Shown in pieces: positions 1 through 64,000 of a DNA stretch of 64,000 nucleotides (the stretch's first letter is position 1; each line of letters opens with the position of its first letter). This stretch comes from Thiohalobacter thiocyanaticus. Its GTDB lineage: Bacteria > Pseudomonadota > Gammaproteobacteria > Thiohalobacterales > Thiohalobacteraceae. The stretch is from assembly GCF_002356355.1 (NCBI RefSeq), contig NZ_AP018052.1:1364001-1428000 (forward strand), given 5' to 3'. The position numbers and the translations under genes are program-made. Under the pieces are notes generated by a model that ran no database searches, was not told the DNA's origin, and worked only from the letters and a program-made list of their open reading frames with translations.

Positions 1-530
1 ATCCCGATGTTGGTGCGATCCACGGGGTGGCTCAGTTCGGCATTGATCAGTTCCTGCTTATGGCTCGACTGGCGCTTGGTGAACTGGAAATACCAGGACA
101 CGGCGATGTCCAACGGATTGCGCGCCAGCAGTACCACCGGCTTGTGTCTGAGCTCGGAATCCGGGGCTCCCGGCTGCAGCTTGTCGCCCACTGCGCGTTC
201 ATAGCTGTACCAGCCGTTGGTGGCGGCGAAGCGGGGGATCTCGGGATTGGCGTCGGCCAGCGCCGGGTAGCGGGCGAAGTCCTCTTCCGGGATGCCGTGA
301 CGCTTGCTGTAGAGCCGGGTCAGCATGACCTTCAGCCAGGTGTTGCCGCTCTTGGGATGGGCGATGATGATCAGCGAGGAACGCCGGGCGATGTCCACCT
401 CCAGCGCGCCCAGCCGGGCCTTGCGCCGGGCCACGCGCAGGGAGCGGGGCAGCACGGCCGTGGTGGTGATGATGGCGGCCTTGCGGGCGTTGTCGCTGCC
501 GATGCGGCGCAGCGGGTTGATGAAGCTCAT
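1..530 (-). CDS. Sulfotransferase family protein (3' end cut off by window edge)
   Basis: Predicted to move a sulfuryl group from PAPS to a carbohydrate or other hydroxyl acceptor. The 5'-phosphosulfate-binding loop is visible at about residues 65-75 (HPKSGNTWLKVML), where the lysine and the Ser/Thr positions contact PAPS. The 3'-phosphate-binding strand-helix follows further on (LLARNPLDIAVSWYFQ). The reading frame is open to base 1, so the C-terminus lies outside the window. The ATG at 530 is preceded by only a weak ribosome site. Two more sulfotransferases lie at 7134 and 9589, next to a membrane ligase, so this gene probably belongs to the same sulfated-polysaccharide set. Family assignment is firm; the acceptor is unknown. 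Confidence 0.85.
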   Translation of the reverse strand, partial: MSFINPLRRIGSDNARKAAIITTTAVLPRSLRVARRKARLGALEVDIARRSSLIIIAHPKSGNTWLKVMLTRLYSKRHGIPEEDFARYPALADANPEIPRFAATNGWYSYERAVGDKLQPGAPDSELRHKPVVLLARNPLDIAVSWYFQFTKRQSSHKQELINAELSHPVDRTNIG

Positions 531-711
531 GCTGTTGTTCCGGATGAAAAAAATACTGGCCCCGGCTGGGGATGAAGGTGGCTGGGATTATACGCGCTTT
601 GCCGCTCCCGGCCAAAAGCCGGGGCCATGCGGAGGGCAGATGCGGCTTGGTTTCGAGGGGGCTGACCTATAAAATGAGTAGATTGTGGCAGTCCCTAGCG
701 AGGAATCCGGC

Positions 712-1626
712 ATGGAGCATTGCGTATTCATCCAGGCCAATGACAAGCAGCATCTCGGCGCCCTGGTGGCGCAGTATGCCCTGCGGCGCAATTCGAAGCA
801 CAATGACCGCTTCGATATCCGCATCATGCACTACGACGATTTTCCCATCCTGCGCGAGCACGAAGGGCAGATGTACCTGCGCGACGGCGAGTGGCGCCAG
901 TGGGTCCGCGACGACCTGCAGTCCTTCACCCCGACCCGCTTCCTGCCGCCGCAGCTGATGGACTATCAGGGTCGTTCCATTGTCATCGACCCGGACATCT
1001 TCGCCCTGGCCGACATCTGGGAGTTGTTCTCCCGCGATATGGAAGGCAAGGCCGTCATGTGCCGGCCCAAGTCCGGCAACAAGGGCAAGCGCGGCTGCCT
1101 GGCCACCAGCGTGATGCTGATGGACAACGCAAAGCTGACTCACTGGAAGTTCGAGGAACAGTTCCACGCCATGTTCGAGGGCACGCGCGACTACATGCCC
1201 TGGGTGTGCCTGAAATACGAGGATCCGGAGACCATCGGCCTGTTCGAGCCCGAGTGGAACGACTTCGATCATCTCGATGCCAACACCAAGATGCTGCACA
1301 ACACCAAGCGCAAGACTCAGCCCTGGAAGACCGGGCTGCCGGTGGATTTTCGCGCCGCCGATTCCTTCCGCCTGTTTCCGCCCAAACACTGGTTCCGACG
1401 CGCGCGTCGGGCGCTGTTCGGCGACTACGGCCTGGCCGGGCGCTACCGGGCCCATCCGGATCCGAACCAGGAGGCCTTCTTCTTCGGGCTGGTGCGCGAG
1501 TGCCTGGATCAGGGTGTGATCAGCGAAGACCTGCTGCGCCAGGAGATGGCAAAGAACCATCTGCGCCACGATGCGCTGGAACTGCTGGATCGCACCCCGC
1601 CGCTGGCCCGGGCCAGTGGCCACTAA
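712..1626 (+). CDS. Glycosyltransferase-like protein
   Basis: About 304 residues, soluble, with no signal peptide. The N-terminus (MEHCVFIQANDKQHLGALVA) is a beta-alpha start followed by a central segment IVIDPDIFALADIW. The DPD there resembles the metal-binding DxD of GT-A-fold enzymes such as family 8, and this is the only basis for the assignment. The ATG at 712 was chosen over the in-frame upstream codon at 685 because an AGGA ribosome site lies about 8 bases before it. It is divergent from the partial sulfotransferase and faces the leftward tonB gene. Its location among polysaccharide genes supports, but does not prove, sugar transfer. It could also be an uncharacterised family with another role. 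Confidence 0.6.
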   Translation: MEHCVFIQANDKQHLGALVAQYALRRNSKHNDRFDIRIMHYDDFPILREHEGQMYLRDGEWRQWVRDDLQSFTPTRFLPPQLMDYQGRSIVIDPDIFALADIWELFSRDMEGKAVMCRPKSGNKGKRGCLATSVMLMDNAKLTHWKFEEQFHAMFEGTRDYMPWVCLKYEDPETIGLFEPEWNDFDHLDANTKMLHNTKRKTQPWKTGLPVDFRAADSFRLFPPKHWFRRARRALFGDYGLAGRYRAHPDPNQEAFFFGLVRECLDQGVISEDLLRQEMAKNHLRHDALELLDRTPPLARASGH

Positions 1627-1672
1627 GACCTGTTGATACTGCCGCAGTCACGTCATCCCCGCGCGCTTGCAT

Positions 1673-2488
1673 TCAGCGCAGATAGAAGGCCACCGGTACC
1701 ACCAGTTCGAGTCGTGACTGCGGCATGTCGTCCGGGATTCCCGGCAGTGGCTCGGCCCGTTTGATCATCGCCTCCACCTCGCGATCCAGCAGGGTGTGGC
1801 CTGAACTTTCCTGCAGCCGGTACTCGATGATCCGGCCTTCCCGATCCATGACGAAGTAGAGCAGGGCGGTGCCTTCCTGGCGCCGCATCTGGGCGCGGCG
1901 GGGATAGCGCTCGTGGCGCTCGAGCCAGCCCTTCAGGCGGGCCATGTAGTCGGCGCTCGGGCCGGGTGAGCCACCACGGGTGGCGCTGTCCCGGGGACTC
2001 TCTTCCCCCTCCGGTGTGGCAGTGGTGCTGGCGGGGGCGGCAGTGTCCGCGCTCACGCTCGGCTGCTGTGTTGTCTGCTGCACCGGTTCAGGCTGCGGCT
2101 GCACGGCCTGACGGACCGGCTCGGGTTCCGGTTCCGGTTCGGGTTCCGGTTCGGGTTCGGGTTCCGGTTCGGGTTCCGGTTCGGGTTCGGGTTCGGGTTC
2201 CGGTTCGGGTTCCGGTTCGGGTTCCGGTTCGGGTTCCGGTTCGGGCTCCGGTTCGGGCTCCGGTTCGGGCTGCGGCTCGGGTTCGGGCACCGGCGCTTCC
2301 TCTGACGTCTGCTGCGGCTGTTCCGGTACCCCGCCTGCCGGCCCCAGGGACACCTCGATGCCTCCGATCCCGACATCCAGCGCGCCGGACTCCGGTTCCT
2401 GCCACAGCAACACAGCAGCAATCCCCGCATGCAGCAGGACCGCGGTGATCAATGCCACCGTCCAGTGTCGACGGGTGATCCGCATCAA
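1673..2488 (-). CDS. tonB: TonB energy transducer with long Pro-Glu tract
   Basis: TonB couples the proton motive force harvested by ExbBD to outer-membrane receptors. The 271-residue protein shows an N-terminal membrane anchor (about residues 10-29), a very regular Pro-Glu spacer (about 67-126) that would span the periplasm, and a C-terminal TonB domain with the YPRRAQ motif and a final VVPVAFYLR strand. The start overlaps the stop of the preceding exbD by 4 bases, so translation is probably coupled. It is the last gene of a leftward exbB-exbD-exbD-tonB operon that diverges from a receptor gene. The spacer is encoded by a near-perfect GGTTCS-type tandem DNA repeat at about 2116-2286, which could change length by slippage. 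Confidence 0.93.
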
Positions 2489-2886
2489 CCGCCTGCCGCG
2501 ACCGTCAGCAGCTTGACCTTCTGCGCGCCGGCATCCTGCAGCAGTTCCATCAGGGCGACCACGCGGGTCGCTTCGGCCCGGCCGTCGGCCTTGAGTCGGA
2601 TCCGTATCTCGTCCTCGGACAGGCGTTTCTGCAGAGCGGCTTTGAGTGCGGATTCCTCCATGACCTTGCCGTCCAGAGCCAGGCGGCCCTCGGCGTCGAG
2701 CAGCACCAGCAACTCCCGTGGCCCGGCCTCGCTCTCGAGGGCCGATTGCGGCGGGTCGATTTCGAGGGGGTCGGTGGCGGCGAGTTTTCCGGCCACCATG
2801 AAGAAGATCAGCAGCAGGAACACGATATTGATCAGCGGCAGGATCCGCTCCTCGTCGCTGCGCGGCCGTGGGGGGTCGAAACGCAT
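2485..2886 (-). CDS. exbD: ExbD-family biopolymer transport protein (second copy)
   Basis: This 133-residue protein has the ExbD/TolR layout: a short cytoplasmic N-terminus, one transmembrane helix ([19 protein letters not shown]) and a periplasmic domain. The usual aspartate of the ExbD helix (LIDVVF in the neighbouring copy) is Asn here (LINIVF). That residue normally takes part in proton flow, so this copy may be a non-proton-conducting partner in a mixed ExbD pair. It lies 5 bases after the first exbD and overlaps tonB by 4 bases. Family membership is clear; the effect of the Asp-to-Asn change is inference. Confidence 0.9.
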
Positions 2887-2891
2887 GCTGC

Positions 2892-3323
2892 CTACCTCTG
2901 GCGGTCGCGGATCAGGGAGAGATTGACGGCACCGGCCCGGGTGAGCAGACCCACTACATCCACCGTGCGCTGCAGGGCGACCCCAGCAGTGGGCTTGAGC
3001 CGCACGCGCTGATCCGGGTGGTGCGCCAGCTGCGACTCGATCCGGCGCCGCAGTTCCGCCGGAGTGACGGGCTCGTCGTCCAGACGCAGGCCATCCGTAC
3101 GGATCTCGATCAGCAGGCTGTCACCGGCCTCGGCACTGGCGGCGGTCGGACCGGGTGCGTTCAGTTCGATCGGACGCCAGTCCAGGAAGGTTGAGGTCAG
3201 CATGAAGAACACCAGCAGGATGAACACCACATCGATCAGCGGCGTGAGGCTGATCAGGGCGCGGCGCCGGCGCGCGTTATTCGCCAGCTGAAACGGCGGC
3301 AGGGCGGAGGCGGGCCGGAGCAT
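2892..3323 (-). CDS. exbD: ExbD-family biopolymer transport protein (first copy)
   Basis: This 143-residue ExbD/TolR protein has a basic N-terminus and a transmembrane helix starting [18 protein letters not shown]. It keeps the conserved aspartate proposed to carry protons in the ExbB-ExbD motor. The periplasmic domain ends in the usual repeated alpha-beta pattern ([18 protein letters not shown]). The ATG at 3323 lies inside the end of exbB (47-base overlap). No better downstream start is visible, so the overlap is probably real and the two proteins are made together. With ExbB and TonB it forms an inner-membrane energising complex for the receptor at 4231. Confidence 0.92.
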
Positions 3324-4014
3324 GCGTCTCTTCCTCGGAGGTCAACTCGGCGGACAGGTCTTCGGTGAAGACCTGCGTGACCAGGTTGTCCATATCGTGA
3401 GCCAGGCGGTCGACCCGGCGTTCCAGCCAGTTGAGCAGGGCCACGGTCGGGATGGCCACGGCCAGACCGACGGCCGTCGTGAGCAGGGCCTCCCAGATGC
3501 CGCCGGAGAGGATTGCCGGATTGACCTGGTTACCGGCGGCCTCCAGCTGCTGAAAGGCCTTGATCATGCCCAGTACGGTGCCGAACAGACCGAGCAGCGG
3601 TGCCAGCGAGGCGATCACCTCCAGCGGCCGGAAGCCGCCGCGCAGGGTTTCCAGTACATCCCCGCCGTAGCGCAGGACCTCCTCGCGCACCTTCGCCTCG
3701 AGCAGGCCGCGGTGCTGCCCGCGCATGGCGCGGGCCAGGGCCTGGACCACCGGATTGCGACTGCCCTCGGTGTGCGTCAGCGCCTCGCCGATGCGGCCGG
3801 ATTTCCACAGCCGCAGCGCCTCCACAGCGGTGCGGCGCTCGCCGGTGCGCACTGCCTGGAATTGCCAGAGTTTCAGCAGGATGATTGTCAATGCGATCAC
3901 GGACATGGCGAGCAGGATGGCCACCACCGGTCCACCCGCCTGGAGCAGCTGAGCCAGTTGTTCGTAGATCCCGGACGGAACCGGGGACGTCATTGTCAGG
4001 GTTTCATCGTTCAT
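3277..4014 (-). CDS. exbB: ExbB / MotA-TolQ proton channel protein
   Basis: The first gene of the tonB operon encodes a 245-residue inner-membrane protein of the MotA/TolQ/ExbB family. It has a first transmembrane helix at about residues 28-52 and a cytoplasmic loop. The diagnostic block FRPLEVIASLAPLLGLFGTVLGMIKAF is followed by a last helix (LLTTAVGLAVAIPTVALLNW). ExbB pentamers surround an ExbD dimer and convert proton flow into movement passed to TonB. The promoter should lie in 4015-4090, where a Fur-like sequence is visible, which suggests expression in iron shortage. Identification rests on the whole-length family pattern. Confidence 0.93.
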   Translation of the reverse strand: MNDETLTMTSPVPSGIYEQLAQLLQAGGPVVAILLAMSVIALTIILLKLWQFQAVRTGERRTAVEALRLWKSGRIGEALTHTEGSRNPVVQALARAMRGQHRGLLEAKVREEVLRYGGDVLETLRGGFRPLEVIASLAPLLGLFGTVLGMIKAFQQLEAAGNQVNPAILSGGIWEALLTTAVGLAVAIPTVALLNWLERRVDRLAHDMDNLVTQVFTEDLSAELTSEEETHAPARLRPAAVSAGE

Positions 4015-4063
4015 CGCAGCAGCAAGTCCTCGGCGCCGATGCGCCTGCCGGGTTTATTTAAGA

Positions 4064-4086
4064 CTAATGAGAATGATTTCGATTAT
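4064..4086. promoter_or_regulatory. Fur-like box upstream of exbB
   Basis: The AT-rich segment contains ACTAATGAGAATGATTTCGA, a partial match to the GATAAT-type Fur hexamers. It sits about 50 bases before the exbB start, where a repressor would block the leftward operon. The match is imperfect, so the call rests partly on context: a TonB system facing a receptor. Confidence 0.5.
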
Positions 4087-4176
4087 ACAGTATATCCCGG
4101 CTCGTACAATCCCCCTTGCCAATCCGACGTGACAGGGTGTTGACCTCACGAGTACGACGAAATATCATCCGCAATT

Positions 4177-4195
4177 GATAAAGCTTCTCATTATC
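4177..4195. promoter_or_regulatory. Fur box upstream of the TonB-dependent receptor
   Basis: The 19-bp sequence GATAAAGCTTCTCATTATC matches the classical Fur consensus at 15 of 19 positions, including both outer GATAA and TTATC ends. It lies 36 bases before the receptor start and probably overlaps its promoter, so iron-replete Fur would repress the gene. Confidence 0.75.
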
Positions 4196-4230
4196 GTAAA
4201 CTTTAATACAATTGATAGGGAGATAACTTC

Positions 4231-6363
4231 ATGTTCAAGCGTTCTTTTCTGTCACTGGCGATCGGTAGCTGTCTGCTGCCGGGCATGAGCGCTGCCGACG
4301 AGGCGGTCACCATGTCGCCCGTGGAGATCATCGGTGACACCTCGCAGGCGCGTATTCTGCCCGGTTCCAGCGCAGTCGTGGCCGAGGAGCAACTCGAGAT
4401 CGAGGGCACCACCGACATCCACCAGGTACTGAAGACAGTGCCGGGTATCTATGCCCGTGAAGAGGATGGCGAGGGCCTGCGCCCGAACATCGGTATCCGC
4501 GGCGCCACGGCCGAGCGCAGCAGCAATATCACCCTGATGGAGGACGGCGTACCGATCGCCCCCGCCCCCTATTCGAATCCCGCCGCCTATTATTTCCCGA
4601 CCATGATGCGTATCACCGGTGTCGAGATCCTCAAGGGGGCGCCGTTGCTGCGTTATGGTCCGCAGACCACCGGCGGCGTGATCAACCTGCTGTCGACTCC
4701 GATTCCGACCGAGCGTTCGGGCATGGTCGAAACCGTGCTCGACGAACGTGGCTCCACCGACGTGCATGCCCATTACGGCGATGTCGCCGGCCCCTGGAGT
4801 TGGATGGTCGAGACGGTGCAGCGCAACGGCGACGGCTTCAAGGACATCGATCGCAGCAACGGCGACAGCGGCTTCGACATCGAGGACTATGTCGGCAAGC
4901 TGCGCTGGCAGGGCGAGCGCCAGGCGTTACAGCTCAAATTGCAGTACTCGGAAGAGATTTCCAACGAGACCTACCTCGGGCTGACCGATGCCGACTTCGA
5001 TCGCGACCCCAACCGGCGTTACGGCCTGTCCAGCATCGACCAGATGGACAACACCCACTCCGGCATCAACCTGACCCACGAGTTCGACTGGACCGACAAC
5101 GTCAAGAGTACCGCGACGATCTACCGCAACAAGTTCAAACGCAACTGGTTCAAGCTCTCCGGCGGTGGTGCCTATATCGACGCGGCCAATGCCGGCGATG
5201 CCAACGCCCAGGGTATCCTGGACGGCACGGTCGATGTTGCCGGACTGTCCTACAAGAACAACAACCGTGAATACGTCTCCGAAGGCATTCAGCTCAACTT
5301 CGACATCGACCTCGGCGCACACCAGGTTTCGCTGGGCGGACGTTATCACGAAGATGAGATGGACCGCTTCCAGCCCGTGGAGATCTATGATCAGGTCAAC
5401 GGCTCGCTGGTATTCCAGAACACCGTCCTGCCGACGGGCGGTGACAACCGCTTCGAGACCGGCGAGGCGATGAGCTTCTGGGCGCTGGATCAGTGGCAGG
5501 TGACCGATCGCTTCAAACTCAACCTGGCCCTGCGCTACGAGGACGTGGAGACCTCGCGGGTGCAGTATGCGGATGTCGGCCGGACCACCGTGGATTCGAC
5601 CCGCGGCAACGAGAGCGATGAGTGGCTGCCCGGCGCCTCCTTCACCTACGATGTGGCCGATCGCTGGCAGGTGCTGGCCGGCGTGCACCGCGGCTTCTCC
5701 CCGCTCGGCGGCGGCGCCCAGGCCAACGAGGATCCTGAGACCAGCGACAACTGGGAGGCCGGGGTGCGTTACTTCGGCGACCGGGTGTTCGCCGAGGCTA
5801 TCGGCTTCTACAGCGACTTCACCAACAAGGTGGAGAACTGCTCGGTGGGCTCGCCCTGCAGCAACGGCGCGACCTCCGGCACCTTCACCACGGGCGAGGC
5901 CGAGATCGCGGGCCTGGAATTCCAGCTGTCCACCGATTTCGATCAGGGACGTTTCCTGATCCCGGTCGATCTGGCCTACACTTACACCAGCGCCGAGATC
6001 AGCAAGGACAACGCGACCTCGGGCCTGAGCGAGGGTGATCAGCTCAAGGATGTGCCGGAGAATATGCTCAGCCTGCGCGTGGGTCTGGAGCATCCCAGTG
6101 GCTGGAACAACTACGCTGTGGTGAAATACATCGATGAGATGTGCGTGGTGGCCGGCTGCAACAACAGCGGCAGCCGCTTCGACGAAACCGAATCGCTGAC
6201 CGTGGTGGACTTCATCAGCCAGTATCCGCTGGGACGGGACACCGATGTCTTCCTGCGGGTGGAGAACCTGTTCGACGAACAGAAGATCGTCTCCCGCCTG
6301 CCGGACGGGGCACGGCCGAATCAGCCGCAGACCTTCTCGGTCGGACTGCGTCACCGGTTCTGA
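4231..6363 (+). CDS. TonB-dependent outer-membrane receptor, FecA-like
   Basis: This 710-residue protein has a signal peptide ending near MSAADEA. A plug domain follows (VEIIGDTSQARILPG, then VLKTVPGIYAREEDGEG and GIRGATAERSSNITLMEDGV). The segment ILKGAPLLRYGPQTTGGVIN is typical of FecA-type plugs. The remainder is a beta-barrel ending in aromatic FSVGLRHRF, the outer-membrane assembly signal. It lacks the extra N-terminal signalling domain of FecA, so it probably does not drive an anti-sigma pathway. The predicted role is uptake of a ferric chelate, powered by the adjacent TonB-ExbBD. A good Fur box precedes it and a strong terminator follows. The substrate cannot be read from sequence. Confidence 0.9.
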   Translation: MFKRSFLSLAIGSCLLPGMSAADEAVTMSPVEIIGDTSQARILPGSSAVVAEEQLEIEGTTDIHQVLKTVPGIYAREEDGEGLRPNIGIRGATAERSSNITLMEDGVPIAPAPYSNPAAYYFPTMMRITGVEILKGAPLLRYGPQTTGGVINLLSTPIPTERSGMVETVLDERGSTDVHAHYGDVAGPWSWMVETVQRNGDGFKDIDRSNGDSGFDIEDYVGKLRWQGERQALQLKLQYSEEISNETYLGLTDADFDRDPNRRYGLSSIDQMDNTHSGINLTHEFDWTDNVKSTATIYRNKFKRNWFKLSGGGAYIDAANAGDANAQGILDGTVDVAGLSYKNNNREYVSEGIQLNFDIDLGAHQVSLGGRYHEDEMDRFQPVEIYDQVNGSLVFQNTVLPTGGDNRFETGEAMSFWALDQWQVTDRFKLNLALRYEDVETSRVQYADVGRTTVDSTRGNESDEWLPGASFTYDVADRWQVLAGVHRGFSPLGGGAQANEDPETSDNWEAGVRYFGDRVFAEAIGFYSDFTNKVENCSVGSPCSNGATSGTFTTGEAEIAGLEFQLSTDFDQGRFLIPVDLAYTYTSAEISKDNATSGLSEGDQLKDVPENMLSLRVGLEHPSGWNNYAVVKYIDEMCVVAGCNNSGSRFDETESLTVVDFISQYPLGRDTDVFLRVENLFDEQKIVSRLPDGARPNQPQTFSVGLRHRF

Positions 6364-6387
6364 GGCAGCCGTGTTGTGAGCGTGAAC

Positions 6388-6421
6388 GCGGGGCAGCCCA
6401 GGTGTCTGCCCCGCTCTTTTT
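6388..6421 (+). terminator. Rho-independent terminator after the receptor gene
   Basis: A perfect 9-bp stem, GCGGGGCAG paired with CTGCCCCGC, with a 9-base loop is followed by TCTTTTT. It begins 24 bases after the receptor stop codon. Confidence 0.92.
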
Positions 6422-6493
6422 GCCTGGCATGTGCAACCTGCCGGGCTCAGGTATCGTGTGACCGATATTTCTGATTGCAGACAAGGAGATGTG

Positions 6494-6865
6494 ATGAAAA
6501 CCCTGAAAATGGCAGTACTGTTCTCCGCCCTGGCCGTGTCTGTGCCGGCATTCGCGGATGATCGTCCCGGTCACTATGAGGGCGAGCCGGCAGAGACGCT
6601 GGAACAGGCCGTGGCCAATTTCTCCGAGTACAACCGGCGTCTGGAAACGATTCTGGGCCAGGGGGAGTTGAGTTCGCGCGACCTGCACGAGATCCACCAG
6701 ATCACCTATACCCTCGAAAACGCGCTGGAAAGGCTCGAGGAAGAAGTGGAGGAGCTGGCCGAGGTGCTGGAAGAGGTGCATCTGGCGTCAGAGAACGCCG
6801 ATGCGGAAACGGTGCAGTCGAAAGGCCGGGATTACCTGGAAACTTCGCGTCAGATCATCAAATAG
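6494..6865 (+). CDS. Small periplasmic helical protein (DUF6746-like)
   Basis: This 123-residue protein has a clear signal peptide (MKTLKMAVLFSALAVSVPAFA) that would be cut before DDRPGHYEG. The mature part is almost all helix and rich in Glu and Leu (YTLENALERLEEEVEELAEV), probably a short coiled coil or helical bundle. It resembles the uncharacterised DUF6746 family, recalled from memory rather than searched. The start at 6494 follows an AAGGAG ribosome site at 6484-6489. It is a monocistronic gene after the receptor terminator, with a repeat-rich gap downstream. No function can be assigned. Confidence 0.7.
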   Translation: MKTLKMAVLFSALAVSVPAFADDRPGHYEGEPAETLEQAVANFSEYNRRLETILGQGELSSRDLHEIHQITYTLENALERLEEEVEELAEVLEEVHLASENADAETVQSKGRDYLETSRQIIK

Positions 6866-6896
6866 TCTGAGACGGGGATGGCACTGACTTTCGCTG

Positions 6897-7092
6897 CGTC
6901 ATCCCCGCGCAGGCGGGGATCCAGTGTCTGGCAGAGCCTGCAAATGCTGGATTACTCGCTTCACCCCAAGGGCACTTTGTCACTTCGTTCGGGCGCGCCC
7001 GCCCTTCGGGCCGCCCTGCGTACCCATAGGGCATAAAGGCGTTCAACGCGCTCCGCGCTTTTGTCCCGCCTGCGCGGGAATGACGGAATGAC
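6897..7092. repeat. Dispersed palindromic repeat pair (GTCATCCCCGCG type)
   Basis: Two inverted copies of a common proteobacterial intergenic element are present. CGTCATCCCCGCGCAGGCGGGG starts near 6898, and the opposite orientation GTCCCGCCTGCGCGGGAATGACG lies near 7062. Each copy can fold into a hairpin, and together they flank a non-coding stretch. The gap between 6866 and 7133 shows no convincing gene. Confidence 0.65.
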
Positions 7093-7133
7093 GGATAAAC
7101 TGAAATCAGCGCCATTCGTCTGAGCAAGGTTGT

Positions 7134-8108
7134 TCAGACCGCCGGGTCTTCGCCGGCCCGGTAGTCGAACACCGGGTCGAGCGTGGCTTCCATCAGCGCA
7201 TCGATCTCGCGAACCTGTTCGTCCTCGAAGTAGTCCCGGTAGCCGCCGACCTTGGCCCGGCGGACCTTGTAGCTGTCCGGATTGTTGCGGTCGCGCGGCA
7301 CCATGCGGCCGCCGCTGAGGCGGAAGCTCTGGGCCGATTCCATCTTCTTCATGTTCTCGTAGGAGGCGTAGTCCACCGCTTCCTGAATCTGTTCCGCAGT
7401 GGCCGGGATCTCCAGAAATTCTGCTACCCGGCTGAGTGTCGCGTGCGGGTCGGCGCGCATGTCCTCGTAGCGGACCAGGGCGAATTCCCTGACCTTGTCC
7501 ATCTCCCGTGCCCACAGGTTCATGAACTCCATCACCTTGGGCAGGCCGGCGCCTTCGTGCCTGACGAACTCGTAGACGCTGCACTGCTCGCCGTGCGGCG
7601 GGTACTGGTTCAGCGCCTTTTTCTCCGGGCGCATGCGGTGCTGCCACTGGAAGAACTGGGAGACGGCCACGTCGCGCGGGTCGCGCACCAGCAGCAGCAC
7701 CTTCTTGTCGTAGAAATCCGCCTTGGAGTCCACATGCCCGGTGTAGTCGCCGATGTAGTTGTCGTGGGTAAAGAAGATGCGCGGGATCCGGCGGTCCATG
7801 TTGTGGAAGTTATCGAACCCGATCAGGGCGTTCTCGGGCAGCCCGTAGAGTTGCTGGTACAGGCGCGAGACCATCACCCGCAGCCAGGTGCGACCGCTCT
7901 TGCCGAAGGAAACGACCACGGCATCGGCCTGTCGCAGTTTGCGATACTGTTCCCGGCCGCGCAGCCGGCGCTCGGCCCGGATGCGCTCGTCCTCATCGGC
8001 CCCGGTCAGGTCGAGCCGGAGCTTGAGCAGACGCCGGCTGGTTTTCTTCCAGAGGGTTTTGCTCGCCTGGGGGAGCGAGGCGCGCAGGGCTGCGAAGGTG
8101 CTGGTCAT
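7134..8108 (-). CDS. Sulfotransferase family protein
   Basis: A 324-residue PAPS-dependent sulfotransferase. The PAPS loop reads SFGKSGRTWLRVMVSRLYQQ, the 3'-phosphate motif reads LLVRDPRDVAVSQFF, and the C-terminal motif RRAKVGGYRDYF corresponds to the GxxGxWK-type region. The ATG at 8108 was preferred to a TTG at 8138. The N-terminal 60 residues are basic and helical, perhaps membrane-associated. It closely resembles the product at 9589-10482 in these motifs and in the shared ending KVGGYRDYF-EDEQVREIDAL, so the two are paralogues placed either side of the membrane ligase gene. The probable role is sulfation of a surface glycan; the acceptor is unknown. Confidence 0.9.
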   Translation of the reverse strand: MTSTFAALRASLPQASKTLWKKTSRRLLKLRLDLTGADEDERIRAERRLRGREQYRKLRQADAVVVSFGKSGRTWLRVMVSRLYQQLYGLPENALIGFDNFHNMDRRIPRIFFTHDNYIGDYTGHVDSKADFYDKKVLLLVRDPRDVAVSQFFQWQHRMRPEKKALNQYPPHGEQCSVYEFVRHEGAGLPKVMEFMNLWAREMDKVREFALVRYEDMRADPHATLSRVAEFLEIPATAEQIQEAVDYASYENMKKMESAQSFRLSGGRMVPRDRNNPDSYKVRRAKVGGYRDYFEDEQVREIDALMEATLDPVFDYRAGEDPAV

Positions 8109-8332
8109 GGATGTCCGCAAATCGTGGGTCTCAAGCAATACAGCATTCTAACCGAGCCGGGAACGGATTGCATGACCGCTGTTCAAGTGGTCCGGCGGGT
8201 CCGGCTCGGGTAGAATCCGCCCGATTCCCTCACTCTGCCTCTGCGAACGGCCGCAAGCCGGCTGCTCGGGGCGGGACAACCCCTGCGGGTGGTGGCTTGA
8301 ACGCAACTGCACCTACAAGCATTCCTGTCCCA

Positions 8333-9595
8333 ATGGACTGGAGTAGCCGGATCGGAGTGGCCGGCCTCGGTCTGTTTGCGGCTGGCGGCTTTGCCAATCA
8401 GGGGGTTTTCTATGCCGGGCTGCTGCTGATGCTGCTGGCTCTGTCCCTGCGGGGGCGGGACTTCTGGCGCCGCGCACGCAGCCGCCCATTCGTCTGGGTG
8501 TCACTGGCGCTGAGTGGTTATATCACGGTGAACTGGCTGTTGGCCTGGCGGCAGGGGAGTGCCGAATGGCGGCCGGAGATCCTGGAGTCCGGTTTCGACC
8601 TGTTGTTGGCCGGCGGCGCATTTTCTCTCGTTGTGGCCTACTGGCTTGGTGCCGGTCCCCGGCGTATCCGCTGGGTGCTGGGTCTCGGGCTGGCCGGGCT
8701 GGTGCTGTCACTGGCCGTCGGGTTCGACTGGTCGCGCCTGGAAGTGGTCATGGGTGGCAGGCGCGAGTTGTTCGGCATGGGCAACGGCGCCGCCCTGTAT
8801 GCCGGCGCCGGCCTGATCGGCGTGCTGATCCTCCTGCTGACAGGACGGGGCCGCCCGCTATGGCTGGTCCCGCCGGCCCTGCTGCTGGTGGTGGTCCTGG
8901 CCATTGTTGTCCTCTGGAGCCAGACCCGGGCGGTCTGGTTTGCCCTGGCGGTGATCCTGCCGGCCCTGCTGCTGGCCATGGTCTGGCATGGCTGGCGCCG
9001 GGGCCGGGGCGGCCGGACACTGCTGCTGCTGCTGGCGGGGGCAGGAATGCTGGGTACGGCCATAGTGTACAACGCCGATATCGTCGACAAGCGGCTTGCC
9101 AGGGTGGAAGGCGGATTTCTGGCCATGCTGGCGGATGACAGCGCTGGCCTGGAAGGTTCCGGTCTGCGCTACCGTGCGCCGCTGTGGGAACAGGCCCGGG
9201 AGTTGATCGGCAAACGTCCCTGGTTCGGCTGGGGTGCGGGTACCAGCAGGATGCTGATAAGCGAATTGGATATCAAGCAGTCATTGACGCATTACCACAA
9301 CCTGTATCTGCAATTGCTGGTGGAACTGGGCGCGGTGGGCCTGGTGCTGTTCCTGCTGTGGGTGGTCACGGCATTGAAGACTTTCTGGCCCGCCGGCAGG
9401 CGTGACGAGCGGGATTTCCCGCTGTTGTTGTTTCTGCTGGCCGCCATGGCCCTGTTTCTGCTCGCCGGTCTGTTCCAGATCCGCCACGATGACGAGCGCG
9501 GGCACTTTTTCCTGATCTCGTTCGGGGCCCTGGCCGTCAGCCGTGCCCTGTACGCCGGAATTGCCCCGGCAACGGGGCGCAGGCCGGCTCAGTAG
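8333..9595 (+). CDS. O-antigen ligase / Wzy-like polytopic membrane protein
   Basis: About 420 residues with roughly ten transmembrane segments. A large periplasmic loop contains RYRAPLWEQARELIGKRPWFGWGAG and then HYHNLYLQLLVELGAVGLVLF, the hallmark of the Wzy_C/WaaL family, in which the loop Arg and His act in glycan transfer. Such enzymes join an undecaprenyl-linked polysaccharide to lipid A core or polymerise repeat units. The ATG at 8333 is used; a TTG at 8297 is also possible. It sits between two sulfotransferases and converges with the second, with a 7-base overlap of their ends. Ligase and polymerase cannot be told apart from sequence alone. Confidence 0.82.
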   Translation: MDWSSRIGVAGLGLFAAGGFANQGVFYAGLLLMLLALSLRGRDFWRRARSRPFVWVSLALSGYITVNWLLAWRQGSAEWRPEILESGFDLLLAGGAFSLVVAYWLGAGPRRIRWVLGLGLAGLVLSLAVGFDWSRLEVVMGGRRELFGMGNGAALYAGAGLIGVLILLLTGRGRPLWLVPPALLLVVVLAIVVLWSQTRAVWFALAVILPALLLAMVWHGWRRGRGGRTLLLLLAGAGMLGTAIVYNADIVDKRLARVEGGFLAMLADDSAGLEGSGLRYRAPLWEQARELIGKRPWFGWGAGTSRMLISELDIKQSLTHYHNLYLQLLVELGAVGLVLFLLWVVTALKTFWPAGRRDERDFPLLLFLLAAMALFLLAGLFQIRHDDERGHFFLISFGALAVSRALYAGIAPATGRRPAQ

Positions 9596-10482
9596 CCGTA
9601 GCCCGGGCTCAGGGTCTCGGCGACGAGCGCATCGATTTCGCGGATCTGCTCATCGTTGAAGTAGTCGCGGTAGCCGCCGACCTTGGCCCGGCGGGCCTTG
9701 AAGGAGTCGGGGTTGCTGGGATCGGTGGCGCAGATGCGGCTGTCGCGGGTCTGCCCCGACTGTTCGCGTTTTTTCATTTTTTCGAACTCCGCATAGGCGA
9801 CGACGTCCTCGATCTCCTGCTGCTCAGGTTCGGCGCCAAGAATATGGAGTATCTGTTTCAGGCCGGTCACGGTATCGGTACGCAGGTCTTCATAGCGGAA
9901 CATGCTCAGGTTGTGCATGCGCTCGAGCCGTTCATGCCAGCGGTTCATGAAATCGATGACGGCGGGCAAGCCTGATTCCGGCTGCATCATGAATTCATGG
10001 ATCGACATGTCATCGGAGGGCAGCGAATAGAGCCGGCGGTTGTGTTCGCTCATGCGGTACTTCCAGTCGAAGTAGAACGACACAACGACATCGCGGGGAT
10101 CACGAACCAGTAGAATTGTCGGGGTGGGGCGATACAGTTCTTCATTGTCCCAGTTGCCGGTGTAATGCCCCAGGTGCCTGTCATGCGTGAAGAAAACCAC
10201 AGGGACCCTGGGTTCCAGCCGGTGCAGGCGGTCGAAATTCAGCAGCTTGTTTTCAGGTAGATGGTAACGCTGCTGATAAAACCGGCTGAGCATGACGCGC
10301 AACCAGGTGCGCCCGCTCTTCTCGTGCGAAACGATTACCACATCCGACAGGGATAATTTGCTGTAGTCTTCCTTGCCCCGCAGGCGGCGCTCGGCCAGGA
10401 GTTTCTGTTTCTGGGATACGGGGAGGCGGGGAAGAAGTCGCTTGCGTGTGAATTTCGCTAGGACAAGAGATGCAGGCTTCAT
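9589..10482 (-). CDS. Sulfotransferase family protein
   Basis: A 297-residue sulfotransferase with PAPS loop SHEKSGRTWLRVMLSRFYQQ, phosphate motif LLVRDPRDVVVSFYF and C-terminal RRAKVGGYRDYF. Motif spacing and the shared last 30 residues make it a paralogue of the gene at 7134. The ATG at 10482 gives a basic N-terminus (MKPASLVLAKFTRKRLL). Its 3' end overlaps the ligase gene by 7 bases in a convergent arrangement. It is likely to decorate the same polysaccharide at a different position. Confidence 0.9.
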   Translation of the reverse strand: MKPASLVLAKFTRKRLLPRLPVSQKQKLLAERRLRGKEDYSKLSLSDVVIVSHEKSGRTWLRVMLSRFYQQRYHLPENKLLNFDRLHRLEPRVPVVFFTHDRHLGHYTGNWDNEELYRPTPTILLVRDPRDVVVSFYFDWKYRMSEHNRRLYSLPSDDMSIHEFMMQPESGLPAVIDFMNRWHERLERMHNLSMFRYEDLRTDTVTGLKQILHILGAEPEQQEIEDVVAYAEFEKMKKREQSGQTRDSRICATDPSNPDSFKARRAKVGGYRDYFNDEQIREIDALVAETLSPGYGY

Positions 10483-10713
10483 TGTTTTCGGCGACCAGCT
10501 TAATCAAACGGAAGAGTCATGAGGCCTCGCGGCCCGGGTGCCTGTTCTGCGGGTTCAATACCAGGCAAATATATCAAATCAACCCCGGCATTTTTTCGCG
10601 CAGGATCAGGTGCCAGGTGGGGGGATTTCCCACTGTTACCACCGCCGGAAAAAAACTGTATTCTACTCGTCTGGCTACAGGAATTCCATAAATAGGCACG
10701 GCGATGATCAGCT

Positions 10714-11460
10714 ATGCGATTTGAAAAAAATCCCCTCAAAAGACTTCAGCACAAACTTGTGGAACGGATAGCAGTCTGGGGGAACCGTTATCTGTATAAA
10801 CCCCAGATACTCTGGATTGCGGACCAGTCCTGGCTCGATCCGTACCGCCCCTACATGGTGGATGATCCCACCCTGCGTCGGCCGCAGGTCAGGAAACTTG
10901 ACCGGCGTTTTGTACTTATAGAATTTGCTCGCTATGTCCGGGGCCTGAGAGGGAGTACCGCCGAATGCGGTGTCGCCCGTGGGGTCGGTTCTGCGCTTAT
11001 CTGCAAAGCCCTTGAGGGGACCTTTGCGTCAACCGACCGGCATTATGGTTTTGATGCCTTCTCCGGTCTCCCCGCGCCTGCTGAGGTCGACCGGATGGCG
11101 ACCGGCGGTTCCGCCTGGTCGGCAGGCGATCTTGCGCACGACGGTACTCTGGCCAAAGCGGCCTTCGATAAATTCGAACAGGCCGAACTCAGGATCGGCT
11201 GGATACCCGATACCTTTGCAGGCCTTGAGGATCAGGTGTTCCGTTTCGTACATATAGATGTTGATCTTTATCAGCCTACATACGACTCGATCGAATTTTT
11301 CTATCCCCGACTGGTTGCAGGGGGTGTCGTCCTGCTGGACGACCATGGGCTGACTACCTGTCCGGGTGCGCGCAAGGCTGTTCTTGATTACATGCAGGAT
11401 AAAGGTGAGTGCGTACTGGATCTTCCCACCGGGCAAGGACTGATAATAAAACGCGACTGA
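10714..11460 (+). CDS. TylF-family SAM-dependent O-methyltransferase
   Basis: This 248-residue protein resembles the TylF/MycF macrocin O-methyltransferases that act on sugar hydroxyls. The SAM-binding glycine-rich region reads AECGVARGVGSALICKAL. It is followed by YGFDAFSGLPAP, the metal-binding HIDVDLYQPTYDSIEFFYPR and LLDDHGLTTCPGARKAV, whose Asp residues bind the divalent metal. In bacterial glycan clusters such proteins methylate sugars. Two metal-binding aspartate motifs are intact, so activity is expected. It is followed by a second, unrelated methyltransferase. Confidence 0.85.
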   Translation: MRFEKNPLKRLQHKLVERIAVWGNRYLYKPQILWIADQSWLDPYRPYMVDDPTLRRPQVRKLDRRFVLIEFARYVRGLRGSTAECGVARGVGSALICKALEGTFASTDRHYGFDAFSGLPAPAEVDRMATGGSAWSAGDLAHDGTLAKAAFDKFEQAELRIGWIPDTFAGLEDQVFRFVHIDVDLYQPTYDSIEFFYPRLVAGGVVLLDDHGLTTCPGARKAVLDYMQDKGECVLDLPTGQGLIIKRD

Positions 11461-11520
11461 CAGCTGATCAGTTCATGAATCCTGCTGGTCCAGCCGCTGG
11501 ATGACCTCCATTAGCATAAA

Positions 11521-11646
11521 GTGATCGCGCCGATCTTCCGCAGCGCGGACCGCAACCAGGCTGAGTATTCAATGAGTGAACGCCAATTCATGGATGGCCC
11601 CTATTCATGCCAGCTGGTGGACGGACGTCCCGTGCCGGGGAAGTAA
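11521..11646 (+). pseudogene. Short open frame, possible gene remnant or small protein
   Basis: An open frame of about 41 codons starts with GTG at 11521 and runs through SADRNQAEYSMSERQ and ends GRPVPGK. An internal ATG lies at 11572. It stops immediately before the next methyltransferase. Codon choice looks coding-like but there is no ribosome site before the GTG. It may be the C-terminus of a deleted gene or a small coupled peptide. Confidence 0.3.
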
Positions 11647-11652
11647 GTGTCC

Positions 11653-12504
11653 ATGCATTCACGTGAATACGGTCTGATCCTGGCCCGACAGCTGCTTGCT
11701 GTCGAGGATCTTCACTATGGTCTGTGGGACGATCTGGAGGTTACTGTTGCCAACCTCCCGCGCGCCCTGCAGAACTACACCGATATGATCCTGGAGGCAT
11801 TGCCGCCGACCGATGAATTTCCGCGGTTGCTGGATATCGGCTGCGGAGTCGGCAACATGCTGGTGCAGCTGCGGGAGCAGGGTTATGCCGCCGATGGCCT
11901 CGTGCCATCGCCAGCGCTCGCCGGCATGGTGCGCCAGCGGTTGACGGATACGGGTAATACGGCGGCGGGGTTGTTTGAATCGACCTTCGAAGCGCTCGAT
12001 ATCGGGGCCCTCGCCGGGGAATATGACGTTGCTTTGTTCAGTGAGAGTTTCCAGTACATCCGTCTGGATGACGTATTCGAGCGTCTCGGCCGGCTGCTGC
12101 GGCCGGGCGGGCGGGTGATCGTCAGCGATTTCTTCAAGACCGCGGCCGCCGGTGACGGCACCCCCGAGAGTCGCAGCTTCGGCGGTGGTCACCCCCTTTC
12201 CGATTTTCGTGCTGCCCTGGCGGCCTCACCCTTCGAATTGCTGCGAGACGTGGACATCACGACGCGCGTCAGCCCGACCATCGGCCTGCTCGACGAGGTG
12301 CTCAGGGAGCGCATCATTCCGGCGGCGGAAACCACCGGGGTCTATCTGCGCGGCCGTCATCCGTGGGCAACGCGGCTGCTGGGCTGGGTACTGCGCAAGC
12401 GCTGGGAGAAGCTACGGTTCAAATACCTGTCCGGCTATCGTACCCAGGCAGTGTTCGAGCGCTACAAGAATTACCGCCTGCTGGTGCTGCAAAAGTCCGC
12501 CTGA
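11653..12504 (+). CDS. Class I SAM-dependent methyltransferase
   Basis: A 283-residue protein with the Rossmann methyltransferase signature LLDIGCGVGNML (motif I). An acidic motif and the post-motif LRPGGRVIVSDFF follow. The C-terminal third contains many basic and aromatic residues, consistent with a membrane-near or lipid-linked substrate. The ATG at 11653 lies 9 bases after GGGGAAG. The GTG at 11647 would be too close to that ribosome site. Neighbours suggest a role in glycan or glycolipid methylation, but the substrate is unknown. Confidence 0.8.
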   Translation: MHSREYGLILARQLLAVEDLHYGLWDDLEVTVANLPRALQNYTDMILEALPPTDEFPRLLDIGCGVGNMLVQLREQGYAADGLVPSPALAGMVRQRLTDTGNTAAGLFESTFEALDIGALAGEYDVALFSESFQYIRLDDVFERLGRLLRPGGRVIVSDFFKTAAAGDGTPESRSFGGGHPLSDFRAALAASPFELLRDVDITTRVSPTIGLLDEVLRERIIPAAETTGVYLRGRHPWATRLLGWVLRKRWEKLRFKYLSGYRTQAVFERYKNYRLLVLQKSA

Positions 12505-12522
12505 ACCGCGCATCGTCGCCAG

Positions 12523-13440
12523 CTATTGAAGCGGATTGGGATGCGCCCGGCTGCCAAGCGGCTGCCCATTCAGTTCGTCGCCGTAATGACACTGGTGCGC
12601 ATGGAAGGTCGCGTCGGTTTCCTCGAGATCGCCATCATGCCGGGGGTCCTGCGGCCGCTCGTGGCTGTTGATGAAGGCGGCGACGTCCCAGGCCTGCTGC
12701 ACGCTGAGTGATTGCGGTCTGCCCAGCGGCATATTGGCATGGATGAAGGCGGCCGCGGTGTTGACGCGGTGCATGCCCGCCCCCCAGTTGTATGAGTCCG
12801 TGCCCCACAGCGGCGGAAATGCATAGACACCTTCGGCCTTGCGGCCCTGGCCGTCCTCGCCGTGGCACAAAGCGCACTGCGCCTCGAACACCTGCCGGCC
12901 GCGGCTGATATCGGGTGGGTTGGCCGGATCATCGAGCTTCGGGTAGCCGCGGCCTGCGAGCGCCACACCGACCGGCGCCCCTTGCGCCAGCCAGTAGTGA
13001 TAGCTCAGGAGGGCGGACAGTTCACGGCTGCCGGAGGGCGGCGGCGCCCCGTTCATGCTGTAGCGGAAGCAGCCCTGGATGCGTTGTTCCATGGTGTTGA
13101 CGCGGTCGTTCTTGCTGCGATAGGCCGGATACATGGTGTAGGCGGCCCATAAGGGGGCGGAGTCGGCGCGGCGGCCGGCGTCGATATGGCAATTGACGCA
13201 GTTCAGGCCGTTGCCCACGAATCTGCCGCGCAGCTGCTGGGTGTCCACGAACAGGTCGCGGCCGTAGCGCACCATCTCGCCGAAGGGGCCGTCCGGCAGT
13301 TCGGATTCGGCCGGGGGCGTGAAGGCGGGTGCGCCTGCCGGCGTGTCCGGCAGTTCCGCCTGTTCGTCGTCCGCCTGTCCGGCCTTGAGTACGGTGCTGC
13401 ACAGCAGAAGGACGGCGATCAGGTAAAGGGATCGATTCAT
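12523..13440 (-). CDS. tsdA: Thiosulfate dehydrogenase, dihaem cytochrome c (TsdA-like)
   Basis: A 305-residue exported protein with a signal peptide (MNRSLYLIAVLLLCSTVLKA) and two haem c sites, CVNCH and CALCH. The block around the first haem, with RSKNDRVNTMEQRIQGCFRYSMNG, is characteristic of TsdA, in which a cysteine serves as distal haem ligand (here probably the Cys of GCF). TsdA joins two thiosulfate molecules to tetrathionate, releasing two electrons. Its start overlaps the stop of the upstream dihaem cytochrome (ATGA), as in known tsdBA pairs. Assignment is good from motif order and neighbourhood; tetrathionate reduction is also possible for this family. Confidence 0.85.
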   Translation of the reverse strand: MNRSLYLIAVLLLCSTVLKAGQADDEQAELPDTPAGAPAFTPPAESELPDGPFGEMVRYGRDLFVDTQQLRGRFVGNGLNCVNCHIDAGRRADSAPLWAAYTMYPAYRSKNDRVNTMEQRIQGCFRYSMNGAPPPSGSRELSALLSYHYWLAQGAPVGVALAGRGYPKLDDPANPPDISRGRQVFEAQCALCHGEDGQGRKAEGVYAFPPLWGTDSYNWGAGMHRVNTAAAFIHANMPLGRPQSLSVQQAWDVAAFINSHERPQDPRHDGDLEETDATFHAHQCHYGDELNGQPLGSRAHPNPLQ

Positions 13441-14093
13441 TGTTCGGCTCCCGGCGCGGGTTTGACGGCAGGCTGTGCGGCGAAGTATTCCGATACCGCC
13501 TGGATCTGGGTCTGACTCAGGCGTTCGGCCACAACGCGCATCAGGTCGTTGGTATCGTTGTGGCGGCTGCCCTTGCGCCAGGCCTCGAGTTGGGACTGGA
13601 TGTAGCTGGCGTGCTGGCCGGCCAGGGCGGGGAAATAGGGATCCACGCCGTGGCCCCCCGGTCCATGGCAACTCACGCAGGCCGGGATGGTATTGTCCCA
13701 GTCACCGCGCAGCGCCAGCTTCCGCCCGCCATCCGGCGGAGCAGCATCATCTGCAGTGTTCGTGGGTACCTGACCGGCATAGTAGGCAGCGACATCGAGC
13801 AGTTGCTGCTGCTCCAGCGCGGCGGCAATCGGCTGCATGACCGGATTGCTTCGCGTGCCCTGGCGGTAGTCACGCAGCTGCTTGCTGAGATACTTGTCAC
13901 TCAGGCCTGCCAGACGCGGAAATCCCGCCGCGGGGTTGCCTTCGCCGTCGGCTCCGTGGCAACTCACGCAGGCCGTGGTGCCCTGATCGTTGCCCTGCAT
14001 GACAATGCGCTTGCCCGCGTCCGCGTTGCCCAAAGCCAGTGCGGATGTCGGGATCAGACCAAGCAGGAAAAGGGTAGGGAATCGTCTGGACAT
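13437..14093 (-). CDS. tsdB: Dihaem cytochrome c4-type protein, TsdB-like electron acceptor
   Basis: A 218-residue periplasmic cytochrome with a signal peptide (MSRRFPTLFLLGLIPTSALA). Two similar cytochrome c domains carry CVSCHGADGEG and CVSCHGPGGHG, each followed by the FPALAG-like loop and a Met ligand (NPVMQPIA, NDLMRVVA). It is the first gene of a two-gene operon with the TsdA-like enzyme, so it probably accepts electrons from thiosulfate oxidation and passes them to a terminal oxidase. The ATG at 14093 gives the proper signal peptide, while upstream in-frame sequence does not look like one. Confidence 0.85.
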   Translation of the reverse strand: MSRRFPTLFLLGLIPTSALALGNADAGKRIVMQGNDQGTTACVSCHGADGEGNPAAGFPRLAGLSDKYLSKQLRDYRQGTRSNPVMQPIAAALEQQQLLDVAAYYAGQVPTNTADDAAPPDGGRKLALRGDWDNTIPACVSCHGPGGHGVDPYFPALAGQHASYIQSQLEAWRKGSRHNDTNDLMRVVAERLSQTQIQAVSEYFAAQPAVKPAPGAEQ

Positions 14094-14293
14094 GGCATGA
14101 TCATTCCGTGCTGCTGCGGGCTCGACAATGCCCGACCTGGTTTGAGTTGAACATATAGTATAGATGCAGATTATCAGCCTGGCGATCACTGGTATTCCCG
14201 GGGGGCAAAACCGCCCATATCTGAAGGTTGAAGGGGCATTGATCGGCTGTTAGATTTCCCGACCGTCTGTGTGTACAGAACAGGGATCATGCC

Positions 14294-15082
14294 ATGACCT
14301 TACCCATTGCCGAGGACATCATCCAGTCACTGCGCAACGAACTGGATCAGCACCCCATCTACGCCGCCATACAGGGGGTGGATGAATTGCGCGTCTTCAT
14401 GGAACACCATGTCTACTCGGTGTGGGACTTCATGTCGGTGGCCAAGGCCCTGCAGGCCGTGGTCGCGCCTGCCGGTTTCCCCTGGGTGCCGGTGGGCGAC
14501 GGGGATGTCCGGCGCTTCATCAACGAAATGGTGCTGGGCGAGGAGTGCGACGAGGCCATGCCCGGCAGTGGCGTCGGCTATACCAGCCACTTCGAGCTCT
14601 ATTGCCAGGCCATGGAGGAGATCGGCGCCGATACCAGACCGATCCTCGCCTTCGTGGATACCGTGCGTCAGCAGGGTGTAGACGCGGCGATGGCGCTGTC
14701 CTCGGTGCCGTCTCCAGCACGTGCCTTCACAGGGACCACCTTCAGGTTCCTCGCGTCCGGCAAGCCGCATGAGGCCGCTGCTGCCCTTGCCCTGGGACGC
14801 GAACACATTATCCCCGACATGTTCCGCGCTATACTCGAGCGCTCAGGTATCGGTCGACAGGACGCCCCGATTTTCCACTATTATCTGGAGCGTCATATTC
14901 ATCTGGACGAGGGTTCCCACGGTCCCCTGTCCCTGCGGTTGCTCAACGGCCTGTGCCACAGTGATGAAGAACGCAAGGAAGCAGTTGTCGCCGCCCGGGA
15001 GGCTGTGCAGGCCCGGCTGGCATTCTGGGATGGCGTCCTGGACGCGTTGGAGGGCGGCGACGCCCGAGCGAGACAGGCGTGA
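14294..15082 (+). CDS. DUF3050 family protein (haem-oxygenase-like fold)
   Basis: A 262-residue soluble protein matching the DUF3050 pattern: LDQHPIYAAIQGVDELRVFMEHHVYSVWDFMS near the start, EECDEAMPG and FELYCQAMEEIGAD in the middle, and FHYYLERHIHLDEGSHGPL towards the end. The conserved Glu and His residues fit a haem-oxygenase-like or diiron helical fold, but no reaction is established. It is transcribed alone, divergent from tsdB. The family name is recalled, not searched. Confidence 0.75.
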   Translation: MTLPIAEDIIQSLRNELDQHPIYAAIQGVDELRVFMEHHVYSVWDFMSVAKALQAVVAPAGFPWVPVGDGDVRRFINEMVLGEECDEAMPGSGVGYTSHFELYCQAMEEIGADTRPILAFVDTVRQQGVDAAMALSSVPSPARAFTGTTFRFLASGKPHEAAAALALGREHIIPDMFRAILERSGIGRQDAPIFHYYLERHIHLDEGSHGPLSLRLLNGLCHSDEERKEAVVAAREAVQARLAFWDGVLDALEGGDARARQA

Positions 15083-15153
15083 AGGCTGAAATTATTCGAT
15101 TACAGATGGATTGGCCGGGCTGAAGTGATGGATCAGGAGTCGAACCCAGGGCC

Positions 15154-15867
15154 TCAGTTCCCGGAAGGGGTTGGATAATCGTCGCCGCTGGTCCGGATCT
15201 TATCGAAAAATACCCTTACGAGATCCGAGCGCGTGATCATGCCGACAGGTTCCTGAGCGTCGTTTATAACAATAATGCGCTTGATCCGGTTCTTCTTCAT
15301 GATATCCAGGGCATCATGCAATGTGTGCTCGGGACGTATGGTGAGGATGTCCGTAGTCATCAATGAAGCCACATTTCCTTCGGGCGATTGAATCTCGGCG
15401 TGGTGCGTGAACATGGCCTCGAGCGTTTGCCAGAGATTGTGCGTGGGGTGATGGCTGGGCACGCCGATTGCACGCAACAGATCTGCTTCAGTGATAATTC
15501 CGATCAGCTTATTGGTCTGATCGACCACGGGAAGGCCGGAAATCCTCATGGTAACCATTGCATGGGCGGCCGTGGAAAGCGTGGTTTCAGGTCGCACTGT
15601 ATGCAAGGATGAAGTCATCAGACGTTCAACCAGCAAGGATTCCTTTTCCCTGATGCTTGCATGTATGTGTGCTCGATTAGAGATTTCCATGAGATCGTCC
15701 ACCGTTACGTCAATGTAGGTTCCCATGCCCGCCAGGGCATGATCAAAATCTTCTCTTGTCAGTCGTGTGCTGTACATGATTCGCGCAATATCCTCAGCGG
15801 TGACGAACTTTGCGTGGTATAGGCAGCATGATTTCAAGGACAAGAAAGCAGTCGATTCATGTCGCAT
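15154..15867 (-). CDS. Protein with a pair of CBS domains
   Basis: A 237-residue cytoplasmic protein. After an N-terminal region of about 80 residues it has two CBS modules: LMTSSLHTVRPETTLSTAAH to IGIITEADLLRAIG, and LMTTDILTIRPEHTLHDALD to VGMITRSDLVRVFF. CBS pairs bind adenine nucleotides and usually regulate a partner. No catalytic domain is attached. The start at 15867 is uncertain, since no ribosome site is seen and an internal ATG lies at 15777. Its position upstream of dsrA on the other strand might indicate a link to sulfur metabolism, but nothing shows this directly. Confidence 0.75.
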   Translation of the reverse strand: MRHESTAFLSLKSCCLYHAKFVTAEDIARIMYSTRLTREDFDHALAGMGTYIDVTVDDLMEISNRAHIHASIREKESLLVERLMTSSLHTVRPETTLSTAAHAMVTMRISGLPVVDQTNKLIGIITEADLLRAIGVPSHHPTHNLWQTLEAMFTHHAEIQSPEGNVASLMTTDILTIRPEHTLHDALDIMKKNRIKRIIVINDAQEPVGMITRSDLVRVFFDKIRTSGDDYPTPSGN

Positions 15868-16458
15868 CTAATAAATACTAGCGATACATCCTGAGACGTT
15901 ACAAGAAGAATATTTCGAATGTCGCTATAGGTGACGGCGATACTGCCTTGTCGATGATGATCTCAATCCTGAGGTCTGAATCATGCAGAGAATCGTTCGC
16001 CTTAAATTCCGGGATTGCTGCTGAATGAAATCCCAGTCAATCATGTGAAGCTGATACTGCCCTCTGTAGTTTGTGGCCGTCAGTCAATACGCAGATCCTC
16101 CCCTGTACATGACCATTGTCAAATCCGACGATGTATCGATGTGCTCGATACGAGTGGGCAAAAATTATCGTTTGTGTTCAATTTATCAGGCCGATAAGAA
16201 TGAAGCGGACGGACTTTCAGTGTCGCTGTAATAGTCGGCCGGCATCGCGACGTTGAAGGGCAGGGGTTATTGGCGAAAACGACGATACAAGGTATGGGGA
16301 ATGATGATGGCGACGACCTCATATCCCATATAAACCATTACGCCTAACCAATAATAGATATTAACTTAATAGGTTGATTGGTTATTGTTAATAACACAGA
16401 TAAATGCTTTACCTGAGTCGGCTGGACATAATGCGACGTCAACGTGAGGGTATGTGTC
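15868..16458. other. 590-bp gap before dsrA, no gene seen
   Basis: This divergent region between the CBS gene and dsrA becomes AT-rich near dsrA. No coding frame is convincing. It holds inverted repeats at 16345-16395, described separately, and probably the promoters of both genes. Confidence 0.6.
16345..16395. promoter_or_regulatory. Inverted repeats upstream of dsrA
   Basis: An 8-bp inverted repeat TAACCAAT (16345-16352) and ATTGGTTA (16377-16384) surrounds AT-rich DNA. The second arm runs into another palindrome, GTTATTGTTAATAAC (16381-16395). This looks like a regulator-binding region about 65-115 bases before the dsrA start; the regulator is unknown. Confidence 0.4.
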
Positions 16459-17697
16459 ATGACGAAAAAGCTTCATGAAACACCAAATCTGGATCAGTTG
16501 GAAAGCGGCCCCTGGCCAAGTTTTGTAACCGGGTTCAAGCGGCTGGCCAACGATAAGCCCATGATGGCCGATCTGCTGGGTCAGCTTGAGCATTCGTATC
16601 AGAACGTAAAGGGGTACTGGAAGGGTGGGACCGTCACTGTCAGGGGGTATGGTGGCGGCATTATACCGCGCTTCTCCGAGGTGGCGGATAAGTTTCCGGC
16701 ATCATCTGAGTTCCATACGCTGCGTGTCATGCCTCCACCGGGGATGCATTATGACACGGATATTCTGCGTAAATTCTGTGACGTTTGGGACGAGCATGGC
16801 TCTGGACTGCTGGCGTTGCATGGTCAGAGCGGCGATATGATGTTTCAGGGCTGTACGAGCGACAACATCCAGGCAGCATTTGATGCGATAAACGAATTGG
16901 GGTTCGATCTGGGGGGTGCAGGCCCTTCTGTGCGCACATCAATGTCGTGTGTCGGGGCTGCGCGCTGCGAGCATTCCTGCTTCAATGAGGCGATTGCGCA
17001 TCGCCAGGTAATGAATTCGTTCACCGATGACCTGCATCGGCCTGCGCTCCCCTATAAATTCAAGTTCAAGTTCTCGGGTTGCCCGAATGACTGTATGAAT
17101 TCGATCCAGAGGGCGGATATGGCCGTAATCGGTACCTGGCGTGACGACATAAGAATCAAACAGGACGAAGTAAAGAAGTTCGTTCAGGAAAAGGGCCGTG
17201 ATTACATCTTGAACAACGTTATATCACGCTGTCCAACAAAATGCATTCAACTCAATAAGGATGACACCATCGAGGTGGACAACAGCAACTGTGTCCGTTG
17301 CATGCATTGCATCAATGTGATGACGAAGGCGCTTTCACCCGGGCTTGATCGTGGTGTGTCAATTCTGGTCGGCGGAAAGCGCACACTCAAGATCGGTGAT
17401 CTTTTCGGTACGGTGCTTATTCCTTTCAGGAAACTGGAATCACAGAAGGATTACGACGAGCTTGTCGAGTTGGCGGAGACCATCATTGACTTCTGGGCCG
17501 AAAACGGGCTCGAGCATGAACGACTCGGCGAGACCATAGAGCGAATTGGACTGGCGAATTTTCTGGAGGGTATCGGTGTGGATGTGGACCCCGCCATGGT
17601 CGCCCAGCCTCGCAGCAACTCCTTTGTGAGGATGGATACGTGGGAGGAGGAAGCGGAGAAGTGGCGTCAGAGACAGGCGGAAGGCAGCAGTGCCTGA
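16459..17697 (+). CDS. dsrA: Dissimilatory sulfite reductase alpha subunit
   Basis: A 412-residue sirohaem/iron-sulfur protein. The start MTKKLHETPNLDQLESGPWP is typical of DsrA. Cysteines for the [4Fe-4S]-sirohaem site are in CVGAARC and CPNDC, and an inserted ferredoxin domain carries CVRCMHC. With DsrB it forms an alpha2beta2 enzyme that oxidises stored sulfur to sulfite in sulfur oxidisers or reduces sulfite in sulfate reducers. The organism context (tsdBA, proteobacterial genes) favours the oxidative type, but only a tree could settle this. The ATG at 16459 follows GAGGG at 8 bases. dsrB follows after 53 bases. Confidence 0.92.
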   Translation: MTKKLHETPNLDQLESGPWPSFVTGFKRLANDKPMMADLLGQLEHSYQNVKGYWKGGTVTVRGYGGGIIPRFSEVADKFPASSEFHTLRVMPPPGMHYDTDILRKFCDVWDEHGSGLLALHGQSGDMMFQGCTSDNIQAAFDAINELGFDLGGAGPSVRTSMSCVGAARCEHSCFNEAIAHRQVMNSFTDDLHRPALPYKFKFKFSGCPNDCMNSIQRADMAVIGTWRDDIRIKQDEVKKFVQEKGRDYILNNVISRCPTKCIQLNKDDTIEVDNSNCVRCMHCINVMTKALSPGLDRGVSILVGGKRTLKIGDLFGTVLIPFRKLESQKDYDELVELAETIIDFWAENGLEHERLGETIERIGLANFLEGIGVDVDPAMVAQPRSNSFVRMDTWEEEAEKWRQRQAEGSSA

Positions 17698-17750
17698 TGT
17701 CTTTCGGAAACAGAGTAAACACCTCCGTCCAGTACTGAAAGGAGTAAGCT

Positions 17751-18824
17751 ATGAGTGAGCAGTTTCGTGAAGCCATAGAAAGTGGGGTTCCGGATGCCTT
17801 CAAATACATGCATCCCGTGATGCGCAGGAACTACGGGCAATGGGACTGGCATGAGCGCTGTCGTCCCGGTGTGCTGCATCATGCTTCGCACAACAATGAA
17901 CACATCTGGACAGTACGCGCAGGCACGCAGCGACAGATGGATACGGGCACCATCCGTAAACTGTGTCAAATTGCAGACGAGTACGCTGAGGGGCATGTCC
18001 GGTTCACAATCCGCAGCAATATCGAGTTCATGGTGAGTGAAGAGAGCAAGGTCGTCCCTCTCATTGATAAATTGACGGCAGAAGGGTTTCCGGTGGGGGG
18101 CACGGGTAACTCGGTGTCGATGATCTCTCATACCCAGGGATTTCTTCATTGTGATATCCCAGCCACCGATGCATCAGGCGTGGTCAAGGCCCTCATGGAC
18201 GAGTTGTATGATGAATTCGTCAATGAGCGCATGCCTAACCGCGTTCATATATCCACATCCTGCTGCCAGATCAATTGCGGCGGCCAGGCGGATATTGCGG
18301 TCAATATCCAGCACACCAAACCACCCATGATCAATCATGATCTGGTTTCGAATGTCTGTGAAAGACCCGCTGTTGTAGCCAGATGCCCGGTAGCGGCAAT
18401 ACGACCGGCTATGGTGAATGGAAAACCTTCGCTGGAAGTGGACGAGCGCAAGTGCGTCTGCTGCGGAGCCTGTTATCCGCCATGCCCACCAATGCAGATC
18501 AACGATCCCGAGAACTCAAAGCTTGCGATCTGGATAGGTGGAAAGAACTCAAATGCCAGGTCCAAACCCAGCATGATGAAGCTGGTTGCGGCCGGGTTGC
18601 CAAACAAACCCCCGAGATGGCCAGAAGTGGCCGCCGTCCTGAAAAAGATCCTGCGCTGTTACCAGGAAAATGCAAAAGACTGGGAGCGTGTTGGAGAATG
18701 GGTAGAACGCATAGGCTGGGAGCGATTCTTTCAACTGACAGAGCTTCCGTTCACACGTTTTCATGTCGATAACTGGACCGGAGCAAAATACACACTCAAT
18801 CATTCCACGCATATCCGGTTCTAA
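17751..18824 (+). CDS. dsrB: Dissimilatory sulfite reductase beta subunit
   Basis: A 357-residue partner of DsrA. It has the sirohaem-binding cysteine block CCQINCGGQADIAVN, then CERPAVVARCPVAAI and a ferredoxin-like domain KCVCCGACYPPCPPMQI. It is preceded by AAGGAG (17740-17745). The gene is followed by a strong hairpin and not by dsrE, dsrF, dsrH or dsrC, which normally continue the operon in sulfur oxidisers. DsrC and the DsrMKJOP membrane complex must therefore be encoded elsewhere if the enzyme works in the usual way. Confidence 0.92.
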   Translation: MSEQFREAIESGVPDAFKYMHPVMRRNYGQWDWHERCRPGVLHHASHNNEHIWTVRAGTQRQMDTGTIRKLCQIADEYAEGHVRFTIRSNIEFMVSEESKVVPLIDKLTAEGFPVGGTGNSVSMISHTQGFLHCDIPATDASGVVKALMDELYDEFVNERMPNRVHISTSCCQINCGGQADIAVNIQHTKPPMINHDLVSNVCERPAVVARCPVAAIRPAMVNGKPSLEVDERKCVCCGACYPPCPPMQINDPENSKLAIWIGGKNSNARSKPSMMKLVAAGLPNKPPRWPEVAAVLKKILRCYQENAKDWERVGEWVERIGWERFFQLTELPFTRFHVDNWTGAKYTLNHSTHIRF

Positions 18825-18831
18825 GGCACAT

Positions 18832-18863
18832 GTCAGGTCGGCGAGACTTGGCGCCGACCTGAC
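18832..18863 (+). terminator. Strong hairpin after dsrB
   Basis: A perfect 12-bp stem (GTCAGGTCGGCG with CGCCGACCTGAC) lies 7 bases after the dsrB stop. No T-run follows (AGTATT), so it may act as a transcript-stabilising hairpin or a weak terminator. Confidence 0.6.
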
Positions 18864-18997
18864 AGTATTCCCTGACCTGCAAAGCGCCTTTGTATTGCAG
18901 TTTTCGATATCCGTTACCAATAAATATTGATTGTATAGCTGCAGTAAAACAAATAACTTAAATGAATATTATTGTGTAAGCGTTTGCAGGTTCTCCG

Positions 18998-19111
18998 ATG
19001 TCGGTAATTTTCACACAGGGTGCGGATGCTTCTCGTGCCACTGATGAGTTCTGCCGTTCTGCTTGCGACCACTGCACACGATATCCGAATCACCGGTCAC
19101 GAGGTATTTGA
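18998..19111 (+). CDS. Possible 37-residue leader peptide before cfa
   Basis: A short frame, starting MSVIFTQGADASRATDEF and containing CRSACDHC near its middle, ends 3 bases before the cfa start codon. This would allow coupled translation. A weak AGG-type ribosome site precedes it. The Cys/His motif is curious. No homologue is known to me, and it could be a chance frame. Confidence 0.3.
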   Translation: MSVIFTQGADASRATDEFCRSACDHCTRYPNHRSRGI

Positions 19112-19114
19112 GAT

Positions 19115-20296
19115 ATGCTCAGCAAGGAAAAACCATCCCTCAACCGTTGGACAGGTTTCGTTTCCCGCACCGAGGTCGGTGCGCCTGAGGTACTGACTAA
19201 TCTCCTTGCAGAAGCGGAGGTGACGATTAACGGTAGTGCCCCCTGGGACATCCAGGTACTTGATACCGACGTCTATCGACGGGTCCTGACGCAGGGATCG
19301 CTGGGCTTCGGAGAAGCTTATATGGACGGGTTATGGGAGGCCGAGGCGCTCGATGAACTGTTCACGCGGCTGCTGCGTTCCGATGCCGACGAACGTCTAT
19401 CGGGATGGGCCAGGATCAAGCTCATCGCCGAAGCGGCTCGCCAGAGTCTGCTCAACCTGCAGCGACGTCAACGGGCCTTCCAGGTGGCCGAGAAGCATTA
19501 TGACATCGGCAATGACGTCTTCACTGCCATGCTGGATCCGAGCATGAGCTATTCATGCGGCTACTGGCTCAATGCCCAATCTCTGGATCAGGCCCAACAT
19601 GACAAGAACGATCTGATCTGTCGCAAGCTCAAGCTGCAACCGGGGGAACGGCTGCTTGACATCGGTTGCGGCTGGGGCGGTCTGGCACGTCATGCCGCCA
19701 GATACTTCGACGTGGAAGTCACGGGGGTAACGGTCTCGCGTGAGCAGCAGCAGCTTGCGCAGGAGCGTTGTGCCGGCCTGCCGGTGACAATCGAGTTGAT
19801 GGATTACCGCAATCTTCAGGGCCGCTATGACAAACTGGTCTCTGTGGGCATGTTCGAACACGTGGGTCCGAAAAATTACCAGGAATATTTCGATATCGCC
19901 TGGCGCCTGCTGCAGGACGACGGACTGTTTCTTCTGCACAGCATCGGTATCCACGCCACCAGCAAGACCGTCGATCCCTGGATCGACCGGTATATCTTTC
20001 CCAATGGCAAGTTGCCGTCCGCGCATGAAATCGCGGCGGCTCTGGATAAACGGTTCATCATCCAGGACTGGCATAATTTCGGTCAGGACTACGATCTCAC
20101 CCTGATGGCCTGGTGGCAGAACTTCGAATCCGCATGGCCTGCCCTGGAGGCGAGATACGGCAGGCGCTTCTACCGGATGTGGAAATATTATTTGATGAGT
20201 TGTGCCGGATTTTTCCGCTCCGGTCAGGGGCAGCTGTGGCAGCTTGTTCTCAGTAAACGTGAACGCGAGCAGGTCTACCGTTCGATCCGTTGGTAG
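19115..20296 (+). CDS. cfa: Cyclopropane-fatty-acyl-phospholipid synthase
   Basis: A 393-residue SAM-dependent enzyme that adds a methylene bridge to unsaturated acyl chains of membrane phospholipids. It has the family pattern: YDIGNDVFTAMLDPSMSYSCGYW, motif I LLDIGCGWGGLARHAA, VTGVTVSREQQQLAQERC, and VSVGMFEHVGPKNY with the catalytic Glu and bicarbonate-site residues. Length agrees with the E. coli enzyme. The end FYRMWKYYLMSCAGFFRSG is also typical. It is the last conserved gene before the tRNA-linked repeat region. Confidence 0.94.
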   Translation: MLSKEKPSLNRWTGFVSRTEVGAPEVLTNLLAEAEVTINGSAPWDIQVLDTDVYRRVLTQGSLGFGEAYMDGLWEAEALDELFTRLLRSDADERLSGWARIKLIAEAARQSLLNLQRRQRAFQVAEKHYDIGNDVFTAMLDPSMSYSCGYWLNAQSLDQAQHDKNDLICRKLKLQPGERLLDIGCGWGGLARHAARYFDVEVTGVTVSREQQQLAQERCAGLPVTIELMDYRNLQGRYDKLVSVGMFEHVGPKNYQEYFDIAWRLLQDDGLFLLHSIGIHATSKTVDPWIDRYIFPNGKLPSAHEIAAALDKRFIIQDWHNFGQDYDLTLMAWWQNFESAWPALEARYGRRFYRMWKYYLMSCAGFFRSGQGQLWQLVLSKREREQVYRSIRW

Positions 20297-20339
20297 AGGC
20301 GCCCGTCCGCACCGGCTTGTGTGAAACCGCCTCCTGACT

Positions 20340-20870
20340 CGAGGCGATTCTCGAGTACCCGGAAGGATTTTCGCCGCTGCGCGGCTCACCCCTCAAGGGG
20401 GGCTGCTCATTGCGTTCGCTGCCCGTTGTCTCGGCCTGCTTCGCAGGCCTCGGCTCGAACCTGAGGAGGTTCTCATCGGTCTCCGGATATCCCGACATGA
20501 AAAAGGCCCACCGCAGGGGTGAGCCTTTTTCATATCCGGCGCGCCCGGAAGGATTACCGGCCTTCGGCCGTTCTGCGCACCTCCGGTGCTTGTCGAACAG
20601 TATATGAGTCGGAGGTTCGAATCCTGCTGAAACATCCCTCATAAAGCAAAAAAGGCCACTCGAAGGTGGCCTTTTCCGCTTTATCTGGCGCGCCCGGAAG
20701 GATTATTCGCCGCTTCGCGGCTCACCCCTCAAGGGGGCCGCTCGCTCACTGCGTTCGCTGCGCGTTGTCTCGGCCGGCTGCGCCGGCCTCGGCTCGAACC
20801 TGAGGAGGTTCTCATCGGCCTCCGGGCACCCCGGACACAAAAAAAGCCCACCCAAGGGTGAGCTATTTTT
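20340..20870. repeat. Degenerate tRNA-linked repeats with tandem terminators
   Basis: Two diverged copies (about 20347-20487 and 20689-20823) share blocks such as CGGCTCACCCCTCAAGGGGG, CACTGCGTTCGCTGC and GAACCTGAGGAGGTTCTCATCGG. A third copy lies at 33279-33408. Each is followed by a hairpin flanked by A- and T-runs (about 20501-20531, 20648-20676, 20837-20869) and then by GGCGCGCCCGGAAGGA, the tRNA-Arg 3' end on the minus strand. A T-arm-like sequence in the opposite orientation lies near 20609. Apparent frames here repeat the same peptides and are not genes. The region 20297-21144 has no convincing coding sequence. Confidence 0.6.
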
Positions 20871-20873
20871 GTG

Positions 20874-20925
20874 TCTGGCGCGCCCGGAAGGATTCGAACC
20901 TCCGACCGCCTGGTTCGTAGCCGAC
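20874..20925 (-). repeat. tRNA-Arg 3' fragment, probable attachment site copy 1
   Basis: Read on the minus strand, this holds the anticodon loop with ACG, the T-arm GGAGGTTCGAATCCTTC and the acceptor end CGGGCGCGCCA. The D-arm half is absent: sequence above 20925 is unrelated to tRNA. All 52 bases recur at 33454-33505 in the same orientation. This is what a tyrosine-integrase element leaves when it inserts into a tRNA gene and copies its 3' end. Confidence 0.75.
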
Positions 20926-21144
20926 CGAAGTGAGTTGAATAGTCATTAATATCAATTGGTTGTATGACGGGCTGTCCGCTGCACACTACAGCTAAGTCAT
21001 TGAAAGTCATTATAGGGCTCTATGCGCATCGCACAGCTGGCGCACACACAATCCCCTGATTGGCTGCAATCAATGATTGCGAAAATCGGGAATGCATGAT
21101 AATTATGCTATCAATGCAATCATTGAGCTAGGGAGGATGCAGCA

Positions 21145-21381
21145 ATGGCCAATCTGGTGGTCCGGAACCTCGATCCGCGGATCGTAGCTGCTCTGAAGCA
21201 GCGTGCCGCACGGCACGGGCGCAGCGCTGAAGCCGAGCATCGCACTCTGTTGGAGGCGGTGTTACTGCGACCCCGTGGCCGAAGCTTCGCGGAAGCGCTG
21301 GCCGCCATTCCCGAAGTCGGGGAGGATGAAGACTTCGAGCGGGCCGAGGACACAGATTGTCTGCCGCATGTTTTTGATTGA
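21145..21381 (+). CDS. FitA-like antitoxin, ribbon-helix-helix
   Basis: A 78-residue protein that starts MANLVVRNLDPRIVAALKQR and continues RHGRSAEAEHRTLLEAVL, the ribbon-helix-helix DNA-binding fold of FitA/VapB antitoxins. The C-terminal acidic tail (EVGEDEDFERAEDTD) would wrap the toxin. It overlaps the toxin gene by 14 bases and is preceded by GGGAGGATG-type ribosome bases. The pair would repress its own promoter, and an AT-rich stretch at 21060-21125 probably holds it. It lies just inside the left end of the tRNA-flanked segment. Confidence 0.88.
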   Translation: MANLVVRNLDPRIVAALKQRAARHGRSAEAEHRTLLEAVLLRPRGRSFAEALAAIPEVGEDEDFERAEDTDCLPHVFD

Positions 21382-21784
21382 TACCAACGTCATCAGTGAG
21401 CTGCGCAAGCGGCAGAATGCCAACCCCGGCGTGAGGGCCTTCTTCGAACAGTCGGTTGCCGATGAGGCGCCCCTGTTTATCTCGGTGGTCACCGTTGGCG
21501 AACTGCGGCGGGGCGTGGAACTGATCCGTCATCGTGGTGATGCGCCTCAGGCACACCTGCTGGAACGATGGCTGACGTCTCTGATGGCCGAATATCAGGA
21601 ATGTATCCTCGATATTACACCGGATATTGCCCAGCTCTGGGGGCGCTTGCGAGTCCCCCATCCTGAGCATGCACTGGATAAATTCATTGCCGCCACCGCA
21701 CTCATCTACGAGCTTAAGGTGGTCACACGCAATCACAAGGATTTTCGTGCTACCGGCCTGGAAGTGGTGAATCCCTTCCGTTGA
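21368..21784 (+). CDS. FitB/VapC-like PIN-domain toxin RNase
   Basis: A 138-residue PIN-domain nuclease. The fold's acidic residues are visible: Asp in MFLIDTNVISELRK, Glu in VGELRRGVEL, Asp in HALDKFIAATAL and Asp in HKDFRATGLEVVNPF. Such toxins cut RNA, often initiator tRNA or rRNA, until neutralised by the antitoxin. The ATG at 21368 lies inside the end of the antitoxin frame, so the two are translated together. The pair may stabilise the element in which it sits. Confidence 0.88.
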   Translation: MFLIDTNVISELRKRQNANPGVRAFFEQSVADEAPLFISVVTVGELRRGVELIRHRGDAPQAHLLERWLTSLMAEYQECILDITPDIAQLWGRLRVPHPEHALDKFIAATALIYELKVVTRNHKDFRATGLEVVNPFR

Positions 21785-21857
21785 AGGTCGGGGTATATCT
21801 TGTTACAGGATGATTCGCTGCAATTCCCTCACGCCTGGTTACGCCTGAGCCGACGCG

Positions 21858-22796
21858 TCATTCAAACGCAGCCGACTCACGTTCCAGATAGGTGCGATGG
21901 GCGTTACGGCCGGACAGCAGGTCGAAATTCTCCAGATGCTGCCAGGCGGACTGGTCCAGGCTGTCTATCGCGTCCTGCATATAGGTCCCGGTATCGACGG
22001 CGTTGTCCATGTGCTGTTTCAGGGTGACGAGATAGTCGTAGGTCGGCATCTCGAACTCTGACAGCTTGCCCGGCTCACCATGTCCGGGGACGAACAGGGT
22101 GGTTTTCGGATAGTCCCTGAGCCGCTCGTATGCGGCAATCCAGTCCCCGACATGGCTCTCGGACAGCACGGCAAGCAGTCGTCCCGCATACAGCACATCG
22201 CCCGTGTAGATGACATTGTCGGCCGGCACCCGAACGATCAGGCTGCCCGCGGTGTGAGTGGTGCCGACCGGTGTGATCTCAAGTGAAAGTCCTCCCAGAT
22301 CGAGTTCCATCGTTTCTTCCACTGCGATGTCCGGACGCGCGGGCGCGTGGATGCTCTCTTCAGGCAGCTCGAGAACCCGTTCAGCGGTGGCGGCCATGGC
22401 CGCGCCTTCCGCCAGCATGCGGGGGATGGCTTCCCGGCCCGCGATGATCTCCGCCCCCTGGTTGCGGAATACCGGATTCCCGAGTATGCGATGCGGCTGC
22501 GAATTGGTATTGATGACATGACGCACGGGCAGGTCGGTGACATCCCGGATGTGGGACAGCATCTCCCTGGCCATTTCACTGCTGTAGCCGCTGTCGATGA
22601 CGGCCACGGCCTCGCTGCCCACGACAAAGCCGAGATTCATGCGAAAACCGCGGTTTTCAACGGCGGGCGGGTCATAGGGGCCGATCCAGGCATAGCTGTG
22701 AGGGGCAACCTGCTGCGGCGGTGGCAGGATCTCTGCCGTCAGCGTGCTCGCGAGGAACAGCAGGGGGAGAAATACGCAAAGGCGAGTGAGTCGCAT
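21858..22796 (-). CDS. Exported metallo-beta-lactamase-fold protein lacking the HxHxDH motif
   Basis: A 312-residue protein with a signal peptide (about residues 1-21). The MBL fold is evident from GSEAVAVIDSGYS, GTTHTAGSLIV, VIYTGDVLYAGRL and FVPGHGEPG. The place of the zinc motif THxHxDHxxGN reads INTNSQPHRILGN (residues 95-107), so three or four of the first zinc ligands are replaced. It resembles SoxH/quinoprotein-relay hydrolases in general layout. It may bind metal differently or have lost hydrolase activity. An AGGTGA ribosome site supports the start at 22796. It lies downstream of chrA on the same strand. Confidence 0.78.
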   Translation of the reverse strand: MRLTRLCVFLPLLFLASTLTAEILPPPQQVAPHSYAWIGPYDPPAVENRGFRMNLGFVVGSEAVAVIDSGYSSEMAREMLSHIRDVTDLPVRHVINTNSQPHRILGNPVFRNQGAEIIAGREAIPRMLAEGAAMAATAERVLELPEESIHAPARPDIAVEETMELDLGGLSLEITPVGTTHTAGSLIVRVPADNVIYTGDVLYAGRLLAVLSESHVGDWIAAYERLRDYPKTTLFVPGHGEPGKLSEFEMPTYDYLVTLKQHMDNAVDTGTYMQDAIDSLDQSAWQHLENFDLLSGRNAHRTYLERESAAFE

Positions 22797-22881
22797 GATT
22801 GTCACCTGTTTATGTTGATGAATGAAGGAGGTCTGGGCTCCATCTGTATGCAATTCGCATGTGAGAAAGGAATTCACGGCA

Positions 22882-24264
22882 TCAGACCAGTAAGGAATAG
22901 ACCAGGCCGACCGCGGAACAGATCCCGAGTACCGGAATGATGCCGACCTTGTAGCGCCACAGTGCGAAAAAGGCGCCGATCGTGATCAGCAGGGAAAACC
23001 ATTCGAACCGTCCGCTGAAGGGAGCGGCCTGCGTGCCCTCAGGCCACAATACATGCCAGGCGAAGAACACGGCCAGGTTGATCACCACGCCGACCACCGC
23101 CGCCGTGATGCCGGTCAACGGCGCGGTGAACTTGATATCGTGGCGGGTGGCCTCCACCGCCGGCGCGCCGATGAGGATGAACAGGAACGACGGCAGAAAG
23201 GTGAACAGGGTCGCCACCGAGGCGCCGGCCGCACCGGCAAGCAACAGGCTGTCCGGGCCGAAGATCTCCAGCGTCCAGCCGCCCACGAAGCCCACGAAGG
23301 CCACCACCATGATGAGCGGCCCGGGCGTGGTCTCGCCCAGCGCCAATCCGTCGATCATCTGGGTACCCGTCAGCCATTGATGGTGCTCGACGCCGCCCTG
23401 ATAGACATAGGGCAGGACCGCGTAGGCGCCGCCGAAGGTCACCAGCGCGGCCTTCGTGAAGAACCAGCCCATCTGCGTCAGCGGCCCCTGCCAGCCGTAA
23501 GCCAGGTAGAGCGCGCCTTCCGCCAGGATCCAGATGGCCAGACCGGCCATGAAGTGTACGGCCGTGGATTTCCAGCTGAATCGTGCCCAGTGCGGCACTG
23601 GGCTGCTGTCGTCGATGAGCGCGGGGCCGTAGCTGCCGGCAGAGGCGCCGTGGCCGCCGCCGGTCCTGAATCTGTCGGGTGCGACACGTCCGCCGATGTA
23701 GCCGATGATGGCCGCCGACAGAACGATGTAGGGAAAGGGGACGTTCAGCGCGAAGATGGCGATGAAGGCTGCCGCCGCCAACGCCCAGAGTGCGCCATTG
23801 CGCAGAGCCCGGGAGCCGATGCGATAGGCGGCGAATACCACGATGGCGGTTACCGCAGGCTTGATCCCGTAGAGGATTCCCGCCACGAGCGGCGTATCAC
23901 CATAGACCAGATAGACCCAGGTCAGTCCCATCAGGATCGCCAGGGACGGCAGCACGAACAGTGTTCCCGCCATGATGCCGCCCAGGGTGCCGTGCATGAG
24001 CCAGCCGATATAGGTGGCGAGCTGCTGAGCCTCGGGTCCCGGCAGTACCATGGTGTAATTCAGGGCATGCAGAAACCGGTGTTCGCTGATCCAGCGACGC
24101 CGCTCCACCAGCTCGGTATGCATCATGGAGATCTGCCCCGCCGGGCCGCCGAAGCTGATGAAACCGAGCTTCAGCCAGTAGAGAAAGGCGGTCATGAGTG
24201 AAACCGGCGGAGGAGGTTGCCGTGTGGCGTCCTGGTCAGTATTCGCTTCGTAGGAACCCGTCAT
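22882..24264 (-). CDS. chrA: Chromate transporter ChrA
   Basis: A 460-residue inner-membrane protein of the CHR family with two homologous halves. The first half carries LGFISFGGPAGQISMMHTE and YTMVLPGPEAQQLATYIG. The second has FFTKAALVTFGGAYAVLPYV and DGLALGETTPGPLIMVVAFVG. These repeats define long-chain ChrA, which exports chromate using the membrane potential. A ChrB-like gene lies 44 bases upstream in the same direction and a metallo-beta-lactamase-fold gene downstream, so the three may form one chromate-resistance operon. Confidence 0.93.
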   Translation of the reverse strand: MTGSYEANTDQDATRQPPPPVSLMTAFLYWLKLGFISFGGPAGQISMMHTELVERRRWISEHRFLHALNYTMVLPGPEAQQLATYIGWLMHGTLGGIMAGTLFVLPSLAILMGLTWVYLVYGDTPLVAGILYGIKPAVTAIVVFAAYRIGSRALRNGALWALAAAAFIAIFALNVPFPYIVLSAAIIGYIGGRVAPDRFRTGGGHGASAGSYGPALIDDSSPVPHWARFSWKSTAVHFMAGLAIWILAEGALYLAYGWQGPLTQMGWFFTKAALVTFGGAYAVLPYVYQGGVEHHQWLTGTQMIDGLALGETTPGPLIMVVAFVGFVGGWTLEIFGPDSLLLAGAAGASVATLFTFLPSFLFILIGAPAVEATRHDIKFTAPLTGITAAVVGVVINLAVFFAWHVLWPEGTQAAPFSGRFEWFSLLITIGAFFALWRYKVGIIPVLGICSAVGLVYSLLV

Positions 24265-24308
24265 GGTCTGTGGCCCCGGTGTCTGGTGGGTATGGAAGTG
24301 ATATAAGT

Positions 24309-25268
24309 TCAGCGACCGGTGTAGTGCCGATAAAGTGCATCCAGAACCAGCGTGGCCGAGTCCAGCAGGGCGTCGTCATCGGGCGCGCTGCCGCGCAGTC
24401 CGGCCAGTACGGCCTCGAAGCCGCCCGCCTCCGGGACAGGGCGACCACCTACGTCCAGATAATGAACCAGCCGGCCCAGTCCCTGCAGGCCCGGGTCCTG
24501 ATCGAAACCGAAACTCGTCTGCAGAACCTCGAAAGTGACCTTGTCAGCCACATGGGTGAATACCGCACCGTCGAAATCAAACCCCAGTGCCTCGTCCGGG
24601 CAGTCCTCCGGTCGTTGCAGCCAGACAAAGCGTGCTTCGGCATCGATGAAACGGCGGATAAGCCAGGCGCTTGCCACGCGATCGATCCACAGATTCCGGC
24701 GCGTGGCCCAGGTCCTGCCGGAATATGCCTTGATATCCCGGTGCTCGATGCAGCCGCTTTCCATCAGGGGTTCCCGGGGAGAGAAGATGCGGTTGATCAG
24801 ATCGGTCAGCTCCTGGAGTGCCTGCCTGGCCCGGGCATACGCTTCGCCGGGAAAGAAATCGATCCGGGCAATGGCTTCGAGCTGCCGCTCGGCCTGGCGC
24901 AGATGACGGCGAGCGGTCACCTCGTCGCTGTGCTGAGTTTCATGCTGCAGGTTCGAGAGCTGTGCTACCAGTTCGTGATAGGTTTCGGTGCGATCGAACA
25001 GTGATTGCATCTCCTTCTCAACCGGGGCGGCCTGTTCGGCTAACTCAAACAGCCAGGCGGTGCCACCGTCGGCGATGACACCGCTGCAGAGAGTTTCCAG
25101 GCTTGCCTGGTACGGTTGCGAGTAGGGCATGAGAGAGGCGCCATCGCGCAGGGTGGCGGCACCCAGTTCCCTGAGCGCACGCCATAGCCTCACGCGCGGA
25201 GTCCCAGCGTTCGGGCCGGATAAAGTTGCTAGGAAAAGCAACCACTTGGGAGTGTCTTCCTGTTTCAT
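24309..25268 (-). CDS. chrB: ChrB-type chromate resistance regulator
   Basis: A 319-residue protein with the two ChrB parts: an N-terminal region starting KWLLFLATLSGPNAGTPRVRLW, and a C-terminal domain with TWATRRNLWIDRVASAWLIRRF, ARFVWL, GFDFDGAVFTHVADKVTFEVL and LGRLVHYLDVGG. ChrB proteins sense chromate and control chrA expression. Some are also proposed to be enzymes. The ATG at 25268 begins the leftward chrB-chrA set. An inverted repeat just upstream (25275-25300) may be its operator. Confidence 0.85.
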   Translation of the reverse strand: MKQEDTPKWLLFLATLSGPNAGTPRVRLWRALRELGAATLRDGASLMPYSQPYQASLETLCSGVIADGGTAWLFELAEQAAPVEKEMQSLFDRTETYHELVAQLSNLQHETQHSDEVTARRHLRQAERQLEAIARIDFFPGEAYARARQALQELTDLINRIFSPREPLMESGCIEHRDIKAYSGRTWATRRNLWIDRVASAWLIRRFIDAEARFVWLQRPEDCPDEALGFDFDGAVFTHVADKVTFEVLQTSFGFDQDPGLQGLGRLVHYLDVGGRPVPEAGGFEAVLAGLRGSAPDDDALLDSATLVLDALYRHYTGR

Positions 25269-25274
25269 GTAAAG

Positions 25275-25300
25275 AATGTTACATATGGAGTATGAACATT
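25275..25300. promoter_or_regulatory. Inverted repeat upstream of chrB
   Basis: AATGTT (25275-25280) and AACATT (25295-25300) flank 14 bases, directly before the chrB start codon region, with TGTAA/TTACA extensions. The symmetric site fits an autoregulatory operator but is unproven. The rest of 25301-25595 shows no convincing gene. Confidence 0.3.
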
Positions 25301-25595
25301 ACAACAAAAATGCGGTCATCGTAGTTCAGGGATGTCTGTTCTATGTGCCTGAGCCTGAAATTTGATCGGCGAGTGCTCAGCATTGAAAGAGACTGTGGGT
25401 GTGCCGGGTGGGAATCCCTGTTACGAGAACTGCGTTGCCTTCGACGTATCCAACCAGGACACCGATAACGCTGGAATTCTGAGTAACATTGGTGATGATG
25501 GTTTGTCGGACAGGTGCCGACATCGTTACAGGCTTTCAATGCTCATGGATGTACGCTAGGATGCCGACGTCAAAGAATGGAGATGACAGTCGCTC

Positions 25596-25970
25596 ATGCG
25601 ATTCCTGGAATACAACAAGTGCCGCGTCATTATCAGCATCGTGCTGATGATGATGCTTGCGCAGTTGTTCTCCCCGCATTTCCATATCGCGGCTGATATC
25701 CACGATGGCCAGGACCACTCCCACGCGCATTCCCACGCGCTCGACAGTGGACAGCCCGGACATCAGGGCGCGGACCATGACGAAGCTTCATCAACGGATA
25801 CCGCGACCCAGGTGAAGCAGTCCGGGCTGTTTGCCGGCCTGGTCCTGATTCTGGTGGCGCTGTTCCTGCAGCGCCTGCCGCGCCTGCGTCATCGACCCCT
25901 TCTGCGTGGCCCCGCGCCACATGATCCACTCCTGCGTTTCAGACCCCCGCTCCGCGCACCGCCGCTCTGA
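25596..25970 (+). CDS. Small His-rich membrane protein upstream of czcC
   Basis: A 124-residue protein with an N-terminal hydrophobic segment (VIISIVLMMMLAQLFS) and a His/Asp-rich stretch with repeated HxH pairs (PHFHIAADIHDGQDHSHAHSH). A second hydrophobic helix (LFAGLVLILVALFLQRL) precedes a basic tail. The His cluster probably lies in the periplasm and binds metal. It precedes czcCBA by about 120 bases on the same strand. It resembles small accessory proteins found with cobalt-zinc-cadmium or nickel efflux operons. Specific function unknown. Confidence 0.65.
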   Translation: MRFLEYNKCRVIISIVLMMMLAQLFSPHFHIAADIHDGQDHSHAHSHALDSGQPGHQGADHDEASSTDTATQVKQSGLFAGLVLILVALFLQRLPRLRHRPLLRGPAPHDPLLRFRPPLRAPPL

Positions 25971-26092
25971 CCCCCTGATCCCGCTGGCGACCTTGCGGTT
26001 GCCGTTCTCTCTTGCCGCTTTACCGCGGTCTGAATTGATCCATGATATGCCCGGGTTGGCGCATATCGGTATGAACGAACTGGAGGCGAATC

Positions 26093-27310
26093 ATGTATCG
26101 CGCCATTGGAATGCTCGGCCTGTTGCTGTGCGCCATGACGGCGGCAGGGCAGCAGGGCGTTCTCACGGAAGACGCGGCCATCCGTATCGGCCTGTCGCGC
26201 AGTGCGGTGGATATGCGCACCGCGGGCGATGTCAGACAGGCGGAGGGCGACCTGCTGAGTGCCCGTACGCGCCCGAATCCCGAACTGAGCTATGAGCGGG
26301 AATCGCTGAACAACGCGGATGACCAGGTCGAGCACACGCTGCAATTGTCGCAGCGCTTCGATGTGGCAGGACGGCGGGCCCTCCAGATCAGGGCAGCGGA
26401 CCGCCATCTGGAAGCGGCACAGTACGGCACCCGGGCCTGGCGGGCGGAATTGAAGCGGCAGATCCGCGAACGTTATTTCACGACCCTGTATCAGCAGAAG
26501 CGGCGCACCGCCTATGCACGCACCCGGGAGGATATCCGTCTGCTGAGCAATACACTCGATCGCCGCCGACGCGAGGGCGACGTGGTGCTCTACGATTTCC
26601 AGCGGGTCAGAAGCGAGCGCGCGGCCCTGAAGGCCGAGGTCAGCGATACGGACGTAGCCTTTGACTCGGCCTGGCAGCGACTCATGGCCCTGCTGGGTGG
26701 CGAGGCGCAGGGCTATGCTGCTCTGGCAGGTAAGCTGGTCCCGGAACAGACGGTTCCGCAGACGCGTCTGGCAGACGCGCTGGAGGCCCACCCGAAGCTG
26801 CAGCGTCTCCGGACGCAGGCGGATGCCTATGCGCTGCAACGGCAGGCGGAAAACCGCAGCCTGCCGGATGTCACCGTCGGCCTGGGCGTGAGGCGCGAGG
26901 ATAGCGACCGCGGCGCCGATAACGGCCTGGTGCTCAGCGCCTCCATGCCGTTGCCCGTGTTCGACCGGCGCCAGGCCGGCCAGGCCCGTTCCCATGCGCG
27001 GGAGATGCTGGCGCGCAGTGAATACGCCCTGGCGCGGGATGAGGCGATGGCGGATCTGCAACGCCTGTGGACCCGGGTCACGCACTATCGGGACAGTGCC
27101 CGTGAGTTCCGTGCCGAGGCCGTTCAGGCCGCCGCGGAACTGATCGAAGTCGCACAGGCGTACTACCGCGCCGGTGAGATCGGCATCCTGGAACTGCTCG
27201 ATGCCTATCGCGGCGCGCTGGAAGCTGAACTGACAGCGCTGGAATTGGAATACAAGGCGCGCCTTGCCCACATCGAACTCGACTATCTGACCGGAGGTGC
27301 CGAGCAATGA
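26093..27310 (+). CDS. czcC: CzcC-like outer-membrane efflux protein (TolC family)
   Basis: A 405-residue outer-membrane channel subunit. It has a signal peptide and the two repeated halves of the TolC/OEP family: RTRPNPELSYERESLNN with LSQRFDVAGRRALQIRAAD, and NRSLPDVTVGLGVRREDS with SASMPLPVFDRRQAGQAR. The last part, AYYRAGEIGILELLDAYRGA, is typical of CzcC/CusC. TGGAGG precedes the start and its stop overlaps the start of czcB (ATGA). It forms the outer part of a tripartite metal pump with the next two genes. Confidence 0.9.
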   Translation: MYRAIGMLGLLLCAMTAAGQQGVLTEDAAIRIGLSRSAVDMRTAGDVRQAEGDLLSARTRPNPELSYERESLNNADDQVEHTLQLSQRFDVAGRRALQIRAADRHLEAAQYGTRAWRAELKRQIRERYFTTLYQQKRRTAYARTREDIRLLSNTLDRRRREGDVVLYDFQRVRSERAALKAEVSDTDVAFDSAWQRLMALLGGEAQGYAALAGKLVPEQTVPQTRLADALEAHPKLQRLRTQADAYALQRQAENRSLPDVTVGLGVRREDSDRGADNGLVLSASMPLPVFDRRQAGQARSHAREMLARSEYALARDEAMADLQRLWTRVTHYRDSAREFRAEAVQAAAELIEVAQAYYRAGEIGILELLDAYRGALEAELTALELEYKARLAHIELDYLTGGAEQ

Positions 27311-28884
27311 ACCGGCAGCATTCTATTCTCGCGGCCCTGCTGGTCGCGGGCTTGTTCACGTTCACGAGCGGTCACGCGCTAGATCAGGATAACAACGGTC
27401 ACGGCCACGATCATGGCTCCGCCGGCGATCATGCCGGACACGACACCGCGACGGGACATGACGATCACGGCGATCATGATCATGGCGCTGAGCCGGATCA
27501 TGCCGATCACGGCATGGAAAATGATCACAATGATCACGGCCACGACCACGCCGCCACCGGCGATCACGCGGATCATGCGGCTCACGACGCCGGGGCCGGG
27601 GGGCATGGCCATGGCGACTCCGATATTCCCGCCGAGGTGGTGACGCATTTCTCGCAACACACGGAACTGTTCGTGGAGTTTCCCGTGCTGAGCGTCGGCA
27701 ATGAATCCCCGTTCGCGGCGCACTTCACCTGGCTGGACGATTTCCGCCCGGTGGCCGGGGGCAGGGTGAGCGTGCTGCTGCACGGCGGAGACCTGCCGGA
27801 GGAGGAATTCACCGTGAAGTCGCCCTCCATCCCCGGCATTTTCCGGCCGGTGGTCGTCCCCCTGTACGCCGCCGAGCGGGAGGTGACGGTCATCCTCGAA
27901 TCGCCCCGGCAGACCAGCGTGCACCGGCTCGGGACTCATACCGTCTACCCGGACAAGGCAGACATCCCGCCACAGAGGGAGGAGGAGCCGGCCGGGGCCA
28001 TCAGCTACCTGAAGGAGCAGCAGTGGCAGGTCGACTTCGCCACGGCGCCGGTGGTGCAGCGCACCCTGCGCGAGTCCATCCGGGCGGTGGCGACTGTCCG
28101 GGCCGCCGACGACGGTGAGGCCGAGCTCAGCGCGCCGCACGACGGCCAGCTGGCCCGCCGCGGAGGCCGCTTTCCGACCGTGGGTACGCAGGTGCGCAAG
28201 GGCGAGGTCCTGGCCGTGGTTGGCTCGCCGCTCGGACGCGAGCTGCAGGGCCTGGGCCGGGACGTGAGCGGCACCGCGCTGCGTTCGCCCATCGACGGCG
28301 TCATCGCGCAGGTGCTCGCCACCGAGGGCAGTTATCTGCATAAGGGGCGGCCGGTGTTCCATATCATCGATACCCGGCGGCTGTGGCTGGAGGCCCGGAT
28401 TCCCGAAAACGAGATTCTGAAACTGCACGGCGCGGACGGCGCCTGGGTGCCGCTGCCGGGACGTGACTCGCCGCTGGTGATCGAGACCGCCGGTGATGAC
28501 GCCAACGGCCGGCTGGTGGCCTTCAGTCAGGTCATTGATTCACGTACCCGTACCGCGCCCCTGATCCTGGAGTTCGACAACCCCGGACAGCAGCTGCACA
28601 TCGGCATGCTGGCGCAGGCGCATATCTATACCGGCACAAAGGCGAACAGCCTGGCCGTGCCCGTGTCCGCCGTCGTGCGAGACAGCGGCGTGCCGGTCGT
28701 GTATGTCGAGCTCGGCGGCGAGACCTTCGAGCGGCGGGTGGTGCAACTGGGCATTCGCGACGGCGACAACGTCGAGGTGCGCAGTGGACTGGCCCCCGGG
28801 GAACGGGTGGTGAGCCGGGGTGCCTATCTGGTCAAGCTCGCTGCCTCCAGCCCGGCCGAGGCCGGGCACGGCCACGCGCACTGA
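27307..28884 (+). CDS. czcB: CzcB-like periplasmic adaptor with His-rich N-terminus
   Basis: A 525-residue membrane-fusion protein. After a signal peptide, residues about 25-100 are a His/Asp-rich repeat region (NNGHGHDHGSAGDHAGHD and more), probably a periplasmic metal-binding buffer. The adaptor body follows: a beta-barrel and lipoyl-like part (APHDGQLARRGGRFPTVGTQVRKGEVLAVV), then RSPIDGVIAQVLATEGSYLHKG and the membrane-proximal domain ending ERVVSRGAYLVKLAA. It links CzcC to CzcA. The long His tail and general features point to a divalent cation such as Zn, Cd, Co or Ni; the exact metal is uncertain. Confidence 0.9.
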   Translation: MNRQHSILAALLVAGLFTFTSGHALDQDNNGHGHDHGSAGDHAGHDTATGHDDHGDHDHGAEPDHADHGMENDHNDHGHDHAATGDHADHAAHDAGAGGHGHGDSDIPAEVVTHFSQHTELFVEFPVLSVGNESPFAAHFTWLDDFRPVAGGRVSVLLHGGDLPEEEFTVKSPSIPGIFRPVVVPLYAAEREVTVILESPRQTSVHRLGTHTVYPDKADIPPQREEEPAGAISYLKEQQWQVDFATAPVVQRTLRESIRAVATVRAADDGEAELSAPHDGQLARRGGRFPTVGTQVRKGEVLAVVGSPLGRELQGLGRDVSGTALRSPIDGVIAQVLATEGSYLHKGRPVFHIIDTRRLWLEARIPENEILKLHGADGAWVPLPGRDSPLVIETAGDDANGRLVAFSQVIDSRTRTAPLILEFDNPGQQLHIGMLAQAHIYTGTKANSLAVPVSAVVRDSGVPVVYVELGGETFERRVVQLGIRDGDNVEVRSGLAPGERVVSRGAYLVKLAASSPAEAGHGHAH

Positions 28885-28896
28885 GGGGGGGGCGGC

Positions 28897-31800
28897 ATGA
28901 TCAAACAAACCATAGACTGGTCGCTGCGCAACCGCCTGCTGATCTTCGCCGCTGCACTGCTGCTGCTTCTCTGGGGTGGCTATGAGTCGCTGCGCATGCC
29001 CGTCGATGTCTTCCCCGATCTGACTGCGCCCACCGTGACCGTGGTCACGGAGGCTCACGGCATGGCGCCGCAGGAGGTGGAAAGCCTGATCACCCGGCCG
29101 ATCGAGTCCGCCATGAACGGCGCTTCGGGCGTGCGCCGGGTGCGTTCGTCCACCGGCATCGGCATCGCGGTGATCTGGGTCGAGTTTGAATGGGGCACCG
29201 ACATCTACCAGGCCCGTCAGATCGTCAACGAGAAGCTGCAGCTGGCCAGCAGCTCATTGCCGCAGGATCTGCCGCGCCCGGTGCTGGCCCCGGTCACGTC
29301 CATCATGGGCGAGATCATGTTCATCGCGCTGCATTCGGATCGCCATGACCCGATGCAGCTCAAGACCGCGGCCGACTGGACGGTGCGCCCGCGGCTGCTG
29401 GCGGTGCCCGGGGTGGCCGAGGTGATTCCCAACGGTGGCCAGACCCGGCAGTACCAGGTCCGGCTCGATCCGGTCCGACTCGCCGCCTACGAGGTCAGCG
29501 TGGATCAGGTGCTCGAGGCCGCCGCCCGCACCAACCACAATGTCTCGGCCGGCTTCTATGTCGATGGCGGCCAGGAGGTTCTGATCCATGGCGAGGGCCG
29601 GGTGCAGGGTACCGAGGACATCGCCGAGACCCTGGTGGTGCGGCGCGACGGGCAGCCGGTGCTGATCCGTGACCTCGGCGAGGTCGACATCGGACCGGCG
29701 CCGATGCGGGGAACAGCCGGCTACAACGGCAAGGAAGCCATTGTCATCGGCATCCAGAAACAGCCCAATGCCAATACCCTGGAGCTGACCGAACGCCTGG
29801 ACGGGGTACTGGGCGACCTGCAGGCATCACTGCCCGAGGGGATGCGGATCGACACCCATCTGTTCCGGCAGGCGGATTTCATCTCCGTGTCCATCCACAA
29901 CCTCATGGAGGCCCTGCGCGACGGCGCCATCCTGGTGATCGCGATCGTATTCGTGTTCCTGGTGAGCCTCCGCGCCACCCTGATCACCCTGATCGCCATC
30001 CCCCTGTCGCTGGTTACGGCGGTGCTGGCACTGAAGGCCATGGGCAGCACCCTCAACACCATGACGCTCGGCGGCATGGCCATCGCCCTGGGCGCGCTGG
30101 TGGATGACGCCATCATCGTGGTCGAGAATATCGTGCGACGATTGCGCGAGAATGCGTTGCTTGAAGAGGAGCGCCAGCGCTCCCGCTTCCAGGTGGTGCT
30201 GGACGCGACACGCGAGATCCAGAGCTCGATTGTCTTCGCCACCCTGATCATCATGCTGGTGTTCCTGCCGCTGTTCTTCCTCTCCGGGGTGGAGAGCCGC
30301 CTGATGCAGCCGCTGGGCTTCGCCTACGTGGTCTCGCTGGCCGCCTCGCTGGTGGTGGCCATCACGGTCACGCCGGTGTTGAGCTACTGGTGGCTCAGTC
30401 GCTCCCGGACCGTGCGCAAGGGCCACGAATCTCGCCTGTCACGCGGGATGAAGTCTTTGTATGAAAAGCTGCTCAACCTGAGCGTCCGCCGCTGGAAGAC
30501 GGTGAGCGTGCTGGCCGTGGCCGCCCTCATTCCCGCTCTCTACGCAATCATGGTGGCGGGCAAATCCTTCCTGCCGGAGTTCAACGAAGGCAGCCTGACC
30601 GTCAGTGCCGTCACCCTGCCCGGGACCTCGCTGGAGCAGTCCGACGCCCTGGGGCGACGGGTCGAGAACACCCTGCTGCAGCATCCGGAGGTGGTGGCCA
30701 CCGCGCGGCGCACCGGCCGGGCGGAACTGGACCCGCACGCCCAGGGGATCCATGCCTCGGAGATGGAGGTGACCCTGGAGATGGGCGAGCGCAGCAAGGC
30801 GGAACTGCTGGCCGCGCTGCGCAGTGATCTGGGCAGCATCCCGGGGATGAACATCATCATCGGTCAGCCCATATCGCACCGCATCGATCACATGCTTTCC
30901 GGCACCCGGGCCAATATCGCGGTCAAGCTGTTCGGCCAGGACCTGTATGAGCTGCGCACCCTGGCGCAGCAGATCAAGGGCGAAGCCGAGACCGTACCCG
31001 GCGCGGTGGATGTCAGTGTCGAGCAGCAGGCCGACATCCCCTTCCTGAAGATCCATTTCGACCGTTCGGCGATCGCCCGGCACGGCCTGCACATCGAGGA
31101 TGTGGCCGAGGCGATCCGCACGGCCTACTTCGGCACCACCGTCTCCCGGGTGCTGGAGGGCAGGGCGAGCTTCGACCTGGTCGTCCGTTTCCGGGACGAG
31201 GCCAGGGCCGACATGGATGCCATCCGTGAGACCCTCATCACCACGCCCGAAGGCGCCCAGCTTCCGCTGCAGGCGCTGGCCGACATCCGCTACGATCTGG
31301 GGCCCAACACCATCAGCCGCGAGAACGTGCAGCGCAAGATCGTCATCATGGCCAATGTGGCCGGCCGGGATCTCAACAGCGTGGTCGAGGATATCCGACA
31401 GGGCGTGGAGGCGAATGTCGAGCTGCCGCGCGGTTACCATGTCGAGTACGGCGGTCAGTTCGAGAGCGCGGAATCCGCCACCCGGACGCTGCTGGTGCTG
31501 GGAACGGCGGTCATCATCGGCATGTACCTGCTGCTGTTCGTGGCCTTCCATTCCGCGCGTGACGCGGCGCTGATCATGGTCAACCTGCCGCTGGCGCTCA
31601 TCGGCGGGGTGGTCGGGGTGTATGCCATGGACGGCATCCTGTCCGTCGCCTCGATCATCGGCTTCATCACCCTGTTTGGTATCGCCACGCGCAACGGCGT
31701 GATGATGGTCGCCCACATTCAGAATCTTATCGCCTCCGGCGAGGTGACCGACGTCTTCACTGCCGTGAAACGCGGCGCCATGGAGCGGTTGATCCCGATC

Positions 31801-32004
31801 CTGATGACGGCGCTGGCCACCGGTCTCGCCCTGGTGCCACTGGCACTGAGCGCAGGTGAGCCGGGCTCAGAGATCCAGGCGCCCATGGCCGTTGTGATTC
31901 TGTTCGGACTGCTGAGTTCGACTTTCCTCAATATGATTGTGGTGCCGGCCCTGTATCTGAGGTTCGGGTCGGTGGTTAAGGGCTTCCAGAGCGGAAATAC
32001 CTGA
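28897..32004 (+). CDS. czcA: CzcA-like heavy-metal RND efflux pump
   Basis: A 1035-residue proton-driven pump of the HME-RND family with 12 predicted transmembrane helices and two large periplasmic loops. It starts SLRNRLLIFAAALLLLLWGG, then shows DVFPDLTAPTVTVVTEAHGM. The proton-relay helix has GALVDDAIIVVENIVRRL, and the second half carries the repeated RND pattern with FGIATRNGVMMVAHIQNL. Length and motifs match CzcA/CusA. It starts 12 bases after czcB with a G-rich ribosome site. The pump would move metal ions from periplasm or cytoplasm to the outside. Confidence 0.93.
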   Translation: MIKQTIDWSLRNRLLIFAAALLLLLWGGYESLRMPVDVFPDLTAPTVTVVTEAHGMAPQEVESLITRPIESAMNGASGVRRVRSSTGIGIAVIWVEFEWGTDIYQARQIVNEKLQLASSSLPQDLPRPVLAPVTSIMGEIMFIALHSDRHDPMQLKTAADWTVRPRLLAVPGVAEVIPNGGQTRQYQVRLDPVRLAAYEVSVDQVLEAAARTNHNVSAGFYVDGGQEVLIHGEGRVQGTEDIAETLVVRRDGQPVLIRDLGEVDIGPAPMRGTAGYNGKEAIVIGIQKQPNANTLELTERLDGVLGDLQASLPEGMRIDTHLFRQADFISVSIHNLMEALRDGAILVIAIVFVFLVSLRATLITLIAIPLSLVTAVLALKAMGSTLNTMTLGGMAIALGALVDDAIIVVENIVRRLRENALLEEERQRSRFQVVLDATREIQSSIVFATLIIMLVFLPLFFLSGVESRLMQPLGFAYVVSLAASLVVAITVTPVLSYWWLSRSRTVRKGHESRLSRGMKSLYEKLLNLSVRRWKTVSVLAVAALIPALYAIMVAGKSFLPEFNEGSLTVSAVTLPGTSLEQSDALGRRVENTLLQHPEVVATARRTGRAELDPHAQGIHASEMEVTLEMGERSKAELLAALRSDLGSIPGMNIIIGQPISHRIDHMLSGTRANIAVKLFGQDLYELRTLAQQIKGEAETVPGAVDVSVEQQADIPFLKIHFDRSAIARHGLHIEDVAEAIRTAYFGTTVSRVLEGRASFDLVVRFRDEARADMDAIRETLITTPEGAQLPLQALADIRYDLGPNTISRENVQRKIVIMANVAGRDLNSVVEDIRQGVEANVELPRGYHVEYGGQFESAESATRTLLVLGTAVIIGMYLLLFVAFHSARDAALIMVNLPLALIGGVVGVYAMDGILSVASIIGFITLFGIATRNGVMMVAHIQNLIASGEVTDVFTAVKRGAMERLIPILMTALATGLALVPLALSAGEPGSEIQAPMAVVILFGLLSSTFLNMIVVPALYLRFGSVVKGFQSGNT

Positions 32005-32056
32005 CTATAGTTCAGGCAGAACCGGTGAAGAAGGGAAGGGCGGCGCGGAGGACGGC

Positions 32057-32416
32057 ATGCTCTATTACGGACTGAAGATCACCATCACACTGGCGCTGAT
32101 CATCGCCGCGTCGGAGATCGCCAAGCGCAGCACGCTGCTGGGCGGTCTGGTCGCGTCGATCCCGATCGTCTCGGTGCTGGCCATGGTCTGGCTCTATGTC
32201 GAGACCCGGTCGGCGGTCAAAGTCGAGCTGTTCGCACGGGATATCTTCTGGATGGTGCTGCCGTCGCTGTCTCTCTTTATCTGTCTGCCCATCCTGCTCA
32301 AGCAGGGGTGGAACTTCTGGCTCAGCCTGGGAGTGTCGATCGCGGTCATGTTCGGCTGTTATCTGCTGGTGCTGATCCTGTTCAAGGATGTCAGTCCGGG
32401 TATGCTGAACAAATAG
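32057..32416 (+). CDS. DUF3147 small membrane protein
   Basis: A 119-residue inner-membrane protein with about four hydrophobic helices. The pattern EIAKRSTLLGGLVASIPIVS and WLYVETRSAVKVELFARDIF matches DUF3147. Function is unknown. It follows czcA by 52 bases, with GGAGGAC as ribosome site, so it is probably cotranscribed with the efflux operon. Confidence 0.8.
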   Translation: MLYYGLKITITLALIIAASEIAKRSTLLGGLVASIPIVSVLAMVWLYVETRSAVKVELFARDIFWMVLPSLSLFICLPILLKQGWNFWLSLGVSIAVMFGCYLLVLILFKDVSPGMLNK

Positions 32417-32420
32417 GCTC

Positions 32421-33092
32421 ATGGCGGGGAGCATGATGGAGCTGCCGTTCAGTCATGCCGGGTTCCTGGAGGTGTTCGCGGCTTTCAATAGCCGCTTCCT
32501 GCCGCTGTTGATCTTTCTGTGGGCCGTGACCGCTTTCGTCTTCTTACGGCTCCACTCCGGAGGTTCACAACTGAGTCGGTGGGTTGTGCTGCTGCTGGTC
32601 GTCCACTGGGGATGGGCGGGCGTGGCGTATCACTGGCTGTACTTCGCGCAAATCAACCCCGCCGCGCCCTTGTTCGGTGCTCTGTTTCTTCTGCAGGCAG
32701 GGCTTCTGGCCTGGTATGGTTTGTTCAAACGACAACTCGTTTTTGTTCCCGCAGCCCATGGCTGGTCGGCCATCGGCTGGCTGTTCATCCTCAGCGGACT
32801 GGCTTATCCCTTCATTACACCGGTTGCCGGCATGGAGTATCCGCTTTTGCCTGTATTCGGCATACCCTGCCCAACCACACTGATTACCATCGGTGCCCTG
32901 CTCATGGTGCCGAGAGAGCAGGTCCGTCCTGTTGCCGTGATACCGATAATATGGGCGGTGATCGGGGGATCCGCGGTGTTCCTGTTCAGAGTATGGCCGG
33001 ACCTGATGTTGTTCGCTGCAGCCATCCTGCTCGCGGTTTACAGTCTTGATGTCAGACGCTTTGCTCGCAGCATTCGATCACTTGGTAAATGA
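32421..33092 (+). CDS. DUF6064-like polytopic membrane protein
   Basis: A 223-residue protein with six or so transmembrane helices. LPFSHAGFLEVFAAFNSRFLP at the start and FGIPCPTTLITIGALLM later fit the DUF6064 family as I recall it. Function unknown. The start could also be one of the ATGs at 32433 or 32436, which give MMELPF or MELPF. It follows the DUF3147 gene by 4 bases and is the last gene of the metal segment. Confidence 0.7.
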   Translation: MAGSMMELPFSHAGFLEVFAAFNSRFLPLLIFLWAVTAFVFLRLHSGGSQLSRWVVLLLVVHWGWAGVAYHWLYFAQINPAAPLFGALFLLQAGLLAWYGLFKRQLVFVPAAHGWSAIGWLFILSGLAYPFITPVAGMEYPLLPVFGIPCPTTLITIGALLMVPREQVRPVAVIPIIWAVIGGSAVFLFRVWPDLMLFAAAILLAVYSLDVRRFARSIRSLGK

Positions 33093-33278
33093 CCAGATGG
33101 TCGGTTGAAGGTCACGAGGACGATGAATCAACAGCTTGCATTGGGAACGACGAGTACTGAAGGGAAGCGGAGAAAGAGTTTATTTGGTAACTTATTGATT
33201 ATAAAGATGGCGCGTGACCAGAACGAACACAGCGAGTTCAGGAAGTACTTGATGAAGCGCCGGAGGCGATTCTGAAGT

Positions 33279-33451
33279 GCCCGGAAGCATTATTCGCCGC
33301 TGGCGCGGCTCACCCCTCAAGGGGGCCGCTCGCTCACTGCGTTCGCTGCGCGTTGTCTCGGCCGGCCTCGGCTCGAACCTGGGGAGGTTCTCATCGGCCT
33401 CCGGGTCCACCGAACATGAAAAAGGCCCACCGCAGGGGTGAGCCTTTTTCG
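33279..33451. repeat. tRNA-linked degenerate repeat plus hairpin terminator
   Basis: A third copy of the repeat seen at 20347 and 20689, including CGGCTCACCCCTCAAGGGGG and GAACCTGGGGAGGTTCTCATCGG. It is followed by an A-run / GGCCCACC-GCAG-GGGTGAGCC / T-run hairpin at about 33419-33451 that could stop transcripts from both sides. From 33093 to 33942 no convincing gene is present. Confidence 0.6.
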
Positions 33452-33453
33452 TA

Positions 33454-33505
33454 TCTGGCGCGCCCGGAAGGATTCGAACCTCCGACCGCCTGGTTCGTAG
33501 CCGAC
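33454..33505 (-). repeat. tRNA-Arg 3' fragment, probable attachment site copy 2
   Basis: Identical over 52 bases to 20874-20925 and in the same orientation, again lacking the 5' half of the tRNA. Partial similarity continues beyond it, with GGGCTGTCCGCTGCACAC at 33549-33566 matching GGGCTGTCCGCTGCACAC at 20969-20986. This suggests shared integrase arm sites. Confidence 0.75.
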
Positions 33506-33901
33506 TTCAGCGAACTGAATAACCTTTAAAACCAATGGCTTGTGGTACGGGCTGTCCGCTGCACACACCTACCTAAGTCGTTGAAAGTTGGTATATCGCC
33601 ATATGTGCGCAGCACATGTGGAACACACCCGGATTGAGCATATAGCAAACCTTTTCTGCCGCCTGATGCCGTTCATCATCGTACCTTACCGATCGATGAT
33701 GTAACAGCGGTCGGCAGCGCTGGTGCGCTTGACTCTGATCAGCGGCAGGAGAGTGCCGCCTGGAAACGGTGCAGGCGCAGAGCGTACGATGCCAGTACCG
33801 CAAGCGGGTCTGTGTGAAACTGATACACACACCCTGCCGGTGCGTGACTTCCTTGGAGCCGCTAATTGTCAGCTTAAATCGCGACTATTAAATATCAGCC
33901 G

Positions 33902-33921
33902 CTAAGTAGGAGGCTACTTAG
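33902..33921 (-). terminator. Hairpin downstream of cas3
   Basis: A perfect 8-bp stem, CTAAGTAG with CTACTTAG, and a 4-base loop lie 22 bases past the cas3 stop. No T-run follows on the minus strand, so termination strength is uncertain. Confidence 0.5.
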
Positions 33922-33942
33922 GGCTGAAGAACTGGGTGTCAT

Positions 33943-36900
33943 TCATTTATCGCGTTCAACAACAACACCCGCCCAGTCAATGGAAATGTCGCGATCGGTT
34001 GCTTCGTACAGTTCAAGTGACAACCGTGTCAGATCATCCTCTTTGATATCGCCACCACCATTCATTTTCATGATTTCCTGGACCGCATCCTCAACACCCC
34101 AGGAAAAGAAAGTGTTTCCGGGGATTTCATATTCAGGGACGCGGCCGGTTATGTCGTTTTCCATCGCTTCTGACTTCCCATTGCGCACATTAAAAGTCAG
34201 CCACTTCAGTTTTTCTTCCTTGATATCATAGCGCAGGCTGATCTGTGACAGCTCATCCCTGAGCCGGAATTTTTTGTACATCCAGTCATTCATCCAGGAA
34301 AAGTTATCCTGGATCGCCTGTAGCCCGCCCTGAATTACATATTCGATACCCCTTTCATCCTCGATCGCAAAGCGGCACCGGTCATCTGAGAAGATAAGCG
34401 ATGTGCTGATAACTCCGCTGCTAGGCATCATGCTGGAGACGGGAAGTATCTCATCGCCTTCGCAATGCGTCTTGACGCCATCCCGGATCCGATGGCCGGG
34501 TTGGCTGTATATCTTGTTTTTATCTTTCGGATCAGAGCTGAGATGATGGTATGCCCTGTCCAGGATGATGATGTTGGGCGAATCACTTTGCGAGAGATCC
34601 AGGCGCCGATGCCTGTTCACGCGGCCCGCGGTCTGGATGATTGACCCGATACTCGACGGCTCGATCACCGCCCAGTCGAAATCATGGTCACGCCCGACCT
34701 CTTCAACAGGGGTGGCAACGACAATGAATACGATATTCCTTGTTTCGGTGGACTCAACAATGGCGCGCGTCTCTTCTGAGTTATTCCACCATGTATCACT
34801 ATCCTTCTTTCGGTTCAGGATGAGATCCAGCGACTTTTCCTTGAGCGCGCGCCGGGCGATGATTTCCTTCGAGTGATACGCCGTGACAAAGACAGTCGAG
34901 TCAGGGGCGGAATCAGCGCGTGCGCGAATATAGTTCGCCACCTTCAGGCACTGCTTGATGTTGGCAACGCGGACCAGTCCGATGGATACTCGTTTATCGC
35001 CGTGCGCTGAATGGTTGCATGAATGCAGGTAATGCGCGCACTTGACGGATTTATTCAGGAAATCCTCCTGGTTGATGACGCCTTCTATCCTGAATCGCTT
35101 TGTGATGCGATCAGCACTGGATGCGTTATCATGCGCGAAGACCCGATATTCATCCGCATCGTGAATAATGGCCGGCGCAACCCGGTCGGCGATCGCAAAG
35201 ATATTGCCGGTCGTGTCATCCGCATTTTTCCGGTTCAGTTTGGCGTGAATCCGCAGACCCTGCCGCCATACACTGATGAGTGCTTTTGCGAGGATCGGCG
35301 GCAATGTTGCACTGGAGACAATAATATTGCGACCGAAGATGGCAGAGGTATGCACGACCCGGAGAACCGCCATGAGCGCCTTCGGATCGTAGGAATCGAT
35401 CTCATCCAGGATCAGGTCGCTGGACACGATTCGGGTCAGCGCCTTCGCATGGATGCCCTGGCGCCCCGGCTCGCCGGCGGCAATGATCTGGTCCATGGTG
35501 CAGACCAGCGTGGGCGCCGCGATGAGTTTCCCGGTTTTCTCATTTTTGACGATTTCAGCGACGGTGCCGGGTATGCGGCCCTGCCAGGCGACATTGTATT
35601 CGACATCCATCGCCCCATCTTCCGCATCTTCTTTTTCCCGGTTCTGGGGGTCGCTCCAGCCCTCATCATCATCGGATGCCCATTTTGTATCGTGGAGCTT
35701 GACGGTTGTCTCGTCCCCGACAATGCAGGCCAGAGCCTCATCACTCAGGCCGAGCTCATGCTTATAGGCGTCGCGCGTCTGCAGCGTCAGCGTTCTGAGG
35801 TTGAAGGCGGAGGTGACGCGGAAAGGGTGGCGTTCATCCCTTGCGGCCTCGGCGAATTTCATGTTCGCCCGGGTCTTGCCGGCGCCGGTATTGGCGATAT
35901 TGAAAATCAGCGAGGGTTGATCTGAATTTTCCCGGATGAAGGCGGCTGCGGTGTCCTGCCACTTGAAGCGCTTGTTATCCGTGCCCTGCGATAGCGTCTC
36001 GATATCGTTATGCTGGATCCCGGGGAGTTCATAGCCGGAGAACACAGCGGCGTACCTGCCGGCGGTTTCGCCGACATTTTCAAGATGCCAGACCAGATTC
36101 TGGTTCAGAACGGATTTCGTCTTGCCTGCGGGCCGGTACGAGTTGGCGTGGAAAATGGCCTTCTTGTCGGGATTTTCCTGAGACGAAACCTCGTGATCGG
36201 CCAGAATAAGGGCGGCCCGGGCAATCAGCGCCAACCCGTGCCAGTATTCCGGGTCATTGTCGGGTGTCGCCTCCTGCAGCTCCCCGAGTATTCGTTCAAC
36301 ATTATTAAAGATTTCGGTCTTGCTGAATGCTTCTGTGATCGAGGCGCCTTCTTTTACCTGGTACTGCGCTACCGAATGCGCTGATCCGTCCGCATATTTC
36401 TTTTTGTCGACATGGTTATAAGCTCCGTGGGATTCCGGTGGGGCATCGTGATCTGTCGAGGCAGAGGAAAACAGCCTGTGGTGTGATACTACGCAGAATT
36501 TGAGCGCATCCTGGCATGTTACGAGATGCCGAAAAGGCGGTACGACCATCGCATCTTTTGACTTCCGTCCGCCTGACATGGGGTTCAGCGCATTGAAGCC
36601 GGCCTCCAGCGCGTCAGGGGACAGACCATGCGTCAGCATGTAGGTGAGCATCCGCTCTGACAGCCATTCATGACGGACAGGATCCTTTTGGCTGGATTCA
36701 GGGGGGGCGCCTTTTTTCTTGCCGGGTACGAGCTTGCTCTGAAACTTCAGCGGGATCTTGCCGAAATCGTGGCAATATCCGGCGGTCTTTGCCAGCTTCG
36801 AGGCGAGTCGGATGTAGTAAGGGATATAAGGCGGTTTCTGGTGGGTTTCCATCGCGTATCGCCCATTACTGTCGTAGTCATTGCGATTGCCCACGACCCA

Positions 36901-37119
36901 GGCCAACTTCATCCCATGCGTGAAATCGTTGATATAGCAGGCAATCGACATGTTTTTGGTGGCTTTATTTTTCAGTGCATTCTGGATTTCTTCGAGGGCT
37001 TCCCGTGTAATCGGGGTCTCCCAGGTTTGCGCCCCGATCCGGGTTGCATACCGATCCAGAACCGACCGCGTTCTCTTCAGCGCGCTGCCTTCACTGTTGG
37101 AGATAAACAGAGCGTGCAT
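33943..37119 (-). CDS. cas3f: Type I-F Cas2-Cas3 fusion helicase-nuclease
   Basis: A 1058-residue protein with the I-F Cas2/3 layout. A Cas2-like N-terminus (MHALFISNSEGSALKRTRSV, then TWETPITREALEEIQ) occupies about residues 1-90. An HD nuclease follows, with CHDFGKIP at 116-123 and SHHRLFS at 212-218. A superfamily 2 helicase has Walker A ANTGAGKT (409-416), DEID box ILDEIDSYDP, SSATLPP and a motif VI QTAGRVNRHR. It is recruited by the Csy complex to unwind and degrade target DNA, and its Cas2 part works with Cas1 in spacer acquisition. It follows the WYL gene by 4 bases and is divergent from the other cas genes. Confidence 0.93.
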   Translation of the reverse strand: MHALFISNSEGSALKRTRSVLDRYATRIGAQTWETPITREALEEIQNALKNKATKNMSIACYINDFTHGMKLAWVVGNRNDYDSNGRYAMETHQKPPYIPYYIRLASKLAKTAGYCHDFGKIPLKFQSKLVPGKKKGAPPESSQKDPVRHEWLSERMLTYMLTHGLSPDALEAGFNALNPMSGGRKSKDAMVVPPFRHLVTCQDALKFCVVSHHRLFSSASTDHDAPPESHGAYNHVDKKKYADGSAHSVAQYQVKEGASITEAFSKTEIFNNVERILGELQEATPDNDPEYWHGLALIARAALILADHEVSSQENPDKKAIFHANSYRPAGKTKSVLNQNLVWHLENVGETAGRYAAVFSGYELPGIQHNDIETLSQGTDNKRFKWQDTAAAFIRENSDQPSLIFNIANTGAGKTRANMKFAEAARDERHPFRVTSAFNLRTLTLQTRDAYKHELGLSDEALACIVGDETTVKLHDTKWASDDDEGWSDPQNREKEDAEDGAMDVEYNVAWQGRIPGTVAEIVKNEKTGKLIAAPTLVCTMDQIIAAGEPGRQGIHAKALTRIVSSDLILDEIDSYDPKALMAVLRVVHTSAIFGRNIIVSSATLPPILAKALISVWRQGLRIHAKLNRKNADDTTGNIFAIADRVAPAIIHDADEYRVFAHDNASSADRITKRFRIEGVINQEDFLNKSVKCAHYLHSCNHSAHGDKRVSIGLVRVANIKQCLKVANYIRARADSAPDSTVFVTAYHSKEIIARRALKEKSLDLILNRKKDSDTWWNNSEETRAIVESTETRNIVFIVVATPVEEVGRDHDFDWAVIEPSSIGSIIQTAGRVNRHRRLDLSQSDSPNIIILDRAYHHLSSDPKDKNKIYSQPGHRIRDGVKTHCEGDEILPVSSMMPSSGVISTSLIFSDDRCRFAIEDERGIEYVIQGGLQAIQDNFSWMNDWMYKKFRLRDELSQISLRYDIKEEKLKWLTFNVRNGKSEAMENDITGRVPEYEIPGNTFFSWGVEDAVQEIMKMNGGGDIKEDDLTRLSLELYEATDRDISIDWAGVVVERDK

Positions 37120-37123
37120 ATTT

Positions 37124-37957
37124 TCAGTCCTTCCGAGTCTCGAGCTTTCTGATGCCTGTCACGGGCGGCCACACAATTTCTGAGGAGGGTTCAGCGTCAC
37201 CGTACAGCCGCATGAACTCGTAAACATCGCGATCTGAAATTTGAAGATTGGTCCCGGTGATACCCAGTTCCTGTTTGATTGCGATTCTCTGGTCAGGGGT
37301 CAGATTGTCATTGAGATCGACTTTGTAAACGCCGCCTTTGTAATCCAGTGGGCGTTCATGCAACTGCTGAACACGACCAGATTGCCCCCGTGGTGGTGTG
37401 TCGTACTGGATATCCTGGATGCGCGACAGCACATAGGATTTCAGAGTTTCAGTATCATCTGAGAGGTCGAACCCCAGTAACCGCCACTGCCGTCCGGTGA
37501 ATTCCAGCGAACGCGGCACGATCCAGCGCCAGCGCGCGACTTCCCGTCGACGCAACCCAACGTAAAGGACGCGGGTGAGCTTCTGCTCGAGGATGCCGCG
37601 CATAATCATTTCCAGGCTTTCATCGTCGGGCCGGTACGCCTCTCGATACTGAAGCCTCACGGGGAGTTCTGTATTCGTGCGTATCCCGGTTTCGTGGAAG
37701 GGGGCGCCCTGCTGCAGCAAGGCAAAAATCTTCCCGGGAGCCGCTTCGGGTGGAGGGAGTACGCCGTCGCGCCATGTCACGCCCCCGCGAGCACCCCAGC
37801 GCTCCAGGTATTTGTCATATAATTTTAGTGCTTTATCAATGGCTTCTGAAGCGCGCTGGGGATTTTTCAGGTTAAACGCATCAACGAGATCCTGTCGCCG
37901 TGTATTGCCGACCCAGTATGTGCGCCGAAGGATAAACAGTATCCGATCTTCCATCAT
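37124..37957 (-). CDS. WYL-domain transcription regulator linked to cas3
   Basis: A 277-residue protein. Its N-terminal winged helix-turn-helix has RILFILRRTYWVGNTRRQDLVDAFNLKNPQRASEAID. A WYL-type middle domain follows (LTRVLYVGLRRREVARWRWIVPRSLEFTGRQWRLLGFDL), ending in a WCX-like part. Related WYL proteins (BrxR, CapW) repress defence operons until a nucleic-acid or nucleotide ligand appears. It is the first gene of the WYL-cas3 operon. A strong promoter and an inverted repeat lie immediately upstream, between it and cas8f, so it could control both directions. Confidence 0.85.
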   Translation of the reverse strand: MMEDRILFILRRTYWVGNTRRQDLVDAFNLKNPQRASEAIDKALKLYDKYLERWGARGGVTWRDGVLPPPEAAPGKIFALLQQGAPFHETGIRTNTELPVRLQYREAYRPDDESLEMIMRGILEQKLTRVLYVGLRRREVARWRWIVPRSLEFTGRQWRLLGFDLSDDTETLKSYVLSRIQDIQYDTPPRGQSGRVQQLHERPLDYKGGVYKVDLNDNLTPDQRIAIKQELGITGTNLQISDRDVYEFMRLYGDAEPSSEIVWPPVTGIRKLETRKD

Positions 37958-37980
37958 TATGTCTCAAAAAACGCCGATTA

Positions 37981-38024
37981 ATAGGATTAAGATGTATTAT
38001 ACAATTCAATAAGTCCTATGTCTA
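37981..38024 (-). promoter_or_regulatory. Promoter and inverted repeat between WYL-cas3 and cas8f
   Basis: On the minus strand TAGACA (38019-38024) and TATAAT (37996-38001) are separated by 17 bases, a near-ideal sigma-70 promoter for WYL-cas3. An imperfect inverted repeat, ATAGGATTAA (37981-37990) with TAAGTCCTAT (38010-38019), brackets it and could bind the WYL protein. Confidence 0.65.
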
Positions 38025-38102
38025 GGCGTAACAAGGTATTTACTTTCTCTCCGATGGGGCGTTATCGTATACATCATCCTGAAGCAGATATGGGTATGTG
38101 GC

Positions 38103-39524
38103 ATGAACTCGAACCAGCAAGATCTATCCTCTGAAGCCGAGCCGGCGCTCCTGCGCCAGGCGCGAGAGCTCCCATTTTCGGCCGACGCTAAGCCGACCGA
38201 CCGTGACAAGCTGATCGGGGCGGCAGCCGTCACCTGTCTCAGGGCGCGCAAGATCAAGGCCCCGACCCCGAATTCGAAGAATATCGGGCAACTGATCGAG
38301 AAGGTCGTGTCGGCCGAGTGCCCGATGGATGAATTTCTGCGCACCGCGGCCATCGAGTTGGTGTTCCGGGATCATGCAGGGCTATTTGCCTGGCCGCGGA
38401 TATTCAACAGCAATACGCGGGCCCTGAAGCAGAGGTTGCTTGCCTCGGAGGAGGATATCCTGACTGTCGACGGGATGTCCCGGGAGATTGACCGCTACTG
38501 TCGGGCGACAGCACCCGACCCGGCGCATCCTCGGCTATGCCACTTCAACGGGAAGATTACCAATTCCAATGCTGGCGGTTTCGTCTACGTTTCGCCTGAA
38601 CGGAAATCAAATCTTCCCTATCTGTTTACTCCAAGCATCCAGAACGACATCCCTGTGCCGCCCGATCTTATGGGTAATGGTGCGAATACGATCATCAAGA
38701 TCATGCAGGACCCAGAGGTTCGCGACCAGTATACGGACGAGCAGGTCGAGTACGTCGAAAAACTCCGATCCCAGCATCCGACAGGTGATTTCGGAATGGA
38801 ATCGATCGACCCGCGGATGCGTCAAATCGTGCTCCCCTCGACTGAGGGCGGGTATGTCAACCTGATCCCGATGGGAAGCGCCGGCGTCGCCGCCTATATC
38901 ATCGATAAGTATTATTCGATGGAGCAGAAAGCCAGGCTTAACGCGGGCCGTGCAGCCAACCAGATCGGCGGCGCAAACGTCCAGAACGTTTCGTCGCACA
39001 TCCAGATCAGCACATCACTCATTTTCCCACCGCCGATGAATTCCTCGCGCGGCGCGCAAACGGCCTATCGCATTTATTACCGTGGGTTTATCCCGATTAT
39101 TTCAAGGGATCTTCTGAATACGTATGCCAGGAATATCGGCAGCGGCGGCCATTACAAGACGGATCGGGTGACGGGGAAATCCATCGAGATCCATCTCAAA
39201 TCCGGACTCGCCCCGATCATCAACGATGTATTCAGGCAGCTGAAACGTGCGATGGAAGCGTGCGTCGAGCACAAGCACGCCCTGGACAAGCTTGATGATG
39301 GCAATGGGTTCAAGGGGCACAAGGCATTGGATCGCGCCATCATCGAAGGCTATGTCCCACAGGAGCACGCCAATAATATGGCGGCACGGATCGTGAAGAC
39401 CCTTGAGCGGATGACCGTGGGCGCATCGTCTAACCATATTCCGATCAATGATGTGACCGCCGAGATTATTGAGCGGTCGGTCAAAATGATCGGAGAACGA
39501 AAACTCAAGTGGGGTGCAGCATAA
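38103..39524 (+). CDS. cas8f: Cas8f (Csy1)-like large subunit, divergent
   Basis: A 473-residue protein in the csy1 position. A segment GGANVQNVSSHIQIS followed by LIFPPPMNSSRG parallels the GGTKPQNIS...LLPSLPP block of Pseudomonas Csy1. The rest is hard to align by eye. The subunit recognises the PAM and crRNA 5' handle and nucleates the surveillance complex. Its stop overlaps the cas5f start (TAATG). It is divergent from WYL-cas3. The assignment comes from position plus one conserved block, so sequence divergence from standard Cas8f is notable. Confidence 0.72.
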   Translation: MNSNQQDLSSEAEPALLRQARELPFSADAKPTDRDKLIGAAAVTCLRARKIKAPTPNSKNIGQLIEKVVSAECPMDEFLRTAAIELVFRDHAGLFAWPRIFNSNTRALKQRLLASEEDILTVDGMSREIDRYCRATAPDPAHPRLCHFNGKITNSNAGGFVYVSPERKSNLPYLFTPSIQNDIPVPPDLMGNGANTIIKIMQDPEVRDQYTDEQVEYVEKLRSQHPTGDFGMESIDPRMRQIVLPSTEGGYVNLIPMGSAGVAAYIIDKYYSMEQKARLNAGRAANQIGGANVQNVSSHIQISTSLIFPPPMNSSRGAQTAYRIYYRGFIPIISRDLLNTYARNIGSGGHYKTDRVTGKSIEIHLKSGLAPIINDVFRQLKRAMEACVEHKHALDKLDDGNGFKGHKALDRAIIEGYVPQEHANNMAARIVKTLERMTVGASSNHIPINDVTAEIIERSVKMIGERKLKWGAA

Positions 39525-40519
39525 TGTATGTCGTAATCGATAATATGAGTGTTCGGGGATTTCAGGCGATGCAGACTCCCACTATTGTCTCTCCGGCGCC
39601 TGTGTTTGCCACCTACATGTTCAGCCATGCGCTGATTGAGAGGATGAACGGCAAACTTGAATACGGGTTCAAGTTGCATGGGGTCTCGATGATCCTGCAT
39701 GAGGCTCGCATGGACACGGATGCGATACCGAGCGTGAGCAAAGGCGGTGGCGCATACGTCAATGAACATGTTGTTTCGAAACGGGGCGCCTGCGGGTATT
39801 GCATTGGAGGCAAGAATGTCGGCAGCGATATGGGTGGCGACTATTCGAGCCGAAGCGTCTCCCCCTTCTCCGTCGCGTCCCAGCCGTCGGTGACGGCTTC
39901 ATGCGTCGTCTCCCTTATCCTGAAGGTTTCCGGGTTCGACAGCGAAGAGGCGGAAGAATTGGTTCGCACCATGCGTTTTGCGGGCGGATCAATCGATGAC
40001 ATCGGCGGCATCCGGATCTATGAGAACGACTTGCCCAGCCGCCTCCCGCCGGGGCGCTTCTTCATGGATGCCAGAGATAAGGTGGAATCCCGTCTGAAAA
40101 CGGGGGCGAATATTGTCGAAGCCATGTTCTCCCGGGACAACGCCATTACCGAGGAGGTGGCCGGGGATGGGGCCACCGAGATGGGGTCGCCCGCCGAAGC
40201 GTCAGTCTCCGGGAATAATGACGTTGAGGTTGAAGCGGAAGATCTGGAGGAATCCGGGGACTCAGCTACCCGCTTAGGGTACGTGCAATACATGCCGGCC
40301 ACTCTCGGCTACGCGTTACTGGGCGATCTGAAGCCGCGGGAGGGGGCGCGTCTCGGGCCCGATGGTGAGCAAATTCCGGCGGCTCCGGCGGAAGCGATGG
40401 TCGGCCTGGTCGGCCTGGAGAATGTTTACGAGGTCATGAATTCCGACCGCAACATCTTTTGGGAATTCAATTGGGACAATGATGGCGATATTCCATATTG
40501 CGTCATTCAGCAGCAGTAA
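39524..40519 (+). CDS. cas5f: Cas5f (Csy2)-like subunit
   Basis: A 331-residue protein. The segment RTMRFAGGSIDDIGG parallels MRLAGGSILPW in Csy2, and the N-terminus (MYVVIDNMSVRGFQAMQTP) has the RAMP beta-alpha start. Csy2 caps the 5' end of the crRNA with Csy1. The C-terminal part has an acidic, low-complexity insert (EVEVEAEDLEES at about residues 236-247) before LGYVQYMPATLGYALLG. It is translationally coupled to cas8f. Length agrees with Csy2 (about 327 in Pseudomonas). Confidence 0.78.
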   Translation: MYVVIDNMSVRGFQAMQTPTIVSPAPVFATYMFSHALIERMNGKLEYGFKLHGVSMILHEARMDTDAIPSVSKGGGAYVNEHVVSKRGACGYCIGGKNVGSDMGGDYSSRSVSPFSVASQPSVTASCVVSLILKVSGFDSEEAEELVRTMRFAGGSIDDIGGIRIYENDLPSRLPPGRFFMDARDKVESRLKTGANIVEAMFSRDNAITEEVAGDGATEMGSPAEASVSGNNDVEVEAEDLEESGDSATRLGYVQYMPATLGYALLGDLKPREGARLGPDGEQIPAAPAEAMVGLVGLENVYEVMNSDRNIFWEFNWDNDGDIPYCVIQQQ

Positions 40520-40548
40520 TCACTTTAATTTTGTAAGGAGTATGAATC

Positions 40549-41685
40549 ATGGCGAAGAAGAAAGCAGTTGTGAATGCACCCTCGGTCGTGGCCCTGCAGA
40601 GGTTACTGAATATCACCGATGGCATGATGTTCAGCCTGGTGCCTGATAATGAAGCGGTCGAGGGAGAAGAGTATGAATATGTCCCCGTTCCAGTCGTTCG
40701 CCACGGCATCCGTGGGATCCTGGGCACGCAGGAGGCGCATACGAAGGCGGGTGACAGCGTCTCGAACATCCAGATCACGGAGTCCGCGAAACTGGATAAG
40801 CACGCCGCCGGGCTGGCGATCAAATTCTCGATTCGACCCGCCGAGCTGCGGGACTCGGTCTTTTCCTGCAACGACAGTGACTATATCAAATCGGTCCGCG
40901 GCAATGGCGAGTCCGGTCTGGTCGACTATCTGGAAGACAGCGAGACTCTGCGCGAAGTCTGCCGCCGGTATGCCCGCAATATTCTGAATGGCCGCTGGAT
41001 GTGGCGTAACCGCGTGTACGGCAAGCCGACCATCAAGGTGGCGTTCGCTGACAAGGCGATCAGCGCCGAGGCGACCTCCACGAAGCATTTCGACGACTAT
41101 ACCGAGAGTGAGCGCGAGCTGGGTGATTACCTGATGAAGTGCCTTTCCGGCAGTATTTCGGGCGATCGCGCCATCACTGTCGAAGGTCGCATCATGGGTA
41201 GCGGTATGGGCTTGATGGAAGTCTATCCCTCGCAGAACTATACCCAGGGCAAACCCAAGGGGTTCGGTCGTCCGCTGTACAAGATCGATGCCCTGGATCC
41301 GCAGCACCTCCGGCGCCTGACCCGCGGCAAGAGCGATGACGAAGTCCGAGGCTTTGCCGACACTGTGGTCATGGGGGTTGCCGCATTGCGCGACCAGAAG
41401 ATCGGCAACGCGATTCGCACCATCGATACCTGGTATGCCGAGGATCCCGAGTATCCGATCTCCATCGAGCCCAACGGCGCCAGCCTATCCGACGGCGATT
41501 TTCACCGCAAGCCCGGTTCCGGCGCCAGCGCCTACGACCTTCTGAGCTATACCGGCATCAAGGATATGACGCTGAAGGCCCAGGAAAAGAAGGACGCCTT
41601 CGATCCCGAGCTGGCCTACCTGATCGGGATCATGGTCCGGGGCGGTGTTTACGGTGAGAGCGGCAAGGAAAAGGAGGGTGAGTGA
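40549..41685 (+). CDS. cas7f: Cas7f (Csy3) backbone subunit
   Basis: A 378-residue protein with strong Csy3 signatures: RRYARNILNGRWMWRNRV, QKIGNAIRTIDTWYAEDP and LIGIMVRGGVYGES near the end. Six copies of Csy3 line the crRNA spacer and hold the target strand. AAGGAG lies just before the start. Its stop overlaps the cas6f start. This is the clearest type I-F marker in the locus. Confidence 0.93.
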   Translation: MAKKKAVVNAPSVVALQRLLNITDGMMFSLVPDNEAVEGEEYEYVPVPVVRHGIRGILGTQEAHTKAGDSVSNIQITESAKLDKHAAGLAIKFSIRPAELRDSVFSCNDSDYIKSVRGNGESGLVDYLEDSETLREVCRRYARNILNGRWMWRNRVYGKPTIKVAFADKAISAEATSTKHFDDYTESERELGDYLMKCLSGSISGDRAITVEGRIMGSGMGLMEVYPSQNYTQGKPKGFGRPLYKIDALDPQHLRRLTRGKSDDEVRGFADTVVMGVAALRDQKIGNAIRTIDTWYAEDPEYPISIEPNGASLSDGDFHRKPGSGASAYDLLSYTGIKDMTLKAQEKKDAFDPELAYLIGIMVRGGVYGESGKEKEGE

Positions 41686-42281
41686 TGCCGTCATTGACTC
41701 ACTACTTCGATATCGAGGCGAGAGCCGGCACTGAGGTTTCCATGCCGGTGATCATCTCGACCGTGGTGCAGCGCTTGCACTGTGCTGGGAAGGCCGGGGC
41801 GTATGCCCTTGGCTTCCCCGGCCTGAAAGGGTTCTCGCCGGGCGGCGTGGTGCGCGTATTCTCGTCGGACACAAAGCTCCTCGAGACCCTGCAGGATCAC
41901 ATCGAGCGGGATGGCGTTGACGATTTCGTCAAGATCCGGCGTATCGCCGAGGTACCGGAGGGACATGGGTATGCGGTCTTTCGCAGCATCAAGGCGAAAG
42001 CCCTGCCGTCCCGCGCCAATCGGCGGGAGAAGCGCCGCGAGAGCGGGGTAGGGCGTCATGGGGCGTACAGTGAAGAGGAGCTGGCTGCGATCGAGGAGAA
42101 ACGTGATCGCCTCAACGCCCTGCCGTACCTGCGGTTCACCAGCCTGAGCACACGTTCGCCGATCCGGGTTCACATCGAAAAGGTCGAGGTCGATTCCGCA
42201 TGCGATGGCACCCCGAACAGCTACGGCCTCGCTTCTGGTCAGCCCGGCGCTGAACGGTATTTCTCCGTGCCCGATTTCTGA
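41685..42281 (+). CDS. cas6f: Cas6f (Csy4) CRISPR RNA endonuclease
   Basis: A 198-residue RAMP nuclease that cuts the array transcript after each repeat hairpin and stays bound to it. The N-terminus HYFDIEARAGTEVSMPVIIS with VVQRLHCAGKAG carries the expected catalytic His at the Csy4 position. A basic, Arg-rich helix (RANRREKRRESGVGRHG) would grip the repeat stem, and the C-terminus has the NSYGLASGQ strand. The ATG at 41685 is preceded by AGGAGG. The repeats in this array have the matching 6-bp stem and 5-base loop. Confidence 0.9.
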   Translation: MPSLTHYFDIEARAGTEVSMPVIISTVVQRLHCAGKAGAYALGFPGLKGFSPGGVVRVFSSDTKLLETLQDHIERDGVDDFVKIRRIAEVPEGHGYAVFRSIKAKALPSRANRREKRRESGVGRHGAYSEEELAAIEEKRDRLNALPYLRFTSLSTRSPIRVHIEKVEVDSACDGTPNSYGLASGQPGAERYFSVPDF

Positions 42282-42283
42282 GT

Positions 42284-43216
42284 ATGGGGAATCAACGTCG
42301 ACCCCAGGCGGTCATGCTGTCCAAACGCGCGAACGTGTTCTATCTGGAGCACGTTCGCGTTCTGCAGAAAGATGACCGCGTCGTCTACATGACCCAGAGC
42401 TCGAACCCGGTCGAGCAGATCGTCAATATCCCGGACAAGAATACGGCGTTTATCCTGCTGGGCAAGGGTAGCTCCATTACGGATGCCGCGGTCCGCATGC
42501 TGGCAGAGTCCAATGTGATTATTGGCTTCACCGGGTCGGGTGGATCGCCCATGCATGGTATTGTAGATCCGGTATTCATCACGCCGCAGGATGAATACCG
42601 GCCCACGGAATATATGCAGAACTGGGTCAGGTTCTGGTTGGATGAAGACGCCAGGCTTTCCGCGGCCAAGGATTTTCTGAGGTACCGCATCGAGCTCAGC
42701 CAGGCGTTTTATCCGAAGATAAGCGAATTCGAACTCCCAGGCGCCTTAACGGATGACTTCAGCTTTGCCATCGACAAGTGCGCTAATGTAACTGAGCTTC
42801 TGACCGCAGAGGCTCGGTATGCAAAGCAGCTGTATGCGTTGCACGCTAACGCATCAGCAATAAAGTTTTCGCGTACCCCAGGTGAAGTGTCGGGTGACGA
42901 GAAAAACCGGAGAGCGAATTCATTTCTCGATCACGGAAATTACATTGCCTACGGGTATGCAGCCGCGGCGCTTCATGTGCTTGGGATAAACTATGCGTTC
43001 CCAGTGCTTCACGGGAAAACGCGCCGGGGCGCATTGGTATTCGATGTCGCCGACCTCGTGAAGGACTGGTTGATTATGCCAGCGGCTTTCGATGCGGCCA
43101 GGCGAAAGGTAAAAGATCAAGCATTCCGGGCCACGGTCATCGAGCGCGCCATACAGTATGAAGTCCTGGATATATTGATACCCTTTCTGAAATCGGTATC
43201 ATCGAAATATATTTGA
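42284..43216 (+). CDS. cas1: Cas1 integrase, type I-F
   Basis: A 310-residue DNA integrase that inserts new spacers at the leader end with the Cas2 domain of Cas2-3. Family marks are LSKRANVFYLEHVRVLQKDDRVVY, LGKGSSITDAAVRMLAESNV and EYRPTEYMQNWVRFW, then the metal ligands Glu in LTAEARYAKQLY, His in VLHGKTRRGALVFD and Asp in FDVADLVKD. It lies last in the cas operon, next to the leader, instead of first beside cas2-3 as in most I-F loci. Confidence 0.94.
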   Translation: MGNQRRPQAVMLSKRANVFYLEHVRVLQKDDRVVYMTQSSNPVEQIVNIPDKNTAFILLGKGSSITDAAVRMLAESNVIIGFTGSGGSPMHGIVDPVFITPQDEYRPTEYMQNWVRFWLDEDARLSAAKDFLRYRIELSQAFYPKISEFELPGALTDDFSFAIDKCANVTELLTAEARYAKQLYALHANASAIKFSRTPGEVSGDEKNRRANSFLDHGNYIAYGYAAAALHVLGINYAFPVLHGKTRRGALVFDVADLVKDWLIMPAAFDAARRKVKDQAFRATVIERAIQYEVLDILIPFLKSVSSKYI

Positions 43217-43313
43217 TATCAGTAAGTTACAGAGTTCACGCTTAACGAATCCTTGCACCGGGTTAATTCATGTAACCCGTTGATGTTATTTAAAAAGTTG
43301 GGAAAATTCTCTT
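43217..43313 (+). promoter_or_regulatory. CRISPR leader with IHF-like site
   Basis: A 97-bp AT-rich stretch between cas1 and the first repeat. It has the inverted repeat CGGGTTA/TAACCCG (43258-43278). TAACCCGTTGATG (43273-43285) matches the reverse IHF consensus YAANNNNTTGATW at all but the last position. IHF bending is known to position Cas1-Cas2-3 at I-F leaders. Confidence 0.65.
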
Positions 43314-46300
43314 GTTCGCCGCCGCGTAGGCGGCTTAGAAATTCCAGGATGATCATTTCATCCACCTTGCTCCGTTCGCCGCCGCGTAGGCGGCTTAGAA
43401 ATTCTCGGGGTTGGGGTATCGGGGCTCATCCCCGTTCGCCGCCGCGTAGGCGGCTTAGAAAAGACGATTGCCGATGCGCTTCTTGAGGTGTTCGTTCGCC
43501 GCCGCGTAGGCGGCTTAGAAATCTGCGCGATCCCCGGCCATGTAGTGCTTCTGGTTCGCCGCCGCGTAGGCGGCTTAGAAATGTTGGCCTCGTTTTGCAG
43601 GTAGCCGGGGATCGTTCGCCGCCGCGTAGGCGGCTTAGAAACGCATGAGCAGCACCAGGCAGTCGATCTGATCGTTCGCCGCCGCGTAGGCGGCTTAGAA
43701 ACCGAGAAGGAGGCCCCATGAAGGTGGCAGAGCGTTCGCCGCCGCGTAGGCGGCTTAGAAATCCATGCGGCTGTTGCACTCCTCCAGGCTGGCGTTCGCC
43801 GCCGCGTAGGCGGCTTAGAAATGCTGGGTATCAGGGTCCGGCAGGGCCATGAAGTTCGCCGCCGCGTAGGCGGCTTAGAAAATTCAGCCTCGCTGATCGC
43901 GTCTCCGTCATATGTTCGCCGCCGCGTAGGCGGCTTAGAAATGAATCCAAGGGTATCTTGGACTGTAATGCGTGTTCGCCGCCGCGTAGGCGGCTTAGAA
44001 ATAGTATTTCTTCCCGCCTCCACGGCGGCCCTTGTTCGCCGCCGCGTAGGCGGCTTAGAAATACGCCGAGTGGGACTTCAGGCTCTCGTTCCCGTTCGCC
44101 GCCGCGTAGGCGGCTTAGAAACAAGGTCGTCTTGACCCCGCCCAGGGCCTCCATGTTCGCCGCCGCGTAGGCGGCTTAGAAAGTCTGCGTTCGAGACCTG
44201 CAGGTCGTCGGTGTGTTCGCCGCCGCGTAGGCGGCTTAGAAACCTGTGAATTTCTTATCGGCTTCAATCAGGCCGTTCGCCGCCGCGTAGGCGGCTTAGA
44301 AATATCTGAGATCCCGGAATCCGCCGGGTCGGTCGTTCGCCGCCGCGTAGGCGGCTTAGAAATCGATACCGGCCGCGCCGCAACCGATGTGCAGGTTCGC
44401 CGCCGCGTAGGCGGCTTAGAAATGGATCGAACGCATCTGGCCGCATGGCTACGCGTTCGCCGCCGCGTAGGCGGCTTAGAAAAGCTCCGCGCCGGAAAGC
44501 TCTGCTACCTTCACGTTCGCCGCCGCGTAGGCGGCTTAGAAAACTGCTGCCACGCCCTGCGTGAGGTGTGGACCGTTCGCCGCCGCGTAGGCGGCTTAGA
44601 AATGCTGCGGTATGCGCTTCACAGGCCGGATGTTGTTCGCCGCCGCGTAGGCGGCTTAGAAAGGTTCGATGACCTCCCTGAGACCCAGCGGACAGTTCGC
44701 CGCCGCGTAGGCGGCTTAGAAATTTCGGGTCCGGTCCAGGGAATGACTCCGTACGTTCGCCGCCGCGTAGGCGGCTTAGAAAGTATGAATCCATCCAAGC
44801 CGATCAGAACCCGTGTTCGCCGCCGCGTAGGCGGCTTAGAAATTGAGCCAGGACACCAGGCCGCCGATGTTGCCGTTCGCCGCCGCGTAGGCGGCTTAGA
44901 AATCGGCAGCCATCCGGCGCAGGGCGTTGGAGAGGTTCGCCGCCGCGTAGGCGGCTTAGAAAGTGATCCGGGTCACGCCGCCGCCCTGGTCCACGTTCGC
45001 CGCCGCGTAGGCGGCTTAGAAAAAAGCCGGCGCGCTCTATACGCCGCTGGATCCGTTCGCCGCCGCGTAGGCGGCTTAGAAATGATGGACCAGATCCGGG
45101 GCCGGTTCGATGACGTTCGCCGCCGCGTAGGCGGCTTAGAAAGACTGCGGGGTCGAATTCAGGAAATTGAAGTCGTTCGCCGCCGCGTAGGCGGCTTAGA
45201 AATGCACAAATTGCCTACAGGGCCAAAGGGTCCGGTTCGCCGCCGCGTAGGCGGCTTAGAAAGTCCGATCGACGAAGTGACGATCGCGGAGATCGTTCGC
45301 CGCCGCGTAGGCGGCTTAGAAAAGCACCCCGGCGACCACCCCGACCAGCAACAGGTTCGCCGCCGCGTAGGCGGCTTAGAAAGGATCCAGCAGCTGCGCG
45401 GTGGATCGAGGGACGTTCGCCGCCGCGTAGGCGGCTTAGAAAGCCAGGATACCGAGTCCTGCGCCGATGATGCCGTTCGCCGCCGCGTAGGCGGCTTAGA
45501 AATGTGCTTATCAGCACCAGCAACACGGTGATGTGTTCGCCGCCGCGTAGGCGGCTTAGAAAATTCGCCCCAGTCCAGCAGCCATGTGTCGATGGTTCGC
45601 CGCCGCGTAGGCGGCTTAGAAAACGTCGAGAATCCGATATAGGCCCCCACGACAGTTCGCCGCCGCGTAGGCGGCTTAGAAAATCGAGGCGCAGGAGGGT
45701 GACGGGGCCATCGCGTTCGCCGCCGCGTAGGCGGCTTAGAAATCCTTCTGTTTGGCCCGCTCAGCCTCCAAGGCGTTCGCCGCCGCGTAGGCGGCTTAGA
45801 AATGATTGAGGACGCGCTACGGCAGACTCATGATGTTCGCCGCCGCGTAGGCGGCTTAGAAATCAAGGACCCGGACGAGGCGAGGGCGCAGATTGTTCGC
45901 CGCCGCGTAGGCGGCTTAGAAATTGTTGAAGGCCTGCAGCTCCGGGATCTCCACGTTCGCCGCCGCGTAGGCGGCTTAGAAAGCGCTCAGGCCTGGCGCT
46001 TAAGCACGGTATCAGTTCGCCGCCGCGTAGGCGGCTTAGAAAACCCCGTGGGGTCTGGCCCTCATCGACGACGTGTTCGCCGCCGCGTAGGCGGCTTAGA
46101 AAACATCGGACGCGGCCAGCAGCCGGTCACGGATGTTCGCCGCCGCGTAGGCGGCTTAGAAAATATCGTCGAGCCAGCGGGGCGTGTTGCGGTCGTTCGC
46201 CGCCGCGTAGGCGGCTTAGAAACGCTTCGGCGGGAGGGAACATGACCCGCTTTAGTTCGCCGCCGCGTAGGCGGCTTAGAAATCCTGCTGCTGCAGGGCC

Positions 46301-49105
46301 AGCTCCAGCGGGTCGTTCGCCGCCGCGTAGGCGGCTTAGAAATACCGAGTGGTGCCACGGGCATGGCTGGTAGGGTTCGCCGCCGCGTAGGCGGCTTAGA
46401 AAGTGTAGGTGGTGCCGCCGATGGTAAATGTGTCGTTCGCCGCCGCGTAGGCGGCTTAGAAAGAGGACCACGGCAGTGCCATCCGTACCGTGGCGTTCGC
46501 CGCCGCGTAGGCGGCTTAGAAACTATCGCCGACTGGGATTCACTCTCGGATGAGGTTCGCCGCCGCGTAGGCGGCTTAGAAAATAGGACCACACCCATGG
46601 CCTGACATCAGAATGTTCGCCGCCGCGTAGGCGGCTTAGAAATGGAGAAGAAGGCCAACCTGATCCAGGAGGTCGTTCGCCGCCGCGTAGGCGGCTTAGA
46701 AATGAAGCAGCTTGATTCGTTCTCTGCCCTGACCGTTCGCCGCCGCGTAGGCGGCTTAGAAATCAATGAGCGCCAGTGTCTCGTAGTTGATCCCGTTCGC
46801 CGCCGCGTAGGCGGCTTAGAAAATCATGTCCCGCTTCATGAACTCGATTTCACCGTTCGCCGCCGCGTAGGCGGCTTAGAAAAGATTGGCGAGTGCGCGG
46901 CCACGCTCTGAGATGTTCGCCGCCGCGTAGGCGGCTTAGAAAACCACAATAAACCACCCACCGCCGAAGCACTCGTTCGCCGCCGCGTAGGCGGCTTAGA
47001 AATACCAGTCAAGCGCACCGGGGGCGGGCGGTCAGTTCGCCGCCGCGTAGGCGGCTTAGAAAACCCGGAAGAAGTCGATCAGCTCGGTCCTGACGTTCGC
47101 CGCCGCGTAGGCGGCTTAGAAAAGCGGGGCCGTCGATGCAAACCGGCTGTCATCGTTCGCCGCCGCGTAGGCGGCTTAGAAACACACCGTGGGCAGATAC
47201 GCTTGTCTGTGATCGTTCGCCGCCGCGTAGGCGGCTTAGAAAGCTTGAGTGTGCCTGCGTCGAACTGGATCGGCGTTCGCCGCCGCGTAGGCGGCTTAGA
47301 AACTACCGGGTAGTGCCCCGGCTCTGGCTGGTAGGCGTTCGCCGCCGCGTAGGCGGCTTAGAAATGCTGGCGGCCCTTGAGGACCAGGACGCGGACGTTC
47401 GCCGCCGCGTAGGCGGTTTAGAAAATTCAGGCGGATATGTGCAACCGGGGCTACTCGTTCGCCGCCGCGTAGGCGGCTTAGAAATATGACAAATACCACC
47501 TGATCGTTCCCCGGGGGTTCGCCGCCGCGTAGGCGGCTTAGAAAGCGCCGGTAAGCATCAGAGCGCCACGCGAGGCGTTCGCCGCCGCGTAGGCGGCTTA
47601 GAAATGAAGTCGCAGCATGAACGGGAGATGGAGTTAGTTCGCCGCCGCGTAGGCGGCTTAGAAATTGTGCGTGGACTTTATTTCAGTACGGAGCGCGTTC
47701 GCCGCCGCGTAGGCGGCTTAGAAACACTCCACCGGGATATTGATAAGCGCATGGGAGTTCGCCGCCGCGTAGGCGGCTTAGAAATGCACCAGTATCTGGA
47801 CCCGCAGCGCGACATCGTTCGCCGCTGCGTAGGCGGCTTAGAAACACCACAGCCCCGGTGAACAGGTAGAACGGCCCGTTCGCCGCCGCGTAGGCGGCTT
47901 AGAAAAATGGTAGGACTCCAGCCGGTCTATCCGGTGCGTTCGCCGCCGCGTAGGCGGCTTAGAAAGCGTACCGAGTGGACTGGCGAAACGGACTATGGTT
48001 CGCCGCCGCGTAGGCGGCTTAGAAAACAGACCCGATACTGCGGGAAGAGACCTGGACGTTCGCCGCCGCGTAGGCGGCTTAGAAATTGCCGACGATGGCA
48101 TGGCAATGGATCAGGGTGTTCGCCGCCGCGTAGGCGGCTTAGAAACGTATCAGTTGAAACCGCCAATGGATGCCGGCGTTTGCCGCCGCGTAGGCGGCTT
48201 AGAAAACATGGAAGAAAGCGATCAGCTCCTCCAGGTCGTTCGCCGCCGCGTAGGCGGCTTAGAAATTCCGGGCGGCGGTCAGGTAGGCGATCTCCATGTT
48301 CGCCGCCGCGTAGGCGGCTTAGAAATGACCCCCTCGACAGATGGGGCCAGCGATAACGTTCGCCGCCGCGTAGGCGGCTTAGAAAAAAATCCCCGATGGA
48401 CATGGACTGGGGCTGGAGTTCGCCGCCGCGTAGGCGGCTTAGAAATGCAGGCCCTGCCCAACGCCACAGAAGAAGAAGTTCGCCGCCGCGTAGGCGGCTT
48501 AGAAATGTCACTACCTTGTGCAGTCGAGTAATCAGCTGTTCGCCGCCGCGTAGGCGGCTTAGAAAGCTGAGGCGGGAGGGAACTGAATGACCCGCTTGTT
48601 CGCCGCCGCGTAGGCGGCTTAGAAAGTGGTCGCCCTTCTCGCTGGTGATCGCCTCATGTTCGCCGCCGCGTAGGCGGCTTAGAAACGGTCAATTTCGGGG
48701 TAACGGGCGAAGTTTGTGTTCGCCGCCGCGTAGGCGGCTTAGAAAAATAGGATCAGGCTCCAGATAAATCGTCCGTAGTTCGCCGCCGCGTAGGCGGCAT
48801 AGAAATCGCCCGAGAATGAGCGGAAGCCTGCTATGGGGTTCACCGCCGCGTAGGCGGCTTAGAAAGATATAGATAACGGTGAAGCCGGCATTGGTGAGTT
48901 CGCCGCCGCGTAGGTGGCTTAGAAAATCCCCGACCAGGCGGTCTTCGGGACGGTCCAGTTCGCCGCCGCGTAGGCGGCTTAGGAATACCCGCGTACCGAC
49001 TGCCGCTACCTCAAGCAGTTCGCCACCGCGTAGGCGGCTTAAAAATTGAAGGTGCCGTTGGTGTGGTCCACGGTGGCGTTCGCCGCCGCACAGGTGGCTT
49101 AGAAA
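43314..49105 (+). CRISPR. Type I-F CRISPR array, 97 repeats and 96 spacers
   Basis: The 28-bp repeat starts GTTCGCCGCCGCGTAGGCGG and ends CTTAGAAA, with stem GCCGCC/GGCGGC and loop GCGTA. Repeats recur every 60 bases. Three intervals are longer (two of 61, one of 62), giving 32-base spacers with two of 33 and one of 34. Counted from 43314 to 49078 this gives 97 repeats. Early repeats are identical. Variants appear only towards the right (near 47416, 47826, 48181, 48799) and cluster in the last five (48838-49105), so the left end beside cas1 is the active leader end. Long frames across the array are artefacts of the 60-base period. Confidence 0.98.
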
Positions 49106-49504
49106 CGCGTGACACCGGGCTTTCGGAGCTGCGGGAGGTGGGCCGCCACTGCGTGCCCGGCTTTTACGCTCGAGGAGCTGGGTGAGTGGAGGCTGGACCG
49201 GGATCGGGAACCAGTACTTCCATTCACCGGCCTGGATGGCCTCCAGCGAGGCACAAGTACCCCAGGGGAAATCCTTCCGGTTCGCCTTCGCGTCGTCCCC
49301 AACTGACCATCCGGAATCCGCATGAACGGGTGCGCACCGGCAGACAGATGCCGGGCACAGAGAAATGGACTCGGATGTCTCGGCCGAGATAGGGGTATTT
49401 CACAGCGACAATCACCGTAAAAATATACAGTATGTAGTACTGGGATATCTGGCAGAATTTCTGTATATTTCCGGTTGTTTTCTTCGGATCAGGAGGACCC
49501 AGCC
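49106..49504. other. Flank of the array, no convincing gene
   Basis: GC-rich up to about 49320, then AT-rich. A frame containing QYFHSPAWMASSEAQVPQG looks coding-like but has no start and is probably debris. The AT-rich end should contain the promoter of the next gene. Confidence 0.5.
49438..49457. promoter_or_regulatory. Weak LexA-like box before the YedK gene
   Basis: TACTGGGATATCTGGCAGAA keeps the CTG-N10-CAG frame of the SOS box, but the inner T and A of CTGT/ACAG are changed. It lies about 48 bases before the SOS-associated protease-like gene, which is why it was noted. Confidence 0.3.
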
Positions 49505-50179
49505 ATGTGTGGCCGCTTCTCCAGGACCAGTCCCCCCGAGACCTTTGCCAGCTTGGTGGAGGGTCGAAATGATATCGATGACTTACCGCCGCAGTACAAC
49601 ACCCTGCCCGGCCAAAAAGCACTCGTCTGTCGGATTGATCCCGCAGGCGAGCGGGAGATGGCCCTGCTGCGCTGGCCCTACATCCCGCCGTTCGAGAAGC
49701 AGCCCAAGACCCGCTACTCCACCATCAATGCCAAGGCCGAAACCCTGACGACCAGCCGCCTCTGGCGGTTCCCCTTCCAGCATTTCCGCTGTCTCATCGC
49801 TGCTGATGGCTTCTATGAGCCGAAGGACACCGGTGAGAAGCGCAAGCCGCAGTATTACTTCCGACGCAGGGACGGCGAACCCTTCTTCATGGCCGGACTC
49901 TGGGGGCGTTGGGAGCCGCCTGGAGGGGAGGGCGGTGAGGCGTTTGATTCCTGCGCGATCATCACGACCGAGGCCAATGCAGTCGTTGGCGAGGTTCATC
50001 CGCGGATGCCGGTGATTCTCCAGCCCGATGCCTGGGCGCAGTGGCTGGATCCAGCGGTCACGGACCCTGAGCAAGTACAGGACCTGTTGGAGCCAGCGCC
50101 GGACGAAGGATGGGAAGGGTATCCGGTGGGCTATTACACCCGCGAGGACAGTCCGCAGGTGATCGAACGCCAAAACTGA
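49505..50179 (+). CDS. yedK: YedK/HMCES-type abasic-site protein (SRAP family)
   Basis: A 224-residue SRAP-domain protein. The N-terminal MCGRFSR supplies Cys2, which crosslinks to abasic sites in single-stranded DNA. Other family blocks are PQYNTLPGQ, YSTINAKAETL (with the active-site Asn and Glu), RCLIAADGFYEP and VHPRMPVIL (with the catalytic His). The protein shields abasic sites during replication. AGGAGG stands before the start. Placement between a CRISPR array and a nuclease gene is compatible with a role in damage caused by defence nucleases, but the gene is also common elsewhere. Confidence 0.92.
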   Translation: MCGRFSRTSPPETFASLVEGRNDIDDLPPQYNTLPGQKALVCRIDPAGEREMALLRWPYIPPFEKQPKTRYSTINAKAETLTTSRLWRFPFQHFRCLIAADGFYEPKDTGEKRKPQYYFRRRDGEPFFMAGLWGRWEPPGGEGGEAFDSCAIITTEANAVVGEVHPRMPVILQPDAWAQWLDPAVTDPEQVQDLLEPAPDEGWEGYPVGYYTREDSPQVIERQN

Positions 50180-50182
50180 AAA

Positions 50183-50200
50183 CCCCCGCCGGAGCGGGGG
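50183..50200 (-). terminator. GC hairpin after the YedK gene
   Basis: CCCCCGC pairs with GCGGGGG around a 4-base loop. The T-run (TTTTCAGTTTT) lies on the minus-strand side, so it would best end leftward transcripts; on the plus strand it is only a hairpin. Confidence 0.5.
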
Positions 50201-50284
50201 CTGCGCCTTCCCTGGCATTGAGCCGGATCGCAGACCCTAGTGTCGCTCGGCGCAAAACATGTTGACTGAATCCGTTATTAAAGA

Positions 50285-50677
50285 ATGACAGCATGTGACA
50301 TATACATTGGGAGTTTGGAAGATCCTGGATTCGCGAGGGAGGGCGGAGACTGGAATGGCAATCTTCCTGCCCGGAAAAGTCCGTTCTTCCCGCCTCCTAA
50401 AGGAGCTTATAATGGTGCATTCCACGAGTGGGTTGCAACGGCTGGAGTAAGTTGTACGCAGGTAGATTTTGGTGGGTGGGTTGCCGTTGTGAATAAGAAG
50501 AAAATTCTAGAATTTATCGCGTATTGTTACGCATGTGATCCATCATATACCGATACTAGCAAGGCTTTGATATGGAGGAATAATGCCTACTTGCAGGATC
50601 AACTGCGTGAGATTTATGACTATGTAAACCGTCTAGACGACAACAGACAGTATGCGTTAGTCGCGAGTGAGTTTTGA
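50285..50677 (+). CDS. Hypothetical protein upstream of a nuclease gene
   Basis: A 130-residue protein that I do not recognise, lower in GC than the array side. It starts MTACDIYIGSLEDPG, has a probable beta-rich middle (VDFGGWVAVVNKKKILEFIA) and a helical end (QDQLREIYDYVNRLDD). There is no signal peptide or membrane segment. It lies 58 bases before the PD-(D/E)XK nuclease gene and could be its partner or an inhibitor. Function unknown. Confidence 0.6.
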   Translation: MTACDIYIGSLEDPGFAREGGDWNGNLPARKSPFFPPPKGAYNGAFHEWVATAGVSCTQVDFGGWVAVVNKKKILEFIAYCYACDPSYTDTSKALIWRNNAYLQDQLREIYDYVNRLDDNRQYALVASEF

Positions 50678-50735
50678 ATATAGATATTCAACTTCTGGGT
50701 TTTGACAGATCGTCCTATAAAGGAAACACGCAGGT

Positions 50736-51941
50736 ATGAATCAATATCAATATGCTGTTCCGGTACATGTGTCTGATGGAGGAGGGGTGGTTCCCTTAAA
50801 GAGGGTGCCGCTCACTTCATCGGAAAAGGAAAATGAGTACAACGAGGTTTGGCTTCAAAACGTATTATTCCAGGAGCCCGGCTGCTTGCCTGTAAATGAG
50901 GTTGATAGCGCATATTCTGACCTGGTTCCGATCTGTCGAGAACTAAGTACATCGGTCGGATATATTGACATATTGTACGCCACCCCTAGAGGGCAACTTG
51001 TCATACTTGAAGCCAAACTATGGCGTAATCCAGAATCCAGGCGGAAAGTGGTTGGTCAGATTCTTGACTATGCAACTGAGCTTAGCCGATGGTCTTATGA
51101 GGATCTTCAGCGCGAGGTATCAAAAGCAACGAAGCGAAAAGGGAATGTGCTCTATGACATTGTTGCAGAGCGATTTCCAGAGCTTGATGAGAGCCAATTT
51201 GTAGATGAGGTCTCTCAGTCACTCAGGCTGGGACGATTCCTATTGCTAGTCGCCGGTGACGGTATTAGAGAGGGTGTCAGCAACATAGCAGAATATCTTC
51301 AGGGCTATCATGCACTTCACTTCACGTTCGGGCTGGTAGAGGTCATGGTATACCAGATGAACGGTGGCTATCTTATACAGCCTCATGTCTTGGCCAAGAC
51401 AGAGGTATTCAAGAGGTTAATAGTGGAAGTTCCTGCCGATAACTTGACTGTCATGGATGAAAGCCAAGAAGAAAAGAATGCTCGTGAATTAAATGATTGG
51501 CAAAACTTCTATCTCGGATTTTGGAAAGAATTGCTATCCACATTGAAGCTCGATGATGCGGGTCAGCCAATACCCAAAGCCAATGCAGTGGGTAATATTT
51601 ATTTTTCCATGCCGCTGCAAGGTGGGCAATCTTGGATTACCTGCTATTTCTTGAAGAGTAAAAACGAAGCCGGGGTTTTTCTTACATTTACGCGCGGTGA
51701 GCTTGCGGATCGCGTATATAGACTACTGGAAGCTGAGCAAGAAGAAATCGATCGTGCATTAGGTATTGAAGTGGAGTGGCAATCCTACGAAGGCAAGCAC
51801 AGGATATTGTCGTCGGTCAGAGTGAGTGATATTTTTGACGAGAATAATCGAGAGGACTTGCTTGCATTCTTCCGCGATAGAATAAATCGATTTGTTAATA
51901 CATTCAGGCCACGTTTAAAGAAAATTGATTCAAACCAATAA
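50736..51941 (+). CDS. PD-(D/E)XK-superfamily nuclease-like protein
   Basis: A 401-residue protein. The segment VGYIDILYATPRGQLVILEAK shows the Asp-X(n)-Glu-X-Lys metal-binding core of restriction-endonuclease-like folds, followed by RRKVVGQILDYATELSRW, a helix with the usual Gln/Tyr residues. The C-terminal half (about residue 230 on) is a separate alpha-beta region with no recognised motif. It is AT-richer than the chromosome left of 20 kb and lies in the defence segment, so a DNA-targeting anti-phage role is likely. I do not recognise a named family. Confidence 0.7.
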   Translation: MNQYQYAVPVHVSDGGGVVPLKRVPLTSSEKENEYNEVWLQNVLFQEPGCLPVNEVDSAYSDLVPICRELSTSVGYIDILYATPRGQLVILEAKLWRNPESRRKVVGQILDYATELSRWSYEDLQREVSKATKRKGNVLYDIVAERFPELDESQFVDEVSQSLRLGRFLLLVAGDGIREGVSNIAEYLQGYHALHFTFGLVEVMVYQMNGGYLIQPHVLAKTEVFKRLIVEVPADNLTVMDESQEEKNARELNDWQNFYLGFWKELLSTLKLDDAGQPIPKANAVGNIYFSMPLQGGQSWITCYFLKSKNEAGVFLTFTRGELADRVYRLLEAEQEEIDRALGIEVEWQSYEGKHRILSSVRVSDIFDENNREDLLAFFRDRINRFVNTFRPRLKKIDSNQ

Positions 51942-51995
51942 AACCCAATTCGATTCGAGCCGAAAATGGAATCCGTCGGTACGATGGAATTGCTC

Positions 51996-52985
51996 TCAAT
52001 GGGTGGTCTCTGTGAGGCGAAGGGAGACAATAGTGATATTGTCAATGAGGTCAGGAAGGCCGGCCATTGTATCTCCGATATCCTTAACGGTTTTTCCTGC
52101 CTGAATGTCTTGCCCGATTGTGCGATACGCCGCGTACCGGTTGTCCTTCGTTCCATTGGTATGAACGCCGTCGGTTACACCTAGAATCAGACTATCAGGC
52201 GGTACAGTAAAGTCCTTAATCTCGGGGCTTCGGATCATCAAACCATTGAAGCAGCTATCCCCGATGGCTCGGGTGACGGCGATTCCGAGCGTGTCCTCAT
52301 CAGTGGGGCCAACCATAAGATACTGATCGCCCAGACTGGCGGCCCTATGCCAGAAGGGTGGGTTGTCCCGCGCCTGTGTTGCCTGGAGCGCTTGCGTGAT
52401 GGTGGTTCGATCCTTCTGGCATGTCATTACGGACTGGGCCGTCGTGGCATGCAGTATGCCCTCAGGGGTCTGAACCAGGATTGCTGAATCCCCCAGCTGA
52501 GCTGTGAATACCTTAAGATTATCGCCGGCGGAAATGATGTAAGCTATCGACAAGGTGGTACCTACATGCTTGTAGTGGGCGCAATCGGTCACCAACAGCG
52601 CAATGGTGGCGCGTAGAGCTTCATGGACCCTGGCAGCATAATCATCCGGTGCGATGGCATTACGGTGATTCCGGCCATGGTCGTTCTGTGCCGGGTCAGT
52701 GGTAACCTGTACTCCTGCGATATTATTTATCAGATGTTGCTCTGAGGGTGCTTGACCCTCCTGCTCGGATACGACCTTTTCCGGAAGTTTCTGTTGCAGC
52801 CCGAATCTGAAGTAATGGGTCAAACGGCTTGCGGCCAGATCGGCTACGTCCGCACCCCCATGGCCGTCGAGTACCGCCAGAAGATAACCGTCCGCAACCG
52901 GCTGCGCGACCCAGCGATCTTCCTGGTAGGCGCGCTGGTTAATTGACTGAAAAACATCCAGTGACAGTCGGTCTATAAAACCCAT
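51996..52985 (-). CDS. PP2C-type protein phosphatase
   Basis: A 329-residue metal-dependent Ser/Thr phosphatase. Motifs in order: NQRAYQEDRW (the ED metal ligand), AVLDGHGGADVADLAA, HVGTTLSIAYI, VFTAQLGDSAIL, VTRAIGD, ILGVTDGVHTNG and DNITIVSL, so all key aspartates are present. The ATG at 52985 gives the proper N-terminus (MGFIDRLSLDVFQSINQRA). It lies 4 bases after the 97-residue gene in a leftward operon that starts near the palindrome at 53613. No kinase is seen within the window, so its substrate is open. A partner protein in the same gene cluster is one possibility. Confidence 0.92.
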   Translation of the reverse strand: MGFIDRLSLDVFQSINQRAYQEDRWVAQPVADGYLLAVLDGHGGADVADLAASRLTHYFRFGLQQKLPEKVVSEQEGQAPSEQHLINNIAGVQVTTDPAQNDHGRNHRNAIAPDDYAARVHEALRATIALLVTDCAHYKHVGTTLSIAYIISAGDNLKVFTAQLGDSAILVQTPEGILHATTAQSVMTCQKDRTTITQALQATQARDNPPFWHRAASLGDQYLMVGPTDEDTLGIAVTRAIGDSCFNGLMIRSPEIKDFTVPPDSLILGVTDGVHTNGTKDNRYAAYRTIGQDIQAGKTVKDIGDTMAGLPDLIDNITIVSLRLTETTH

Positions 52986-52989
52986 GCCT

Positions 52990-53283
52990 TTATACCCCCT
53001 CAACCGCCAAAACGTAATCCTCAAACCACTGATCCATGCAGCTGTATACGGCCATCCAGGCCCTGCATGGCATCGGATAATCCAGTCCATCAATTTTGAT
53101 CACAAGCCTTCCGCAGTGATGGTCGTAATATGCAATTGCGGTTTGACGATACAGTTCAAGTGCCGTGTGGCGATCCTTTAACCTGACGATTCGACAGAGA
53201 TTTACCTCCTCACACTGGACGACAAGCATCAGGTTGTCCCAGCAATTGACACCGGGAGCCATTTTCAGAATTGCCTTAGCCAT
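52990..53283 (-). CDS. Hypothetical cysteine-containing protein
   Basis: A 97-residue protein with six cysteines (NCWDN, VQCEEVNLCR, HHCGRL, MPCRAW, SCMDQW), mixed alpha-beta, no membrane segment. I recognise no family. It is cotranscribed with the PP2C gene (4-base gap) and the small membrane protein upstream. It could be a regulatory partner or target of the phosphatase. Confidence 0.55.
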   Translation of the reverse strand: MAKAILKMAPGVNCWDNLMLVVQCEEVNLCRIVRLKDRHTALELYRQTAIAYYDHHCGRLVIKIDGLDYPMPCRAWMAVYSCMDQWFEDYVLAVEGV

Positions 53284-53341
53284 AATCCGTATTCTATCAA
53301 GTTCAAAGTAATGGTAATGCGATCAGTTCAGGCGGCGTTTT

Positions 53342-53518
53342 TCATATAACGCCGAATATTTTCCACATGGAGAGCACATACAGACATAGTGCAATGAGTA
53401 ATGTATCCATTCGGTCACTCATCAGCGTGACCATGATTATACTTCCCACGAACCACCACACCAGGAGTGTCCAGGCGCTGAAATGACGTAGCAGGAAATC
53501 CAGAAGAGCATCCTCCAT
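53342..53518 (-). CDS. Small membrane protein, first gene of the PP2C operon
   Basis: About 58 residues with two predicted transmembrane helices (WTLLVWWFVGSIIMVTLM and DTLLIALCLYVLSMWKIFGV). The ATG at 53518 has AGGAG at 7 bases; an ATG at 53524 is too close to it. A -10 element TATGAT and the shared palindrome lie about 90 bases upstream. Small membrane proteins of this kind are often effectors or anchors in defence modules, but nothing in the sequence proves it. Confidence 0.55.
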   Translation of the reverse strand: MEDALLDFLLRHFSAWTLLVWWFVGSIIMVTLMSDRMDTLLIALCLYVLSMWKIFGVI

Positions 53519-53605
53519 TGTCATTCTCCTGTGTCTATGCCGAACTCAGTATATGCAGTCGTCCTTAAATACATCTGGGGCGGTAGCCAATCCAGATTCC
53601 ACTTC

Positions 53606-53645
53606 ATCATACGCCTACCTGCGACAGTTTCTGTCGCAGGTAGGC
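53606..53645. promoter_or_regulatory. Operator-promoter 1 of the TGCGACA regulon
   Basis: A perfect 14-bp inverted repeat: GCCTACCTGCGACA (53613-53626), five bases, then TGTCGCAGGTAGGC (53632-53645). On the minus strand TGTCGCAG is followed after 7 bases by the -10 element TATGAT (53606-53611). On the plus strand TACCAT lies 8 bases after it. It can serve both the PP2C operon and the small rightward transcript. Confidence 0.8.
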
Positions 53646-53684
53646 GATACCATGGCACCTCATTCAATCGCATGGGGGGTATGA

Positions 53685-53879
53685 ATGGGTAAATCGATGA
53701 GTGTCTGGATTCCGAGTCGTGTCTGTTTCTGTTCTGATATCGGATGTCGATATCGACCGAGCGGGGCGTTGTGTCCTTCGCGACAGCATGCGGGTAAGCG
53801 CAAGGGGGTACAATTGTTTCACTCGGTCGACCGGGGTTCTCCTCAGGCGCATCAATATCTGAATCGGATGATCGGTTGA
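53685..53879 (+). CDS. Possible 64-residue protein or small RNA
   Basis: A short frame (MGKSMSVWIPSRVCFCSDIG at the start) with a GGGGGG ribosome-like sequence 7 bases before the ATG. It is enclosed by operator 1 on the left and a strong terminator on the right, so a discrete transcript of about 260 bases is expected. The amino-acid composition (Arg, Ser, Cys) is unusual, so the product may instead be an untranslated RNA. Confidence 0.4.
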   Translation: MGKSMSVWIPSRVCFCSDIGCRYRPSGALCPSRQHAGKRKGVQLFHSVDRGSPQAHQYLNRMIG

Positions 53880-53886
53880 GAATGGA

Positions 53887-53914
53887 GGGGGGACTCGGAT
53901 GTCCCCCCTTTCTT
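53887..53914 (+). terminator. Rho-independent terminator of the small transcript
   Basis: GGGGGGAC and GTCCCCCC form an 8-bp stem with a 6-base loop, followed by TTTCTT. It begins 7 bases after the stop of the 64-codon frame and lies between it and the convergent AAA ATPase gene. Confidence 0.85.
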
Positions 53915-53926
53915 CTGTCTTACCGG

Positions 53927-56053
53927 TCAGTTCCGGACAAATCCAATGGGGCGATTGGATCGCGGCCGCTTTGCTGCCATCTCCTTCTCCAGCCCGTCCA
54001 CCAGCGCCTGACGTGTCGTTGCCTTGCCCCGAAGCCTGAGTTGACGCACGACAGTCATGAAATCCCCCGGCGTCACGGCCGACAGCCGGGCAATACGTCG
54101 CTGTAGGACGTCATCATCGGGCGCGGCTTCAGCTATCTCCTCAGCAAGGTGCTCCAGCAACCGCCGGACCTGGTCAGGGACGAGGTAGTCGAAGCGGATT
54201 TTCAGATCGAAGCGGCGCAGGGCCGCTGTATCCAGTCCCTCCATCATGTTGGTAGTGGCGATCAGAATTCCCTCGAATGCCTCCATCTGGGTCAGGAATT
54301 CATTGACCTGGTTGATCTCCCAGGATTTTCCATCCAGCTGGCGCTGGTGCAGCAGACTGTCGATTTCGTCGATCATCAGCACGGCTGACTGGCGGCGCGC
54401 CTCGGTGAAGGCGCTGGCAATGGCTTTTTCCGTCTGCCCGACGTAGGGCCCGAGCAGATCTGACAGGCGCTTGTGGATACAGGGCCGGTCCACCACCTCT
54501 GCCAGATAGTCACCAAAGGCGGTTTTTCCTGTCCCCGGCGGGCCGTACAGGCATAATCGACCCTGTCCCGCCTGGCGCATCCCCTGTGCGAGTGACTCCA
54601 GATCTTCATCAGGATTAAGGTAGTCAAGGGAATAGGTCATGGGGCCTGCTGGTTGGGACGCTGGGCTGGAATAGCGACTGCCCATGGCTTCCAGGGTATT
54701 GCCGAAGATCCGATCCAGCGCCTGTTCGACGACTTCGGACGGCTCACCCGTCAGATGGTCGATCACCCGGGCGGCACGTTCGACATGTGCCGGCGTCAGA
54801 GCCTCGGTGGCCGCGGCGCGGTCCAGCCAGTGGCCGCGCACCGGGTAGGGGGCCAGATACTGTTTCAGCGCCTGTGCGCGGACGGATTGAGGGGGTTCCC
54901 CGAGTTCCAATACATAGTCGAAGCGCCGCAGATACGCGGGATCAATCTGGTCGATATGGTTGCTCAGCCAGAAGGTGGGAACAGGGTTGGACTCGAGCAG
55001 GTCATTGACCCAGGCTTTGCCCGGGGTCTCTTCGCCCATCAGGTTCAAGAGGTTGAAGCCTTGCGGTGGGAAGACATCCTCGATTTCATCGAACAGAACC
55101 AGGCCCGTATCCTGATTGGCAAGCAGATTTTGTGTCAGCTGGTAGGCAGAAAAACGCGCGATCCCCGGCAGTGACTTGCCTCCCCGGTCGGCAATCGCGA
55201 CCTCATAGAGGCGGGCCCCAAGAGACTCGGCCATGACCCGAGCCAGCTGTGTCTTGCCGGTACCCGGTGGGCCATGGATCAGAACGTTAACTCCGGTCAG
55301 ACCCTGTGCCAGTGCCCGTGTCAGAAAACCGTGTATCAGGGTAATGTCCTGTGACACATGGGGGTAATCCTCCCGCGTCAGTGTGGGCGGGGTCGATTCC
55401 TGGAAAAAATGCCGGAACAGCAGGGCGGGGGAGCTGTGTTCATGCAGCAGCGCCTCACTCAGTCGCCCCAGCAGTTGCAGCTTCCGGTACAGGGGCCGCT
55501 GCTCCCCGCTGGGCACCCGCATGAGGCCGGCAGCAATCAACGTCGCATCAGGGCGCAAGCTGTCTGTAATAGCCTTGAGCGGAAGTTCCAGGATCGTGGC
55601 CAATGCCCGCTCGGCACGGCTCTGATCCAGATCCCCGAGGCTGTCCAGGGTCTCAGAGAGTGCCCTGACGTTCCGGGTCAGGACCAGAAACCCCAGGATC
55701 TTCTGCTCCGTGTCGGTGAGCTTCAGGCGCTGAGCAAGCCAGTGGATATTGCGGTCGAGAGTGCCTTCGACTTCAGGCGACAGGGTATTGATCTGGCGCT
55801 GTCGTTCTGTGAATGCCTCCCGAATCTGGGGCTGTTTCACGTCGCGGTCGTTCAGGTGGTCGAGTTCGAGTGTATGGAAGATGATATCGCTGTCGATGCC
55901 GAGTCCGCAGAGTGTGCCGAACGCATGATAGCCCCGTAGATCCACCAGGATACGCAGCATCCAGCGTTGGATCGGGACGCGGTATTCTTCCAGGAGGGTT
56001 TTGAAGGAGTGTGACTCGGTAGGCGTGTTATCTGAAAGATCGACTTTGTGCAT
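53927..56053 (-). CDS. Tandem AAA ATPase
   Basis: A 708-residue protein. An N-terminal helical domain (about 1-230) is followed by two AAA modules. Module 1 has Walker A HGPPGTGKT (about 261-268), Walker B LVLFDEIED and the sensor segment FWLSNHIDQIDPAYLRRFD. Module 2 has YGPPGTGKT (about 503-510), VLMIDEIDSLL, LIATTNMMEGLD and AALRRFDLKIRFD, the arginine-finger region. Both sites look active. Such proteins form rings that remodel or unfold partners. GGGGAG precedes the ATG at 56053. A -10 CATAAT and the shared palindrome lie upstream. No protease domain is fused, so a partner is expected. Confidence 0.88.
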   Translation of the reverse strand: MHKVDLSDNTPTESHSFKTLLEEYRVPIQRWMLRILVDLRGYHAFGTLCGLGIDSDIIFHTLELDHLNDRDVKQPQIREAFTERQRQINTLSPEVEGTLDRNIHWLAQRLKLTDTEQKILGFLVLTRNVRALSETLDSLGDLDQSRAERALATILELPLKAITDSLRPDATLIAAGLMRVPSGEQRPLYRKLQLLGRLSEALLHEHSSPALLFRHFFQESTPPTLTREDYPHVSQDITLIHGFLTRALAQGLTGVNVLIHGPPGTGKTQLARVMAESLGARLYEVAIADRGGKSLPGIARFSAYQLTQNLLANQDTGLVLFDEIEDVFPPQGFNLLNLMGEETPGKAWVNDLLESNPVPTFWLSNHIDQIDPAYLRRFDYVLELGEPPQSVRAQALKQYLAPYPVRGHWLDRAAATEALTPAHVERAARVIDHLTGEPSEVVEQALDRIFGNTLEAMGSRYSSPASQPAGPMTYSLDYLNPDEDLESLAQGMRQAGQGRLCLYGPPGTGKTAFGDYLAEVVDRPCIHKRLSDLLGPYVGQTEKAIASAFTEARRQSAVLMIDEIDSLLHQRQLDGKSWEINQVNEFLTQMEAFEGILIATTNMMEGLDTAALRRFDLKIRFDYLVPDQVRRLLEHLAEEIAEAAPDDDVLQRRIARLSAVTPGDFMTVVRQLRLRGKATTRQALVDGLEKEMAAKRPRSNRPIGFVRN

Positions 56054-56102
56054 ATTTCTCCCCATCGCCACATGTCAGATATAGGCTGATTTCAAGGAGA
56101 GT

Positions 56103-56139
56103 ATTATGCGGATAGCTGCGACACATTCTGTCGTTACAG
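56103..56139 (-). promoter_or_regulatory. Operator-promoter 2 of the TGCGACA regulon
   Basis: CTGCGACA (56116-56123), five bases, TGTCGTTACAG (56129-56139). On the minus strand TGTCGCAG is separated by 7 bases from CATAAT (56103-56108), the same geometry as at operator 1. It would control the AAA ATPase gene, whose start is 50 bases downstream. Confidence 0.78.
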
Positions 56140-56157
56140 GGGTGGGTAGAGTGAATT

Positions 56158-56517
56158 TTATATCGGCGTATCCTGATGAGGAATACAGTCGCTGGATTCG
56201 AGGATTTGCCGCCACTGGGAGCGCGATAGCCCACAGACCTGGCTCAGCAGTTCATTGACACCGATTTGTGCCGGTTGCCAGCATTCGGACCTCCGCGCTT
56301 CGAGTTGACTGCCATGCAGCCGGTAGACCGCTCCACCAGGAAGTCGGACGGCCTGACCGCGTTGCAACAGGTTGAACAAAATCACCATCCCGGGTTGAAC
56401 GGTGGCACTGTCCAATGAAGCATTATCGGCGTTGTTGGATTCGCAGTCTGGCGTGCGCGTGTGGGAAGGCTGCCGGCGGGATTCCCTGGCGTTGTTGAGA
56501 TCAATAATTTCTCCCAT
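56158..56517 (-). CDS. Hypothetical protein of the TGCGACA cluster
   Basis: A 119-residue soluble protein. It starts MGEIIDLNNARESRR, has a polar low-complexity part, then a beta segment (VRLPGGAVYRLHGSQLEAR) and a helical end (LLSQVCGLSRSQWRQILES). GAGGAAAC precedes the ATG at 56517; the longer GTG start at 56583 would overlap the previous gene. I recognise no family. It is the last gene of the leftward set that begins near 58.0 kb. Confidence 0.5.
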   Translation of the reverse strand: MGEIIDLNNARESRRQPSHTRTPDCESNNADNASLDSATVQPGMVILFNLLQRGQAVRLPGGAVYRLHGSQLEARRSECWQPAQIGVNELLSQVCGLSRSQWRQILESSDCIPHQDTPI

Positions 56518-56560
56518 GGCGATGTTTCCTCGTGATTCTGGTTCGGCAGCAAGGTAGGCG

Positions 56561-57484
56561 TCAGATGAAATCGAGAACTTCACCTAGGTTGGTCTCGATG
56601 TAGACTTCCTTATCCGTTGAATTCAGCACATCCGCGGTGCCGGCCCCCAGGGAGTTGATACCGTAGAGATGAACAAAGGGATTGGCGCCATTTGCAATTG
56701 CCTCGGCGAGATCTCGCTCGAGTGTGGTGCCATTCAGGGATAACTCCAGACCGGCGCTAGAGGCCGTGAGTATCTTTACTGCATCCGCGGCGATAGTGGG
56801 GCATTGGAGTCGGAGCGTGCCATGAAAACCGGCCAGTTGGGCGGCTGATTCGGCATCCACATGCGTGCAGGCAAGAGTGAGATGTTCGGCATAGATGCTG
56901 GACAGTGCTGAGGCAATGCTGGGACTGAGCGCGCTGTCCTCGAGGTATAACTGAAACTCATCCCACGCTCTGCTTTTGGCGAGTGCTTGCACTGTCTCAG
57001 GGGAAATCTCCGGGATGCTGACCAATATAAGAGCTGGGCTGGCCCTGGATATAAGATCGGCCACCTCAGGAGACATAGACCTTGGATACAGGAGTAGCTG
57101 GGTGCCATTGAAAGATTGCAAAATGTGGGCATCCTGGACATCCAGCGCATCAATCCCATCCAGACTGACGCTATCAGCGAATCGCGCAAGGTTCAGAACC
57201 GTAGTCTTGTCCAGATGGCCATTGTGTTGGCCAGCGGCCACCCAGTGTAGTTTGAGCTTGCCGTTGCCACCAAGTGCGATCAGTGACTCAGCCGAACAGT
57301 GATCGAGTAGTGGAAGATGGCCGTCTATAAATATCGAATTACCCTTGAACGCCTCGAGGGCGCGTGCCGCATTGCAGTCCAGACGACCAAGCACGAGACG
57401 CAAATCATCTCCGCACTCGATTAATTCTTCCGCCTTGGTTACAGAGAGTTCCTCGTCCTGATAATTGGTTTCGCGTACAGGCAT
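56561..57484 (-). CDS. Leucine-rich-repeat-like protein
   Basis: A 307-residue protein built of degenerate repeats of about 20-25 residues with the pattern AxxLxxFxGxLxLxxxxL, for example ALEAFKGNSIFIDGHLPLL, HILQSFNGTQLLLYPRSM and AAQLAGFHGTLRLQCPTI. The layout suggests a solenoid that binds a protein or other ligand. There is no signal peptide. In a defence-type gene set a solenoid could sense a phage component, but this is inference. It lies between the 129-residue and 119-residue genes on the same strand. Confidence 0.6.
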   Translation of the reverse strand: MPVRETNYQDEELSVTKAEELIECGDDLRLVLGRLDCNAARALEAFKGNSIFIDGHLPLLDHCSAESLIALGGNGKLKLHWVAAGQHNGHLDKTTVLNLARFADSVSLDGIDALDVQDAHILQSFNGTQLLLYPRSMSPEVADLISRASPALILVSIPEISPETVQALAKSRAWDEFQLYLEDSALSPSIASALSSIYAEHLTLACTHVDAESAAQLAGFHGTLRLQCPTIAADAVKILTASSAGLELSLNGTTLERDLAEAIANGANPFVHLYGINSLGAGTADVLNSTDKEVYIETNLGEVLDFI

Positions 57485-57608
57485 AGTGATCCTATCATGG
57501 TGTCTGAATTGAAGACCCTGATGCGCAGGGAGTGTGCACTGGTCTACGTGACTATCAATGACAACCGCTTACAGGGGGAGAGGAAGCCCCCCCTCCCCGG
57601 TGAGTATG

Positions 57609-57998
57609 TCAGCGATTCTGGACGTGTCTATCGATATTGATCCCGGGTAGACTTTTCACGTCGATATTCTTCGGGGCCCCGGGTGTCATGAACGATATCA
57701 GTGACTGTTCGATTTCGTCCCTTTCACCGCCACGGCATGTGAAACCCAGGTTGTTTTTGTCCGTGGGAGCAACCACAAGGTAAAGCACACCCTCCAGAGG
57801 TTCAAAATCCTTCCCAACCTTGACTGAGGGTGATCTTGAGTGATTACAGATCACCTTAATTGATTTGTTGTGATCCGGAAGGTGGATATCGATATTCGGA
57901 TCCTTGTCCACCACTGTGTGGTTAATCTCCCGTTGACCCAGATACCCGCTGATCATCTTCACGCCCATTTCGTGCTTCTGTCGAGTCGTCAGTTTCAT
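57609..57998 (-). CDS. Hypothetical protein divergent from the WYL regulator
   Basis: A 129-residue soluble protein that starts MKLTTRQKHEMGVKMISGYL and has DPNIDIHLPDHNKSIKVICN. The latter is vaguely like a PD-(D/E)XK strand pair but lacks the Glu, so catalysis is not predicted. I recognise no family. The ATG at 57998 is preceded by GGTGGGG. Operator 3 lies 45-70 bases upstream. It is probably the first gene of the leftward set 57998-56158. Confidence 0.5.
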   Translation of the reverse strand: MKLTTRQKHEMGVKMISGYLGQREINHTVVDKDPNIDIHLPDHNKSIKVICNHSRSPSVKVGKDFEPLEGVLYLVVAPTDKNNLGFTCRGGERDEIEQSLISFMTPGAPKNIDVKSLPGINIDRHVQNR

Positions 57999-58028
57999 AC
58001 CCCACCTGTCTCCCGTGAACGTGTCGAG

Positions 58029-58076
58029 ACTGTATCGTTCAGTTGCGACAAAAACTGTCGCTACAACCAGAAAAAT
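58029..58076. promoter_or_regulatory. Operator-promoter 3 of the TGCGACA regulon (bidirectional)
   Basis: GTTGCGACA (58042-58050), five A/C bases, TGTCGCTACAAC (58056-58067). Leftward, TACAGT lies 8 bases past TGTCGCAA. Rightward, AAAAAT (58071-58076) lies 7 bases past TGTCGCTA. It sits between the 129-residue gene and the WYL regulator and so is the best candidate for autoregulation. Confidence 0.75.
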
Positions 58077-58102
58077 GGAGGGAAATTTCCGGAATCTGGG
58101 CC

Positions 58103-59119
58103 ATGGCTGACGCATTTTCACGCAAGTTATTGATATTACAGATGCTGCCTAGGGAGGAGGAGGGCGGCATCACGGTTGAGGAAATCCAGAGGCGGCTCTG
58201 GAATGACCACGGGATCGAGGTCAGTGAGCGGAATATCCAGCGGGATCTCCGGTCACTTCAGGGGGCGGAGGACCACGTCGGGTTTCCGATTTCCTGTGAC
58301 GAGGACCAGCCCAAGCCCTGGCGCTGGTCCTGGTACGGGCGCGAGTTACTCGGCATACCCAAAATGGGTCGCCACACAGCCTTGACCTTCCAGATGGTGA
58401 AAGATTTGCTGGAGCCTTTGCTACCAGCGGAAACGATGGCTTATATGCAGCCAAATTTTTATGCGGCTGAGGAAGTCCTGCGAAAGACCAGCGCGAAGCG
58501 GGCCGGGCGTTGGCGCGACAAGATCCGTGTCGTTCCCCATAGCCTGCGGCTGATTCCCCCTGAGCTGGAGCCTGGTGTACTGGAGGTCGTCTCACAGGCC
58601 CTCCTGGACGACAGGCAGATTGAGATGAGTTATTGGTCAGGATCCCGGCACGCATCTGATGTGAAAAGCTATCCCGTTCACCCTTATGCCTTGATCCACA
58701 GAAATACCTCAGTGGAACTGATAGGCAGGATTGACGGTGATAGCAAGACGCGGCGCTGGGCGCTGCACCGGGTGAAATCTGTTCAGCATCTGGAGGCATC
58801 GTCCAGCGTACCACGTTCCTTCAAGCTGGATGATTTTGTCCAGCATGAGCTCGGGTTTCCCGAGAGTGGTGAAGCGATCGGCCTTGAGCTTTGGATGCAT
58901 GAGTCAGCCAGGAATCATGTCATCGAGACAAAACTGAGCAACGACCAGCGGATCAGTGAGACCGAGGACGGGTTGATCGTCAAGGCCACGGTGAATGAGA
59001 CAGTAGAGTTGAAGTGGTGGTTGCTTGGGCTGGGAGATCGAGTCAGGATCATGAAGCCCGATGTATTGCGCGAGTCTATGAAGACAATGACTCATAGGAT
59101 GGCAGAATTGTATCGATAA
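58103..59119 (+). CDS. WYL-domain transcription regulator (BrxR/CapW-like)
   Basis: A 338-residue regulator. The N-terminal winged helix has KLLILQMLPREEEGGITVEEIQRRLW and SERNIQRDLRSLQ, a recognition-helix-like segment. The WYL domain (about residues 165-245) has ALLDDRQIEMSYWSGSR, YPVHPYALIHRNTSVELIGR and RRWALHRVKSVQHLE. The C-terminus is WCX-like. Relatives repress defence operons and release DNA on ligand binding. The ATG at 58103 was chosen because operator 3 lies just before it. It probably governs itself and the leftward genes carrying the same palindrome. Confidence 0.88.
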   Translation: MADAFSRKLLILQMLPREEEGGITVEEIQRRLWNDHGIEVSERNIQRDLRSLQGAEDHVGFPISCDEDQPKPWRWSWYGRELLGIPKMGRHTALTFQMVKDLLEPLLPAETMAYMQPNFYAAEEVLRKTSAKRAGRWRDKIRVVPHSLRLIPPELEPGVLEVVSQALLDDRQIEMSYWSGSRHASDVKSYPVHPYALIHRNTSVELIGRIDGDSKTRRWALHRVKSVQHLEASSSVPRSFKLDDFVQHELGFPESGEAIGLELWMHESARNHVIETKLSNDQRISETEDGLIVKATVNETVELKWWLLGLGDRVRIMKPDVLRESMKTMTHRMAELYR

Positions 59120-59240
59120 TAAACGGCCTCAGATCCGCGCTTCGCGAGGTCATTTATCTCAGTGAATTTACTGGATGTGGAAAGTGAGTATATTCGGGCG
59201 GCGCAGGATTAATTGACCGACATCATTAGGAATACCCTGT

Positions 59241-61187
59241 ATGAGTACGACATTGACAAAAAGCCGGTTCAAGATCGCACTGGAATGCCCCAGAAAGCTA
59301 AACTATGCCACTGATAAGAATTACGCTAACGCAAAAAGCGAGGATGAATTCCTTCAGGGACTAGCCGAAGGGGGCCATCAGGTGGGTGCGCTTGCCAAGC
59401 TGATGTATCCAGGTGGTATTGAAATTACCACCCCCTCTGTCGAGGAACAAATAAAAAATACCCAGAAACTGATCGAACAAAATGACGTCATCCTTTACGA
59501 GCCGACGTTCCGCCATGGGAATCTCGTCATCCGCGTCGATATACTGGTTAAGCGTGGCAACCTGATCGACCTGATCGAAGTGAAGGCGAAAGGTTTTAAT
59601 TCCAGGGAAAGTAGCTTCCGCGGTAAAAATAATCCGATAAAGAGTGAGTGGCGCCCATACTTGTACGACGTAGCCTACCAGCTCCTGGTTCTGGAGCGGG
59701 CGCACCCGGAATGGACAGTGACGCCTCATCTCATGCTTCTGGATACATCGGTGAAATCGAGCATTGATGGCCTGGGCTCTTCCCTAACCGTAACACGGGA
59801 TAGAGGCCGGCTGAACGTGAGTATAAGGGATGGGTTTGATATTTCTATGCAGCAGCCGTCTCTTCTTCGTCAGCACGATGTGACTGACGAAGTTGGAATT
59901 CTGCGATCCAACCCAGTCGAGACGCCCGCCGGTGAGATGGACTTCGTAAACTTGGTGGACTGGCTTGGCGATAAGCTCGAAGCTGGTGAAACATTCCCTC
60001 CCTATATTGGAAAGCAATGTAAAAGTTGTGAATTCTACTGTGAGCCAGAGCAAATAACCCTTGACAATATCAGTGGCTGGGCTGCCTGCATGGAGGAAGC
60101 CTACACTCCACTCAAGGCGACATGGTCAAGAAGTGACTCCGTATTCGGGCTGTATCAATTTCGCAAGGTCGATGATCTGATTGCCAATAATATATTGTTA
60201 ATGAAGGATGTTGATGAGACGCAACTGACCATCAAGGAGAAACCTGGAGAAATCTCTACGAGTGACCGGCATCTCCTGCAGATCATGGAGGCGAGGGGCG
60301 AAGGCGATCAAATTCACCTTGAAATGGATACCCTTAGACAAGTGTTTGGTGACTGGGAGTATCCATTGCACTTCATCGATTTCGAGACATCCCGTCCAGC
60401 GCTTCCATTTCATTCCGGCTGTCGACCCAACGACATGATTCTTTTTCAGTTTTCGCATCATCAGCTTGATGCAGATGGCCAGCTTCGCCATGCTAATGAG
60501 TGTCTGATTGCGACGCCTGGAACCTGGCCGAATAGCTCTGTCGTACGTGCATTACGTGATGCAGTGGGGAACTCTGGCACTGTAGTTCATTGGTGGGACC
60601 ATGAAAGAACCGTTCTGAAGGAAGTGAAACAACAATGCATAGATCGTAACGAGCCCGATAAGGACATTCTGTGTGAATTTATCGACTCCCTTGTGAACAG
60701 TGAATCAGGCCGCCTGGCAGATCTCGGACGGCTTGTTTCCAGAACGGTATTCATAAAGGGTACGAACGGCCGAAGCTCGATTAAGAAGGTTCTCCCTGCC
60801 ATCCTGGCAATGTCTGACTCGCTAGAGGAACACTATGGGCAACCGATTTACGGCACCGAGGCAATGCCCAGCTTGAATTACTCACCCGGCTGGACCTGGC
60901 TCAGGGAAGAGAGTGGGGAAATTATCGATCCCTACCGCTTGCTCGATCCTATCTTCCTGGATGATGAGGTTGCACGAGCAATAGATCAGGCCGAAGACGA
61001 ATATACAGGCTATGATAAATTCGTGGCCAATGGTGGCGCCGCCATTATTGCCTACGCCCAGCTACAGAACCCTGATCTCAACCAAGATGAACGGCAGCGG
61101 ATTGAGGCTCAGCTTAAGCGCTATTGTGAGCTTGATACTTTGGCAATGGTAATGATTTACGAGGCAATATCGAAATGGATAAAATGA
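59241..61187 (+). CDS. DUF2779 protein with Cas4-like nuclease domain
   Basis: A 648-residue protein. The N-terminal part has a PD-(D/E)XK core (VIRVDILVKRGNLIDLIEVKAK) and a later Cys group (QCKSCEFYC) resembling Cas4/AddB iron-sulfur sites. The C-terminal part has LHFIDFETSRPALPFHSGCRPND and RYCELDTLAMVMIYEAI, the DUF2779 pattern with DEDD-exonuclease-like acidic residues. It is therefore a candidate two-nuclease protein acting on DNA or RNA. AGGAATA stands before the start. It is cotranscribed with the following gene, which overlaps its end. Confidence 0.78.
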   Translation: MSTTLTKSRFKIALECPRKLNYATDKNYANAKSEDEFLQGLAEGGHQVGALAKLMYPGGIEITTPSVEEQIKNTQKLIEQNDVILYEPTFRHGNLVIRVDILVKRGNLIDLIEVKAKGFNSRESSFRGKNNPIKSEWRPYLYDVAYQLLVLERAHPEWTVTPHLMLLDTSVKSSIDGLGSSLTVTRDRGRLNVSIRDGFDISMQQPSLLRQHDVTDEVGILRSNPVETPAGEMDFVNLVDWLGDKLEAGETFPPYIGKQCKSCEFYCEPEQITLDNISGWAACMEEAYTPLKATWSRSDSVFGLYQFRKVDDLIANNILLMKDVDETQLTIKEKPGEISTSDRHLLQIMEARGEGDQIHLEMDTLRQVFGDWEYPLHFIDFETSRPALPFHSGCRPNDMILFQFSHHQLDADGQLRHANECLIATPGTWPNSSVVRALRDAVGNSGTVVHWWDHERTVLKEVKQQCIDRNEPDKDILCEFIDSLVNSESGRLADLGRLVSRTVFIKGTNGRSSIKKVLPAILAMSDSLEEHYGQPIYGTEAMPSLNYSPGWTWLREESGEIIDPYRLLDPIFLDDEVARAIDQAEDEYTGYDKFVANGGAAIIAYAQLQNPDLNQDERQRIEAQLKRYCELDTLAMVMIYEAISKWIK

Positions 61188-61996
61188 CAGATCACGAAGT
61201 TGGGCTTGTAGAATTTATTGTACAGGCTTGGAATAAATTTGACCATGCATATCAGCCGCCGAAGGGTGAGCCCGAATGGAAGTGCACTTCACTAAATAAC
61301 GCTTGCAAACAATATAAATGGGGTAAACTGACTCGGGAGGAGAATAATAAAAAGCTTGATGATCTGTCTGGAAGGCTGCAAGAATGCCTAGTCGATGCGT
61401 CTCTTAATAATCACAAATTACACCATGTTTGCCTGGAAATACTTGAGTGGGGTGGGGTTGAAGGTGTTAGTTCGGCATGGTTCAGAGAGTCATGTGAGAA
61501 TGGGGTGCTTCGTGAGAAGATAAGTAAGGGTGTAAAGCTATTGAAAGAAGGTCCCTCACATGACGACTGGGAAAGATTCGATAACGAGGATCTCGTAATG
61601 AACTCGGCCCTGACTAAGGTATATGCGTTGGCGGATCCAGATAACATTCCTATATATGATGGGCGAGTTGGTGCCGCTATGGGGCTCCTTGTACGCAGGT
61701 ATCTTAAGCAACTTGCCCCAAGGCCCTGTGAGGTCCCAGAAGAATTGGCGTTTCGCTGGGGTGGGGGGTATACCCAAAGGGGAAGCAGGGCACGGCATCC
61801 CAGGAACCCAAGTGAACCTCCTTACAAGTTCGAATGTCTTAGGTCTTCAAAAAATGATCATGAGGAGTGGTGCTGGAGGACTGGAAGAATTCTGCGGCAA
61901 GTCGTAGATACGATAAATAATGATCCGGGTCGGGAAAATATTAGTATGCGCGATCTCGACGACGCTCTTTTTATGGTTGGCAGAATTGTTCGCTAA
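61175..61996 (+). CDS. Hypothetical protein cotranscribed with the DUF2779 gene
   Basis: A 273-residue soluble protein. The segment LTKVYALADPDNIPIYDGRVGAAMGLLVRR resembles a helix-hairpin region in OGG-like DNA glycosylases, an impression rather than a search result. Other parts are unrecognised. The start may be the ATG at 61184, which overlaps the DUF2779 stop as ATGA. Lower GC than the left chromosome suggests transfer. Together the two genes look like a transferred nuclease pair. Confidence 0.5.
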   Translation: MDKMTDHEVGLVEFIVQAWNKFDHAYQPPKGEPEWKCTSLNNACKQYKWGKLTREENNKKLDDLSGRLQECLVDASLNNHKLHHVCLEILEWGGVEGVSSAWFRESCENGVLREKISKGVKLLKEGPSHDDWERFDNEDLVMNSALTKVYALADPDNIPIYDGRVGAAMGLLVRRYLKQLAPRPCEVPEELAFRWGGGYTQRGSRARHPRNPSEPPYKFECLRSSKNDHEEWCWRTGRILRQVVDTINNDPGRENISMRDLDDALFMVGRIVR

Positions 61997-62115
61997 AATC
62001 CATAGTGATGATTGAGTTCTATATGTATGTGCATAGTTATTGCTGTGTGGAGCGCAGTTACAGCAACTAATATCCATCTTGGGTTGTTTGATATGATTAA
62101 TGGAATCAATCTTGT

Positions 62116-63633
62116 ATGGAAAGAGTCCTTGTTAGCTGGATAGGTCAGCATGATTTGGATGCTGTCACTGGTAACTCCCCGGGGCCTGTCATGGCCGCAA
62201 TTAGGGATGCCGAGCAGTCGGGTAATTCATATAATCATATCCATCTGATATATAACTATAAAACAAGCCAGGCTCTCCCGTATTTAGATTGGCTTTCGGC
62301 TGGAGTAGACAGCGCCACGAGTATATCGAGTCGACGTTTCCGGCTTACCTCCCCAACGTCATATGCCGAAATTTATCCTGCTGTTTCCAGTGAGCTTGCA
62401 AAACTGGAGCAGAAATACCCTCTGGCACAACGCGTAGTGCATCTGAGTCCTGGTACGCCTGCGATGGCAGCTGTATGGATCCTATTGGTAAAGACACGAT
62501 TTCCAGCGATTTGCATACAGTCCTGGCAAAATTCCGAGGGAAAGCAGGTCGTACAGGAGGTTGAGCTTCCGTTCGAGATAGAGGCGCGATTCAGCCTTGA
62601 GGCGACTCGTCGATCTGATAAACGGCTCAACCGGCTTCTTGATAGCGAAGAGGCTGCAGACAAGGCGTTCGCGAGGATTACCAGTGCAGGAGAGCTGCAT
62701 GGTGCAATTGAAAAATCCCGTAAAATCGCGGTACGCGATGTACCGATATTGCTATTGGGCGAGACCGGCACTGGTAAAGAGCTTTTTGCTCGAGCTATTC
62801 ACGATGCAAGTTTTCGGCGGGAGGGGCCGTTTGTTGCTGTGAATTGTGGTGCGCTCCCGCATGACCTTACTGAATCGCTGCTGTTCGGCCACAAGAAAGG
62901 ATCCTTTACCGGCGCAATGCAAGATCATGATGGATTCTTCGCTCAAGCCGATGGTGGAACACTGTTTCTGGATGAGGTTGGAGAGTTACCCATCAAAGTG
63001 CAGGTGAAACTGTTGCGAGCCCTGCAGGAACACACGTTCATACCAGTGGGCGCCTCCGAGCCGAGACATAGTGACTTTCGTATTGTTGCCGCTACGCACA
63101 GGGAATTGGCTGAACAGGTTGGGGAGGGTAGCTTCAGGGAGGATTTGTTTTATCGCCTGGCTGTCGGTGTGATCAAACTCCCTGCGCTTCGTGACCGTCC
63201 GGAGGATTTTCCAGCCCTGATCGAGACACTGATGGAGTCCATTAATTCTGAGCTTTCCGACCAGCCTGGGTATAGGCGTAAGAAAATTGATGATGATGTA
63301 ATAAACGTTATCATGGCGCATGATTGGCCGGGAAATATCCGGGAACTCAGGGCGACTCTGCTCAGGGCCGCCGTCTGGAATGACAGTGCCACTCTTACCT
63401 GTCATGAAGTCGAGGATGCGTTGCTGGTATTGCCCAGCCAATCCAATCGCGCTACGCTGGGTGGAATAAGTCAACCTATTGATTTAGAGAAATTAATGGC
63501 GGATGTGGCGCGGCATTATATTCCCTTGGCCCTGGCCAGGGCTGATGGCAACAAGACCCGGGCCGCCAAGCTGCTCGGTCTCCGTAGCCAGCCGGTGCTG
63601 ACGAATAAGATGAAGAAATACGGAATCGACTGA
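62116..63633 (+). CDS. CARF-like sigma-54 activator (RtcR-like)
   Basis: A 505-residue regulator. Residues 1-160 form a Rossmann-type domain (VLVSWIGQHDLDAVTG, HIHLIYNYKT, VVHLSPGTPAMAAVWILL) like the CARF domains that bind cyclic or linear oligonucleotides and like RtcR. The sigma-54 AAA domain has GETGTGKE (215-222), GSFTGA (262-267, the sigma-54 contact loop, normally GAFTGA), GTLFLDEVGE and FREDLFYRL. The C-terminus is a Fis-type helix-turn-helix (KTRAAKLLGLRSQPVLTNKM). It should activate a -24/-12 promoter after sensing a nucleotide signal. One lies 5 bases after its stop. Confidence 0.88.
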   Translation: MERVLVSWIGQHDLDAVTGNSPGPVMAAIRDAEQSGNSYNHIHLIYNYKTSQALPYLDWLSAGVDSATSISSRRFRLTSPTSYAEIYPAVSSELAKLEQKYPLAQRVVHLSPGTPAMAAVWILLVKTRFPAICIQSWQNSEGKQVVQEVELPFEIEARFSLEATRRSDKRLNRLLDSEEAADKAFARITSAGELHGAIEKSRKIAVRDVPILLLGETGTGKELFARAIHDASFRREGPFVAVNCGALPHDLTESLLFGHKKGSFTGAMQDHDGFFAQADGGTLFLDEVGELPIKVQVKLLRALQEHTFIPVGASEPRHSDFRIVAATHRELAEQVGEGSFREDLFYRLAVGVIKLPALRDRPEDFPALIETLMESINSELSDQPGYRRKKIDDDVINVIMAHDWPGNIRELRATLLRAAVWNDSATLTCHEVEDALLVLPSQSNRATLGGISQPIDLEKLMADVARHYIPLALARADGNKTRAAKLLGLRSQPVLTNKMKKYGID

Positions 63634-63638
63634 TGATT

Positions 63639-63654
63639 TGGCATGTCTCCTGCT
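63639..63654 (+). promoter_or_regulatory. Sigma-54 (-24/-12) promoter
   Basis: TGGCATGTCTCCTGCT matches TGGCACGNNNNTTGCW at all fixed positions except two (C6 to T, T12 to C). The invariant GG and GC are present at the required spacing. The predicted start is about 63665, 20 bases before the next gene. Confidence 0.8.
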
Positions 63655-63685
63655 ACGCAAGGGGACGGTGATTTATTGACTCGCA

Positions 63686-64000
63686 ATGCAATCGATCAAC
63701 TTCGAATTTATCCGGCCGCACCGGCCCGCACTGGCCGATCTGGGCAGGTATGCGGAGGCTCTGCTGTATATCGACCCCGGCAGCGCGCTGATCCGGATGC
63801 GTGCCATGGCCGAGGCCTTAACCAAGATCATCCATAAGGAAGAGTGTCTCCCCTTTTTGCCGAACGCGACCTTCTATGATCTTGTCAAACACCCAGCTTT
63901 TGCGGCCTCTGTCGATAGGTCGCTGATTCATAGGATTAATTTTCTCCGTGTGAACGGTAATGATGCGGCGCACGGTGCTCAGGGGGATATACGGAGCGCC
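63686..64000 (+). CDS. HsdR/helicase-like protein, N-terminal part (cut by window edge)
   Basis: The first 105 residues are seen: MQSINFEFIRPHRPALADLG, DPGSALIRMRAMAEALTKII and RINFLRVNGNDAAHGAQGD. This matches the DUF4145-like helical domain at the start of many type I restriction R subunits and of DEAD/DEAH helicases in defence islands. The catalytic domains lie outside the window. It is placed directly behind a sigma-54 promoter and its predicted activator. Confidence 0.7.
   Translation, partial: MQSINFEFIRPHRPALADLGRYAEALLYIDPGSALIRMRAMAEALTKIIHKEECLPFLPNATFYDLVKHPAFAASVDRSLIHRINFLRVNGNDAAHGAQGDIRSA

Follow-up and report, generated by a model that had tools for sequence, protein, structure and literature searches.

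The WYL-domain protein encoded in the cassette described here is likely to be a homodimeric activator of the DriD type, with three palindromic boxes in the promoter regions of the cassette as its predicted operators and single-stranded DNA (ssDNA) as its probable trigger; the genes concerned appear to form an AAA/PP2C cassette that is mobile and lies within a defence island. This reading draws on features taken from the sequence of the window (the whole 64,000-nucleotide stretch of DNA analysed) and of other genomes, i.e., the sites themselves, their confinement to one cluster, their conservation together with particular genes, the geometry of the −10 hexamers next to them, and the relation of the WYL protein to DriD. 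A regulon in which the boxes would tie the cassette to the WYL regulator is well supported by these features, and the WYL protein appears to be by far the best candidate for binding the boxes. A regulon of this kind had been proposed in the preliminary description, which had also placed the WYL gene under the control of its own product; the confinement of the sites, the conserved palindrome, and the WYL protein as the best candidate were upheld, while control of the WYL gene itself became doubtful. By analogy with DriD, DNA damage or attack probably turns the cassette on; self-control of WYL and repression are less likely.

Three palindromic boxes in a PP2C-AAA-WYL cassette

We identified three boxes of the TGCGACA-N5-TGTCGCA type in the window (Table 1), confirming with small coordinate corrections three palindromes recognised earlier. 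The core of box 1 is part of a longer perfect palindrome whose 16-bp arms flank a TTT centre; the arms reported before were of 14 bp (53613-53645). At 0-1 mismatches to the box pattern, a scan of the window detected only these three sites; at 3 mismatches, the number of matches was at chance level (13 vs 10.3 expected). Across the 3.23-Mb genome, the GCGACA-N5-TGTCG core occurs in three copies, all in this cluster and none elsewhere. A backward control pattern presented 3 genome matches, and 1-2 chance matches of the box core would be unsurprising; three boxes inside 4.5 kb vastly exceed chance, and a chance origin was rejected on the basis of the genome-wide scan and permuted palindromes. Neither the two congeneric genomes scanned nor the seven from the same family, all of which are without the cassette, contain GCGACA-N5-TGTCGC. 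None of the three box sequences fits the LexA/SOS operator (CTGT-N8-ACAG).

Table 1. Boxes, promoter elements, cassette genes, and neighbouring loci in the window.
Feature	Position	Strand	Remarks
Box 1	palindrome 53612-53646, core 53620-53638		core TGCGACAGTTTCTGTCGCA; between leftward PP2C operon and rightward small ORF
Box 2	56117-56135		TGCGACACATTCTGTCGTT; upstream of AAA; perfect over CGACA-N5-TGTCG
Box 3	58044-58062		TGCGACAAAAACTGTCGCT; between 129-aa gene and WYL gene; perfect over GCGACA-N5-TGTCGC
-10-like TATGAT	53606-53611	-	8 bases past box 1; towards PP2C operon
-10-like TACCAT	53648-53653	+	9 bases past box 1; weak; putative
-10 CATAAT	56103-56108	-	8 bases past box 2; towards AAA; position common to divergent AAA promoters
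-10-like TACAGT	58029-58034	-	9 bases past box 3; towards 129-aa gene
-10-like AAAAAT	58071-58076	+	8 bases past box 3; towards WYL
PP2C-type phosphatase	51996-52985	-	PF13672, E 1e-9
97-aa conserved protein	52990-53283	-	no family
Small ORF, 58 aa	53342-53518	-	likely membrane protein; first gene of PP2C operon
Small ORF, 64 aa	53685-53879	+	Cys-rich; GGGGGG Shine-Dalgarno-like stretch upstream, terminator downstream
Terminator-like hairpin	53884-53911	+	3' of 64-aa small ORF
Tandem AAA ATPase, 708 aa	53927-56053	-	PF00004, E 4.8e-42, two stretches
141-aa conserved protein	56158-56583	-	no family
307-aa repeat-like protein	56561-57484	-	no family
129-aa protein	57609-57998	-	no family; divergent from WYL
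WYL regulator, 338 aa	58103-59119	+	wHTH-WYL-WCX, DriD-like
Type I-F CRISPR-Cas locus	33943-49200		left of cassette; Cas2-3, Cas8f-, Cas5f-, Cas7f-like
Gene adjoining Cas2-3	37124-37957		weak WYL-like match (PADLOC E 2e-4)
SRAP (YedK/HMCES) protein	49475-50179		
DUF4268 protein	50736-51941		matches PADLOC candidate PDC-S11
DUF2779 gene	59241-61187		directly after WYL; absent from L006
RtcR-like CARF-sigma54 activator	62116-63633		few genes past cassette; PADLOC RtcR_PspF2, E 5e-186

The window between about 52,150 and 59,042 is 92.5% identical to a contig (L006) of a Porticoccaceae metagenome-assembled genome (MAG) and the flanks differ, which marks this block as mobile or recombined; L006 retains each of the three boxes, its WYL cassette being 86% identical. 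Compared with L006, the 58-aa ORF presented seven synonymous and four non-synonymous codon differences, and the 64-aa ORF five synonymous and two non-synonymous ones, with 6/7 changes at third positions. A small transcript had been postulated as a target; it is probably a small mRNA, since a conserved 64-codon ORF and a terminator are found to the right of box 1. The AAA gene starts with an ATG at 56053 with GGGGAGA just upstream, and the structure model of the 129-aa protein was unusable (pLDDT 44). No plasmid relatives were found for the PP2C or for the 129-aa protein, and a pattern scan of viral contigs yielded no relatives of the AAA.

With a type I-F CRISPR-Cas locus and array on its left and the RtcR-like activator on its right, the cassette sits, as judged from gene content, in a defence-island setting, and a defence role of the AAA/PP2C cassette is putative, based on this genomic setting. 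Cas8f and Cas5f of the CRISPR-Cas locus are divergent, and its array contains at least 57 repeats with a period of 60 (repeat GTTCGCCGCCGCGTAGGCGGCTTAGAAA). SRAP genes are also found near WYL on plasmids of Methylomonas (L054) and Marinobacter (L058), a proximity that would fit a theme of single-stranded-DNA damage. Other DUF2779 genes are located between AAA and WYL in two further loci (L055 and L056); our literature search found no paper on DUF2779 and WYL together.

Relation of the WYL protein to DriD and promoter geometry at the boxes

The WYL protein has the wHTH + WYL + WCX architecture of the ~330-aa class, with Pfam matches to WYL and WCX and an AlphaFold model (pLDDT 85) that includes an N-terminal wHTH. 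All five phmmer hits among PDB sequences were DriD entries; in a family profile search, DriD (E 1e-21 to 1e-22) was followed by PafBC (1e-11 to 1e-20) and CapW/BrxR (~1e-3). The model aligned with full-length DriD over residues 1-338 (267 aligned, Z 12.2-12.6, ~21-22% identity) and with CapW/BrxR over residues 1-250 only (Z 11.9); DriD thus presented the highest structural Z, although its full-length Z is within 1 of that for CapW/BrxR. On these comparisons, DriD is the nearest characterised relative of the WYL protein. The DNA-binding domain showed no sequence match to that of DriD, and an N-terminal query matched essentially only arginine repressors. An invariant R47 and an almost invariant R43 are candidate residues for contacting guanines. 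R223 is kept in all members of this family; the middle Arg of the DriD R-S-W-R-L-D-R stretch corresponds to A220 here and is not Arg in this family, so that the ligand pocket differs from that of DriD.

The published DriD consensus is ATACGAC(X)7GTCGTAT, with the core CGAC-N7-GTCG, and the target used in fluorescence polarisation was ATACGACAGTAACTGTCGTAT (PMC12340889); a published driD promoter oligo includes TGCGACAGAAACGGTCGTA. Boxes 1-3 all agree with the target consensus CGAC-N7-GTCG, and box 1 read leftward on the minus strand (TGCGACAGAAACTGTCGCA) shares 17/19 positions with the published driD site, spacer included.

The −10 hexamer of divergent AAA promoters is found 8 or 9 bases past the right arm of the box, as CATAAT in the window and as TATAAT, CATAAT, CATAGT, and others in relatives; for 12 AAA promoters, the mean best match to a −10 at N8-N9 was 4.08/6, a value reached by 0/2000 shuffles. 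Because the −10 hexamer sits 8-9 bases past the right arm, the box centre would fall near −30/−31, relative to predicted transcription starts, and would occupy the place of the −35 element. None of the three boxes presented a promoter with a −35 in a sigma-70 scan, in agreement with the poor −35 elements noticed in the preliminary description; the identical spacing it had seen at the two leftward copies also held (TGTCGCA-N8-TATGAT at site 1 and TGTCGCA-N8-CATAAT at site 2), and its gap of 7-8 bases to the −10 had to be corrected to 9-10 bases when counted from the TGTCGC hexamer. In cryo-EM, the site occupied by DriD overlaps a poor −35, and a fixed distance to the −10 is reported (PMC12340889); our alignment of published oligos (A-11/G-14) gave a box-to-−10 distance of 9 bases for published DriD promoters. 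As judged from sequence, the boxes of the window likewise overlap the −35 region at a fixed −10 distance, as for DriD-type activators.

From these features we infer binding, activation, the ligand, and the action of the cassette once induced. A WYL dimer would bind CGACA-N5-TGTCG centred near −30/−31, replacing the −35 element, and would aid RNA polymerase at promoters with a fair −10 and no −35. Through box 2, it would act on the leftward AAA gene; through box 1, on the leftward operon for the small membrane protein, the 97-aa protein, and the PP2C as well as on the rightward 64-aa small ORF; and through box 3, most likely on the leftward operon divergent from WYL. DNA damage, or phage and plasmid DNA during invasion or processing, would supply ssDNA, presumably held in the WYL pocket as in DriD, and the cassette would then be induced. 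Self-activation of the WYL gene is doubtful for three reasons: DriD activates the divergent operon but leaves its own gene uncontrolled (PMC12340889), the better −10 at box 3 (TACAGT) faces the 129-aa gene, and a start set by the WYL-ward AAAAAT would fall at or past GGAGGG, the sole Shine-Dalgarno-like stretch.

The chief rival to DriD-type activation is that the WYL protein binds the boxes as a BrxR/CapW-type repressor of the cassette and of itself, and is released by a nucleic-acid ligand. BrxR and CapW, both known from defence islands, are WYL repressors that bind palindromes in promoter regions, their structural Z is near that for DriD, 5-bp spacers occur in R-BOX1 of BrxR as well as in the BrxR site of Acinetobacter, and the cassette adjoins a CRISPR-Cas locus. 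We nevertheless consider repression unlikely, as both the half-site and the spacing of the boxes equal the DriD consensus and the profile matches to DriD and PafBC are far above those to CapW/BrxR. The sites of CapW extend over the −10 and R-BOX1 is found downstream of its promoter, whereas the boxes replace the −35; since the Acinetobacter BrxR site overlaps the −35, however, box position excludes only part of the BrxR/CapW group. Activation, which had been named earlier as an alternative, is favoured over repression by the box position, the missing −35, and the DriD match.

Conservation of the box with WYL and AAA genes

Among 369 Gammaproteobacteria, the genome of the window included, WYL homologues (26-38% identity) were detected in 27 and AAA homologues in 21; both were present in 12 genomes (Fisher p 3e-10 for co-occurrence across the 369 genomes), and AAA and WYL adjoin on several plasmids. 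Upstream footprinting covered the 200 bp before divergent AAA and WYL genes, which are only 26-46% identical. Boxes matching at 12/14 positions or more were identified in 12/29 AAA upstream regions (mean of 0.02 for permuted palindromes) and in 7/35 WYL upstream regions (0.04 for permuted palindromes), and were absent at this threshold from the 200 bp in the other 17 and 28 regions, respectively. The exact 19-bp palindrome occurred in 12/369 genomes, i.e., in 7/27 with WYL vs 5/342 others (Fisher p 3e-6); in 20 WYL/AAA genomes, 20/22 exact palindromes were no more than ~15 kb away from a homologue of WYL or AAA, but the genomes in this 20-vs-20 comparison were partly picked for boxes, and the unbiased 369-genome scan is the reliable one for association. 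These data support the palindrome as a conserved putative operator of the WYL/AAA family across divergent bacteria.

Genes that start elsewhere within 250 bp of a box, on either side, include those for AAA, WYL, a PD-(D/E)XK nuclease (PADLOC PDC-S26), a RecC homologue, a NERD-UvrD helicase, Sir2, an ADP-ribosylglycohydrolase, metallophosphoesterases, and an FtsZ-like protein; they were assigned from simple ORF calls, and some boxes may be chance occurrences. As a set, these genes would look like a DNA-damage or defence regulon. All five exact palindromes of one genome (G288) fall within one 45-kb stretch, and a RecC homologue (L088 15417-19031) starts 51 bases past a box in the same genome. 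In L056 (4450-5695), an FtsZ-like gene is divergent from AAA with two intergenic boxes, the first of which overlaps the called start; an FtsZ-like gene behind boxes brings to mind the control of a division inhibitor by DriD.

The boxes might instead be bound by another, chromosomally encoded regulator, with the WYL protein acting elsewhere, as could be suggested by the five genomes that contain the exact palindrome and in which no WYL homologue was detected at E 1e-25. This is very improbable, given that relatives in the same genus and family without the cassette also lack the box, and that the box travels with the cassette (as in L006), clusters with WYL/AAA genes, and fits the DriD consensus rather than the LexA pattern. 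That the palindromes represent transcript hairpins or terminators rather than operators is hardly credible: box 1, with its 16-bp perfect arms, could fold, but boxes 2 and 3 have perfect arms of only 5 and 6 bp around a 5-base centre with no T-run after them, and homologues keep both the sequence and the symmetry at a fixed −10 distance.

Implications and comparison with known systems

A broader idea, which we put forward tentatively and with more doubt than confidence, is that CGACA-N5-TGTCG and a DriD-like WYL protein constitute a second, SOS-independent damage code of mobile defence islands in many Gammaproteobacteria. If so, ssDNA from damage or from invaders would switch on the nuclease, RecC-like, AAA, Sir2, and FtsZ-like genes behind the box, and defence would be induced rather than constantly on. 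The defence-island WYL regulators studied so far (BrxR and CapW) are repressors, while DriD has been studied as a DNA-damage regulator of Caulobacter; a DriD-type box before mobile AAA, nuclease, and RecC-like genes would join defence islands to DNA-damage regulation and leads to the prediction that ssDNA activates some of these islands. The 19-bp motif allows targets to be listed in any genome. No description of a DriD-type box before mobile defence genes was found in the literature searched, which lacked the two principal papers on DriD (Genes Dev 2022, NAR 2024).

Among characterised systems, the IetA/IteA anti-phage ATPase is related to the AAA of the window in that the second AAA domain scores against IetA; the window protein differs in reaching 126 bits against a family cut-off of 510 bits and in being a tandem AAA, and a subtilisin-like partner, as in IetA/IteA, was not noticed in the cassette. 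PafBC of mycobacteria (PMC11804915) shares the WYL-WCX fold and is an ssDNA-activated activator at imperfect promoters; unlike the model proposed for the WYL protein, it is a heterodimer, one subunit of which contacts promoter DNA near −24 without such a palindrome. BrxR of BREX and CapW of CBASS are, like the WYL protein, defence-island WYL regulators associated with inverted repeats (PMC9122601, PMC9122589, PMC9122588), and BrxR shares the 5-bp spacer; they differ from it in being shorter (~290-300 aa in PDB), in their weaker sequence match, and in being repressors. The boxes end 8-9 bases upstream of the −10, which CapW sites overlap, and the E. fergusonii BrxR operator is located downstream of its promoter.

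DriD of Caulobacter crescentus (PMC12340889; PDB 8TP8, 8TPK, 9PFV), an ssDNA-activated WYL activator, resembles the WYL protein in its wHTH-WYL-WCX architecture of ~330 aa, in its CGAC-N7-GTCG target, and in having a site that separates the gene of the regulator from an operon divergent to it. The WYL protein differs from DriD in its ~21-22% identity and one replaced pocket arginine, and in being carried by a mobile AAA/PP2C cassette adjoining CRISPR-Cas, whereas DriD targets didA, bapE, recJ, dnaG, and a TonB-transporter operon.
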